Of a stretch of 64,000 nucleotides of DNA, positions 1 through 64,000 are shown piece after piece. The first letter of the stretch is position 1. The number at the start of each line of letters is the position of its first letter. The position numbers were made by a program, and so were the translations under genes. Under the pieces are notes generated by a model. It saw only the letters and a program-made list of their open reading frames with translations, had not been told where the DNA came from and ran no database searches. The DNA comes from Pycnopodia helianthoides (taxonomy: Eukaryota > Echinodermata > Asteroidea > Forcipulatida > Asteriidae), in contig CM063258.1 in assembly GCA_032158295.1 (NCBI GenBank), forward strand, positions 12,251,703 to 12,315,702, given 5' to 3'.

Positions 1-300
1 CGAGACAAGTCCATGACTGAAAAAGTTTGAGGATCGGATGTTTTCTTCTAGAGATATGGTGATAACAAGATTGGCTAATTAAATATTCACACGGCTGTCA
101 CGTGAATAATTAATTAAGAATTTTAATCTATTTACATCTAAAATTTAAGTCAGAGCATAAGCTTTAATATGGTAAATGATTTGTCTACTTTTGATAATTT
201 GAAGGGAGACATATGGCTTCTTAAAGAGACACAGGTTAAGTCAATACGATTTTAGGGAAAGAAAGAATAATAATAATAATAATAATAAAAAGAATAAAAA
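1..300. other. Non-coding, AT-rich; (taa)n near 271-290
   Basis: No coding signal was recognised. A short taa/aat microsatellite leads into the hairpin repeats at 301. Confidence 0.5.
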
Positions 301-540
301 TCTCGACGATTACAATAGCTGTTCCGCCCTAACAGGTCGGAACAGCTAATAAAAATCTCGACGATTACAATAGCTGTTCCGCCCTAACAGGTCGGAACAG
401 CTAATAATAATAAAAATAATAAAAATCTCGACGATTACAATAGCTGTTCCGCCCTAACAGGTCGGAACAGCTAGTAAAAAGAATAAAAATCTCGACGATT
501 ACAATAGCTGTTCCGCCCTAACAGGTCGGAACAGCTAATA
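301..540. repeat. Four copies of a perfect hairpin repeat
   Basis: A unit of about 47 bp starting ctcgacgattacaa holds an inverted repeat TAGCTGTTCCG / CGGAACAGCTA: 11-bp stem, 11-nt loop. Stems are at 316-326/338-348, 371-381/393-403, 441-451/463-473 and 505-515/527-537. The copies are identical and separated by variable A-rich spacers (aataataaaaataataaaaat type). Function unknown. Confidence 0.9.
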
Positions 541-3015
541 AAAATAAGAGATAAAAAAAGTATGTAATCGAAGGACCAGACCACTGCTTGGGGCACACGT
601 CCCACGTACACATCGACATATAACTATTGGGTGTTATAAATACAATGTAAGCCTACCAGAGATTTTCTTAGGCACCACACGGCAAATGAGTATGCATTGC
701 AGTTTCTGTTTAAGGTTTTCTTGACATGGCAAATTAAGTCTAGTAAAGACGACAATTCGTGGTGAAAGAAGAAAGAGAACGATTGGTGCTGACAGCGTCC
801 CAATTGAAGCGTGTAGTAAAAAGCTCATTAATTCATTATAATATCGTGTTCGCAGCCGAAGACCGGCAAAACGTGCTACATGCTCTAATCTAGCGTTTGC
901 AGTAAGACCACTAAACAAACGTTTTTCGATCTAGGGAGATTGATGATGTACTCCTGTTGCACCAAGTACAACAGCAAATGTGATCAAACCAATTAAGGGG
1001 TGGCCGCTTCCTTAAGTTAGTGGTTCAAGTATTAAGCAATTACCAGGCATTTAAGAGATTAAAATGTCCCATTAAATCACGATAGGGATTGTCATTCAGT
1101 CGTGACTTAGTGGCAGATGAAAACACGATTTGAGTGCGCATGTTCAACTCACTATCTTGACCAGTACAGTTGGCGTGTATAGCTCTACGATTACATCGAA
1201 TCATGATCGAATAGTTAACAGCGGTGTATGTTGTGTTCAGAAAATAAATTGTTTACTCACTTTGATACAGCTGCTCAAAATGTCATTGAGAAATTTTAAC
1301 AACTGACATGCTGTTATCTTTGAGAAAATCAGTTCAAACGATTGTATACCTGTCTTTGGTTGTGACTGCGTTTGACTGTAATGGACATTCCAACTGGATC
1401 TCTAACCAGTGGAACACGATTACTGCCACAATCACAATGGGTTTCATCATGAAACTTGGGTTCTATTTGGTCAAGGTTTAATTTATGGAGTTTTTCTATA
1501 GTCCCCAGCACCAGTTTGCATAATGCTTGCTTGGATTTGTTTTATTTACACGTAGGCCTATGGCCCTACTTTTGTGCTTTGTTTTGTATCGTTCAACTAT
1601 GTCTGCTGTATATTATTATTTCAAATCACATAATTATCGTTAGCATTTTCCTTACATTTAGAATGAATGTAGAGTTACTTTTAATTTGTTAATAGTTTGA
1701 GCAGAAATTAGGGTCCGTGACTGCCGGGGCAATCAAAGGTGACAAAGACGAGTTGATACATAAACAGAAACCACTGATGACATGTTTTAACAAATACAAA
1801 ACAGAATGCATGCTCGAAATCGTATAAAACTTAAACATACTTAAATCTCACTGTCAAATTAGGGTCTTATTTTATTAGGTATAGTAGTGACCTGATTTCA
1901 CATTGCTTCTTGTCCATCCTGGAAGTTCAAGTTGAAGACACTCTCTCAATATTTAATTTTCATGTAGGCCTATAATTATGGTTCTTCTTAAATTCACCAA
2001 GTTTATATACTGGCACTTTCATTTCCTGAAATCCTAACACCTAATTTTGTGTTGACATAAAAGCAACAATCTTAGTAAATTTTTTAATTGTTGTTGATTA
2101 ATTCACATGTTCGGTTCAAACTCCAAACGTTGGTGCATTGTGCATGAGGCATCGTTAACTTGCTAGGATATGAGCCTTATACATTTTTTCTGGGAACCAT
2201 AATTGCAAATTGGAAGGTGTGACGCCAAAACAACGGATTCAAAAGTGACGTTTGAACTTTTCCGTGTAAATGCAGCCAAGTGAAAGATCAATACAAAAGT
2301 AATATTTTCGATGGACAAACATTGGTTTTGACGTCAACACTAACTTGTGGGACAGCTGTATATATAAATTGGAGCATCACGAAAACCGATTTCTAACAGT
2401 AAAGATGGGGATTCGAAAGAAAGTATCGCCAAATTGTAGAACAGCATTAAACAGAGAAACGATAATGGATATAAACCAGTCGTGATTTGTATTTAGGTTT
2501 TGTTTTGATTCGAACCATTTTTGTTGATTCGTTTTATATAGTTATTAATCAACTTTATTGGTCCGTCAACCCCCTGGTCCATTTAATTGAAGTCCTCAGT
2601 GTGTAAGCGGGTAGACATCACATCACTTACAAAGTCTCCATGAACCTTTCATAAACCCTTGCTGTTACGGATGATGACGTCATTATCAGTATATTCGAAG
2701 AGGTTAAGGTTCACACTTTATTTTATACATGAACCATGAAGAAATTTTTCTGTCAGGCTGTAGACCCGAAAATATGGCATCGAGTATATGTTTTAACATT
2801 CTTCAACTGCCTGTTTGGACCGGAAAGTAAGTTCACATTGGGTTCGTTTAATGTATAAGTGACTGCCGAATGCAAAGCAGCACCTTGTAAACCCCTTATA
2901 AGGTGATCATAATATGATATTCTATTTGACGTTACAATATTATGGCTAATTATCAAGTGTTGCATGAACAAAACAGTGTTGTATATTGCTTGAACCTAAG
3001 GTTATGGGGTGGTTA
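541..3015. other. No recognisable gene
   Basis: Only short open frames, with no recognised domain on either strand. AT-rich non-coding DNA with scattered 'taggcct' motifs (1553, 1966). Confidence 0.5.
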
Positions 3016-3461
3016 GCCTTTCGTCAAGACCTTCTATACGCTTAGACAAAGCTGTGTTGCGTCGGGAAGGGGAAACCACATGCAGACGCGCGAGTGGTGA
3101 AGCCACGAGGTATTTCCCAACTTGATTTTTACTTATTCATAAAGATTCATGAATATATTCGAACATCAAGTGTCAAACATAAAATTTTCATAATGTTTGT
3201 GCAATTAAGTAAAGTGACTAAAGCTTAACCAATCGCAATGCATAATTGGTTAACGTACTTTGCTGACCCCGTCACTTATGATCGGTTTGCAATTTTGTTA
3301 CCCAGGGAGGATAGCAAAACTCAAGAATGATATATAAAAGAAAGAAACAAATCTGGACAAATTGGAAAAAGCCCCCATGACTTCACCACTCGCACACGTG
3401 TGGTCTCCGGTTCCAATCGTTTTCTAAGCCATGAAGGCCTCGACGAAGGTCTATGTGGGCT
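3016..3461. mobile_element. MITE-like sequence with imperfect terminal inverted repeats
   Basis: The left end (about 3016-3106) and the reverse complement of the right end (about 3375-3461) share 'cgagtggtgaag', 'accaca', 'gcttaga' and 'ttcgtc' in the same order over some 85 bp, with mismatches and small gaps. There is no coding potential between the arms. No target duplication is resolved. Confidence 0.5.
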
Positions 3462-3818
3462 GACGTCAAAACCACCGATCGCCTCTTTCTGTTATATACG
3501 AAAGATTCGACATCTATCAATAAAATAGCTTTACAGTGTACATTCATTGGAATGAGACGGGTGGGCGAAAAGAAGCAACCTCGTTTAACCTGGGTACTCT
3601 ACTCCGTGACGTAATGTGCACAAGGCTGCGTTCAAAATGGTATCAACAGTTTTGGTTACGTGACTAATATAAAACTTTAAGTTATTCTCAAGTTAAGGTT
3701 ACGTTTCCGCGGTGAGGTAGTCAACGCGTCATAGATCATGCAGGCAGAGGCAAATAATCTGTATTTTGTTTTTGTTTTATTATACACTGTATTTAGTTGA
3801 TGTAGCATGTACATTTTT

Positions 3819-3962
3819 ATGTATAATGGAGCTGATTTTCCGAGTAAGAGCATTCTACCTTATTAAACAGGAGCTACTGGTATACTGATCATGTATAATG
3901 GAGCTGATTGTCTGAGTAAGAGCATTCTACCTTATTAAACAGGAGCTACTGGTATACTGATC
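3819..3962. repeat. 72-bp tandem duplication
   Basis: Two adjacent, nearly identical copies (3819-3890 and 3891-3962), each beginning atgtataatggagctgatt and ending ggtatactgatca. They differ at a couple of bases. Confidence 0.9.
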
Positions 3963-4252
3963 ACAAAATGATGAGCGTGTTAAATAGCAGTCTTGTTCGA
4001 CAAAAAAGTAACTCTGTTAAAGAAGTAGACCTAAATTTACATATAATATTGTTTTGAAGATTTATCTAAAAATAACTAATTATTCAAAAGTCGAAACAAT
4101 AATCAATCTTTTTCTGTAAGATCATCATACACTCATTGGTGTTAACATTTTTTAAAAGTTTCAGGACCTAAAACGTTAAAGTTCCGTTGCTACATTACCT
4201 ACCTTTAACAGCGAATCACGTGATTTCCCATTTTGCGTTTTCACGAATTTGC

Positions 4253-4860
4253 GAATCAGCTCTATGCATTGAAACGAGGTTATCAGTGTCTACTCACCTA
4301 CAAACCTAACGAGGAATCAGCTCTATGCATTGAAACGAGGTTATCAGTGTCTACTCACCTACAAACCTAACGAGAAATCAGCTCTATGTATTGAAACGAG
4401 GTTATCAGTGTCTACTCACCTACAAGCCTAACGAGGAATCAGCTCTATGCATTGAAACGAGGTTATCAGTGTCTACTCACCTACAAACCCATCGAGGAAT
4501 CAGCTCTATGCATTGAAACGAGGTTATCAGTGTCTACTCACCTACAAACCCATCGAGGAATCAGCTCTATGCATTGAAACGAGGTTATCAGTGTCTACTC
4601 ACCTACAAACCTAACGAGGAATCAGCTCTATGCATTGAAACGAGGTTATCAGTGTCTACTCACCTACAAACCCATCGAGGAATCAGCTCTATGCATTGAA
4701 ACGAGGTGATCAGTGTCTACTCACCTACAAACTCATCGAGGAATCAGCTCTATGCATTGAAACGAGGTTATCAGTGTCTACTCACCTACAAACTCATCGA
4801 GGAATCAGCTATATGCATTGAAACGAGGTTATCAGTGTCTACTCACCTACAAACGAGTAT
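4253..4860. repeat. 61-bp tandem array, about ten copies
   Basis: The unit begins gaatcagctctatgcattga and ends with a variable segment (acctaacgag, acccatcgag or actcatcgag). Copies start every 61 bp from 4253, and the last is cut at about 4857. There are only a few substitutions per copy, so the expansion is recent. Because 61 is not a multiple of three, frames across it are not protein repeats. Confidence 0.93.
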
Positions 4861-5540
4861 GCTGCTATGAGTCTTTATCCAAGAAGCTAACACAATCAAC
4901 TCAAGAAGGGCAGTCGTTAATTTATCGTAGACAGAATAGATACAACCTTCATATCCTGCTCTTTGGGTGTTTAGAGTTGCCTTCTTTTCGGGGAAGTGAC
5001 GGTGATGGCGTTGGTTTTGCCATTTGCTCATGCACTGCTCATTGCCTTGTGAGAGGTTGATGTATTTAAGTGTTACAATCTCTGACGAAATGACACCATC
5101 GAGTGATCATGCTCCGATAATGACTGGTACTCAGCTGAAGATTCCAAGCAGGTTATGAAGATGAACGGCATCATCAAAGAAACTTGCTCAACATTAAAGT
5201 TTATCATTTCAACAGAAGTCAATGCTTGCATTAAGTGTAGTCAGAAGCATAGTTGAAAGTCATTTTCAACACGACCTCCTACTTTGGGAGGCGCCAACAT
5301 AATTTATGAAACAAATAATGGGGTTAAAGTTCAGACCAAGATCAAGGTTTATCGAGCAGTAATGCTCACATGACCTCACTATTGTATGATGCTTAGACAT
5401 GGACAACATAATTACCGAAGACACCACCAAACATTCGGAACAATTCCATGCCGTGCCAATTATAGGGCTCTTGACTAGAGTGGTGGCTAGTTGATTCAGT
5501 GGCTAGTTGATTTTAATGATGTTATGAATTATATCAAACC
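4861..5540. other. No recognisable gene
   Basis: Short frames only, no recognised domain. Lies between the 61-bp array and the Kolobok-like element. Confidence 0.45.
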
Positions 5541-5544
5541 TTAA

Positions 5545-6266
5545 AGTCACCTGGAAATATATATATATATTTTAAACATAAGAGTTTATGTATATTAACA
5601 ATAAAACAATTTTTTGAGTAATTGTTTGTGAGGATTTATATGTTAAAAAAAATAGATAAAGTCGTTCGGGGGGTGACTCCGCCCATCCCCTTTTGTGACG
5701 TCAATGAAGGCAGACTTCGCCTCGATCGAACATCGACCCCCCTCGAATTTGCTTGCGTTTACCTTGTAAACACACGTGCAAGTAGGTCCCAGTGGTGATC
5801 TTGTACGTTTCGAAAAAGTTTTTTTTTCTTGCATTTTCCGGCCATGCCGACCAGGTGTATTGCTGCTGTATGCAGCTGAACAACTAATGATGGGGTCAGT
5901 CTGCATTTGTTTCCTGCAGATCCTAAGTATAAGCGGTTGTGGGCCGCGAAAGTCAGACTAACAACGTCGTTTTCGGCGCGATGTGCCAGCTAGTATACGC
6001 TAGCTAGTACATGTATACTGTGATGTGGGTGACGTCCGCATACGCACAACATTTTTTTCCTTCAAATATCGTGCCTTGATTGACGTCACGAACAGCGCCA
6101 CCATGTGTCAAGGTAAAGGGGGACATACTCTTAAATTTGTAATTAAAATAAAATAAAAACTAATCTTTAAAAACCTGAGTTAACTGTTTACTCACATTCC
6201 ACTCATCAAAAGACATATATTAATGACAAAAGCTTTTTTCTTTCAAAATACCACTGCCAGGTGCCT
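5545..6266 (+). mobile_element. Kolobok-like DNA element (TTAA target duplication, THAP remnant)
   Basis: The sequence is bounded by TTAA on both sides (5541-5544 and 6267-6270). Its ends are inverted: AGTCACCTGG at 5545-5554 and CCAGGTGCCT at 6257-6266 (9 of 10 paired). TTAA duplications plus a THAP-type DNA-binding domain are the hallmarks of Kolobok transposons (piggyBac shares TTAA but lacks THAP). At 722 bp it is a non-autonomous deletion derivative. It contains a broken THAP exon at 5844-5996 and an AT-rich left end. Confidence 0.65.
5844..5996 (+). pseudogene. THAP zinc-finger remnant with in-frame stop
   Basis: THAP domains are C2CH zinc fingers that bind DNA in P and Kolobok transposases and in host regulators. 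Reading from ATG 5844: MPTRCIAAVCS, stop (TGA 5877-5879), then TTNDGVSLHLFPADPKYKRL and WAAKVRLTT. This fits the THAP layout C-x3-C-S-N...slHlFP.D....W..kvr. The stop replaces the residue after CS, so the copy is dead as it stands, and the frame closes again at about 5994. The second zinc-binding half (C..H) was not found. Confidence 0.65.
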
Positions 6267-6289
6267 TTAAGTTTAATTTTTCAAAATGT

Positions 6290-6870
6290 CATATCCCAAG
6301 AACTACTTCTTACTCAAGCATAATTTTTGCATCAGGTTGTAGATCTGCAAGCCTGCTCAAACTTTTACACAACATTTTGACCTTTACATCTGGTCAAAAC
6401 CTGACGATAAAGTGCACGTATCTGTTGACACACGTTTATAACGCACGATGGTGTAATAAGCGTACAACATACACATGTACATTGTGCAGCATACATTTAC
6501 CGTATGTATATGAATACATTGCACATCGCTGTTACATTTTATATTGACCACCCAAAGACAACCCATCTAATATTTTAAAAGTTCATAACTCCTGAACCAC
6601 AAATTGGATTTTTACACTCCATACATCATTTGAAACTTCTTTAAAAACCAAACAAACGCTACACGGAGTCTGAACCCGTCTGACCTTGGCTTTTGGTTCA
6701 ATCCGGAAGTTGAAGTTAAATGTTTGAAAAATTCATAACTCCTGGACCACACATTAGATTGTTACAATATATGCATCGTTTGGAAGGTATTCAACAACTT
6801 CACGAACACTACACAAAATGTGACCCCGTTTGAACTTGGCTTCCGGTTTAATCCGGAGGTTAAAGTTTAA
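6290..6870. repeat. Dispersed repeat family, copy 1
   Basis: Shares an ordered series of blocks with 42240-42910: 'ttttgcatcag', 'tacatctggtcaaaacc', 'acacatgtaca', 'gaccacccaaag', 'cataactcctgaaccaca', 'cttccggttcaa'. Inside, the block 'attcataactcctg..ccaca' recurs at about 6583 and 6730. No coding potential; superfamily not recognised. Confidence 0.75.
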
Positions 6871-6888
6871 TGTTTGAGTCAGAACTCA

Positions 6889-7086
6889 ATAACTACACAT
6901 TAATTGATAAGGTAGAATGTCGTCATCAATTCATGCAATCGTAATTTTGTGACTTCACTCACGAACACCTTGCTTTTGTAAAATACGCATAACCACACAT
7001 TGATTGATAAGGTAGAGTGTCGTCATCAATTCATCCAATCATCATTTTGTGACATCACTCACGAGCACCTTGTTTTTGTAAAATAC
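6889..7086. repeat. 100-bp direct duplication
   Basis: Copies at 6889-6986 and 6989-7086 begin ataac-acacatt and end cttttgtaaaatac, with about 90% identity. The dispersed repeat lies just before. Confidence 0.85.
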
Positions 7087-7216
7087 AAAAACTGATTGTC
7101 CAGTTTTACTTGATTTCTCTGGATATTATAAAATACCTATAGGCCGGTAGGCCCTATCTACGATGTCTTGGCCATTAAAAGATCAAACTAACATTATTAT
7201 TTGAAGGTGGTCATAT

Positions 7217-7300
7217 ATTGGTTTTTGTCAACGCACAGCTGATTTATAGCCAAAACTACAAAGCAAGATACAATAAAAGTCGAATATGAAACTTTCTGCT
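7217..7300. repeat. Left copy of a direct repeat flanking the 31-bp minisatellite
   Basis: 'attggtttttgtc.acg...gctgatttat' through 'acaataaaagtc' is repeated at about 7886-7970, with substitutions. The two copies bracket the minisatellite at 7369-7684. Confidence 0.6.
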
Positions 7301-7368
7301 TATTAAAGTATCTACTTGGCCTGAGAAAACAGCAAAAACAAAAAATGTCACGGTATTGCACTAGAACA

Positions 7369-7684
7369 TCGAATCCATCGAGGTGACAGCGGGTAACAAC
7401 CGCATCCATCGAGGTGACAGCGGGTACCAACCGCATCCATCGAGGTGACAGCGGGTACCAACCGCATCCATCGAGGTGACAGCGGGTACCAACCGCATCC
7501 ATCGAGGTGACAGCGGGTACCAACCGCATCCATCGAGGTGACAGCGGGTACCAACCGCATCCATCGAGGTGACAGCGGGTACCAACCGCATCCATCGAGG
7601 TGACAGCGGGTACCAACCGCATCCATCGAGGTGACAGCGGGTACCAACCGCATCCATCGAGGTGACAGCGGGTACCAACCGCAT
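7369..7684. repeat. 31-bp minisatellite, about ten copies
   Basis: Unit: ccatcgaggtgacagcgggt then accaaccgcat. Copies are almost identical; the first has a t-to-a change (gggtaac). Apparent long minus-strand frames with MRLVPAVTSMDAVGTRCHLDG are an artefact: 31 is 1 modulo 3, so each frame cycles through the same peptide. Confidence 0.93.
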
Positions 7685-7885
7685 GTCTGGCCGCATCTCT
7701 GTTTTATGGTGAAAAGTTACCCAAACCATGTTACTTCAAAGGGAATCCTTTCTCAAAATAGTTTATAACAGCTGCACTGCTTCATTACAGAATAACTTTT
7801 AATGGTCATTATTTTTTGGAGTCTTACAAAAGTATGACCCAACCTTTAAAGCACCTTAGAGCCGCCCTTTTAAGGTAAAGTCCTA

Positions 7886-7970
7886 GATTGGTTTTTGTCT
7901 ACGTATTGCTGATTTATCTGCCGAATTATCAATAAAAACAATAAAAGTCACCTGTGAAAGTGTCAGCTGA
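7886..7970. repeat. Right copy of the direct repeat flanking the 31-bp minisatellite
   Basis: See 7217-7300: same orientation, diverged. Confidence 0.55.
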
Positions 7971-7999
7971 ATAGCTTTCAGCATTTACAAATGGACACC

Positions 8000-10675
8000 A
8001 CGGAAAATTGCATCTTCAAAAGGAGAAAGGCAAATTCGGGTTTACAATATCCATTATTAGACTGTAAGTCTCGAGCGTCTTCGAACTTCTGGGACCATCG
8101 TGGTCCCGAAACTTCTGGGTTTTACGTGGGCGGGATTTTGTTTTGTCAATTATTTTAACGTATAGTTTATGACCATGAAAATTATATATGTTGTAGGGAA
8201 TGTAATACTGAGTCATAAACAATATGAACGTAAAATAAATTCACCAAAACGAAGAAAACCCGAGAACAAGTCTTGTCCACCGTTTCCGGTTACTTGTAAA
8301 AAAAAAAAAGAAGAAGAGGATTTTGCCCAACCGACGATTATGTTGTCATTAAACCTATTTTGATGGACGCACAAATTCAGGCGTGATTGGCATAATTATG
8401 GGGTTTGTAAAAACATAAGCATCCTCGTCCCAGCTCTTAAATTTTTTTCAATGTTAATTTGAACAAATTATTTTTTATTATACACAAATTGAAGTTTGAT
8501 TTATAACAACTTACTTTGAGTATTTTTATTTTCAAGAATTTAATATAAATATATTATAAGAAGATTTGAAATCATAGAAAGATATGGTCTTCGTTTAAGT
8601 TGTTTTTATCGATTTCGATATGCGCGAGACTTGCACTGTCTAAAACCAAAACCAACCTTGGACAGTAACAAGTTACACTTCGACGAAATTGACCGAAAGA
8701 CTGTTTTCCTACTGTTCCTCTCAAAATGATGTATAAATATATCGCGAAGACTTTGCCAATGGTCTGTGCAAGTCTCGCGCGTATCGAAACGAGAAAACAC
8801 GTCAAACCAAGAACATATTTTTTTCTGAAATCAAATCTTTGTTTGTAAAATATTTTAAACCATTGTGGTCCCAACCGGGAGCGTCACCAGACAAAACAAC
8901 AAGTCCGGGTAGTGCTAAAAATGGTTGGTTGCAACTTACCTTGTCGGTGAATAACCAAAGCTTTGTCTGTCAACGAGTCGGGTGTAGAAGCAACGTCTGC
9001 CAGGATGTCCCGAATCAAAAACGATCTCTTCGTATAACTATTCATTCTGACGATGATCAAACTAAACAAGGTACCGTAACAGATACGTTCTTCAAAATGA
9101 ATAAGCCTTCTTCCAAAACAAAACTTGAGATGTAGGTCTACGTCAAGATATAAAACTTGATGAGCATGCAGTTTGTCCGATGGTGGGTTTCCTGTCAAAG
9201 GCGTGTAATTTCCTCCAACTGGTAACGGGCTAGGAAACACATTTTCTTTTAGTGCCTTTTAGGTTATACATCATTTTAACTTGGAGAACGTCTTGAACAA
9301 TAACCACGTTTAATTCGTCGCCGTACAAGATTCGCCCCTTTCGATGAAATGCTATACAGGAGGCTATAACCAAGACGACGATGTAGACCGAACGATCACC
9401 ATTCAAGTTAAAGATGGCTCAGTTCCATGCACAATAATGAAGTTCTTAGCAGCTGGACAAGTTATTGAATGCTGTGCTTATTGCTTTCTCGATCGATCGA
9501 TATGTTTTATGTAACGAAAGTTGAAATACTACTGGTTTGTTTGTCCTATTTTCTGTAACGATTGTGACCCAGCTCGTGGACTATTTGTAAAAAAAAAGGT
9601 TTATCGTCACCACCGTTGCCCGTAGTAATAGTACTGCTATTTACCTCACGTACCATTCAACAACTTGGGATGATAATTAAGCTTGTCACGAAGACATTTA
9701 ACCATGTATGATTGAGGCCCATTGACCGCCTTCTTGAAGGCGTTTGTCATCATATACCACGTTTTCACAGCATTAATGGGACGCAGCTAACCAAGACTCC
9801 GTCAGCTAGATATACTGGGTGTTCACGAGTAAATACTTGTTATAATACGGATTGTGATGCTTGTTGGTTGATCGGTCTCCCACGGGAACCCGTTTTCTTC
9901 TGCGTTTTCTGGCTAGCAACATGTAGTCTGACAGCGCACAAGCCATAATTAAGACTGATGTTCCACTTTCAGCACTCGATGTTTGGGATAATTGTCGAAC
10001 CTTGAGACCTGGTAACTAGAAATTGTAAATGGTTAATGTGACGAGAGAGACGAACCGCTCAGCACACGCAATTTAATCCGGAATAGAAAGTGCGGTTGTG
10101 TGCCATAACTAAACCTCACAAAATTGAGCCGTTTATACAAAACAATGACAAGTTCCGAGACTAAGAAGAGGCGGGTGGAGATGGAACTGAAGGGTGTCCT
10201 TGAATACTCTGTTCAACATTGTTCGGTGTTAAAACGAAATTAGAAGAAGAAGAAAATGAATTAATTCATAAATAAGCTCTATTTGTTATTATGATGAAAG
10301 TGTATGGTGAAGGTCGTATAACACAGTAAGAATAGTCCGACAATGTGGTGTATCCTTCACGAAGCAGTGCCCTGCAAAGACAAAGCGTCACTTTTGAATC
10401 ACAAAAAACATCCTGAGTTTTAGATGTTTCAACAAAATGGTCAGTGTTTTACTAAATAGTTTGTGTTTTCAAATTATTAAATTAATGTTCAGAATCGATT
10501 CTGGAATTTTCCCAAAACCATGGCCAGTTTGTTTATGTAGGCCTAAGCCTAAATTGGCAAAAACGTCAGCAAAATCTATTTATGGTATCGTAATTTGTTT
10601 TTCAAAATCTCTTTTTATAACCCTGCGAGCCGAGGCTCCCAATTATAATCTAGCTGACAACTAATGCCTTATTGA
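8000..10675. other. No recognisable gene; one inverted repeat
   Basis: Several frames of 60-120 codons exist on both strands (for example 8884-9240 minus) but none shows a recognised domain or a convincing splice pattern. An inverted repeat at 8610-8791 is listed separately. Confidence 0.45.
8610..8791. repeat. Inverted repeat, 26-bp arms
   Basis: Left arm 8610-8636 contains tgcgcgagacttgcac. The right arm 8766-8791 is its reverse complement with about three mismatches. The spacer is about 130 bp. It could be the core of a small foldback or MITE. Confidence 0.7.
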
Positions 10676-10699
10676 AAGGCACTTATAACTATAGGGCAA
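10676..10699. repeat. Short direct repeat at left flank of the 19-bp minisatellite
   Basis: aaggcacttataactatagg then gcaa; the matching copy is at 13138-13161 (about 20 of 24 bases). Confidence 0.6.
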
Positions 10700-10739
10700 T
10701 TCCTCTAACAGACTTATTAATTCTGTTAGGGGAATGTGT

Positions 10740-13085
10740 GGGTGGGGTGGAGGTGGTTGTGGGGATGGTTGTTGGTGTGGGCGGGCAGTTGGTAATGGGC
10801 AGGGGAGTTGGTGATGGGCAGGGGAGTTGGTAATGGGCAGGGGAGTTGGTGATGGGCAGGGGAGTTGGTGATGGGCAGGGGAGTTGGTGATGGGCAGGGG
10901 AGTTGGTGATGGGCGGGAGTTGGTGATGGGCAGGGGAGTTGGTGATGGGCAGGGGAGTTGGTGATGGGCAGGGGAGTTGGTGATAGGCAGGGGAGTTGGT
11001 GATGGGCAGGGGAGTTGGTGATGGGCAGGGGAGTTGGTGATGGGCAGGGAGTTGGTATGGGCGGGCAGTTGGTGATGGGCAGGGAGTTGGTGATGGGCGG
11101 GCAGTTGGTAATGGGCAGGGAGTTGGTAATGGGCAGGGGAGTTGGTGATGGGCAGGGGAGTTGGTGATGGGCAGGGGAGTTGGTGAGGGCAGGGGAGTTG
11201 GTGATGGGCAGGGGAGTTGGTGATGGGCAGGGGAGTTGGTGATGGGCAGGGGAGTTGGTGATGGGCAGGGGAGTTGGTGATGGGCAGGGGAGTTGGTGAT
11301 GGGCAGGGGAGTTGGTGAATGGGCAGGGGAGTTGGTGATGGGCAGGGGAGTTGGTGATGGGCAGGGGAGTTGGTGATGGGCAGGGGAGTTGGTGATGGGC
11401 AGGGGAGTTGGTAAATGGGCAGGGGAGTTGGTGATGGGCAGGGAGTTGGTGATGGGCAGGGGATTGGTGATGGGCAGGGGAGTTGGTGATGGGCAGGGGA
11501 GTTGGTGATGGGCAGGGGAGTTGGTGATGGGCAGGGGAGTTGGTGATGGGCAGGGGAGTTGGTGATGGGCAGGGGAGTTGGTAATGGGCAGGGGAGTTGG
11601 TGATGGGCAGGGGAGTTGGTGATGGGCAGGGGAGTTGGTGATGGGCAGGGGAGTTGGTAATGGGCAGGGGAGTTGGTGAATGGGCAGGGGAGTTGGTGAT
11701 GGGCAGGGGAGTTGGTGATGGGCAGGGGAGTTGGTAATGGGCAGGGAGTTGGTAATGGGCAGGGGAGTTGGTGATGGGCAGGGGAGTTGGTGATGGGCAG
11801 GGGAGTTGGTAATGGGCAGGGGAGTTGGTATGGGCAGGGGAGTTGGTGATGGGCAGGGGAGTTGGTGATGGGCAGGGGAGTTGGTGATGGGCAGGGGAGT
11901 TGGTAATGGGCAGGGGAGTTGGTGATGGGCAGGGGAGTTGGTGATGGGCAGGGGAGTTGGTGATGGGCAGGGGAGTTGGTAATGGGCAGGGAGTTGGTGA
12001 TGGGCAGGGGAGTTGGTGATGGGCAGGGGAGTTGGTGATGGGCAGGGGAGTTGGTATGGGCAGGGGAGTTGGTGATGGGCAGGGAGTTGGTGATGGGCAG
12101 GGGAGTTGGTGATGGGCAGGGGAGTTGGTGAATGGGCAGGGGAGTTGGTGATGGGCAGGAGTTGGTAGATGGAGAGTGATGGGCAGGGGAGTTGGTGAAT
12201 GGGCAGGGGAGTTGGTGATGGGCAGGGGAGTTGGTGATGGGCAGGGGAGTTGGTGATGGGCAGGGGAGTTGGTGAATGGGCAGGGGAGTTGGTGATGGGC
12301 AGGGGAGTTGGTGATGGGCAGGGGAGTTGTGATGGGCAGGGGAGTTGGTATGGGCAGGGGAGTTGGGATGGGCAGGGAGTTTGTATGGGCAGGGGAGTTG
12401 GTGAATGGGCAGGGGAGTTGGTATGGGCAGGGGGTTGGTGATTGGGCAGGGAGTTGTAGATGGGCAGGGGAGTTGGTGATGGGCAGGGGAGTTGGTATGG
12501 GCAGGGGAGTTGGTGATGGGCAGGGGAGTTGGTGAAGGGCAGGGGAGTTTGGTGATGGGGCAGGGGAGTTGGTGATGGGCAGGGGAGTTGTATGGGCAGG
12601 GGAGTTGGTAAATGGGCAGGGGAGTTGTGTAGATTGGGCAGGGGAGTTGGTGATGGGCAGGGGAGTTGTAGGCGGGAGTTGGTGATGGGCAGGGGAGTTG
12701 GTGATGGGCAGGGGAGTTGGGATGGGCAGGGGAGTTGGGATGGGCAGGGGAGTTGGTGAGGGCAGGGGAGTTGGTGATGGGCAGGGGAGTTTGTATTGGG
12801 CAGGGGAGTTGGTGAAGGGCAGGGGAGTTGGGGATGGGCAGGGGAGTTTGTATTGGGCAGGGGAGTTGGTGATGGGCAGGGGAGTTTGTATTGGGCAGGG
12901 GAGTTGGGATGGGCAGGGGAGTTTGTATTGGGCCGGGAGTTGGTGATGGGCAGGGGAGTTGGTGATGGGCAGGGGAGTTGGTGATGGGCAGGGGGAGTTG
13001 GGGATGGGCAGGGGAGTTGGTGATGGGCAGGGGAGTTGGTAATGGGCAGGGGAGTTGGTGATGGGAAGGGGAGTGTGGGAAGTGG
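10740..13085. repeat. G-rich 19-bp minisatellite, about 120 copies
   Basis: Unit gggcaggggagttggtgat (variant gggcaggggagttggtaat). Strong G-strand asymmetry: each unit has GGG, GGGG and GG runs, so the plus strand can form G-quadruplexes. Small indels concentrate in the right part (about 12050-12960). The minus strand shows two overlapping frames of more than 800 codons, rich in P, T, S and H. They arise because 19 is 1 modulo 3 and the unit has no stop, and I do not call them a gene. Confidence 0.95.
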
Positions 13086-13137
13086 AAGGGGGGGGGACGT
13101 GTGTTGGGGTGTAGAGCAGTGCACAATGTGGCTCTTT

Positions 13138-13161
13138 AAGGCACTTTCAATTATAGGGCAA
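13138..13161. repeat. Short direct repeat at right flank of the 19-bp minisatellite
   Basis: aaggcactttcaattatagg then gcaa; pairs with 10676-10699. Confidence 0.6.
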
Positions 13162-13164
13162 CTA

Positions 13165-13828
13165 AGTCTGTCATGGTGACCTGTTAATGAACTCAACCCC
13201 ATGTATGACTACACTATATCAAAGGCGGTGTTCTAATAGTGAATTTTTACGGGGTTTGACTGGATTTGACCGAACGGTTCTTATGTTTTTGATAGAAACA
13301 CAAAAATGTGCCTTCCGCTACTGCTCCCTATAGCTTGACGCAGAGCTTAACAAAAGGTGATCTATTTATTTATTTCGTTTTTATTTAACCAGGATAGCCC
13401 AATCAGTTTTCAATTAATCATTCTCTCTTGTCAATGTAAAGAACAAAAGACGAAAACAGCTAAAACAATACCTAAATGAATACATTATATAAGAAGTACA
13501 TATTGGGCCAAGAAAAAAACCCGAAAAAACGCCCAAATAAGAGACGTTCGGAAGTATAAAAAGGAGTACAAATTGGTGGCTTAGATAAAAACAAAGTATA
13601 CGTATTACACGTTCAGAGGGCATGATAACTACATAACACATAGCAACGGGTTTGCCCATTGTTGTTATTATTATCACCATTTAAAAAAATCTACACAGGC
13701 TGCACAGACTTGCAGTGGCACAAAGTTGACGTTGGCTGAGTTTGCACTGAAATCATCTTCAGGAAAAACCACAAGCACAATCAGCATTGAGGAGCTCTAA
13801 GTCTTACTATATGGAATTATATACTGCC
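13165..13828. other. Non-coding; possible retroposon tail on the minus strand near 13355-13410
   Basis: Around 13359-13410 the plus strand reads 'tatttatttatttcg', then 'tttatttaaccaggatagccc'. As a reverse complement this resembles LINE 3' tails ending in AATA repeats. No reverse-transcriptase motif is seen beside it, so this is only suggestive. Confidence 0.35.
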
Positions 13829-13998
13829 ATCGCCCGTCGTCCTTCGCCCCGTTATCCTTCGACCGTCGTCCGTCGCCAGTCGCTCGTCGCCCGTCGCCCG
13901 TCGCCCGTCGCCCGTCGCCCGTCGCCCGTCGCCCTTCCCCCGTCGCCCGTCGCCCGTCGCCCGTCTCCCGTCTCCCGTCGCCCGTCGCCCGTCGCCCA
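13829..13998. repeat. 7-bp microsatellite (cgtcgcc)n
   Basis: About 24 copies of cgtcgcc with variants cgtcttc, cttcccc and cgtctcc. Period 7 gives an Arg/Pro/Ser repeat in one direction and a Gly/Asp/Arg repeat in the other. Not coding. Confidence 0.93.
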
Positions 13999-14009
13999 TC
14001 TCCATTTGC

Positions 14010-15748
14010 TCTTTTCACACTGCTTCCAGCCATTGTCTTAACTCCATGTTGTACGTTTACGCGTCCGCATTACAATAATGAGAACAACAATTGAAATATT
14101 TGACATTTTAGTTTCAGGGGGCATGCTCAAAATATTTCGAAAACACTTTGTAAGGAACATAATGGGCAACTTGCTTTTTATTTAGATTTTACATTTACAT
14201 TGCAAAACATCAAATAATTTTTTTCCTGTGATTCCGTTAAATACGTGAATATTCTACCAGGTCTAGGTCTTGTTGTACTCTTTATATTCCTTTCACTCGC
14301 ATCCTGTGCTCAAGCAACACTCTTCGTTTCTATGGGCCCTGTTTATGGAACTGTATTCGTGAAAAAGAAAAAAAATTGCCGTCTGTGAGTCGATTCAAGT
14401 CTTCTTGAAGAAGAATTATTTTCTCCAATTATAAGGCATAGCTCTCGACTAGTCAGTCCAGCTCCTATCGTCAGCCATTTATGTAATAGCCCAGCTAGTT
14501 TTGACATATTTCTCTCATTGCATCCACAGTCTGCTTAAATTGTTTTGTTTTGTGTTATCTGTTTGTCTTGTCTGCATGTTTGGAACTTGTCTATCTGGGC
14601 TGTCTTCTACGAGCCTTGGCTTGATCCAACGGCCTCATACTATTTTTGTTTTGGTCTACATTAACTCTTCCCTCTCAATCTTATGTGCTTGTTATTTCGT
14701 TTGTTATATCTATGTAATATTCTGTATAATTTGGGGCTGAATAAAGAAAAATCTAGAGCGGGACTTGATTCAAACTCCACTCATATAGTAAAATTGTTCT
14801 TTGTTCAACCCCAAGTTATTTGAACTTACCCAGTCTGTTTCCCTTGTGGTTAAGTACTTGACATGACTTGTTATATTTTGTGAAGAGTAGCATGAAACAA
14901 TCGTTGACTTGAATGAATGAATTGAACGAAAGAAAGAATGACCTGGTTATCTATGAGAGTTTATCTGTATCACTGTTAAAATTGATCTTGAGATAGGAAG
15001 GAAACATTAACTCAATGGTTAAAATGTCCCCAAATAATCAAATTAAACAGGTTGAAACACGTATTCATCAACAAATCCTTCAGGGCATAGGATGATACAT
15101 GTATATCAAAATATACAGATCTGATATTTCTTCATAATTATGCGGTTCCCTTTATTTTCATGATCGATTTGCTAAGGGCAAAATTGGGCAATTCCATTTA
15201 CCAGGGGCTTTAAAAAAACAAAAATAAAAAAAAATCAAATGTTTAAATATTGTTCTCATTTTGTAAAGCGGACACGTTAACGTATTGGAAAAATTGAAAG
15301 ATTTAAAATTTTTCATTTTCATTTTCATTGAGTGACCGACTACAAGCCCGTTTTTTACAGCTAGTGGATGCCAGAATACAATCCTTGTGCATTTTGGTAA
15401 TTGGTTTTCCTCCAAATGAGAAGGGTGTAATATAAAACGAATGATAAATGTTTTGCATTCGTGCAATAGAGAGAATATTTTCGTTCGTTAAAGAAACATT
15501 ACAGAATTGGTAAGAAAAAAACTTGTAAAATATACTTGTTTAACACAATTTACATCAAAAACATACACGATCTAATGATGATGATAGTAGAAAACATCCC
15601 TTGAAATATTTCCGTCTGAAATGCCATATTTGATGAGAAACGAATATATTAATTTTCCGATTGGAGTTTATCGCTCAGTGAGCGTTTTGTTCGTTTGTTA
15701 AATCTATATGATTTTATGCAAATGTGTAATCGGATTTTCACTATTTTG
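14010..15748. other. No recognisable gene
   Basis: AT-rich. A frame at 14501-14740 ends in a hydrophobic, cysteine-rich peptide just before an aataaa (14741). No domain is recognised and it may be a retroposon tail. The rest shows nothing. Confidence 0.4.
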
Positions 15749-15749
15749 T

Positions 15750-18700
15750 GTCTTGAGTCCGTCACCCCGGTGCTTGATAACCTTAGCTTGTTAGTCTTTC
15801 ATAGCTGGGGACTGTATTAGCCGAGTCTTGAGTCCGTCACCCCGGTGCTTGATAACCCAGGCTTGTTAGTCTTTCAAAGCTGCGGGACTGTATTAGCCGA
15901 GTCTTGAGTCCGTCACCCCGGTGCTTGATAACCTTAGCTTGTTAGTCTTTCATAGCTGCGGGACTGTATTAGCCTAGTCTTGAGTCCGTCACCCCGGTGC
16001 TTGATAACCCAGGCTTGTTAGTCTTTCAAGCTGCGGGACTGTATTAGCCGAGTCTTGAGTCCGTCACCCCGGTGCTTGATAACCTTAGCTTGTTAGTCTT
16101 TCATAGCTGCGGGACTGTATTAGCCTAGTCTTGAGTCCGTCACCCCGGTGCTTGATAACCCAGGCTTGTTAGTCTTTCATAGCTGCGGGACTGTATTAGC
16201 CGAGTCTTGAGTCCGTCACCCCGGTGCTTGAGTAACCTTAGCTTGTTAGTCTTTCATAGCTGCGGACTGTTTAGCCGAGTCTTGAGTCCGCCACCCCGGT
16301 GCTTGATAACCTTAGCTTGTTAGTCTTTCAAGCTGCGGGACTGTATTAGCCGAGTCTTGAGTCCGCACCCGGTGCTTGATAACCTAGCTTGTTAGTCTTT
16401 CATAGCTGGGACTGTATTAGCCAGTCTTGAGTCCGCCACCCCGGTGCTTGATAACCTTAGCTTGTTAGTCTTTCAAAGCTGCGGGATGTATTAGCCGAGT
16501 CTTGAGTCCGCCACCCGGTGCTTGATAACCAGCTTGTTAGTCTTTCAAGCTGGGGACTGTATTAGCCGAGTCTTGAGTCCGTCACCCCGGTGCTTGATAA
16601 CTAGCTTGTTAGTCTTTCAAAGCTGCGGGACTGTATTAGCGAGTCTTGAGTCCGCCCCCGGTGCTTGATAACCAGCTTGTTAGTCTTTCAAGCAGGGGAC
16701 TGTTATTAGCCGAGTCTTGAGTCCGCACCCCGGTGCTTGATAACCCAGGCTTGTTAGTCTTTCATAGCTGGGGACTGTATTAGCCGAGTCTGAGTCCGCC
16801 ACCCGGTGCTTGATAACCAGCTTGTTAGTCTTTCAAGCTGTGGGACTGTATTAGCCGAGTCTTGAGTCCCCCCCGGTGCTTGATAACCTTAGCTTGTTAG
16901 TCTTTCATAGCTGCGGGACTGTATTAGCCGAGTCTTGAGTCCGCCACCGTTAGCCAGTCTGGTCGCACCGGTGTTGTACTTGTAGTCTTAGCGGATTTAG
17001 CAGTCTGATCCTGCTGTATGTTGTTATCTTTCAAGCTGGATGTTAGCAGTCTTGATCGCCGTGTTGACAGTTGTTAGTTTCAACTGACGTTGCGTTTGAG
17101 TCCGCCCGGTGTAACAGTTGTTGTCTTTCAGGGATGTTAGCAGCTGAGTCGCACGGTGACCTAGTTGTTAGTCTTAACGCGGACTTTACGTCTTGAGTCG
17201 CACCCTGCTGAACAGCTGTTTTATGGCTGTTTAGCCGAGTTGAGTCCGCACCGGCTGTACCGTTTTAGTCTTTATAGTGGGGACTGTTAGCCATCTGAGT
17301 CCGCACCGTGTGTAACTAGCTGTAGTCTTTCAAGTGGGAGTATAGCCAGTCTTGATCCGCACCGTGCTGATAACAGCTTGTTGTCTTCAAGCGGACTGTT
17401 AGCCGAGCTAGTCCGCACCGGTGCTTGAACCAGCTTGTTCTTCAGCTGGGATGTTTGAGTCTTGAGTCGCACCGGTGCTTGATAACCAGTGTTAGTCTTT
17501 CAGCGGGGACTGTATGCAGTTGGTCCGCACCGTGCTGATACAGTGTTAGTCTTTCAAGCTGGATGTATTAGCGAGTCTTGATCCGCACCGGTGCTTGTAA
17601 CGCTGTTAGTCTTTCAAGCTGGACTGTATAGCCGAGTCTGAGTCCGCACCGTGCTTGATAACAGCGTAGTCTTTCAAGCTGGACGTTACCGAGCTTGAGT
17701 CCGCACCGTGCTATAACCAGCTTATCTTCAACTGCGGACTGTATTAGCCGATCTTGAGTCCGCACCCGTGCTTGATAACCAGTTGTTAGTCTTTCAACTG
17801 GACTGTATTAGCCGGTCTTGAGTCGCACCCGTGCTGAACAGCTTGTTATTTCAAGCGGCGTAACCGGCTTGAGTCCTACCCGGCTTGATACTAGCTTGTT
17901 AGCTTTCAACCGCTGTTGCCACTACCCCGTCTTGATACCCGCTTGTAGTCTTCATAGCTGGGACTTATTAGCCAGTCTTGAGTCCGTCACCCCGGTGCTT
18001 GATAACCCAGGTTGTTATCTTCTAGCTGTGGACTGTATAGCCGAGCTTGAGTTCCGTCACCCCGGTGCTTGATAACCAGCTTGTTAGTCTTTCATAGCTG
18101 GGACTGTTTTAGCCGAGCCGCACCCGTGCTTGATAACCCAGCTTGTTAGTCTTTCAAGCTGGGGACTGTATTAGCCGAGTCTTGAGTCCGTCACCCCGTG
18201 CTTGATAACCTAGCTTGTTAGTCTTTCAAAGCTGCGGGACTGTATTAGCCAGCTTGATCCGCACCCCGGTGCTTGATAACCTTAGCTTGTTAGTTTCAAG
18301 CTGCGGGACTGTATTAGCAGTCTTGAGTCCGCACCCCGGTGCTTGATAACCAGCTTGTTAGTCTTTCAAGCGGGGACTGTATTAGCCGAGTCTTGAGTCC
18401 GCACCCCGGTGCTTGATAACCCAGCTTGTTAGTCTTTCATAGCTGGGGACTGTATTAGCCAGTCTTGAGTCGCCACCCCGTGCTGTAACCTAGCTTGTTG
18501 TCTTTCAAGCGCGGGACTGTTAGCCATCTTGAGTCCGCCACCGGTGCTTGATAACCTAGCTTGTTAGTCTTTCAAAGCGGGGACTGTATTAGCAGTCTTG
18601 ATCCGCACCCGGTGCTTGATAACTGCTTGTTATCTTTCAAGCTGGGGACTGTATTACAGTCTTGATCCGCCACCCGGTGCTTGATAACCAGGCTTGTTTC

Positions 18701-21700
18701 TTATAGCTGGGGACTGTATTAGCCGAGTCTTGATCCCACCGGTGCTTGATAACCAGCTTGTTAGTCTTTCAAGCGGGGACTGTATTAGCCGGTCTTGAGT
18801 CGCCCGGTGCTGATAACCTAGCTTGTTTCTTTCAAGCTGGGACTGTATTAGCCAGTCTTGAGTCCGCACCGTGCTTGATAACCAGCTTGTAGTCTTTCAG
18901 CTGGGCTGTATTAGCAGTCTTGAGTCCGCCCCCGTGCTTGTACCTAGCTTGTTAGTTTTCATAGCTGGGACTGTATTAGCGAGTCTTGAGTCCGCACCGG
19001 TGCTTGATAACCTAGCTTGTTGTCTTCATAGTGGGGACTGTTTAGCCAGTCTTGAGTCCGCACCGGTGCTTGATAACCTAGCTTTAGTCTTTCAAGCTGG
19101 GGACTGTTTAGCCAGTCTTGAGTCCGCACCCCGGTGCTTGATAACCTTAGTTTAGTCTTTCAAGCTGGGGCGTTAGCGAGTTTGGTCCGCACCCGGTGCT
19201 TGATAACCAGCTTGTTAGTCTTCAAGCTGGGATGTATAGCCGAGTCTTGAGTCCGCACCCGTGCTTGATAACAGCTTGTTGTCTTTCATAGCTGGGGACT
19301 GTATTAGCGAGTCTTGAGTCCGTCACCCCGGTGCTGATAACCTTAGCTTGTTAGTCTTTCATAGCTGCGGGACTGTATTAGCCGAGTCTTGAGTCCGCCA
19401 CCCCGGTGCTTGATAACCTTAGCTTGTTAGTCTTTCATAGCTGCGGGACTGTATTAGCCGAGTCTTGAGTCCGCCACCCCGGTGCTTGATAACCCAGCTT
19501 GTTAGTCTTTCATAGCTGTGGGACTGTATTAGCCGAGTCTTGAGTCCGTCACCCCGGTGCTTGATAACCTTAGCTTGTTAGTCTTTCATAGCTGCGGGAC
19601 TGTATTAGCCGAGTCTTGAGTCCGCACCCCGGTGCTTGATAACCTTAGCTTGTTAGTCTTTCATAGCTGCGGGACTGTTTAGCCTAGTCTTGAGTCCGCC
19701 ACCCGGTGCTTGATAACCTTAGCTTGTTAGTCTTTCAAGCTGGGCGGACTGTTTTCGCCAGTCTTGACCTCACCTGCTTGATTAACTTAGCTTGTTAGTC
19801 TTTCAAGCTGCGGGACTGTTTAGCCTAGTCTTGAGTCCGTCACCCGGTGTTTGTAACCTTAGCTTGTAGTCTTTCAAGCTGCGGGACTGTATTAGCCAGT
19901 CTTGAGTCGTCCACCCGGTGCTGATAACTTAGCTGTAGTTTTCAAGCTGCGGGACTGTATTAAGCCTAGTCTTGAGTCCGTCACCCGGTGCTTGATAACC
20001 AGGCTTTAGTCTTTCAACGCGGGACTGTATTAGCTGAGTCTTGAGTCCGCACCCGGGTCTTGAGTAACCTTAGCTTGTTAGTTTTCAAGCTGCGGGACTG
20101 TATTAGCCGAGTCTTGAGTCGTCACCCGGTGCTTGATAACCTTAGCTTGTTAGTTTTCAAGCTGCGGGACTGTTTTAGCCTAGTCTTGAGTCCGTCACCC
20201 CGGTGCTTGATAACCCAGCTTGTTAGTCTTTCAAGCTGCGGGACTGTTTAGCCTAGTCTTGAGTCCGCACCCGGTGCTGATAACCAGCTTGTTAGTCTTT
20301 CATAGCTGCGGGACTGTATTAGCCGAGTCTTGAGTCCGCCACCCGGTGCTTGATAACCTTAGCTTGTTAGTCTTTCAAGCTGCGGGACTGTTTAGCCAGT
20401 CTTGAGTCCGTCACCCGTTGCTTGATAACCTAGCTTGATTAGTCTTCATAGCTGGGGCTGTTTAGCCAGTCTTGAGTCCGCACCCCGTGTTGATAACCTA
20501 GCTTGTTAGTCTTCAAGCTGCGGGACTGTATTAGCCGAGTCTTGAGTCCGTCACCCCGAGTGCTTGATAACTTGCTTGTTAGTCTTTCATAGCTGCGGGA
20601 TGTTTAGCCAGTCTTGAGTCCGTCACCCGGTGCTTGATAACCTTAGCTTGTTAGTCTTTCATAGCTCGGGGACTTATTAGCCTAGTCTTGAGTCCGCACC
20701 CCGGTGCTTGATAACCTTAGCTTGTTAGTCTTTATAGCTGCGGGCTGTTTACAGTCTTGAGTCCGCACCCGGTGCTTGTAACCTTAGCTGTTAGTCTTTC
20801 ATAGCTTGGGACTTATTAGCCGAGTCTTGAGTCCGCCACCCGGTGCTTGATAACCAGGCTTGTTAGTCTTTCAAGCTGTGGACTGTATTAGCCGATCTTG
20901 AGTCCGTCACCCGGTGTTGATAACCTTAGCTTGTTAGTCTTTCATAGCTGCGGGACTGTATTAGCCGAGTCTTGAGTCCGTACCCGGTGCTGATAACCTT
21001 AGCTTGTTAGTCTTTCATAGCTGCGGGGACTGTTTTAGCCTAGTCTTGAGTCCGCCACCCGGTGCTTGATAACCTTAGCTTGTTAGTCTTTCAAAGCGCG
21101 GGACTGTTTTAGCCTAGTCTTGAGTCCGCACCCCGTGCTTGATAACCTAGCTTGTTAGTCTTTCATAGCTGCGGGACTGTTTTAGCCAGTCTTGAGTCCG
21201 CCACCCCGGTGCTTGATAACCTTAGCTTGTTAGTCTTTCAAGCTGCGGGATGTATTAGCCGAGTCTTGAGTCCGTCACCCCGTGCTAGATAACCTTAGCT
21301 TGTTAGTTTTTCATAGCTGCGGGACTGTATTAGCCGAGTCTTGAGTCCGTCACCCCGGTGCTTGATAACCTTAGCTTGTTAGTCTTTCATAGCTGTGGGA
21401 CTGTATTAGCCGAGTCTTGAGTCCGTCACCCCGGTGCTTGATAACCTTAGCTTGTTAGTCTTTCATAGCTGCGGGACTGTATTAGCCGAGTCTTGAGTCC
21501 GCCACCCCGGTGCTTGATAACCTTAGCTTGTTAGTCTTTCATAGCTGTGGGACTGTATTAGCCGAGTCTTGAGTCCGCCACCCCGGTGCTTGATAACCCA
21601 GGCTTGTTAGTCTTTCATAGCTGTGGGACTGTATTAGCCGAGTCTTGAGTCCGTCACCCCGGTGCTTGATAACCTTAGCTTGTTAGTCTTTCATAGCTGC

Positions 21701-22883
21701 GGGACTGTATTAGCCGAGTCTTGAGTCCGTCACCCCGGTGCTTGATAACCTTAGCTTGTTAGTCTTTCATAGCTGCGGGACTGTTTTAGCCTAGTCTTGA
21801 GTCCGCCACCCCGGTGCTTGATAACCTTAGCTTGTTAGTCTTTCAAAGCAGCGGGACTGTTTTAGCCTAGTCTTGAGTCCGCCACCCCGTTGCTTGATAA
21901 CCTTAGCTTGTTAGTCTTTCATAGCTGCGGGACTGTTTTAGCCTAGTCTTGAGTCCGCCACCCCGGTGCTTGATAACCTTAGCTTGTTAGTCTTTCAAAG
22001 CTGCGGGACTGTATTAGCCGAGTCTTGAGTCCGTCACCCCGGTGCTAGATAACCTTAGCTTGTTAGTTTTTCAAAGCTGCGGGACTGTATTAGCCTAGTC
22101 TTGAGTCCGTCACCCCGGTGCTTGATAACCCAGGCTTGTTAGTCTTTCAAAGCTGCGGGACTGTAATAGCCGAGTCTTGAGTCCGTCACCCCGGTGCTAG
22201 ATAACCTTAGCTTGTTAGTTTTTCATAGCTGCGGGACTGTATTAGCCGAGTCTTGAGTCCGTCACCCCGGTGCTTGATAACCTTAGCTTGTTAGTCTTTC
22301 AAAGCTGCGGGACTGTTTTAGCCTAGTCTTGAGTCCGTCACCCCGGTGCTTGATAACCCAGGCTTGTTAGTCTTTCATAGCTGCGGGACTGTTTTAGCCT
22401 AGTCTTGAGTCCGCCACCACGGTGCTTGATAACCCAGGCTTGTTAGTCTTTCATAGCTGCGGGACTGTATTAGCCGAGTCTTGAGTCCGCCACCCCAGTG
22501 CTTGATAACCTTAGCTTGTTAGTCTTTCATAGCTGCGGGACTGTTTTAGCCTAGTCTTGAGTCCGTCACCCCGGTGCTTGATAACCCAGGCTTGTTAGTC
22601 TTTCATAGCTACGGGACTGTATTAGCCTAGTCTTGAGTCCGCCACCCCGGTGCTTGATAACCTTAGCTTGTTAGTCTTTCATAGCTGCGGGACTGTATTA
22701 GCCGAGTCTTGAGTCCGCCACCCCGGTGCTTGATAACCTTAGCTTGTTAGTCTTTCATAGCTGTGGGACTGTATTAGCCGAGTCTTGAGTCCGCCACCCC
22801 GGTGCTTGATAACCCAGGCTTGTTAGTCTTTCATAGCTGTGGGACTGTATTAGCCGAGTCTTGAGTCCGTCACCCCGGTGCTT
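15750..22883. repeat. 76-bp satellite array, about 94 monomers (left part)
   Basis: The monomer reads cttgataaccttagcttgtt, agtctttcatagctgcggga, ctgtattagccgagtcttga, gtccgtcaccccggtg. Two main variants, 'aaccttagcttg' and 'aacccaggcttg', alternate at the left end, giving a dimeric higher-order pattern up to about 16250. Monomers at both edges are intact. From about 16250 to 20900 they carry many one-base deletions, worst at 16950-17900, where length drops well below 76. Short frames inside are artefacts. Confidence 0.96.
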
Positions 22884-23162
22884 CACTCACAGTTTTATTT
22901 AGTCAATCATAGTGAGAAATTCGTCAAAGTGGGCGAAAATGATTAGTAATGCGAGTGATTAGTCAATTGACGATTTCCTTTAAGAGAATGACAAATTATA
23001 GTTGGTGCAATACGAATTGTTTCAAGTGCTGGACTAATTAATATAAGTGAAATACTACTTTGAATGAAGGACTAATTTGAAGGACGGACTAATTTGTCAA
23101 TTGACAAAGAAGCATCGTCACGTAAACAAGACATGATGAAGTATTTTTTACATTACAATTCA

Positions 23163-23297
23163 ACTGACTAACTTTTTGCGACATGACTAATTAAGAGCAC
23201 GATCCCACCAATACTTTTCAGGGCGTGATTTTTTTACATACAAAATTCACTGACTAACTTTTGCGACATGACTAATTAAGAGTGCGATCCCGCCAAT
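23163..23297. repeat. Subterminal direct repeat in the CACT-ended element
   Basis: 'ctgactaactttttgcgaca' followed by 'tgactaattaagag.(g)cgatccc.ccaat' occurs at about 23164-23212 and again at about 23249-23297 (period about 85 bp). The same gactaatt core recurs inverted near the right end. Confidence 0.8.
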
Positions 23298-24454
23298 TTT
23301 GTTGGCGGCAATTTGACTTTTTACTCATTTTTTGACGACTTTTGATTGTGCCGGGTTTCCCAGAAGCCCTCTTGGGGGCGTGCGCAAACCAATGATCGGA
23401 TCGCATTGAATGTACAGCAGCACACAGCAGCTGTGCTGTGTCGTCGCGTACAGTGGAATCGGATCGGATGGGACGTGTGTCAACAACCATGACAACGACA
23501 TGACATGATGATCGAGGGTAGCTAGCTAGCTCCGAAGACAAAAGTTGACTGGTGAAGGTGAGCATAATAATCATTGGAATATTCATCAGAGAATATAGTC
23601 TGAAGCACTGTGATTAAAGAAATTTCATTAGGTAATACGATAGAAACAACGACGTGATGTAACGTGAAAAGTTTGTGTTGTTTTTGACCACACTGTGCAT
23701 GGACATGATGGATGGAGTGAGATGTAGTGTAGGGACGGTACATGTATGTAGTGACATGACACACACACGCCGTTTCGTTTTACATGTTTTTATACTCACT
23801 CATTGCAGGCAGCATACATGCGAAGTTATCAAGTAAATTTGACATTTTTTTGCAAAATTTGAGACATTTTAGAAAACAATTATATAGTGGGTGTTGCGCA
23901 TGTTGATTTTGTTCGTGAAGCTAGCTGTGTAGCTGTGTGTGTACGGGCACGAGCAAACAAACGATAATTTTCTACAGTTGCAATGTTTGTATCAGGGACT
24001 TGCATGTATGTAACTGCCTCGCAAGGAAGGTGCACACATCAAGGTACCCTTGCATGTATTCATAACAAATGTTTATGTTGATCAATTACAGATATCAAGG
24101 ACAGAAGTCATTTTTTTGCAAGCTACACAAATAACCTGACCATGGCTACTACAAATAAGTAAGTTTGACAATAATGGTGCACACATTGATTATGTAGGAT
24201 TGGGTTACTTTTAATGATATTTTGTAATTGGTTGAAAGTTTGCTTAATCCTCAAGACTTCTGGATGATAATTTATTACTCTCTTAGGTTTTGATAAAAAA
24301 AGATTCCTCATGTGAGTGATGAACACACAAAATTTGGGCTCACAAACTTAGTCATTTCCGGCATTTCTCAGTTACGACACCCCTTAAAATGTTCTATTGT
24401 ACCTCGCCCCTTTTTACTCACTCCAAGTGGCATATATGTCAAAATTTTACTTTG

Positions 24455-25340
24455 CAGATGCAGTGGCAACAGCTGCTGTCCTTGCCCTACCAAGGATTCT
24501 GAAGGAGAAGAGCGACATGTTCACCTACCAGGTACATGAACAAAGCATTGCTATTAAAACTTTGATTTTTTTGTAAAATAACATCCCTCTACTTGTACAT
24601 TATCTTTCAATCTTCACCCAATGTACTGTCCCATTTTTAGTAACTCCCACAGGGTTTGCATTGCATTCCAGTCATTTGTGTCCGCTGCTGATGTTACTGA
24701 ATATCTAGCCTCCAGCATTAAGCCTAACTGTTTCATACTTCAAGCAAAACCAATTTTGAATCAAATTTGGGTGATCTTGATGTAAAACACATGTTATGCA
24801 GCGTTAATGACAGCCTATAACACAATTCAGAGCCCATTATGTAAACAACTCATCATGCTAATGGAATTGAGAAAACGTAGTAGTGTAACTAACCAAGTCC
24901 CTCCTCCCTACATTTTTTTGATGTTATTTGCAAGTACCATGTTTCAAACAACTGCAATATTAGAGTCGATCCCATATTTTCCTAGAAGGAGTTATCCTGA
25001 ACAAGTTCTATTGTAATGTTGTTTCAAGCAGGATGACGCTGAAAAAGCCCAGAAGGCTGTACACGCGGTGATGGACTGTAAAAGTCCATTAACATCTACT
25101 TCGTTCAAGCTCTTAGTGGAAGGTGTAAAGGTTTGCACATGCACAGATGTAGTTACAGCTTTTGCCTGTTTTGTCTGTTCATTTTATAATTTTCACCTAC
25201 AATATGAACCAAATCAGCAGAAGACACTAGAATTTACACAAGTGGCACTACTTGATATTAAAGATAAGTGCCCGGTGGCCAAGCCAGTGCTCACCATGAT
25301 TTCCAGGCTAAACAAAGTTATGACACAAAAGGAAGATTGA
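24455..25340 (+). CDS. Small spliced gene inside the CACT-ended element, function unknown, 5' incomplete
   Basis: Exon A begins after ttttactttgcag, about 24459, and ends at about 24531 with donor gtacat. In the joining frame it reads DAVATAAVLALPRILKEKSD then MFTYQ. Exon B starts after caagcag, about 25032, and runs to a stop at 25338-25340: DDAEKAQKAVHAVMDCKSPL, then a Cys/Val-rich stretch, then FYNFHLQYEPNQQKTLEFTQ, ending LNKVMTQKED. The join is in phase. The upstream exon is not found: exon A needs one base from it, and the ATG at 24142 is out of phase. I do not recognise the family. It sits between the transposon ends, so it is element cargo or a captured host fragment. Confidence 0.5.
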
Positions 25341-25522
25341 ACTGCTTGTGGACTGAAACAAAAGGATTCAACAATTATGATTAAGAGACCATCCTTTCCA
25401 AAGTTACCTTATGTGCCTCGGCTATTTCATGTAACACTGTTTTGAGTGTGAAAATGTCTTCTGCTGACTTGGTAGATATTGAACATGATTGTTGAAGTAT
25501 TAAATTGTTTTAAAGGTATGGT

Positions 25523-25866
25523 TTAATTTGAGCAAAGAAAATTCGACTGAACTAGGACTTGAACCAAGACCCCTAGATTGCCGTATCCAGAGCTCTTGGG
25601 TTCAAGCCCGCTTCAGTCAAATTTTCTTTGCTCAAATTGAATTTTATTTATTATGTATAAAAACAAATGGAATGTTTCTTTTTTAAATGAAATTAAAAAT
25701 ACAAAAGAAAAAAGTGTAGTGTTAAATATGAAGAAACGGCTGTTCCATGCTATTTAAAATGCCTTTTAAACTTGAGTTGGTGCAGTGATAGTTATGAAAA
25801 AACAGTTGTTCCTTATAATGCCTTTAAACTTGAACTGGTGCAATGTTATGAATTGAAGTTGACTTT
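25523..25866. repeat. Tandem segment copy A with tRNA-like foldback (deleted form)
   Basis: Copy A of a duplication with a period of about 344 bp (copy B starts at 25868). It begins with the foldback arm aatttgagcaaagaaaa and closes at about 25637. The middle has lost about 30 bases that copy B keeps, which removes the tRNA D-arm-like part. The shared 3' portion includes 'aagtgtagtgttaaatatga' and 'ttccttataatgcctttaaa'. Confidence 0.8.
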
Positions 25867-25867
25867 T

Positions 25868-26219
25868 AATTTGAGCAAAGAAAATTTGACTGAACTAGGA
25901 CTTGAACCAAGACCCCTAGATTGCCGTACCAGCACCCTTCCACCTAAGCTATCCAGAGGTCTCGGGTTCAAGTCCCGGTTCAGTCAAATTTTCTTTGCTC
26001 AAATTGAATTTTATTTATTATGTATAAAACAAATTTAATATTTCTTTTTTATACAAATTAAAATTGAAAATACAAAAGAAAAAAGTGTAGTGTTAAATAT
26101 GAAGAAACGACTGTTCCATATTATTTAAAATGCCTTTTAAACTTGAGTGAAAGTTATGAAAAAAGTTGTTCCTTATAATGCCTTTAAACTTTAACTGGTG
26201 CAATGTTATGAATTAAAGT
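25868..26219. repeat. Tandem segment copy B with complete foldback
   Basis: 28-bp perfect arms at 25868-25895 and 25978-26005 enclose a tRNA-like body. The stem then continues with near-matching 'ggacttgaacc' sequences on both sides, so both strands carry a B-box-like motif. The rest matches copy A. Confidence 0.85.
25892..25954 (-). other. tRNA-like sequence (pol III A and B box motifs) in a foldback
   Basis: The minus strand reads GGATAGCTTAGGTGGAAGGG, a partial anticodon arm with loop ACGGCAA, then GGTTCAAGTCC. 'TAGCTTAGGTGG' resembles an A box and 'GGTTCAAGTCC' a B box. The 5' and 3' acceptor sides do not form a good stem, and the T-arm is duplicated in inverted form on the other side, so this is a tRNA-derived repeat rather than a working tRNA gene. 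Confidence 0.55.
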
Positions 26220-26592
26220 GAAAATTTTAACTGTAAACTTGTTTTCAGACTGATTTATTATGAGTGTGGCTTTTACAGTGGCAGTGTGACCAATCAAAAT
26301 AGTCACACGACTATTAAAGTTAGTCAGAATGACAAATTAGTTGTCTCCCATTACTAATTAATTTTCGTGCAATACTAATTAGTTTTCGTGCAATACTAAT
26401 TAATTTTCGTGCATTACCAATTAATTTTTGTACGTTACTAATTAATTTATTAATTAGGCGAATAAGACATTTTTTCATGACTAATTATAATTAGTCAAAA
26501 CTACCTACGCATGACTATCTTTTAATTAGTAAAATAAGACAGTGTGCATGACTAATTTTTATTAGTCAATTGACTAGATAACATTTTCAGTG

Positions 26593-28578
26593 TTGATAAC
26601 CTTAGCTTGTTAGTCTTTCATAGCTGCGGGACTGTATTAGCCGAGTCTTGAGTCCGTCACCCCGGTGCTTGATAACCTTAGCTTGTTAGTCTTTCATAGC
26701 TGCGGGACTGTTTTAGCCTAGTCTTGAGTCCGCCACCCCGGTGCTTGATAACCTTAGCTTGTTAGTCTTTCAAAGCAGCGGGACTGTTTTAGCCTAGTCT
26801 TGAGTCCGCCACCCCGTTGCTTGATAACCTTAGCTTGTTAGTCTTTCATAGCTGCGGGACTGTTTTAGCCTAGTCTTGAGTCCGCCACCCCGGTGCTTGA
26901 TAACCTTAGCTTGTTAGTCTTTCAAAGCTGCGGGACTGTATTAGCCGAGTCTTGAGTCCGTCACCCCGGTGCTAGATAACCTTAGCTTGTTAGTTTTTCA
27001 TAGCTGCGGGACTGTATTAGCCTAGTCTTGAGTCCGTCACCCTGGTGCTTGATAACCCAGGCTTGTTAGTCTTTCAAAGCTGCGGGACTGTATTAGCCGA
27101 GTCTTGAGTCCGTCACCCCGGTGCTAGATAACCTTAGCTTGTTAGTTTTTCATAGCTGCGGGACTGTATTAGCCGAGTCTTGAGTCCGTCACCCCGGTGC
27201 TTGATAACCTTAGCTTGTTAGTCTTTCAAAGCTGCGGGACTGTTTTAGCCTAGTCTTGAGTCCGTCACCCCGGTGCTTGATAACCCAGGCTTGTTAGTCT
27301 TTCATAGCTGCGGGACTGTTTTAGCCTAGTCTTGAGTCCGCCACCACGGTGCTTGATAACCCAGGCTTGTTAGTCTTTCATAGCTGCGGGACTGTATTAG
27401 CCGAGTCTTGAGTCCGCCACCCCAGTGCTTGATAACCTTAGCTTGTTAGTCTTTCATAGCTGCGGGACTGTTTTAGCCTAGTCTTGAGTCCGTCACCCCG
27501 GTGCTTGATAACCCAGGCTTGTTAGTCTTTCATAGCTGCGGGACTGTTTTAGCCTAGTCTTGAGTCCGCCACCCCGGTGCTTGGTAACCTTAGCTTGTTA
27601 GTCTTTCATAGCTGCGGGACTGTTTTAGCCGAGTCTTGAGTCCGTCACCCCGGTGCTTGATAACCTTAGCTTGTTAGTCTTTCATAGCTGTGGGACTGTA
27701 TTAGCCGAGTCTTGAGTCCGTCACCCCGGGTGCTTGATAACCTTAGCTTGTTAGTCTTTCAAAGCTGCGGGACTGTATTAGCCGAGTCTTGAGTCCGTCA
27801 CCCCGGTGCTTGATAACCCAGGCTTGTTAGTCTTTCATAGCTGTGGGACTGTATTAGCCGAGTCTTGAGTCCGTCACCCCGGTGCTTGATAACCTTAGCT
27901 TGATAGTCTTTCATAGCTGCGGGACTGTATTAGCCTAGTCTTGAGTCCGCCACCCCGGTGCTTGATAACCTTAGCTTGTTAGTCTTTCAAAGCAGCGGGA
28001 CTGTATTAGCCGAGTCTTGAGTCCGCCACCCCGGTGCTTGATAACCCAGGCTTGTTAGTCTTTCATAGCTGTGGGACTGTATTAGCCGAGTCTTGAGTCC
28101 GCCACCCCGGTGCTTGATAACCCAGGCTTGTTAGTCTTTCATAGCTGTGGGACTGTATTAGCCGAGTCTTGAGTCCGCCACCCCGGTGCTTGATAACCTT
28201 AGCTTGTTAGTCTTTCATAGCTGCGGGACTGTATAAGCCGAGTCTTGAGTCCGTCACCCCGGTGCTTGATAACCCAGGCTTGTTAGTCTTTCAAAGTAGC
28301 GGGACTGTATTAGCCGAGTCTTGAGTCCGCCATCCCGGTGCTTGATAACCCAGGCTTGTTAGTCTTTCAAAGCTGCGGGACTGTATTAGCCGAGTCTTGA
28401 GTCCGTCACCCCGGTGCTTGATAACCTTAGCTTGTTAGTCTTTCAAAGCAGCGGGACTGTATTAGCCGAGTCTTGAGTCCGCCATCCCGGTGCTTGATAA
28501 CCCAGGCTTGTTAGTCTTTCATAGCTGTGGGACTGTATTAGCCGAGTCTTGAGTCCGTCCTCCCGGTGCTTGATAACC
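26593..28578. repeat. 76-bp satellite array, about 26 monomers (right part)
   Basis: Resumes at 'ttgataacc' directly after the transposon. From 26593 on, the order of monomer variants repeats 21666 onward at a constant offset of 4927 bp: 'caaagcagcggg' at 21844/26771, 'ccaccacgg' at 22414/27341, 'caccccagtg' at 22491/27418. Removing the 3709-bp insertion leaves 1218 bp, about 16 monomers, so a 16-monomer block was duplicated. The array ends at about 28578. Confidence 0.95.
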
Positions 28579-28602
28579 CCCCAAGGTTTACTATTTGAAA
28601 AA

Positions 28603-29598
28603 CATGGTTGGAAATAAAGTAAACCATGGGGACAAGGTTGCACGAGACCCGATTTGAACCAAGTCTACGGCTTCGGCTCCGGATTGGGCTTCAGGCCCAG
28701 TTTTCTTGTATGAAACCCTGACCGCAAAGTATGCGTAAGTTAAAATAACTGAGGGAGCCTAGCTAGCTTGAGTCGACTTTTTGAGCCGAAGCCTTGAATT
28801 CGAAAAGGGCCTTTGGCTCTGTCTGACTTCTGTATATATGTACAGACTTTTGGACAAGTCGTTAAATGTCTGACGCAGTGATAGCGAAACGGCTCTGTCG
28901 CAACTGTCTGGCTGCTGCTCCGCGTGTAGTCTTGGTTAAGACTCTCCTAGCTCTCCTCTATAGCGCGGGTTATCACAAGTATGAGATAGTGACGTCTTGG
29001 ACCAAGACTACGTAGCTCTGTCATGGTCGCCAACATTCTGTGAAAAAAATGGCGCGGCGAGATCTTACAGGGTGCACCCCACCAAATAGGAGAAAACAGA
29101 GCGTCGAGCTCTTTAATATTTTGTAGGCCCAAATATTCTATATTAGACAGATTTGAGAGCCCCCAGAAAGTGTTTCAGTGTAAAAATGTTGCCCAATTGT
29201 GACCTGGGGGTTGTTGATTTCCAGCTTGAGGTATTTTGGATGACATAGGCCCTGAAATAAATGGTCCTATTTGCTGAGAGGTGTAGGGACATTTTTCAAG
29301 ATTGATGCTCGGACGTTTTGAAAATTAGACCTGTGAAGGGGTGTTTTTACTTGGAGGGAGAATAACTCGACGGGCCCAGGGACCCCCCATATAAAATTGA
29401 GCAGAGAATAAAAGTTCAAGAGTCAATCAATAATTTTCCTTTTCAAGTTGAAAGCTGTGAGACTTTTAAGTATTTTTCGTGTATTTTTGAATATTTAGCA
29501 TTTTGCACTGTGTGCTATGGGAGATTATTTGGTGGGGTGCACCCTACAACCACTGGGAACGCAACCTCGTCCCATGGTTTACTTTATTTCCAACCATG
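28603..29598. mobile_element. Foldback element with nested inverted arms
   Basis: Outer arms: 28603-28641 (catggttggaaataaagtaa...) and 29561-29598, inverted with about one mismatch or gap. Inner arms: 29070-29088 (gggtgcaccccaccaaata) and 29526-29544, a perfect 19-bp inverted match. About 430 bp lie between outer and inner arms on the left but only about 16 bp on the right, so the left side probably took a later insertion. The region at 28966-29014 is shared with 37617-37667. No coding signal. Confidence 0.7.
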
Positions 29599-29639
29599 GT
29601 TTACAATTCGCTCGTCCCCAGCGTCTTGCCTTAAAACCA

Positions 29640-29885
29640 AAGGCGCTGGGATGGGCAAACATATTAAGTACGCTCATTGGTTAATGCTCAGTCCCATCAT
29701 GCATCACACTCACACCGAAGCACTGCACGCATGACGTACTTCTTGAACAAGAATCTGTGCAAGCTGATTAGCCCATCCCAGCGGTCCTGGATAGGCCGCT
29801 GGGGTAGTCTTGGTTCCAAGACCTTCGTACCGATATGGATCATGGATCAATTCCAACAACAGAGGGCGTCACTATCCCGGTAACG
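29640..29885. repeat. Inverted repeat and copy of a dispersed hairpin repeat
   Basis: 'gcgctgggatgggc' at about 29644 is inverted at 29771 (gcccatcccagcg). At 29806-29880 the reverse complement carries the family core 'gtcttgg.accaagactacc' and 'gccctctgt', as at 37600-37667. Confidence 0.65.
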
Positions 29886-30514
29886 ATTTAGCTTCCACGG
29901 AGGTCTTGGGTATCTTGTAAAAGGGTGCTTAAGTGTTTCATTGTTTTTCCCCCGACTTTCCGGGGGAGCCAATCAACGATCGAGTTTGCACCTTTTCGTG
30001 AATTATTCATGAATCGTCATGCGTTTATAACAGGGAACGTTGTTGTGGCGAAAAGTACCTTCTCGTCAGGAACTATTTTAGGCCCAAGTGAATAAAATGC
30101 ATTCTGAATAGAGCTTGACAATGGGTTTACCTTAAGTTTTGGAATTGTTTAATTGGGATGCTTTCACAATAAAAATGGAGTTCATGGGAGTTAAAGTACA
30201 CGTTTGGTTTTTGAAACCGTTCGATTGTTTTAATCCTATACAAATGGAGCTATCTACAGTAAAACTAACCTGTGAAAAATTCATTTCAAAAGGTGGTCGA
30301 GTTTTTTAGATATCGCCGAAAATCCGGAGCGAATGTCAACGCAGGAAGAATAATCCGTAATTGGAATACACAATCTGATCGTTTTTGCAGTCTTTTCACA
30401 GATTTAAAACTTTGGGGGATACAAACTAATATCTTTTCGATAACCACATTATTTCGATGTGAAATGTTTCTCAAGGTGCTTTATACTATCAATTAAAAGT
30501 TGCTGTACTTCTAA
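29886..30514. other. No recognisable gene
   Basis: Only short frames; nothing recognised between the foldback region and the next transposon. Confidence 0.4.
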
Positions 30515-33500
30515 TAGTAGACCAGCCAAACTTAAAAAAGTGCTCTAGAAAAAAATTCCACGGCATAGTTTGTTAATGGCTGGCATCCATGCTAGATGTA
30601 TGGATCATGGGATCGGGCAGACGATTAGGGTGGATGCCAAGCTTGATTTTGAATTTTAAGGTCATTTCGAGGTAAAAAAGGTCAAATAAGGTCAAATTTC
30701 AATTTTTTGAATTTTGCACCAAATTCTCCCCAAGTGGTAGATCTATCCATAAAATTTTTGTCATCATATTATTATACCAAGCTGGTGAAATTAAGAGTTT
30801 ATTTTTTATCTTATGCACAAATGTATAGTAAAATGAAAACTAAAAGTGCGTTTTTTATCAAAAAGTGCATATATTGAATATACAAAAGTTGAACGCTCGT
30901 CCTATCCCAATAGAACATTTAATTGTTTCAAACAATTTTTTTCTGGAAGGTCAATATACCCAGGCAGTTTAAAAAAAAAATTAATTAAATCACACCTTCA
31001 TTTATGGTGTAATTAAATAAAAAAGGTATGCCTAATTACCGTAAATTTGAACGCATAGTGGGTTTATAGTGTAATGACATGGTGCTCATAACTGTAAGCC
31101 TATGATTCATATCAAAGTTGTTTGTACTCCCAATCTTTCCATGAAAACATTTTTCATACTCCAACACAGTCAACAAACCTACAATGAGTTAAATTAATTC
31201 ATTAGTTAACATTAACAAATTAGTTAAATACCTCATAGTTAAACCATGGAGGAAGGGAATACTTGCCATGTTTCTAAGCTAGCTCCTCAGAGTAAACTAA
31301 TAGACCAGGCACAGGCCACTTCTCCCATAAGATTGACATCTTAAGTACTTCTGATGATTATTCTGTCCAGACCAGTGACCTTTGGTGTCTGATTAGCCAT
31401 CAGAACATCAAGGGCCACATAGCCACACTTAACATCTATTGTTTTGATCGGAGTATAACCATATACTGGAAATGCTCTTTTAATGTGTACATCTGAAGCC
31501 ATCAACCCTCAGTTTCTTTGATGAAAGAACTTTCTCATCATCTGTTAGAGTGAGTAGACTTTCTTTTTTATCTCTATTATCTTTAACTAATATAGTAATT
31601 ATGGAGACATGTGTATAGACTGATGGTATAAACCATCTAGTCCTTGCTCATGGCACAATAGGAACATGAGCTATTGCATCACTGATTTCACCGTAAGAAT
31701 GATTTCTCGACCACACCAACTATGCCCGGTGGGGACCTGTTTATCTAGCAGATATGAAACTCCTCGAGAGGACAGCACCCGAGGTTTATGCAGAATTTAT
31801 TGATGGAAATTTTGTTGTGAAGAGAACAAAACGGCGCTTCAACCAGGTTCCCGCTGATCAGGCAACCGAGTGGATGAACAGGACATGCAAAATGCAGAAT
31901 GGCATAATTGGAATTACAAGAAATGATCAAGCAAGGGACAAATTCTGTGTCACATGGTCCAAGCGATCATGCATCACACAAGAGGTAAGATCTCTCTTCA
32001 ATTTGGAAGATGATGAGGAAGAAACCACTTTCACCCGCTCTGACAGTCTTCCATCCCGCACAAAGCGAGATGTTGATGACGTTAAGAAGCTCACCACACA
32101 ACTAACAAGATTTGATGTTTTCCGAGTAAACCCAACCTTGGCTGAAGAAGATGACAGTGACTCTGATGATGTTAGAGTTATACCACTGGTATCATTGGCC
32201 TCCAAAGACATAGCTCCAGTTGATGTGGTTAGTGATCTTCTAACTGCTGAAGATCGTGGAAAGCAGTATGTGATGACCAACGTGAAACAACGTCTGCAAG
32301 AAGAAACTGTTGGATTTCATGACGCCCTGAAGAAACATCGCTCAAAAACATTTGCTGACCTATACAAAGCAAACGTGTCCACAAAACAAAATGAACAGAA
32401 GACCATCAAAGCTGACAGAAAATTACTGCAACGATTACTCAATGCTGCCACTGGAGGTCGATCATTGGAAATGGTGAATATTCTCCAGCATGAGCTTTCT
32501 CCAGTCCCACTGTCTCTCGCCAAGGCTGGAGGAGAGATGAATTCAACAACAAAGGCAGATCTGATCAACATCTTAATGGCTGGCCTTACCACTCCCACAG
32601 ATATACCGAATGCCAACATGAAGACATGTGTGCTAATAGATGGTCATGCACTAATCCAAGCTCTTGGAAAGCCTCCCCGGGTGTCAAACATTTGGTGACT
32701 ATGCTGGTGTTTTCATGAATAGTATGACAAAACACTTTGGAGATAATACAACAAGAGTTGACGTGGTATTTGATCGCTACATTGGAAAGGGCTCCATCAA
32801 GGCAGTGACTCGATCAAAGAGAATGGGGGGGGGGGGGGAAGCCAATACGAAAGCTCATAGATGGACCCCAGGTCCCACTCCCACAGGTATGGGGCCAATT
32901 CATTGCCTTGGATGAGAACAAGGCTGATCTCGCCAAGTTCCTTGTCAGAATTAGCCATTATAGAGAAGGGCAAGGATTTACTGCAAAGATATGAGATGGT
33001 AACAGGCGGTGGATTCCTTGATGACACAGAAGCCAGGCCCACGAGGAGAGACGATGTAAAACTTCGACGAAACCATGAGGAGGCTGACACCAGGTTGATA
33101 CTCCATGCATCTGAGGCAGTAGTTAATGGGTATCAAAGAGTGGTGGTCATCTGCAGGGACACAGATGTGATGCTACTTCTGGTGCACTTTATAACTTCAA
33201 AAGCAACAGAAGTTTGGATCTGGTCTCTGGAAAGGCAAAGAAGCGCAAATGCTACCTAATACATGCAGTATCTGAGAGACTCCCACAACCTGTGAGGGAT
33301 AACCTACTCAGCTTTCATGCCCTTACAGGATGTGATACAACCTCTTCCTTCCATGGCCATCGAAAGAAAATGTGCTGGAAAATCTTTGAGAAAACTTATA
33401 TGGTGCACCTGAGCACCCAACCATCAACCATGCCAGACTCCAAATGGTAAGGCGCAGAAGGGTCTGGAGATGTTACCGCCAACAAAAGATGCACTGGAGC

Positions 33501-34787
33501 TTCATACAGTACGCGCCAACTACCAGGCAAAGATTTGGCTTCAGACAGACCAGGAACACATAGATGTCCCACCTCCAACTGATACATTAGCTTGGAAGAA
33601 AGAGTCAGGTCACCTGGAAGCTGTCTGGACAAGACTACCCCCTATCCCAGATGCGTGTCTTGAACTAGTTTCCTGTGGCTGTAAATCAAAGTGCAGGACA
33701 TCCCAATGCACTTGCTTCAAAAAGGACCTAAGGTGCACTTATGCCTGCGGATGTGACGCAAATGACTGCAACAACCCAGCTGGCCAGTAGACTAAAAATT
33801 GACTTTTTAGAAAACTCAGGTGGGCACATAAATATTCTGATGTACAAAGAAAACAAATATCCACAACGAAATAATTGTCAAAGTTGTCGTCAAATTATAA
33901 ACAACAACTACAAATTATAAAACCACTACACGTTCAAATTAACTTCTTAAAGAACATACCTTCTTCTTTCATTACATCATCAAATTATATGAAAGTGTGG
34001 TATGGATTTTTGTTGATATCAAAACTGCCTGGGTACCTTTACCTTGAAAAAAGTTTGTTTGAAACAAACATTATTATGCACCATTGAGATCTGGAGTGAA
34101 AAAAACTTTGTTGTATACACTTTTTGAGAAAATCACACCTTTAGGTTTCCTTTTGCTATACTTTTGTGTACGAAATGAAAGTGTATCGATTCATTTCATA
34201 GATGTCATTAATCAACATGAAGTTAAAAGTACATTTTATGGATAGATCTATGAATTCCGGTTAAAAATTATTCCGACTTCAAAAATACTCATTTTTGACC
34301 TTTGTTGACCTTTTTGACCTCAAATTTACCTAACATAAAGGTGCTATATGATTTTTTTTTTCAAAAACTGTCTGGGTATGTTAACCTTTGAAAAAAAGTT
34401 GTTTGCAACAAATATATACAACATTGAGATGGGGAGAGCAAATAATTTGGGTATACTCAAGATGTACACTTTTCAAGAAAATCATACTTTTACGTTTTAT
34501 TTTGCTATACATTTGTGCACAAGTTGAAAGTTTATTCAATAATTACTTATTAGCCTTGGGATATAAACATGTAGTTAAAACTATATTTTGTGGATAGATC
34601 TATTAAATGTGATTAAAACTATATTTTTTGACCTTTTGACCTCAAAATGACCTTAAAATTCAAAATCAAGCTTGGCATCCACCCTAATCGTCTTCCTGAG
34701 CCCATGATCCGTACATCTAGCATGGATGCCAGCCATTAACAAACTATGCAGTCCAAAGTGTAATTTCACACTTTGGCTGGCCTACTA
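30515..34787 (+). mobile_element. 4.3-kb DNA transposon with long inverted ends and a nuclease-like gene
   Basis: The left end (tagtagaccagccaaa..., then gtttgttaatggctggcatc, catgctagatgta, agacgattagggtggatgcc, aagcttgattttgaatttta) is matched inverted at the right end (34660-34787). Similarity continues inward through 'atagatcta' and 'acaaatgtatag' to about 31000 on the left. The right subterminal block of about 350 bp is present twice (about 33990-34330 and 34345-34690). Outermost bases are tagtag/ctacta, so a TA target duplication is possible but cannot be separated from the inverted repeat. It carries a broken gene at 31704-33790. Confidence 0.8.
31704..33790 (+). pseudogene. Transposon gene: FEN/XPG/PIN-like nuclease with C-terminal CXC cysteines, frameshifted
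   Basis: The longest piece, 31754-32698, continues upstream in frame (HTNYARWGPVYLAD) to a stop near 31702, so the real N-terminus is missing. Later pieces are in other frames: about 32690-32824; about 32839-32950 after a 14-G run at 32825-32838; about 32955-33215; about 33220-33450; then 33470-33790. A gap of several tens of residues lies before the last piece. Acidic motifs appear in 5'-nuclease order: LIDGHALI (Asp codon 32639), VVFDRY (32772), HEEADTR (33077-33088), CRDTDVMLLL (33158-33166), LTGCDTTSSF (33334). FEN1-family enzymes place metal-binding Asp/Glu in this series. The end reads SCGCKSKCRTSQCTCFKKDL and CTYACGCDANDC, like a tesmin/TSO1 CXC motif. Homologous multicopy genes occur in marine invertebrates (recollection, not checked). 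Nuclease function is inference. Confidence 0.65.
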
Positions 34788-35063
34788 TAACCAAGTAAGT
34801 TTATTGCCATTAATTTTAATAGTGATTACGATAACGCATTGTTGAACAGACATAGATTTCCACACTATGTACATGTACACATGTACATTGTACAGTAGTA
34901 GGCTGGCTACAGTACTTGCGTAAAATGTATTACATTTATTTATGCACTTTGACCTTGCAATAGAGAAACTGCATGTAGGCCGTGCACAGGGCGCGCGGTA
35001 TTTGAAACGCTCATTATATATGCAGCAAGTTACGTGATGTAAGTAGCATGTTAGTGTAGCCAT
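34788..35063. other. Spacer between two DNA transposons
   Basis: No coding signal. Its last eight bases, GTAGCCAT (35056-35063), are the left target duplication of the P-like element. Confidence 0.5.
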
Positions 35064-35315
35064 CATAGATATAGAATATAATACCTAGATCGGCCGCGCG
35101 TATATACGCGGGTTCTGGCATGGGCGCAGCCATTGGTACCAAGCGGTCACGTGCTGGTGGTCAAAACATTGAACGCGCACTAGACGTGACGAACGCGTTT
35201 ACGTTTAAAGTGGTGTTATAGTATAGCAAAAAATCGTTTTGGTTTAATTGCGTGACTTTCCTCCAGCCGAATTATTCATACAATTTAATGTTATTAGGCC
35301 TTTTAAGGCTAAAGG

Positions 35316-35878
35316 ATGGTTGCAAATTGCTCTGCAGCCATATGTCTCAGCAGAGAAAAGAGAAAGGGGCCCGGAGTCCTTCGTAAGCTGACATACCATA
35401 GGTAAGTATAAAGTAGGCCTACATGTTTATTGAATTTTAAAATTTTTAGCAATTACTATAGCTAATTACCATCACCATTGATGTGTATGAACTCCATTTC
35501 GGTTATTTATCAGGTTTACTCTTTTCTTTCCTCCATCGTATGCTGTAATGATGATATTCACTGGGACTTTGGGTATAATACTACTCTAGGCTATAGAGTG
35601 TTTATTGCACGGTAATGAATGGGTTTATACGTTGCGATAGTATTATTGGGTAGTGGTTGTGATTTTACTTTTTTTAGTCGTTGTATAATTAAACTCTTCT
35701 CAAGTGATATGTAGGCCTACATTGTTTTGTTTAATGCTTACAATTGTTATTTCACTCCAGATTCCCCCATGAAGACTCAAAACTGATGCGCGAGTGGGTT
35801 CATCGAATAAAAAGGATGCTCCCGAATGGTAGAAATGGAGTCCCACTGCACAAGACCGGCTTTGCAGCGTAAAATGAT
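35316..35878 (+). pseudogene. P-type transposase N-terminus: spliced THAP domain, frameshifted
   Basis: Exon 1, 35316-35401, reads MVANCSAAICLSREKRKGPG then VLRKLTYH and ends at donor gtaagt. Exon 2 starts at 35761 after ttcactccag and continues in phase: RFPHEDSKLMREWVHRIKR. Together they fit a THAP domain: C-x4-C near the start, HRFP, W in the helix. The last element 'WSP.....RLCS' is present (WSPTAQDRLCSV at about 35837-35872) but in a different frame, so a 1-base frameshift lies at about 35828-35836. An in-frame stop follows at 35871-35873 in the direct frame. No DDE/RNase-H-like catalytic domain follows, so only the DNA-binding module survives. Confidence 0.8.
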
Positions 35879-36369
35879 GGAGCAGGATTTGAAGGCAAAT
35901 CATTTAGATATTACCAGATTTAATGGTATCAACTCAAATTGGGGAGGGGGAACCTTCTTTGTCATTATCTTCAAAACTCTATCGGCGACATCCGCTGGGT
36001 TTTTCCTGTTCGCATCATTGTGTGTCCGACAATTCTGTCTGACGAAGTTTCAGGAGGTGCATAGCCTCGATTAATCTTATTACGGCAGGCTTTATGCTAG
36101 TTATAATGGCCCTTGGCCCGCTGATGTATCATTTCTGTTGATAGTTTGTTACTACTGTTATTGTATTTTTCAGTGTATATTCAATTTTTAAATATTCTGA
36201 AATAATTGTTAACATCTGTACTTTTTACTATTGTAATGCGCATCTGTACATTTTTTTTTAATGAAACTTGCCCATATGAATAAATTATTAGATTAGATTA
36301 GATTAGATTTAAATTATTTATTCAGCCAACGTTAAAAAATTAAAAACCAAAAACACCGGAAATCGTAGT

Positions 36370-36545
36370 GCAACTCGAGCTCTCTAGATTTTACATTATA
36401 ACTTTAATGGTCTGTTTTATGGGTTACCCGACTCTCTTCTCGTTAAGCTTCAACGGTTTCAAAACTCTGCTAGTGCAAGACTTGTTACTTATACTCGCTC
36501 ACAAGCATGAACCCACTTCTAGAGCAACGTTTAGCGCAGGCCTAA
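36370..36545 (+). pseudogene. LINE fragment (CR1/L2-like reverse transcriptase C-terminus)
   Basis: From 36412 the frame reads LFYGLPDSLLVKLQRFQNSA, then SARLVTYTRSQA and a stop (36507-36509). This is the 'LLYGLP...L..LQR.QNSAARLV' block that follows the reverse transcriptase domain in CR1/L2-type LINEs. The preceding part (SRFYIITLM) is the 'SRLDYYN.L' block in another frame. Insertion into the P-like element, or capture by it, is inferred. Confidence 0.7.
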
Positions 36546-36955
36546 TTACCCTCCAAACTGATATAATAATACGTAATTACTTTGTTTTCTTTAATTGTAT
36601 AATTCAAAATATGCACGGTCTACGTGCATACTGCAGTGTTTTTATGCTACTACCGGTGAAAAATAAATGACTAGCCCGTGTTATACTTACACCTTTGTGC
36701 TTATGTTGAGTTTATGAATCTTGCTTTTTGTCATTTATCCAAGAAATGGGTCTTTAAATTGTGCCACAAACCTGTCAAATAATATAGCCCACCGTGTGTT
36801 TAAGGACTATTCTCCATGTTCATCTTCAGTGCGTTACCACCAGCACGTGACTTTTAAGCGCGTCCATGAAGAACCAGGAATTGTTGTGTACGGCCTATGG
36901 CGCGTATGTACGCGCGGCCGATCTAGGTATTATATTCTATATCTATGGTAGCCAT

Positions 36956-37589
36956 ACGAATGATCCAAACAGTCTTGAGTTCACCTCTCTTTGTGAACAC
37001 ATATGAGTGAATTAGGCCTACATAATGCAGTAAATTATCCCGCTACAGAAAATTAATATTATTGCTACACAAAAATCATCATTCGTGTAGTGCATGGTAG
37101 AATTGTTTCATTGCCAATAGTTTATTTTCAGGGCATGTCGGGTGGTAGAATGCCGTATTAATTCAAATGCAAAGATAATCTTTTTCAAATTACATGTTTG
37201 ACATCGACAATGTACAAGATTCAAACGTCCAATAACAATGACCAACCGATAAACCTAATTCCGACTGCAAGCAATGCATATCATTTAGCTTGAATAATTT
37301 CAGAATCACTTGCTAAATGCGTTGATAATGCGATAGAAGCCATATTAATTATTATGGTGGTCAATCAAAACAAGAGTTCATGCGATGTAACACAGCTAGC
37401 ATGCACCAATGTCAAGCTCGTCTCGACGACCCCGTGACCTTTCACATCTTGCTTGTCTTGCAAGCTTGTCATTTAGTCACTAATATGAATAATACATGAC
37501 TTGATACTTCATTACCATAATTTGGCCACGCCCTCTAAAACAAGATATCCAAGACGTTACTACAGCCAGTCGTCAAACCGCGACAAATT
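36956..37589. other. No recognisable gene
   Basis: AT-rich, no domain recognised, no repeat assigned. Confidence 0.4.
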
Positions 37590-37790
37590 CAAGAAGAAAA
37601 GCGCGCCCTCTGTCGGGTTATCACGAGTATGAGATAGTGACGTCTTGGACCAAGACTACCGCTGGGGCCGAGCGAAGGTTTACAAGCGGTCAACCTCGTA
37701 CTGCTCGACACACACTGGGGACGAGGTTGCTGGGAACGTGGTTCCGGTGTATTGTGCGTACGCTTCACGTCGTCCGTCATTTGACGGTAT
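37590..37790. repeat. Dispersed repeat with GTCTTGGACCAAGAC palindrome
   Basis: 'gggttatcac.agtatgagat' and 'agtgacgtcttggaccaaga' match 28966-29014, and the reverse complement of 29806-29880 is related. 'gggacgaggttgc' at about 37719 also matches the inverted 'gcaacctcgtccc' at 29561. It ends about 300 bp upstream of the QSOX start codon. A (ac)n run follows at 37799-37816. Confidence 0.7.
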
Positions 37791-38063
37791 CAACAACACG
37801 ACACACACACACACACCATATCAATCCGGTGCTTTGAGACTTACTGCTTCCTCCATGCTTACCACCGTATCGAAACAATGTGTGACGTTTGGAAAGTGCC
37901 CATATGGTTTTTAAAACCACCATACAAAATGTATCATTGTTAATAGTATTACCACCAAGACAACACATGATTTCAACTAAACGTGAAGGAACAGGTCATG
38001 AGGTAGACCTAGACCTGTTTCAATTCAGTATGGAAGTGCCGTTGGCATTATTGAGATTGAAAT

Positions 38064-38304
38064 ATGTTTTTTTTGTTTATATGGACAGCTTACTTATTTT
38101 TCAACTGTGTTACTGCTGCTAATGTACCTGCTCTTAATTCCTTGTATAATATTTCTGACCAAGTAGTGGTGCTAGAAAACAAGACTTTGAAAAGTGCAGT
38201 ATATAATTCGGAGCAAGCTTGGTTTGTTCAATTTTATTCTAGTTGGTGTGGACACTGTGTGCACTTTGCACCAACGTGGAAGGCTTTTGCTGTCAATATC
38301 TCTG
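38064..38304 (+). CDS. QSOX: QSOX exon 1: signal peptide and WCGHC active site
   Basis: The ATG at 38064 opens the frame with a hydrophobic leader (MFFLFIWTAYLFF). The ATGs at 38030 and earlier are in another frame that ends at a stop just downstream, which supports this start. The exon runs through FVQFYSSWCGHCVHFAPTWK and ends in phase 1 at a strong donor (gtaagt, 38305). Confidence 0.93.
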
Positions 38305-41300
38305 GTAAGTTTGATTGATGAATTTTGTCTTGTTTTTTGTACTATACTCTTATTGGTTTCAATACACGACCTAGCTGTGATACCATATCCAAAAGTCCTA
38401 GTGTAAGCACTAATTACTAAAAGACTTGTTAGGAGGATTAATGGTTAACATGGTTAAGATTAGTGCCACTGCCAGTGGTTATTTTGCTGGCACTGACCAA
38501 CTTTTAAATACTGTGTAAGCCGGCAGATAGTATGGCGCTCTCTAAAGTTTGATTGATGAGTTCATGAAAAATTAGTAGCCACTAACATTATATTATTATA
38601 TTATACTGTGTTAACGACAATGTTTTAATTAACAGTGATTTTTTAATACTCTTAGATTAGTAGTACTATGTAGGCTCAGTGAGATATGCTCCCACCTGCT
38701 CCCATTGAACCATGGCCATTTTTCTTATTATCTTATCCCCAGTATATTTACCTGTGTTGTCGGGCTCCGCATAAGACTAAAAAAAGTCTTTTAATGCTCA
38801 GCCTTTATGTCAAGATATTGTCACTTAGCAGTAAAAGGGCTTGGAGTTAAAGCTACGAGATACAGAAAAAGGTTTCTATCGTAAGTGCTTACTGGTACAG
38901 GGTTCTGCCTAGGATTTCTTGAGTGGTGGAAAAATGTTTCCCTGGAAACCATTGCGAGATGGATCAGTTACACGGTAGATCATATGAATACACTCGAATC
39001 AAAGAAGTACTCAAAATTCATGTTTTGGATACCGCTTTTACTGGTAAATGCCCAATTTTACATTTTGTTGAAATCCTTCGAAAGGAATTTGCAAGTGGAA
39101 TTTAAAAATTTTGAAAATGTGTGGTGGTCGGAAACAGAGAAAATTCTGGCAGTGTTAATTGGGGAATCCTGAGTGCCGGGCGGGTTTTCCGGCACCGACC
39201 ACTGTGGGCAGAACCCTGCTGGTACTACATGCCATGTGAACTTATTCATGCATAGAGAAAGGACAGAGACTCTCTGTCCTTTCTCTATGATTCATGTATC
39301 TCCTTGACTCCAGGAGATACATAAATAAGTTCACCTGTTGCCATGGCAAAAATGCATCAAACTTGGTCTGAAGCTGTTATAGTGTTTGCTTCTACAGTTG
39401 TACTGCTGAACTGTGGAGTAGATTCCAGTGGTAAACAACTCTGTGCTTGAAGCTAAACTTCCTGTCTAGTTGAGCCTATGGTTTCTGAATTTTTAAAACA
39501 AGGGTAGAAATGCTTGCTCATTCAGGGCTCAAAATTTACACTGAACCGCAGGTGTTTGGGAAGAATAATACCTCACCTCATCTTTAATTTAACAAGTAAT
39601 GTTCAAATGTTGACTTTGAGTCTGAGAAATATCTTTCATTTCTGTTTAGTATGAAAAGTAATAGGCCTACCCATAAGACGAATGAGATAAATCTTACTCA
39701 TCATGTTTTTTCAAATTAAAACAGTTTAATTGTGACACTGTGTTTGTATGTAGACAGTTTTTCTGGTCATGTAAAGGTTGTTCTGGTCTAGTAAAAATTT
39801 TGAGCTACAACAAGCCCTGCGGTCTTCTGTATTTTCCCCCTAAATTCAAGCCTTGTCATTAATGCGCCGTATTTTTGACCGCGTGAGGGCGCTCTCAAAA
39901 ATAATTGTATCCCTTCCGGGGGTATAACTTAAGCGATTACCGTCTGCTCAGGGAGCTGTGTCCAGTTTTAACATTGGCGTTCTGTCACTTCTGTGCGCGA
40001 GAGAGTTTAGTCAGTGCTTCTAGAATCTAAGGTGGATTAATAACGGCTCCTTAATTTAACCCTCTTGCTGTCTGACCATTCAATACCATTCAAGTGGTTT
40101 TGAATGATAGATAAACTATGCTAGCCTGAAATATGATACCATGAGGGAATGCATGTACACAGTACACAGTTAGTTCTGTGCACAATTGTGCCTCTGTACA
40201 CAACCTTGGCAGTCGAATGGTTTCAAATGGTTGGTCAACTCACTGGAAAATGTTGCCAAGAGTCACTGACAGTAGGAGGGTTAAAGAAATAAAGAGCCCT
40301 GCATCCAATCTTAAAAAACATCTGAACTGGCAGTTTAGCGTGGCTCATCTTTTCCTCTTTATACTTAAGTTATAGAAACAACACTGTTCTCAGCAAACAA
40401 AAACTGCTTCAAATACTTCCTCAAGACAGTTAAGGACTGAAACACATTACTACCAGACGTCATATCCATCACGGAAAATAAGACCTTTAAAGGAGCCGTT
40501 ATTACCTTAGATTCTAGAAGCACTGACTAAACTCTCTTGCGCACAGAAGTGACAGAACGCAGATGCTAAACTGTACACAGGTAGCTGAGCAGACGATAAG
40601 TTATACCCCCGGAAGTGATAAAAATGTTTTTGAGAGCGCCCTCACGCGGTCAAAAATACGGCGCATTTCAAGTAAGAACTCATGAATGAAAAAACATTGC
40701 TAAGGTGCCATTAGGTCTGGCTTCTAAAATGAGGATTCAGATGGTTTAGTCTGAAGTAATTAGGTCTATTGTGGCATGACACTAGATTTCAGCCCAATGT
40801 TGTGGCCGAGCTGTTAAGAACACCATACTCAAGCTCGAGGGTTTCTGTTCAGCAGAGTGTGGGTTCGAGTCCCAGTCGTGACACGTGTGTCCCTGAGCAA
40901 GACACTTAACTATAATTGCTTCTCTCCACCCAGGGGTAAAATGGGTACCTGTGAGGGCAGTTCTTGTGATTGATTTAGCTTAGTACAATAGTAGCGCATA
41001 TTTGTTGCACAGGCTGTATACTCCCCAGGGAGCTGAGATGGTTTAAGGAATGAAACCAATGGCCCAGTGACCAGAGGTAATAGGCCTAAGTGTCAAGCGC
41101 TTTGGGACGCCCTTTCGGGTGTGAAAAGCGCTTTATAAAAAACAAATATTATTATTAGTATTAATTGAGCGAAGCTCTTGGGATGCAATCATTGGCAATT
41201 GTCTATGGAACATGGTATGCAGTTGAAGTTGCATGAACCATTTCTACATCTCAATTGCTAGGTGAGAAAGGCTTGAGGTACGGGTCCCTCCTTTGTGCTG

Positions 41301-44300
41301 GATGTAAGCTATTGCCAGATAATTATCCAGATGCATCTTTGCGTGGCAATTCTTCCTGTCCACTGCAATGGTTTGAAGGGTGAGGAAACTGCAAGTATTT
41401 CCAGGTTATGTGATGTTCCAGGTTCTCCCCATGATTTTCCGAAAAACTTGGGCTTTCTGGACCCAAATTGTTGAAGTTTGGCTGAAATACGAGCTGAATT
41501 GAAACAAGGTCCTCCAAATTTTTCTGTGTGGTGTTTGTCTTAGTTTTAGAAGTCCTAATGTGCAATCTTGAGCATTCTAAATGGAATTATCTGGATGATT
41601 TTTGTGAAATATTGATCTTTAAAAAGAAGAGAGAAAAAAAATTTATTATCAGGCAAACCGGTTTAAATTGTATTTTGTATTGTACCCTCCCTCCTTTTCG
41701 TCCTGCTCCCCACCCCCTCACACACCTTTTCTTTACAGGGCTTTGCCCTTGACCTTCTGTTTTCCTCCCTTTTTTCCATTCGAGAACTGCTCATAATGCT
41801 TCAAAGGTTTTTTACTTTTCAATACATGATTCTCACTTGAAACGGGGAGAAGCTTCATAACTGACAAAATTTTGAACTTTTTGAACAATATGTGTGCGTT
41901 GCGGTCCTATTACTTTCTTTGCATGTACTTTAAAAGAAAATATATTATCTCTATATGATGCATATCGAATACCATCTAAACGTTTTTGTGGTCGCACTGG
42001 TCTCATCCCTGCACTTGATTGCACATGGCTACATATGTGTGATTTTATTCTTCCCTCTATCATGTCTATAATCAAAACTTGGTGATTAAGTAAAGTAAAC
42101 TGATCAAAATCGATTATTCACCTGATTACTCTTGCTCAGGCTGATCAGATCTGGTAATTAATGTCTTGTAAATAATCATTCTTGTAAAAAAATCTACACA
42201 ATTTACAATCTATCCCATTCGTCCTCGACTACCGGTTCAAACCGGAAGTTGAAGTTTTCAAAAGTTCATATCTGAAGAATTACAAATCATTTTAGCATAA
42301 ATTTTGCATCAGTTACATAGATCTGTGAGTTTTCTCCAACTTTTGTACAGAAATTACAGCATTTTAACATGTACATCTGGTCAAAACCGGACATTAAAGC
42401 ACTGTTGACCCACATTGATAACACACAATAGTGCCCTAACACACATGTACAGTCGTAAACCACAAGATTAACCCCAAACCATGTACACATACATTGAACT
42501 TAGTTTAGTATAGTGTGCAGTGTAGATGTACTGTATGAATACAGTACATTATTGACCACCCAAAGGTAATCCATCTATATTTGAAAAACTATGCATTTAA
42601 CTCCTGAACCACACATTTGATTTTTACAACCAGTACATCATTGTACAAGTATTCATTAGCTATTCAAATGCTAAACAGAGTGTGACCTAATTTGACCCTG
42701 ACTTCCGATTCAAACTGGAAGATAAAGTTATATATTTGAAAAAATCATAACTCCTGAACAACACATTGGATTTGTATTACAACTTGTAGGCCCTATATCA
42801 CCAGAAGGGTCTGTGAAGACTTACACAAACGCTACTTAAAGTGTGACCTCATTTGACCTTGACTTCCGGTTCAAACCGAAAGTTTGACTTTAATATTTGA
42901 AAAATTAACCACACAAAAGTTTCACACTTCGCACATACTTAAAAATCTCAAAGTCTGGATAAGAAATGATGACGTCGCGATGACTTCATATGTTTTGAAA
43001 TAAGGCCTATTTAAAAAATGCAAATATTAAGAACCACAATTAACTTCACGTATATCAATATTTACTTTTAAAAAGACATGTTTACAAAATTTTCTCTTTA
43101 CTTTTCACAATCTCTGCTAATTTTGACATGTGTCTTCCGAACACCTTGTTTTTGTTTACACAAAAATTTAAGTCTAGTTTTATTTTGTTGTTCTCGGGAC
43201 AATTTCTTTTAAAGTTAAAGACATACAGACTTGAAACTTGGCATATATACTTGAACCTTAACATGAAGACAACACTTGAACAATGATGTCATGATGACGT
43301 CATCAGGTGTCGAATTACAAGGTTTTTAAAGTTAAACAATTTTCTTCTTGCTGTATTTCATTCCAATTGGACATCTGATATAGTGATAGGCCAAGACTGG
43401 GGCAACATTTGAAAAGTTAACGCCAAAATCGTATGACCTTTACTTCCGATCGTACTGGAGGGTCAAAGTTTGCCTTTGTTGTTTTTCTTCAAAAACTTGT
43501 TTTCCGGGCCCACATCCAAACTAGTAAACATCAAATTAACTGAAATGTACAATTTCATAAGACCTTGATGAGACATCATTCGTATTACAGTTACATCATC
43601 ATGACGTCAGTCGTCATCGAGCAACACGTGATGTCACCTAAAATGTAAATGTGGTCTTTTCAAAGATTTTATTTTATTTTTTTAATCAAAAAATTTGTGA
43701 CAAAACTGAAATTTTGTATGTAGTCAACCTGGGATGGAACATCCAAAATTTGATGTTCTGTTCTAATAACGTCATCAAGTGTCACGTGACATCACCTTAA
43801 AGGTGCAGTGTTACAAGATACAGTGTATACAGAAAAAGATATTTCAAAAACGTGACCACCTTTTTGAAATAAAATTTTCACAGTTTAGTTTTATTGTATA
43901 TATCTACATTACATACGAATAAAACAATCAAACGGTCCCAAAAACCAAAGGTGTACTTTGTCTTTAAAGGTGCAGTAATACAGTATCTACAATGTATATA
44001 ATTAACAAAAAATATGCAATCAGGCTGAAATCTCGGATGTGTTTATCTACATAAATGTGTGCAATTTGAGGTGACATCTTGATGATGTCATCAAGGGTCA
44101 CGTGACATCAGCTAAAAGGTACACTTTCAAAGATTTATATTTAATGGAAAAAAGGGAGCTATCGCAAATTGAAAATTTTCATGTATTCAAAATTTGAGGT
44201 CATTTATAGGAAAAATGCGTTATAAAGCTGAAACTTTGGATGTACTCATTGCGCCATTAGAAAGCTCTTGAAGTTTTGTACAAAGTAAATGTATTATTTT

Positions 44301-47300
44301 TTATCTCAACTTCAGCTTAAATGTCTCTGCAGAAACATTCCCATATTGCAATGGATTTAATTTAATTGGTTAATTGATTCTTCAGGTTGGCAAAGTATTG
44401 CAAGAGTAGGAGCTGTTAATTGTGCTAATCAGAAGAACTCTAAAATATGCCGTGAAAATATTGATGTGGGTTTTCCTACATTGAGGGTAAGTCAATAAAT
44501 AGTACACCAGAACCACATTTGTTTTCTTCCAGATTGTTGTTGTTTTTCTTTTGTACCTACATTTTGTGTCCGAAAGGTTTTGTACACAATTTTTGTTCTA
44601 CATGTCGGGTAACCACTTTCCGATGATATTTATAATCTTTACCACATGCCTCTTTGTGAAAAGTGTGTTATTTTTGGGGGTACTTTTCAGAACTTCCAAA
44701 ATATTTTTCTTTTTGTGAATACCGTTGTCACAATGAAACCCTGACTAAACCATGTAAACAAAATAAGGACAACAAATGTTCTCATAAAGTGCACCAGGTT
44801 TTTCCTTCCTCTTCCGAGAAATTATGGTATGGCTACACCATGAATTCTCTGGACCTTGGACATAAGCCACGATCGATAATTGGCCATGGTACAAGTATGC
44901 TGGAATCGTGGACTTGCTGCCCATATGACGAATATAATGATAAACATTGGTAGCACTCAAGCAGCCTAAGGATCTTTCATAATCTTTGTGCCATATTGAA
45001 GAAAATTTTTTTTTTTATCTTTGACCCTATTCATTTATTTTTTGACAATTATTTTCTGTATTTTCTTTTGCAAAATTGATTGCTCATAATACAAACATGA
45101 AAATAATAATTTAGTAAAAAAAACTTTGCTATAAATTTGAATGATGAATTTTTATAAGAGCAAGGGACACCTTTTATACTAAACTGACTATTAATGCTAT
45201 TGATTTTGCATGCCTGAAAATTAAAATGAATGCTTCATTTTTATGCCCCGCGGTTGGCGAAGCCACTGAAGGGGCATACTGTTTCCGACATGTCCTTCTG
45301 TGGGTGCGTGTGGGTGCATGTGGGTGCTTGTGGGTGTGTGGGTGCGTGTGGGTGCGTGTGGGTGCATGTGGGTGCTTGTGGGTGCGTGTGGGTGCGTGTG
45401 GGGGCGTGTGGGTGCGTGTGGGTGCGTGTGGGTGCTTGTGGGTGCGTGTGGGTGCGTGTGGGTGCGTAAGGGTGCGTGTGGTGCGTGTGGTGCGTGTGGG
45501 TGCGTGTGGGTGCGTGTGGGTGCGTGTGGGTGCCTGTGGGTGCGTGTGGGTGCGTGTGGGTGCGTGTGGGTGCCTGTGGGTGCCTGTGGGTGCCTGTGGG
45601 TGCCTGTGGGTGCCTGTGGGTGCTGTGGGTGCGTGTGGGTGCGTGTGAGCCGTGCGTGTGGGTGCGTGCATGCATGCATGCAAATTTTAACTCAAGAGGA
45701 CTCAAATGTTAACTCAAAACTTGGTGTATGGATTGGTCATGGGATCCCTCCCAGAAGCCTGTCGTTGTTCAACTCCTTTGGTCAAATGTCACGATCATTG
45801 TGGCTAAACCCCCCAAATGTTGTTGGAGTGATAACTTGAGATGGACTTTGCATATTAACTGCAAATTTGGTTTCCAGATTGGTCTTGGGGTCCCTTGAAA
45901 GTCTATTGTTTTTGGACCCCCCCCCCGGTCAAATGTCAAGGTCATTATGGCTAAAACAAAAGAAATGTTGTCTGAGCAATACCTCGACTAGGACTTGGCA
46001 TATCAACTCCAAACTTGGTTTGTGGATCTGTCTTGGGATCCCCCAGAAGCCTATTGTTTTTGGACCCCCTAGGTTAAATATTAAGGTCATTATGGCTAAA
46101 ACAAAAGAAAATTTGTCCGAGCAATAACTCAAGAAGGACTTGGCAGATCAACTTTAAACTTGGTTTGTGGATTGTTCTTGGGAACTCCTAGAAGCCTATT
46201 GTTTTTGGACCCAAAGTTAAATATTAGGGTCATTATGGCTAAAACAAAAGAAATCTTGTCAGAGCGATGTCTGAATCTAGCAAAGTGCATAAAGTGTAGT
46301 AATACCTGCTACATACATGTAGCAGGTATTATACATTTTGCTTGATTCAGAAATTTATGATGCATAATAAGGGAAAGAACACACAGTCTCTCGGTTACAC
46401 GAGAAACTGTTGGCTTTTACTTCTTGGCCTACGTTTGAAGGTTTTCATTGAAAATAGCTGAATTACAGTATACCAATGATGTTTACATACATGTACATGT
46501 ACTACCCTTTGAAATTTAAATTTTCACTGAATTTATGGCAAAACAAGTCACAAAGTTCCCCCTGTGACAGGAAACTGAGATTCCGGTGTCTCCGTTACAG
46601 TGTGATGGATAGTTTTGGATCGTACATGTATATGAAAACAAAAAATCTGATTCGAGAAGTTGAAGTTATACAAAAACGTATGAGCTATCCCCACCACTTA
46701 AACGTGCAAAGAATATAGAAAGTACATTATCTTTTGAGATATAACACCATGTCACGCTTTGGCCCCTTATTTATGGAAAGCCCCACAATACAGGCAATAC
46801 AGAATTGTACAGTGTATGTGCTTAGACATTTCTCACATGTATTTCATAGCGATTACAAAGGCACATGCCTGATGACTTTATATCATGTTTCCTTTTTTAC
46901 TACTAGACTTCTATATTTGTGGCATTCATTTTATTCATTATTCTTTCTCTATCGTTGACATAAAGCTTTTCAGGGCTTTGCAGAAAAATGGCACAGGTGA
47001 CGTTAGCAAAGGTATGTAAACATTAACATAATTTGTAATTTTGGGGTTTGGATATCATATTTTTACCATTATTTTGGTTTTATTTGTTTTCATGTTATAA
47101 TCCACCTCCCACTATTTCTTAGGATGGTTTGCACCTTTTTCCCCTCAAGAAACCGATTGCATTTATAATCTATAAAAACATATTTAATCCCAATATTGGC
47201 AAATTTGGCCTCCGATAGGAGAGATACATGAATGATGGCGTTTTGAGGCGGGGGGCGGTCATGCCCAGTTTTGACGAAAATCATGAATGATGGCGTTTGA

Positions 47301-50300
47301 GCGGGGGGCGGTCATGCCCAGTTTGAGCAAAATCATGAAAGACATCTGTGCTGTAGTGCAGTACCTTGGCCGCTTGGCTGTTCAAACATACATACTGTAT
47401 CTATACAGTTGGAAAATAAGACACTTGGTAAAGAAACATGAAGTGTTACATTGTAAATGTACATTCAAAATAGTCTATACTACCAACAACTGCAGTGCTT
47501 CTCACTAAGTAAGTTTTTATGGTCACCAATTTTTAACCCTACCTTTGAAAATCAAAGACACTGTTTAAATGAAGAAATTGTAATTTTGAAATCTGCATTT
47601 AACAACAACTTTGATTTATTGATGGTTGTTGTTGTTTTGAAGGCCCAAGAGATGTTATACAATTGAGGCATGCATTGATTGATCACATCACCAAACACAG
47701 TGGAGATTACAAACCATCATACTGGCCCAGGCTGGCACCAGTTGGGTAAAATATTTTCATTGTTTACCCAAAATTATGGATGGGGGACATAATTACACTC
47801 ATTAGGCTTATAATTTAACTCAATGCAAAGTTGGTGGTATAAAAGTAATTGTAGTCATTTGATCTGATGTCATGTGTGTGTTTTGTATCATCATGATTGG
47901 GTGGCTAGTTACTATTGTTAGTCAGGAACATCAGATGGCTTAACCAGTTGACACTGGAAGATGTGAATACAAGCAAAACTTTAAGGGACACACAAACGGA
48001 AGTCAGATAAACATGCTTACCAGTTAAAGCCAGGGATCTTCCATTTTTTCACTTCCCCTCTGCTGGGAGTAAATTCTCAGTTTTCTTTGAGAGTACCACT
48101 GGCACAAAGAAACCATGGCTTGACAAAGCCAAGAAAACAAGGACTCTTGAAGCCCCAGGATTTTTGGTTTTGGAGAATATACCATACTCACGCACCGTGA
48201 AGCGTATAGAACCTTGACCGTGAGACACTTGCCTTGCCTCCATTGAACCAAAATTCAATGAAATACATTGATAAAAGCTTCTTGATGCCATGTAATCATT
48301 TTCTTACCACAAAAGGACAAAGGCCTGGAATTGGGGATTACACAATAACCCCTAGCAAAATAATAATAATAATAAACTGGCATTTATATACCGCTCTTAC
48401 AAGAGATCACAGGGCTGTACAATACAAAATAAACAAACTGCAATATTAAACAAGGAATACACAATGGAGAAAGAAGAATATGAATTAATTATGGAACAAG
48501 AATGTCTTCAGCCGCTTCTTGAAAACTTGAATTGATGGTGATGCCCTGACATTAGATGGAAGACTGTTCCAGATGACCGGTCCAGAGTGTGAAAAGGCCC
48601 TGTCACCAGCAGATGTGCGTGTACAAGGAATGTGAAGTAAGGTTGGATGAATGGAGCCCATACGAACTGATAAAGTGACGCTCAAGAAGAGATTGTAAAT
48701 AATATGGGGCAGAGTCATTCATGCATTTGAATATGATGAGAGCTAGTTTGAAAGTGATGCACTTAGGAGAATTAAGCATTACTTCCTTACTTACGGAGAG
48801 TGCCACCTTGTGCACACTTCGTTGTTATATTAACATTGGGCGACCTTTGTTCTGGTATCCATAGTGCAGAGCTACCAACTAGTACGGATTTTCCGCATTT
48901 CATATGGAAATCAACAAGAATACGAAAGTACGAATTTGCATTTCAAAATACGGATTTGGAAAAAGTCGATAATACTTTTTAAGCCCAAGTGTAAATGCAG
49001 TACAAACAATGAGTTTGTAATAAAAGTGATATCTGCGAATTCACATGCATTTTTTGTGCTTATTTAGGTACCATAACCTGTCGCGCTGTAGGACTTGACT
49101 ACTGCCAGCCAGAGTGATCTCCGTGCACTGAAATGTTTCTACCATGTCACACGGAGACACAATGCACCTTGTACAGCATACATTCTACAGTTCGTGTCTC
49201 ACAGGGTCAATCACATACATGTGTACAATGCTTTTGTAGAGACTAGCTCTGCAGTCTTTCTACTGCTTCTCGTGTGTGGGATGCGGCGGCAAACAGACAA
49301 TGTGATAACTTTCATCTCTGCAAATAGCAAGCGTGCACCGTTGTGTAGCCTAGTGTGTGAAACATCGCAATCGCTGCATCAATTTATAACTTGAAATAGT
49401 GACACCAAAACACAACAGTCACGCCACTGTCAGGTACCTGTGGAAAATTTGATGTATTAGCAAGACATCCGGTGTTAACTGGTTTAAAGAAATATCCAGG
49501 GGTGTTTGTGTAGCGTGCATCATGTAACGCTTTGTTTGCCCCGTAATAAAAAAGGACAAAAGGTACTGGAATTCATGCTCAGAATTCTCCTATATTCTGG
49601 GGCTCATTGTGTATCACCAATTCCAGACTTTCGTCCTTTTGTTAGACAAACCAGGGTTCTGACAGATCGTATGGCTGCCACCATTTCATTTGTCATGGGA
49701 CAAATGTCATGTAAGTCCGAGATTCCAGCATGCCATGGCTGATAAACCTGCGGCTGACCAAGACTTGGCTGATTCATGTTGATCAAAAGCCACATTTTCT
49801 TGACAGAAAACAAGAATTCCAGTAACATTTTAAGATGATAGATGTTGTCTTCGTTTGGTTAAGTCATGGTTTCTTTATGTCAGCAATATCCCCCCCCCCA
49901 GCACCAAAATTCTGGAAATACCAAAATGAATCCCGCCTGTTAGCATGGACAAGTTATGGAAATGTTACTAGTTGGTTAAAACAATTACCGTAATGTATAT
50001 TGTATACTTTGACCCATGGATATACACTGTACAGTAAGTGTTTAATGGATCAATGTCTTTGCATATAAAACAACCAGATTCCTACATGAACATGTACATG
50101 TGTACCTTAGAAAATTAAAAGAATGGGCTCTGCTTTAAATGGAAACAAATTGCAGCTTAGTGCCATTTTAACTTGATTACACCTCTCATTGCTCATGCCT
50201 CTAGTACTCTGTATCTAAGTTCATCACCATTTTGGGAAGATACTATGATCACGCTTGGGTTTTGAGGTTAGGTAGATATGCATATGTACACTTTGACTAA

Positions 50301-53300
50301 AGATGATCATGTACCCTAATCTTTGGCTTATAAGCTGCACGATGTACAAGCCGCAGTGCCCAGAAATTGTCAAAACAAGATTTATGTGTCGGTGTATAAG
50401 CCACCCGGCGCATAAGGCGCAGGCATGACTGCACACAGAGAGGGGTTGTATGTGTTTGGGGTCTTTTGTGGTGATGTACAGTGCATCACCACAAAGGCAA
50501 ACTTGCATTGCCTTGAAGTCAAAATGTATTGAAGTTAACACCATCGTTATTTAAATCGCTAAGGCCAAAAAAAAAAAAGGTTCTGTTTCCGATTACATGT
50601 CATTTAAAAATAGGGTCGGTAGGTCGGAAAGTTTTTTTATTTTGCGTTTTTTTTTTATTCTGATACGCTTGACGATACATCCACGATCGTTCATGTGTTG
50701 AGCGCAATCAACGAATTTGCACAGCGAATTAGTCAAAATTGCGCGCAAACTGCAGTTTGCGCTCTGCAGATTTGGCAGTTAATCTGCCCGACCGTGCAAA
50801 TTGTGCGCAATCTTCAGTTTGAACTCTTTAGATAGGCAGTTAAAGCGGCCGATTTTGCAAAAATGTGTGCAATCTGTAAATTGCGCAAACCCGTGGAATG
50901 CGCATCACCCAGCGCCGTGTACACACATGTGCGCTCTGCATTGCATTGTGGGTATTTTTCGCTCGCCGTCGAGTCGTTGGCGCAAATCACGGAGATATCT
51001 GTAAATTCTTCTTGATATGTTCTGGTTTTTATTTCAAATGTTGCCTAAAACATGGTAAATTGGTAAAAGTCAGACATTTTCTTCCAGGTAAAATAGGTTT
51101 TTGTTTTAGTTTTTTTGTTTTTTTCCCATTTTATCCCGTTTTCCCCCCGTTTTTTTTTAAGTTTAGGGTCGCGGCGTAAAAACTAGGGTCGGTCGGGGAA
51201 CCGGAAACACAACCCTTATTTTTTTTAGCCTAATTAGAATGGTCTGCAGTCAAGTACAGTAGGCCTAATTTCTTTTTTAAGTGTGGACATAATGGGGATA
51301 TTGATACAGGCACTATTTGGAGCATTGGCTGGCGGAAACACGAGGGCCAGTTCCTAGATAAACAACCAGACGGGGCCATTCTTGTTCACATTGGTATCTT
51401 TATTGAAGAAAGTGACAACTGAGATACGTTAAAGTGAATACCCTGTCACTGTGATCACCACGAAAACAAAATTTATAAAAAATATCCCTTTATTTAAACC
51501 TTCTATTCAGTCAATATTCACCTTACAACTACAAGGCCCCAATATTCTGATACCGCTAATAAAGTGAAGATATCATCCTCGACTAAAAATTGCTGTAAAT
51601 TTTCCTTGGTAAACTAAACATATGGGAGGCAAACTAAAGAATGCGATGTATCAAATTGCTTTGGCTTGTTGGTGTTTGCGGTTTATTTACTTTATATGGA
51701 TTGCAAACTGCAACAATAGCAGGATGGCTATTGGGTGATTACAAAGTCCATGGGCGTTACAAACTCCAGATTATCCAACCAATACATGGCTCTGATTTGC
51801 ATCCTGTTTATAAAGCCTGCCTGCCAGTTCTTTGTGTCCCACTCATAAGACGTGGCGGTATCGCATGTTTGAGCTGACACAGTGCCGCTGCTTGTTCGAG
51901 TGGACTGAACTCCATTGATGAGGGCGGTTGGAAAATGTTTTGTCAACGTTAACAAATAACACTACGGTAGTGTTATTTGTCACCATGCGATAGTCTACCG
52001 TCTACCGCATGGTGACCCCCCCCCCTGCCTAAATCTTTGTGTCCCACTCATAAGCCGTGGGTTGTTGCGTGATTGAGCTAACACAAGTTCTGCTGCTTTC
52101 TTGTTAAACGGGGACTAAACTCCGGGAGGGCGGTTGGAAAACGTTTTGTCAACGTTAACAAACTACACTGCATGGCGATCTCCAACTGCTTCTTCATGGA
52201 ATAAGATTGATACAAACGGTCACCAGCGAAAGTCTTAATCGAAACGAGCATGGGGGCCAAGTTCGCAGGATAGACTCCTTAGCTCAAAAGATGTGTTGTG
52301 ATTTTTAACACCATTTCGTCACAATCATCACATCACACAGTCCATATTTTGTAGGTTTTAGTTGTTATTGTTCGTTTTTTTTTGTTTTTTGATTGTTTTT
52401 TTATCTAGAAATATTTTACAAATGATCTTTCTTTAAAAAATGTGCGCTGGTTTCTGTTCTTCATATCAATTCGTTGGCTTATAAGATGCCCGATGTACAA
52501 TCCGCAATATTATTTTTTGGGGGTCAAAATTAACGTTTAACCCGCGGCTTATAAGCCAAAGATTACGGTACATGTGTATTCCACTATGCCCACTACTTTG
52601 AATTAACAGTTATAAGTACATATACAATGGTTGGCAGCACGTACAATGTTAGTAGTGGTAGATGTCCACTAATAACTGAAAGTAGCAATACCTGCCCCAA
52701 CTTTAGAACTCTTTGGTATTTATTTTATGTTTGACACATTTTGTGTGTTTGTATGTATTTAAATTTGACTTGAGCAGCTATTATACAGTGTTCTGTTTTG
52801 TCTAAACTGACAGGATCAAGTGGTTGCTTGAAGATTTTGCAAGAAATACAAAGCCTGGTATAAAGTTTGTAGCAACAGTTGTTGAGGACGCTGAATCATA
52901 TGCTGGGAGAGAGGTGAGACCACAATAAGTTTTGATAGATACAATGATATGGGTGGAGTGGGGCATAGAGGTAAGACTACATTGTACATGTATGAAAGGA
53001 GTACAGAACTGAAGAAGTTACTAAAGTAAGAAGGGTAGATTAGGATTATGAATGACAAGTTACATGTACAAATACATGTACATGTTCAAAGAAGGCTGGA
53101 CAAAGATGAGGGTTGACTGATGATAATTAGGAAGCTTAACTGGTTGAAGGTGTGTACATGTATCTGCTTGAAGAGGCTAATATTATAAGTTGTGTGTTTT
53201 GATTTCTTTTCCATTTAGCTTATCTTGGACATGACTGAAAGGACAGATGTTATGGTTGTGCGAGTGCTTCAACAAGACTTGAACAATTCTGTGGCTAATA

Positions 53301-56300
53301 GGAAACTTACAAGATTGCCTTCATTGCTTGTTTTAAAACAAAATGAAGAACCAAAAGAGTTATTGTACAAGTAAGTAAATGTAGCGGGTTACATTTGAAT
53401 CAGAAATTGGCTGGCAAATGTTAACATAACATGGATTCACAACCTCACTTTGTGCATGTTTTGTTAAAAGCAATTTTCCTAAATGAAAAATTTATATTAG
53501 CAGACTGGTGTTTTTTTTAAAAAGTAAAACATGTAATTGTTTTTTGAAGGGACATTTTGTTTGTTTAAATATACTTTTAATTAAATTTCCATTTAAGATT
53601 TAAAAAAAGTCATCTTAAGGGTTCTGTTTTGTTTAAAATAACCTCAGAGGTGAAGATAATATCAACCCCCCAGTTAGCCTGAACATCTGACCTCGCACTT
53701 TGAGGCTCGTGAATAATGCCAGATACCAGCCTGACCAGATGTTGAGCAGATGTACCTTTGACCTTGCATTCATTTCAGGTGGAGATTCACAGTCACTTCA
53801 AACATTCATATTACATAGTAAATAAAACAACATTACATGATGTACAAACATTATGCACACGCTGCATGTAGACGATCGAAAGTGCAAGCTGACGAATAAC
53901 ATCACCTCGGACCAATCAGATATGGAAAGCTTACGTCACTGCATGTTTATTCAATGAAATTGTTGTATTCAATTAAATCATTGGGCCTGTAGACCAGTAA
54001 CTGTCTTTATCGACAGGGGATCCACTCTACCTTACAGTCCTTTGTTTAAAAAGTTTGTTTGCAAAAACATGAATGAGGAAATTTGCTTGAAATAGATAAA
54101 AAAAGCACTGAAAAGATGACATACAGATATCAATATAAAAAGATCATCCATTCATCACTTTGGCCATTTGCTTGTTGGTTTTGTGCATTCATCTGATCCT
54201 TTCTGTTTCATTTGGGGGTATTTTTTGAGAGAAGCTTTAAAAAGAAAAGTATATCTATGTGATAGTTTTTAGTAAGTGGCAAAACCATGTGGACAGCAGC
54301 AATTTAGCAGTGCAAACTCCACTAGCACCACTTTGTTTGACCCATCACCACAAGACCTGGACAAGCTTGCAGTTTGTCAGTTTTAGTTTTTGATAACTTC
54401 AAATTAACCATTGAGTTTCTAAAACTAACCCTTTCAAATTATCCCATGTGAGGGAACCCTAATCTTTCTAAATCCTCCAAAATCTTCTTCATCAACTGGA
54501 GGAGTGAGGGCTTTTGGCCAAAATATCAATAGCTTAGTCATTCATTTCACAACTTTTTGAGGATATCGTTTCAACTCTTTTCAAACAATTTTTTTTTTAA
54601 ACCTCAGCCTAGGAACTGTTTTTTTGTTTTTTGTTGGCAACACCGTGCTAAGTGTACATAGTTTCAAAATTGATGACAGAGCCGAAACGGAGCGAGAGTT
54701 CAAGCTGGAAAAAGCCTTATACTACCGAAAAAATCAACATTGTGGTAGTGAGATCTCTCACCATTTTAGAAAGGCAAATGATTGTAGATTGCTGTTAGTA
54801 CTGGATTAGTTGAGGGATATCAGGATCCAAGTGATCCAAGTAAGGACTGTGAAGCTCAATGGAAATGTCACATCAACAGTTGGAATTAAAACCCTACAGA
54901 AAGTTGACGAAGAGTGTAAGGCTGAAGACTTTAAGAAAGTCGGCATAGGAGCTTTCCATAATAGGAAAGGCTGAAGCAACCCCAAATTCTGAGCAGGCAG
55001 GGGTTCAACTGCAAATATTGAACATAAAAGAACTGAGGGAACTGCAAAAGCAAATTAAATGTCAGAATCTGTATGGAAACGGAGGATCACATGACCGACA
55101 GGGCTCAGGTGCTACCAATGCTAGGAATACAGTCGTATCAAACCAAACTAAACTATCTATCACTGATATAAAAAAAGAGGACAGTAAACGAGCAGCAATT
55201 GCATTCCAGCAACCCCCGAGATCTAATAAACAGGGAAACTGTTAGGAGTTGAGCCTTGTCCAGTCACCATTCATGCAGGGTTTGACACATCATTGGACCT
55301 ACATGTACATGTCCCTCATATAATTTTTTAGCAACAACGTGATGTATTTCCTTGATTCGATCATTGGTTGAGCAAACGCTGTGGTCAAGGAACATCTGCT
55401 GTTAACAATGCTTATTGGAAGAATGCTGTTACTTGGATTGTGTTTGTAGAATGAATGGGGCTTCTTTACCATATTTACATGTTAGCATGCGATTTCTTTG
55501 GACCAATTATTAATGGCGTATCAGAAAGGTGTATTACATTGCCATTATTGTTAGAAATTTCATACTTTGGCCGAGGTCTGTGATAACTAAGCTACACAAT
55601 AACATTGCAGGTTAGCCTAAGCAACAAGAAATAATTGTTCTGTTTGCTTGCTTTCTGTGTTGTGGTTCACTTTACTGATGCAATTATTTCCCTGTGCTTG
55701 GTGGTATATTGCAATGCAACTGGTTTCAATAGCAGAATGTGCAAGAAAACTTGCATAATTAGGTGCAAAATTGCTCTTTCATAATTAGCAACAAAGCAGC
55801 CTCATATTCTCAGCACTGCACTCAACAAAAGGGAGAAGTTGACCCAGTGCATGTGTGCTAGCCTTACATGTATTTCTTGTATTTACAACCATCTCTATAG
55901 CCCTGAGTTGCATATTCAAGATCAGATGGCATGAACCTATCCCTAACAGTGACCATTCAATTCTCATTATGTATGGGAGATAATTAGCTCCATTCAATTA
56001 CTTTGAACTTCACAGTCACACATTTAATACATACTCTTCAGAATGTATTTATTTAATAATACATCTAATAGCACAATTGCCAATTACTTTCAGCTTTTAA
56101 TTCATCCGATCTTGCTGATCAGTACATTACTGTCCTACGTCAGCTTCTTGATAAGCACGCACCAGTGAAGGCCACACTCATTGCTGTCAGACCAGATGCT
56201 CCTTGGTATACAAAGGACATCCGAGATGCCAAGCGAGTTAGACGCCGTCTTGAGCGTAAGATGGTCAAATCTGGACTTGAGATCGATAGACAAATATATA

Positions 56301-59300
56301 AAGATCAATGCAAAATCTACCAAAATGAACTATCAACCTCCAAATCTGATTATTTCCGGTCACAGATTGCTCAATCTGGTATGAAGCAACTTTTCAAGTT
56401 AGTAAACAAGCTCACATCACCGACATCAAAGCCAGTTCTACCTGAACGTGATTCTGACAGTGGCCTAGCTAATGACTTTGGCCAGTTCTTTTACGACAAA
56501 ATACAACATTTCAAGTGCAATTTTCCTTGTTCTGCGAGTAACATTGTAACACCAGTCCATTTACCTTGCCCTTCGTCCTTCAATCATTTCGAGCGTGTCT
56601 CAGCCGATGAAATAAAAAGGATCATCACATCTAATGCGTCAAAATCATGTCGGCTTGATCCACTTCCCACGTGGTTGTTGAAGCTTTGTATGGATGAACT
56701 CTTGCCGACCATCATGCAAACCGTCAACCTCTCACTGACATCTGGTATTGTACCTGTTGCCTTCAAAACTTCACATGTAGTCCCCTTGCTCAAGAAGCCC
56801 TATCTCGATCCAGATGATTTCAAGAGCTATCGTCCTATCGCGAACCTGATGTTTGTTGCTAAGGTTCTTGAAAGGGTTGCTTCCACTCAACTCTGGGATT
56901 ATCTCCAAGAAAATTGCCTTTTCTCCGAGTCTCAATCTGCGTATCATCGTTTTCATTCCACTGAAACTGCTTTACTCCATGTGCAAAACGATTTGCTGCT
57001 CGCCATTGACAAAGGTCTGAAGGTCATTCTGGTGCTGCTAGATTTCTCTTCTGCATTTGACACCATCGACCACAACATTCTTGTAAAACGACTGAGAGAT
57101 AGATATGGCATTGGCGGCACTGCTCTTAACTGGTTCAGCTCCTACTTGGATGGTCAAGATCAACGCATTGTCATCAATGATGTTCTCTTCAAATCATTTC
57201 CTCTCCAATGCGGAGTACCTCAAGGATCAGTCTTGGGACCCTTAAAATTCATTCTGTACACCGGCCCTCTAAGTGATATCATCAGCAAATACAAAAATAT
57301 TCATCACGTGCTGTATGCTAATGACACCCAGCTGTACCTTATCCTGAACCCTGGCCAGCAACCTTCAGCCATCAACTGTTTACAGGAATGCGTCATTGAT
57401 GTACAAGGATAGACAAACAACAACAACCTTCTCATTAACTGTACAAAAACAGAGGTCCTACATATCACATCGCTCTTCCGCAAAACCTGTACTCTACCAG
57501 CATTCAACATTGGGACCAACACAATTTGCACGTCTGAATCAGTGAGGGATCTTGGGGTTATATTAGATAACAACCTTCATCTTGATTCACATATTCGTAA
57601 GATCTGTCGTGCTGCATCTTTCGGCATTCATAAAATTGGCAAACTTCGCAATTACCTTGACCAAACCTCCACTGAACGTCTCATACATGCTTTTGTCACA
57701 TCTCAACTCGACTACTGCAACAGCTTGCTGTATGGACTGCCCTCTTCTCAAATCGCGCCTCTTCAAAGAATTCAGAACTCGGCAGCCCGTCTGGTACTTG
57801 TCGTGTCAAACGTCGGGAACACATCACTCCGTTTCTCCGTTCACTACACTGGCTCCCGGTTACTTAACGCATCAAATACAAGATTCTTCTGCTCACTTAC
57901 CTGACAGTTAATGGACATGCTCCTACTTATCTTCAGTCTAATTTCTCAAAAAGTTCCAATGCATTTCTTCAATTTACGGTCGTCATACAACTCACAATAT
58001 CAACTAGCAAATGGTCCATGTACCTATACTCGCTATGGTCGACGAGCTTTCACCTCAGCTGCACCATCATTATGGAACAATCTCCCTCTTAATATCCAAC
58101 AAGCTACCTCTACTGACTCATTCAAATCTCTATTAATGACTCATCTCTTTGTAATTTAAGGTTAACGCACTTAGAAATGCCTGTAATAAGTGCTATATAA
58201 ATGTTAATATTATTATTATTATTATTACTTAATCAGTAGGAGACAAGAAGGAATGTACAGTTTTAGATGTAGAAAAAAATTGCAAATGGGAAAAACCCTT
58301 TTAATCACATAGAGACTGAAAAGTTGAAAAACCCAATCTACATGCAAAGCTCATGTGAGGGTGGGATTCAAACCTGTGTCTACTACGTCTCCCCCTAGGC
58401 ATGCTAGGTACCATTAAGCCAACCTGAGCCTCCAAATGCATAAACTCATAGTATGCGTCATGTTTGGTTCTTTATTACTCAGATTTTGAACTTGTAAAGA
58501 GAAAATGGTTTTTATTAGAATAGAGAAAATTTACCCTTGTCAAGTATTTTTAGACTGGCAGTAAATTTGTTGTAAGTGTATGAAGGTCTTTTTATATTAG
58601 TTAAAACAATTTTTGTTGTTAATATTTTCCTTTCAGATCAAAGACAAGAGAGTCAATGTTCAGTTCACTTCAGGCTTATTTAAATCAGTCATTATTAGAA
58701 CTGAAGAATAAAGGTAAGTTGATCCAAAGAGAGACTTCCCATTTGAATTAAAATTGGTGGACCCCAAAAAACAAACTAGCTTTGATACTTAGATGTGGTG
58801 TTGTTTGGCTCATTGGTAAGCAAGGTGTGGACAAATCTTTACCAGTACTTCAGAACCAAATGTATTTATAACACGTTGACTAGAAACCATTTTGTGGCAT
58901 ATAACATGTATGAGCTATTTCTAAGTGTCCTGATACAATTGCAAGCAGATCAAAGCGTAGCTTCATCTAACTTGGTTGCCATAGATGAGAGAAATCATAG
59001 AGGAAGTGATGAACACGGAGTGACCGCCTTACAGAAGATTGTACAAGACAAGCTAATACAAGACAGAGAAACTTTCCCCACAAAACCACTGAAAAGGTGC
59101 CTATATGATTCTTTGTATTCATGTGTTTACAGTGTACAATGTATAGGGGAAGAGATCACATTTCAGTGTAGCAATGATTGTATACCTGAATTTCAAGACT
59201 TGTTTGTGTTTATTTCTTGGTGATTATTTCTTGGCCTGGTATTGGAACAATTTGCTACTCATTCTTTGGGACGCTTAAGGGTTTCGATCTCCTGATTCAT

Positions 59301-59718
59301 ATTTAAATACTAAATGATGTGTAAAACTTGAATATGTTGGGTAGAAGTTTCATGCATACTTGAACAGTTTTAGGAGCCTTGGGTGGCCACCTACATGAAC
59401 ATATACAGGTCCATTGCTTTAACATGTAACAGAAGCACAATTGTACATTTTAACACTTCAAAACGTTTAAATACATGTCATGCATGTGAGACACTTTATC
59501 CAAGTATATTGAAATACTAATAATTGAAATCGATTATATTAACAATTGTTTTTCAATTTGTATAATTTGTTTTGGAACTGGATCATAGGTCAGTTGTGTC
59601 TATGCAAGATTTAGAATCAACATTGATTTATTCACTAAAGCATGAGGTTGGTCTACAGAGTGTTATTAGTGCACAGGCATTGGAGGCACTCAAGGCATAC
59701 ATTCAAGTTTTAAACAAA
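38064..59718 (+). CDS. QSOX: Quiescin sulfhydryl oxidase (QSOX), nine exons, 3' end outside window
   Basis: QSOX enzymes make protein disulfides in the secretory pathway: a thioredoxin-type CxxC takes electrons from substrate thiols and passes them to an FAD-bound ERV/ALR domain and then to O2, giving H2O2. Exons seen: 38064-38304, 44386-44486, 46966-47011, 47643-47745, 52814-52913, 53219-53370, 58637-58713, 58949-59096, 59589-59718. All junctions are GT..AG and phases join without a break (366 codons). Residues 1-18 are a hydrophobic signal peptide; WCGHC is at 61-65; NxS/T glycosylation sites are at N29, N39 and N78. Exons 2-3 finish the first thioredoxin fold (GFPTLR then LFRALQKNGTG, as in the family). 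Exons 5-6 give the second thioredoxin-like domain, with no CxxC. Exons 7-9 give the helix-rich region (DLESTLIYSLKHEVG). The ERV domain is absent, so the gene continues beyond 64000. Promoter and 5' UTR were not identified. QSOX1 versus QSOX2 cannot be decided. Confidence 0.93.
39236..39334. other. 99-bp cruciform / three-way-junction sequence in QSOX intron 1
   Basis: The outer stem is gtgaacttatt (39236-39246) with aataagttcac (39324-39334), perfect. Inside is a near-perfect palindrome, catagagaaaggacagaga (39251-39269), one central c, then its exact reverse complement (39271-39289). A second hairpin is atgtatctcc (39294-39303) with ggagatacat (39313-39322). All three stems are perfect and together form a three-way junction. 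Confidence 0.9.
39862..40666. mobile_element. Non-autonomous DNA transposon with inverted ends of about 180 bp
   Basis: The left arm 39862-40052 starts atgcgccgtatttttgaccg and ends aacggctcctt. The right arm 40490-40666 is its inverted copy, with a gap of about 14 bp and substitutions. The spacer of about 440 bp has no recognised coding content. A target duplication is not clear (AT or ATT possible). Lies in QSOX intron 1. Confidence 0.8.
40793..41165 (+). mobile_element. tRNA-Leu-type SINE with LINE-like 3' tail
   Basis: The head has an A box (gtggccgagctgttaaga) and a B box (gggttcgagtcccag) with a long variable arm, as in tRNA-Leu/Ser. The body includes 'ctgagcaagacacttaac' and 'acccaggggtaaaatgggta'. 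The tail (caagcgctttgggacgccct ... aagcgctttataaa ... attattatta) matches the 3' ends of CR1/L2-type LINEs, which would supply reverse transcription. It is in sense with QSOX intron 1. Confidence 0.9.
41166..42239. other. No recognisable gene in this part of QSOX intron 1
   Basis: Frames up to 80 codons on both strands (41833-42075 minus, 41894-42085 plus), no domain recognised. Confidence 0.4.
42240..42910. repeat. Dispersed repeat family, copy 2
   Basis: Same ordered blocks as 6290-6870: 'tacatctggtcaaaacc', 'gaccacccaaag', 'cataactcctgaac.acacatt', and 'gacttccggttcaaacc' repeated at about 42700 and 42865. In QSOX intron 1. Confidence 0.75.
42911..44320. repeat. Degenerate repeats with palindromic GATGACGTCATC and GTCACGTGAC motifs
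   Basis: Blocks of the type 'gatgacgtcatca..tgtcacgtgacatca...taaaggt(g/a)ca' recur at about 43294, 43600, 43768 and 44085, with period near 160-310 bp and much divergence. This looks like continued decay of the dispersed family just before. The palindromes match CRE (TGACGTCA) and E-box (CACGTG) sites, but regulation is not shown. Confidence 0.6.
44386..44486 (+). CDS. QSOX: QSOX exon 2: first thioredoxin domain, continued
   Basis: Acceptor ttcag at 44381-44385 and donor gtaagt at 44487. The peptide GWQSIARVGAVNCANQ, then a segment with ICREN, then GFPTLR, matches the QSOX segment with the conserved 'DCA..N..VCR' pattern and the cis-proline motif GFPT. It enters in phase 1 and leaves in phase 0. 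Confidence 0.93.
45297..45672. repeat. 10-bp minisatellite (tgtgggtgcg)n in QSOX intron 2
   Basis: About 37 copies with variants tgtgggtgca, tgtgggtgct and tgtgggtgcc grouped in runs. Ends in a short catg repeat (45667-45682). Long Val/Cys/Gly-rich frames on the plus strand and Thr/His/Pro-rich frames on the minus strand are artefacts of the stop-free unit. Confidence 0.95.
45700..46268. repeat. 146-bp tandem repeat, four diverged copies
   Basis: Each copy has 'tcaact..aaacttggtttgtg', 'cctattgtttttggaccc', 'aggtcattatggctaaaaca' and 'gagcaataactc'. Copy starts are near 45707, 45855, 46002 and 46149. The oldest-looking copy is next to the 10-bp minisatellite. Non-coding, QSOX intron 2. Confidence 0.88.
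46271..46350. other. Long imperfect hairpin
   Basis: Perfect inner stem AATACCTGCTACA (46301-46313) with TGTAGCAGGTATT (46318-46330) and a 4-nt loop. Outer pairing is ctgaatc (46271) with gattcag (46344-46350), plus agcaaa/tttgct. The size and shape are like a small foldback or a precursor hairpin. It directly follows the tandem repeats. Confidence 0.75.
46966..47011 (+). CDS. QSOX: QSOX exon 3: short 46-nt exon
   Basis: The acceptor is the AG at 46964-46965 after a pyrimidine-rich stretch, and the donor is gtatgt at 47012. It encodes LFRALQKNGTGDVSK plus one base, equivalent to the family's FFKAFxKNGSG segment. A nearby alternative acceptor at 46971-46973 would put a stop in frame, which decides the upstream site. 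Confidence 0.85.
47227..47336. repeat. 55-bp tandem duplication in QSOX intron 3
   Basis: Copies at 47227-47281 and 47282-47336, each with catgaatgatggcgttt and gggggcggtcatgcccagtt; they differ by small indels. Confidence 0.88.
47643..47745 (+). CDS. QSOX: QSOX exon 4: end of first thioredoxin domain and linker
   Basis: Encodes GPRDVIQLRHALIDHITKHS, then DYKPSYWPRLAPVG. The family has the same layout: 'LR..LI..LE.H...WPPACPPLEP'. Acceptor gaag at 47639-47642; donor gtaaaa at 47746; leaves in phase 2. Confidence 0.9.
48358..48830 (-). pseudogene. LINE 3' fragment (CR1/L2-like), antisense in QSOX intron 4
   Basis: The 3' end is an aat/att microsatellite at 48358-48374 next to 'tatataccgctc' (minus: gagcggtatata). 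Minus-strand coding: LALIIFKCMNDSAPYYLQSL, then SLYTHICW and frames with FSHSGPVIWNSLPSNVRASP and FKKRLKTFLF. These are the final block of CR1/L2-type ORF2. The frame is broken between about 48700 and 48720, so it is a 5'-truncated dead copy. Confidence 0.85.
48831..50309. other. No recognisable gene in this part of QSOX intron 4
   Basis: Frames up to about 100 codons (49095-49394) without a recognised domain. Confidence 0.4.
50316..50420. repeat. Short palindromic repeat, copy 1
   Basis: 'ctaatctttggcttataagc' followed by 'gatgtacaagccgca' resembles 52473-52572. The closing inverted arm is weaker here (tgtataagccac). Confidence 0.55.
50575..51222. repeat. Repeat with short inverted ends (aaggttctgtttccg)
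   Basis: The left end 'aaggttctgtttccg...agggtcggtaggtcgg' (50578) is partly inverted at 51181-51220 (agggtcggtcgggga...ggaaacacaacccttatt). Similarity is limited to about 20 bp plus the GGTCGG block. Interior has GC-rich stretches with 'gcgcaa' motifs; no coding. Confidence 0.45.
51831..52200. repeat. Direct duplication of about 200 bp with embedded palindromes
   Basis: 'tttgtgtcccactcataag' to 'ttttgtcaacgttaacaaa' occurs at 51831-51956 and again at about 52034-52166. Just after copy 1 are a perfect palindrome AAATAACACTAC/G/GTAGTGTTATTT (51954-51978) and a hairpin GTCACCATGCG/CGCATGGTGAC (51979-51989, 52005-52015). Confidence 0.8.
52473..52572. mobile_element. 100-bp MITE-like palindrome
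   Basis: Ends ttggcttataag and cttataagccaa are inverted. The interior has gatgtacaatccgca, shared in direct orientation with copy 1 at 50341. The right end continues agattacggtacatgtg. Confidence 0.6.
52814..52913 (+). CDS. QSOX: QSOX exon 5: second thioredoxin-like domain
   Basis: Acceptor gacag ends at 52813; donor gtgaga at 52914. The peptide IKWLLEDFARNTKPGIKFVA, then TVVEDAESYAGRE, lines up with the start of the second, CxxC-less thioredoxin domain. Phases 2 in and 0 out fit both neighbours. Confidence 0.88.
53219..53370 (+). CDS. QSOX: QSOX exon 6: second thioredoxin-like domain, continued
   Basis: Acceptor ccatttag ends at 53218; donor gtaagt at 53371. Encodes LILDMTERTDVMVVRVLQQD, then a short segment to LTRLPSLLVLKQNEEPKELLY. 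The strand VMVVRVL and the 'LPSLLVL' cis-proline strand are typical of this domain. Confidence 0.88.
53371..56089. other. QSOX intron 6, left part; unrecognised coding-like stretch 54640-55243
   Basis: Around 54640-54806 the plus strand reads TVLSVHSFKIDDRAETEREF, then KLEKALYYRKNQHCGSEISH. At 54838-54974 and 55018-55242 there are further polar, Lys/Glu/Asn-rich frames (NIKELRELQKQIKCQNLYGN). The frames are interrupted and could be a decayed retroposed or retrotransposon ORF. I do not recognise a family. The rest of the stretch shows nothing. Confidence 0.35.
56090..58227 (+). mobile_element. 5'-truncated CR1/L2-like LINE, sense in QSOX intron 6
   Basis: Starts about 56090 within ORF2 and ends at an att microsatellite (about 58206-58227) after 'aagtgctatataaatgttaa', the usual 3' end of this group. 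It keeps the region upstream of the reverse transcriptase, the reverse transcriptase domain and the C-terminal block, with one stop and at least one frameshift. The endonuclease domain is missing. Confidence 0.92.
56094..58159 (+). pseudogene. LINE ORF2 reverse transcriptase, inactivated
   Basis: The open piece 56165-57412 is 415 codons and extends upstream in frame to about 56094 (LADQYITVLRQLLDKHAPV). Reverse transcriptase motifs in order: YRPIANL, VLERV, QSAYHRFHSTETALL, LLDFSSAFDTIDH, GVPQGSVLGPL, then YANDTQLYL. The catalytic YADD is changed to YAND (AAT at 57320-57322), which should abolish activity. A TAG at 57410-57412 follows DVQG, then the same frame resumes (LLINCTKTEVLHI ... RDLGVILDNNLHLDSHIRKI) to about 57795. 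There a frameshift breaks the 'QNSAARLV...' block. The last piece ends at 58157-58159 with SLWNNLPLNIQ and FKSLLMTHLFVI. Clade assignment to CR1/L2 is by motif memory. Confidence 0.9.
58349..58429 (-). other. tRNA-like sequence, minus strand, probable SINE head or tRNA pseudogene
   Basis: The minus strand starts GCTCAGGTTGGCTTAATGGT and ends ACATGAGC, so the first five and last five bases pair (GCTCA/TGAGC). It has an A-box-like TGGCTTAATGG, an anticodon-arm-like CCTAG/CTAGG stem, and a B-box-like GGTTTGAATCC. The variable arm is long. No proper 7-bp acceptor stem, so a functional tRNA gene is unlikely. Confidence 0.5.
58637..58713 (+). CDS. QSOX: QSOX exon 7: end of second thioredoxin-like domain
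   Basis: Acceptor cctttcag ends at 58636; donor gtaagt at 58714. Encodes SKTRESMFSSLQAYLNQSLL then ELKNK. It joins in phase to exon 6 across a 5.3-kb intron that holds a LINE in the sense direction. Confidence 0.85.
58949..59096 (+). CDS. QSOX: QSOX exon 8: variable linker
   Basis: Starts after gcaagcag (58941-58948); an acceptor three bases upstream (start 58946) is equally in phase and would add one residue. Encodes DQSVASSNLVAIDERNHRGS, then a charged segment ending FPTKPLK. Donor gtgcct at 59097 is weak but keeps frame with exon 9. The segment is poorly conserved in the family, so support comes mainly from phase and splice sites. Confidence 0.75.
59589..59718 (+). CDS. QSOX: QSOX exon 9: start of helix-rich region
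   Basis: Acceptor gatcatag ends at 59588; donor gtgagt at 59719. Encodes SVVSMQDLESTLIYSLKHEV, then GLQSVISAQALEALKAYIQV and LNK. This is the conserved QSOX block 'YMADLESALHYILRIEV' followed by 'L..L..FV.VL.K'. It is the strongest evidence for QSOX after the WCGHC exon. The next exon, expected to begin near a 'YFPGR' motif, was not found before 64000. Confidence 0.93.
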
Positions 59719-59912
59719 GTGAGTACATAAATTCATATTAGAATAATAGGTTGTTGATAGTTGAATGAAGGCATCTACATGTTCCACTAAACAAAGGCAT
59801 ATAATTGTTGCCTCTTGTATTCTTGTTGGGTATACCACTGGCCCCACATAAAAGCAGTCTTTCTCCATTAGGCTGTAAAAAGAGCAAGTGTTACTACGGA
59901 GCACTTAAAGGG
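59719..59912. other. Start of QSOX intron 9
   Basis: Nothing recognised before the antisense LINE. Confidence 0.5.
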
Positions 59913-61740
59913 ACATATAATAATAATAATAACAATAATAATAATAAAACATTTATATAGCGCCAAAACCATTTAAAAGACAAATGCTCACAGGCGCTTT
60001 ACATGAAATGCAAGAATTTAAAATACAGGAGCAGCATATAAAAACACTAGTAGAAGCCAAAAATCTGGACCAGCCAGTACAGGAAATCATCAAAAAGCAT
60101 TTAAAAAATAAGTGAAAACATGCCAACATTAATAATATAGGTTTTCTCGGTCAATTTCAGCAAATGAGCAGCCAATTAAACCACTGCGCCATTCTATTTC
60201 GCGCGAAATCGAATGCTTCTGAATAGGGTCATAATAAAGATCCCCCCAAAAATTCAAGAAATGAATAAAGAAGAAAACAAAGAAGAAGAAAAATCTAATA
60301 GGTCCCATGTAAAATCTACAGGAAACATAAATAAAGAAAAATATGGTTTGCCTGAATTAAAGTGAAGATACGAAACAGTTGCCTATAGTACTGTTTTTTA
60401 TTCGCATTTCTTTATCTTACTTATTTGAATTCTCATTTAGCGAAATTGATTGCCTCTTTACGAAATTGAAAAAAATAAATCAGTAAAAATTTCCAGTCGA
60501 ACCAGCTTTGCTAAAACGAATGATGATTGTGCGTCACGAAAATGAATGCCGATATGCTCAATTGAGCAAAGTGCTAAAGGAATGTGAATGCCTCAAAACG
60601 AAATTGAATGCCCAAAATTTGAATTTGAAACGCAGTAAAAACTGGACAGGCAAAATAGCTTTAATTGGAACGCACGAAAATTAAATTGGCTGCTCATTTG
60701 CCGAATTTGACCGAGAAAACCTATAATAATAAACAATCAGTTAACAAATCAATTAACCAGCCAACCAATTAACTAATAAATCAATGCATCGACCAAAACA
60801 ATCAATCATCAATCAAGCGAGCAAAAACGATCAATAATCAATCAACCAATTAAGTAATTATAAAACGCCATCCAGTGCAATAAAATAAACCAAAAAGCAT
60901 TTTTAAAGGAAGATATGACAGGCCTTCATCAAAAAGTCCTGCAAGATTAAAGTTAGTTAACTAGCTAACAATCAATTAAAACCAGAAATAGTGACACTAC
61001 TTGCAGAAAGCCTCTGGAAACAGATGAGTCTTTAGCCCAGACTTCAAACTATTGAGTGAGTCTACTTCTCTGAGGTATACATTGAGCTGATTCCACAAAG
61101 TAGGAGCAATGGCGGAAAAAGATCTATCACCAAAAGTACACAATCTAGTATTTGAACACTGCAGTCTAGTTTTATCAGAGGAGGCTCGTGTGATTCTAGA
61201 TAATGTTCAACTAGTAGTATGCACAAGTTCACTCAAGTAGTGGGGTGCTAAACCATTTAAACATTTAAAAACTAATAAACACACTTTATAGATAATTCTG
61301 AATTTCACCGGGAGCCAATGTAATCTCATAAGCACAGGGGTAATGTGATCAAATTTTCTAGTACCAGTGAGCATTCTAGCCGCAGTTTTGGACCCGTTGC
61401 AAAGGTGCAAGTGTAGATTGTGGCAGACCTGCGAGTAAGGCGTTATAATAGTCGATCCTAGATATAACAAGCATTGTAGTAATTTGTTCAGTGACATGAA
61501 AATTCAGATACTGTTTAATCTGACTAATATTATGCAAATGGTAGAATGCATTACGAGAAACCTTGCGGATATGGGCTTGCATGTTCAAGTTGCAGTCAAA
61601 TACAACACCAAGGTTCTTAAGTTCGGTAGTAGGTGTGACAAAACTATTCCCAATTTGTATATTGAGAGTGGTGAGTTTCTTAAGGTTGACTGGTGTACCA
61701 ATTACAAGCACCTCAGTCTTGTCCGCGTTAAGTTTCATAA
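59913..61740 (-). mobile_element. Second 5'-truncated CR1/L2-like LINE, antisense in QSOX intron 9
   Basis: The minus-strand 3' end is at 59918-59944 (ata/aat repeats), next to 'gcgctatataaatg' as reverse complement of 59945-59965. Coding lies at 61207-61740 in two frames: MKLNADKTEVLVIG, LKNLGVVFDCNLNMQAHIRK, SRIDYYNALLAGLPQSTLAP, then ARMLTGTRKFDHITPVLMRL and HWLPVKFRIIYK. Only the C-terminal part of ORF2 remains. A MITE (60137-60725) sits in its 3' untranslated part. Confidence 0.88.
60137..60725. mobile_element. 589-bp MITE nested in the LINE
   Basis: The inverted ends are about 40 bp: ATAGGTTTTCTCGGTCAA.TT and then GCAAATGAGCAGCCAATT on both sides, with few differences. The flanks are 'aataat' on both sides (60131-60136 and 60726-60731), a possible 6-bp target duplication or a coincidence of AT-rich flanks; a TA duplication fits as well. 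The interior has no coding; it repeats 'aaat..gaatgc' motifs. Nesting shows it is younger than the LINE. Confidence 0.85.
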
Positions 61741-62345
61741 CTTAACAGTAGTAGTTGTTACGCCATTTAAAGATGGCCGCCGTCGTCCAACGATCACAGC
61801 GATCCCGCCGTCACCATTGATGTTTGTGTGACAACAGGTTTTAATGATGAGCTGTTCTCCATGACGTAACCGACGTGTCGGTGGTTTAGGGCAGAGATTT
61901 AGCTTACGTAAGGTAGTAAAAACATCACGAGGGAGCCTTACTGTTTTGTTGCTGAAGCTCTGGAAATAACAAAGTTGAGTCGCCAAGTACATCCACCGCA
62001 TTTTAGTGCCAAGTCGTGCCGTGGATTAAGAGTACTTGGAGTATGCGTTTCACGCTAAACGGCTGAATGAGCACCGTACAGTTAAGCGTAAAGCACAGCG
62101 GTACAACTGCCTCCAAAGGTGACGAGAAAAAATCAGTCAAAATCAGCAGAAGACGAAGGAATTTTCTCATCCAATTGGCACACGAGCAACAGGAAGCATT
62201 AATAAAAACACGAGCACAATACATTAAAAATAGTCAAAATAGTAAAAAATACTGGCAAAAATGCAGGAGCTACTCAAATAGCACTCAACTCGCACAACAG
62301 CTACATGTACATGTTACATATGATGGGGGGAAACAAAATTTCACT
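61741..62345. other. No recognisable gene
   Basis: A 93-codon plus-strand frame at 62067-62348 is Lys/Arg/Gln-rich with no recognised domain. It lies upstream of the AT-rich repeat region. Confidence 0.4.
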
Positions 62346-62349
62346 TGAA

Positions 62350-62970
62350 ATGATTCTGTGCACTCAAAATAAAGTTATTTTGTGTGCTTGAAATAAAATA
62401 TTCCGAGGGCTCAAAATAATTTTGTGTACTCTGAATAAATTATTTTATCCACTCCTGAGTATTTTGAACACTCAAAATCATTTGTGCACTCAAAATCATG
62501 CGTTCAAAATAAACTATCTCATGAGTTGCACACACAATGTAGAAATCAGTTTGCGCACTCAAAGATAATTTATTTTGTACACTCCATATCATTTCACCAC
62601 AAAATTATTTCAAGTGTTTGAAAAATATATTTTTTTTTTCGATCAAAATCATAATTTATTTCATAAGCTCAAATCAATTTATGCATTCAAAATAAATTAG
62701 TTCATCCACTCAAAATCATTTTGTAGGATCAAAATCATTTCGTGCTCACTTATTTCATACAATCAAAATGATTTTGAGTAACCAAAACGATTTAGAGTGG
62801 ACAAAATAAAATATATTTTGAGTGAGTGAAATGATTTTAAGTGAGTGAAATAGTTTATTTTGCCACACACACACAAATTATTTTGAGCACACAAGCCAAT
62901 TTATTTTGAGTGAACAAAATGATTTTGTGAGGATGAAATGATATGGAGCGCACGAAATGAAGAACTTAAA
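62350..62970. repeat. Degenerate 'cactcaaaat' repeats switching orientation near 62760
   Basis: About 15 copies of ctcaaaat(a/c)a-type motifs, spaced 20-30 bp, run from 62350 to about 62760 (for example cactcaaaatcattt). From there to 62970 the motif appears in inverted form (attttgagtgaacaaaatga). The whole is a loose, long inverted repeat without coding potential. Confidence 0.7.
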
Positions 62971-63410
62971 TTAATTCTGTAGTTATTTTGTTTATTACAT
63001 GTTCTTTTAGGGGGGCTGTATGTGACAACCTCATTGGCATTTGACTATTTTATGGTTTCCTTGTTGAAGCATTATTTGTTGTTCATAATTACCTATTATG
63101 ACCTACTCGTATATATAAAGAAATATCAGCCCTGATCCATAAACTACTATTTGAACTAAACAATTCACTGGTGAAACAAATTCAGTCTTAAAAATACAAG
63201 GTTCTCAAAAAGGTATCATATTTTCCTAACTGTAATAATACTGTATTATGAGATTTGCTTATACTCCAAGTTATTCAAACCAGTGTGGCTCAGCTCTGTG
63301 AATGCCCCTCTGAGTTTTGACCTCACTCTCTTCTGGAGAACTTCTCTTGAGCTGATTTCCATCCAGATGGACTAATTTCTTCATCAATCATTGTCAACAC
63401 TTTGATGGTC

Positions 63411-63650
63411 CCACAAACTGCTGCTTTCTGACATTTTGATGTTCCCATGAACTGCTGCTTTCTGACATTTTGATGTTCCCATGAACTGCTGCTTTCTGAC
63501 ATTTTGATGTTCCCATGAACTGCTGCTTTCTGACATTTTGATGTTCCCATGAACTGCTGCTTTCTGACATTTTGATGTTCCCATGAACTGCTGCTTTCTG
63601 ACATTTTGATGTTCCCATGAACTGCTGCTTTCTGAACATTTTGACCGGCC
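63411..63650. repeat. 34-bp tandem array, about seven copies, in QSOX intron 9
   Basis: Unit catgaactgctgctttctga then cattttgatgttcc. Copies are identical apart from the edges (first copy ccacaaactg, last tctgaacatt). Because 34 is 1 modulo 3, frames with KQQFMGTSKCQ are repeat artefacts. Confidence 0.95.
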
Positions 63651-64000
63651 TTTCGTTTCAGAGATATGCTTTTTATCAATTTTTTTGCAAATAAAATACA
63701 CAATTGTGTGTGTGGTGAATAAAATAAGTCTGTAATGTAACGTCACAGTGTTGTTTTGATTAGGGGCTTTTCCTGAAACTCTTCGTTTTTTCCCAGCGTG
63801 ACACTGATTAAAATCATTAAATTTTTTACATTATGATGACATTTTTATTGGGTCTTAGTCGTATATGTAATCATTAAGCACTTGTTCACCTTTCTATAAC
63901 AAAAGAATATAAATGTTAATTTCGTTCAAATTGATGTTTAAAGGAACTCTACAGAATTGGCTTTTGCTAACAAAACAGTTGCTGGCAGTGTAAGCACTTT
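63651..64000. other. Right edge, QSOX intron 9; no exon called
   Basis: The next QSOX exon should begin close to a YFPGR-like motif. No such sequence is seen to the end of the window. Confidence 0.5.

Follow-up and report, generated by a model that had tools for sequence, protein, structure and literature searches.

The window analyzed here comprises 64,000 nucleotides of the Pycnopodia helianthoides genome (contig C16:12251703-12315702), and the genome searched comprised 479 Mb in 742 contigs. The central feature is an insert of 3,709 bp (22884 to 26592, forward strand) that starts with CACT, finishes with AGTG, and was assigned to a non-autonomous transposon on the basis of its exact borders in a satellite and the presence of the same ends in further copies. 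The satellite consists of 76-bp units and flanks the insert at ~15750 to 22883 and at 26593 to 28578. At the left border GGTGCTT is followed by CACT, and at the right border AGTG is followed by TTGATAACC, giving a target duplication of TT (22882 to 22883 and 26593 to 26594). The uninterrupted satellite reads GGTGCTTGATAACC, which occurs 78 times in the window, and the insert splits this sequence with TT on either side. When the flanks were joined with a single TT, 105 long matches were obtained in the window, 48 of them ungapped and 3 at 100%, compared to 103 long matches and none ungapped when both TT were retained. Removal of one TT thus restores the satellite, and TT was therefore deduced to be the target duplication. 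This comparison of empty and filled sites had been proposed in an earlier note on this DNA, and the exact satellite borders read there were supported both by the comparison and by other copies having both ends.

The two ends (22884 to 22907, forward strand, and 26569 to 26592, reverse strand) were assigned to terminal inverted repeats matching at 19 of 24 positions, the same score as had been given earlier. The score alone is not decisive, since the window contains 3,542 CACT/AGTG pairs spaced 1 to 6 kb apart, and a further one of these (35753 to 39175) also reaches 19 of 24 by chance. A second element at that pair was rejected, as the pair is without a target duplication. The subterminal zones, previously described as dense in gactaatt motifs, indeed held six GACTAAT/ATTAGTC motifs in the left 417 bp (22884 to 23300, forward strand) and four in the right 292 bp (26301 to 26592, reverse strand), the latter zone also containing 21-bp tandem units at 26352 to 26448. 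None was present in the middle 3,000 bp of the element, and two were found in the 22,883 bp preceding it.

Other copies were sought throughout the genome, as the earlier note had suggested; the counts obtained for the element ends are lower bounds. The left 217 bp were found at at least six places including the window, four of them at 100% identity (the window among them), one at 99%, and one at 95%. The right 353 bp gave at least nine matches, of which six were full length at 93 to 100% (window included) and three were partial, all on C11. The right 24-mer, with up to 3 mismatches allowed, was located at at least six places (control, 0). These are the same six right ends, and thus no element with this right end on both sides was seen in the genome at this stringency. 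Besides the window copy, complete copies were present on C19 (4,276 bp), C4 (4,276 bp), and C13 (4,821 bp), while the C568 and C313 copies were cut by contig ends. All four copies readable at both ends have a 2-bp target duplication, and it differs by copy (TT in the window, CT on C19, TA on C4, and TG on C13); by our own arithmetic, assuming equal bases, the chance of such duplications in four of four copies is ~1.5e-5. On C15 and C12 only the right end occurs, and duplications are therefore unreadable there. The search thus yielded three more complete copies with 2-bp duplications of their own as well as the two contig-cut copies, and the borders are settled by independent copies with the same ends.

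Divergence among five of the six copies was 0.1 to 1%. The C19 and C4 copies are distinguished by 5 differences over 4,276 positions and the window copy from C19 by 17 over 3,707, while C568 and C313 are 0.6 to 0.95% from the window, C19, and C4 copies and from one another. The C13 copy shows 97.5 to 99.4% identity over three matching stretches, its middle having been replaced and a palindromic insert of ~650 bp gained; divergence figures of 12 to 19% for this copy are alignment artefacts arising from these two changes. The nested insert (L009, element positions ~631 to 1282) appears by eye to be nearly one long palindrome, and the matches on its two sides overlap by 11 bp, which suggests a target duplication. 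The window copy carries the junction of a ~566-bp deletion at 23835 to 23839, the missing sequence being present in the C19, C4, C568, and C313 copies. The family is small and young, with low divergence between copies. A 120-bp sequence on C11 (L023:9522-9641) was observed to have similar ends, CACTGAAAAC, with CA on either side, and is possibly a miniature relative.

No transposase was recognised in the element: open frames of the window copy reach 113 aa at most, and two frames of the element scanned against Pfam gave no match above the cut-off. The coding content was instead assigned to three exons on the forward strand. The first (24458 to 24531) is preceded by AG and followed by GT and shows no differences from its counterpart on C15. 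The second (25032 to 25130) corresponds to a C15 exon with a 1-bp deletion, and the third (25221 to 25340) includes the stop codon and has an ambiguous acceptor, so that its start is 25218, 25221, or 25224. The exon alignment set C15 against five copies, two of which (C313 and C13) were covered in part, with C568 left out. The small two-exon gene of the earlier note is therefore to be read as the three 3'-terminal exons of a longer gene, while its description as lacking a recognised transposase stands. An intact captured gene starting from the ATG at 24142 was rejected because, by hand reading, its splicing would lead into a different frame, with a stop at the next exon. The profile search that had been proposed for the captured-exon protein agreed with the earlier reading, as Pfam gave no family for the 104 aa of the joined exons or for a 270-aa version with a faulty N terminus, and NCBIfam gave none for the 104 aa. 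No protein homologues were found for either query at E values up to 1, and a PDB search returned two matches only (E 1.1 and 1.4).

The source of the exons was deduced from C15. The element and C15 share a block that begins shortly ahead of the first captured exon and extends as far as the right end (24437 to 26592, forward strand; start approximate), with 97.7% identity over 2,161 bp. Additional exons precede the first shared exon on C15 and splice to it in phase: with three exons joined, one of the three frames is open throughout. The element's right end sits just behind the gene. When the genome was searched with a 227-aa query assembled from C15, 21 matches were obtained. Its upstream exons (query 1 to 133) were confined to C15, where one 35% paralogue was also found (11027202-11027417), whereas the terminal exons were present only on C15 and in the six element copies (C16, the window; C13; C4; C19; C568; C313). 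The C13 copy is without the first captured exon and C313, at its contig end, without the last; the second shared exon of C15, with its 1-bp deletion, is absent from the query matches and visible in the copy alignment. Since the upstream exons are single copy but for the 35% paralogue, it was concluded that the element amplifies the gene's 3' end. The earlier suggestion of a non-autonomous element with a captured gene thus gains further copies and a source gene on C15, with the correction that only the gene's 3' end is carried. The C15 gene itself presumably resembles the fish 'SAM domain-containing protein 3-like' proteins.

The right part of the element (25522 to 26592, forward strand) also occurs on C12 and is probably the element's own. 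No captured exons were found on C12 either with the 227-aa query or by sequence comparison, and the exons and the right end are therefore separable. Sequence comparison further showed two tandem units of ~340 to 370 bp within this part (25522 to 26219), each with one palindrome. These units appeared tRNA-like by eye at 25522 to 26008; ARAGORN reported no tRNA in the window, and Rfam matches to the units (MIR8643, 38.4 bits; mir-769, 33.2 bits) were both far below the gathering scores. Elsewhere in the window, three long frames at 31703 to 33790 look by eye like another mobile-element gene, with Pfam matches below the cut-off only (DUF3443, 0.017; NYN, 0.042; TCR, 0.018), and frames at 56072 to 57904 resemble a non-LTR reverse transcriptase by eye.

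We consider it moderately probable that the element arose by capture of a gene end by a non-autonomous CACTA-like cut-and-paste transposon and then spread. The starting state would have been an element right end directly behind the gene on C15. The stretch that starts immediately before the third-last exon and runs through to the right terminus would then have been combined with a left end of different origin, presumably by gap repair or template switch, to give a new element. The exons would have passed from gene to element, and the new element, carrying the last three exons of the gene, would have spread recently to a few sites. For this spread, a CACTA-type transposase supplied in trans would bind the CACT...AGTG ends and the subterminal ATTAGTC repeats, excise the element, and insert it at a new site with a 2-bp duplication. 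More tentatively, C15 may be the preserved birthplace of the family, where a transposon that had inserted directly behind the gene would have taken up the 3' exons along with its own right end, the left end coming from a different source. Comparison of the left 300 bp with 27 kb of the C15 region, and of the 4,276-bp copy with 18 kb, revealed no left end next to the C15 gene; outside the shared block and its subterminal zone, the comparisons gave only weak, short pieces. Across the initial 20 kb of the C15 region, no individual CACT site scored above 17 of 24 against a loose consensus. An original insertion is therefore not seen whole at C15.

The main alternative is that the short copies are internal-deletion derivatives of a larger autonomous element, in which case the C15 gene would be a gene of that element, the C15 locus a degenerate copy, and the front would have been deleted from the short copies. 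Internal deletions are known from dSpm elements. We regard this origin as rather unlikely here. The shared block does reach the right terminus, but the left end was not found at C15. The frame-shifting 1-bp deletion in the shared exon means that C15 could represent a longer element in degenerate form, and the 35% paralogue of an upstream exon lies in the same C15 region; apart from that paralogue, however, the upstream exons are single copy. A RING plus DUF1280 transposase-type gene precedes the C15 gene and has the same orientation, with stops seen by eye in its zinc-finger and RING part. DUF1280, reported from animals, corresponds to putative Chapaev transposases (PMC3985635), and the gene could accordingly be taken as the transposase of the larger element. 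Against this, the 2-bp duplications of the element differ from the 3 to 4 bp that are general in Chapaev, and two further DUF1280 loci (L047 and L048), read over ~8 to 9 kb downstream, had neither the exons of the C15 gene nor the element ends. The latter result makes it probable that the DUF1280 gene next to the C15 gene forms part of a separate cluster.

DUF1280 gave 38 matches in the genome, 19 of which fall in the 8.36 to 11.47 Mb interval of C15; loci other than L047, L048, and that of the C15 gene were read to at most ~1.5 kb on each side. In the C15 interval (L027 to L048), a RING exon was observed near several of the matches, and the group resembles a gene cluster of RAG1-N-terminus-like/Chapaev type, although we only assume the RAG1 link. 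Two further matches lie ~10 kb apart on C160. N-RAG-TP is treated in PMC8355894.

Membership of the element in Chapaev by way of the C15 DUF1280 gene was rejected, given the absence of the gene and ends from L047 and L048 and the unfitting duplication length. That the element is instead a Chapaev branch mobilized by a DUF1280 transposase in trans, rather than CACTA proper, is improbable. Chapaev termini are given as CAC...GTG in PMC4079192, which these ends fit too, and the DUF1280 family is not only present in the genome but, with 38 matches, outnumbers Transposase_21, with 7. The same source gives Chapaev target duplications as generally 3 to 4 bp, however, compared to 2 bp in all four copies here, and the two DUF1280 loci read over up to 9 kb were without these ends. 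Six of the seven Transposase_21 matches were over the cut-off, one of them inside an 824-codon open frame on C43. No matching element ends were found in 16 kb at that locus (best E 0.016) or within ~1.5 kb on each side of all seven loci (best E 0.29), and no autonomous partner combining these ends with a transposase was found. Repeated subterminal motifs are a CACTA trait, and the six and four motifs in the end zones conform to it. The short target duplication agrees with that of the animal CACTA relatives. The ends have CACT but read CACTC and CACTG, the fifth base not being A. The CACTA label draws on the CACT ends, the 2-bp duplication, and the subterminal repeats only. Judged from the sequence, CACTA-like appears the better guess than Chapaev, because animal CACTA relatives have 2-bp duplications, and the element is not filed as a CACTA member. 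Lastly, chance borders in the satellite with no transposon at all can practically be dismissed: a coincidental end match of equal score does occur in the window, but copies share both ends at unrelated sites with target duplications.

The nearest known kind is the Pack-CACTA elements of plants. Pack-TYPE elements are introduced in PMC8903248 as found in plants, and the captured coding DNA described here likewise has an identifiable source gene in the C15 exons, the direction of copying presumably being from gene to element. Pack-CACTA elements are described in the same source as non-autonomous, with CACTA-like ends and gene fragments inside, and as spread by transposition (transduplication). 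They differ in duplication length, which that source puts at 5 nt for CACTA in rice and maize, compared to 2 bp here; in the present family, moreover, the terminal exons of one gene adjoin a right end that is likewise present at the source locus, and the host is an animal. The TRC elements, animal relatives of CACTA, share terminal inverted repeats and 2-bp duplications with this family, the latter described for SmTRC1 in 7 of 14 copies (PMC1636069) and for Spongebob of Hydra (PMC4298943). As described in these two sources, they start with CCC and SmTRC1 encodes Transposase_21, in contrast to the CACT start and the absence of a visible transposase here.

The element is thus ordinary in kind, while its origin is unusually legible. 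With a young family and a traceable source beside one element end, the route of capture could be read from the sequence. If C15 is indeed the birthplace, the capture would have been one-sided and by adjacency, rather than an acquisition of internal filler. The capture reading would show the spread of exons by CACTA-like ends outside plants.
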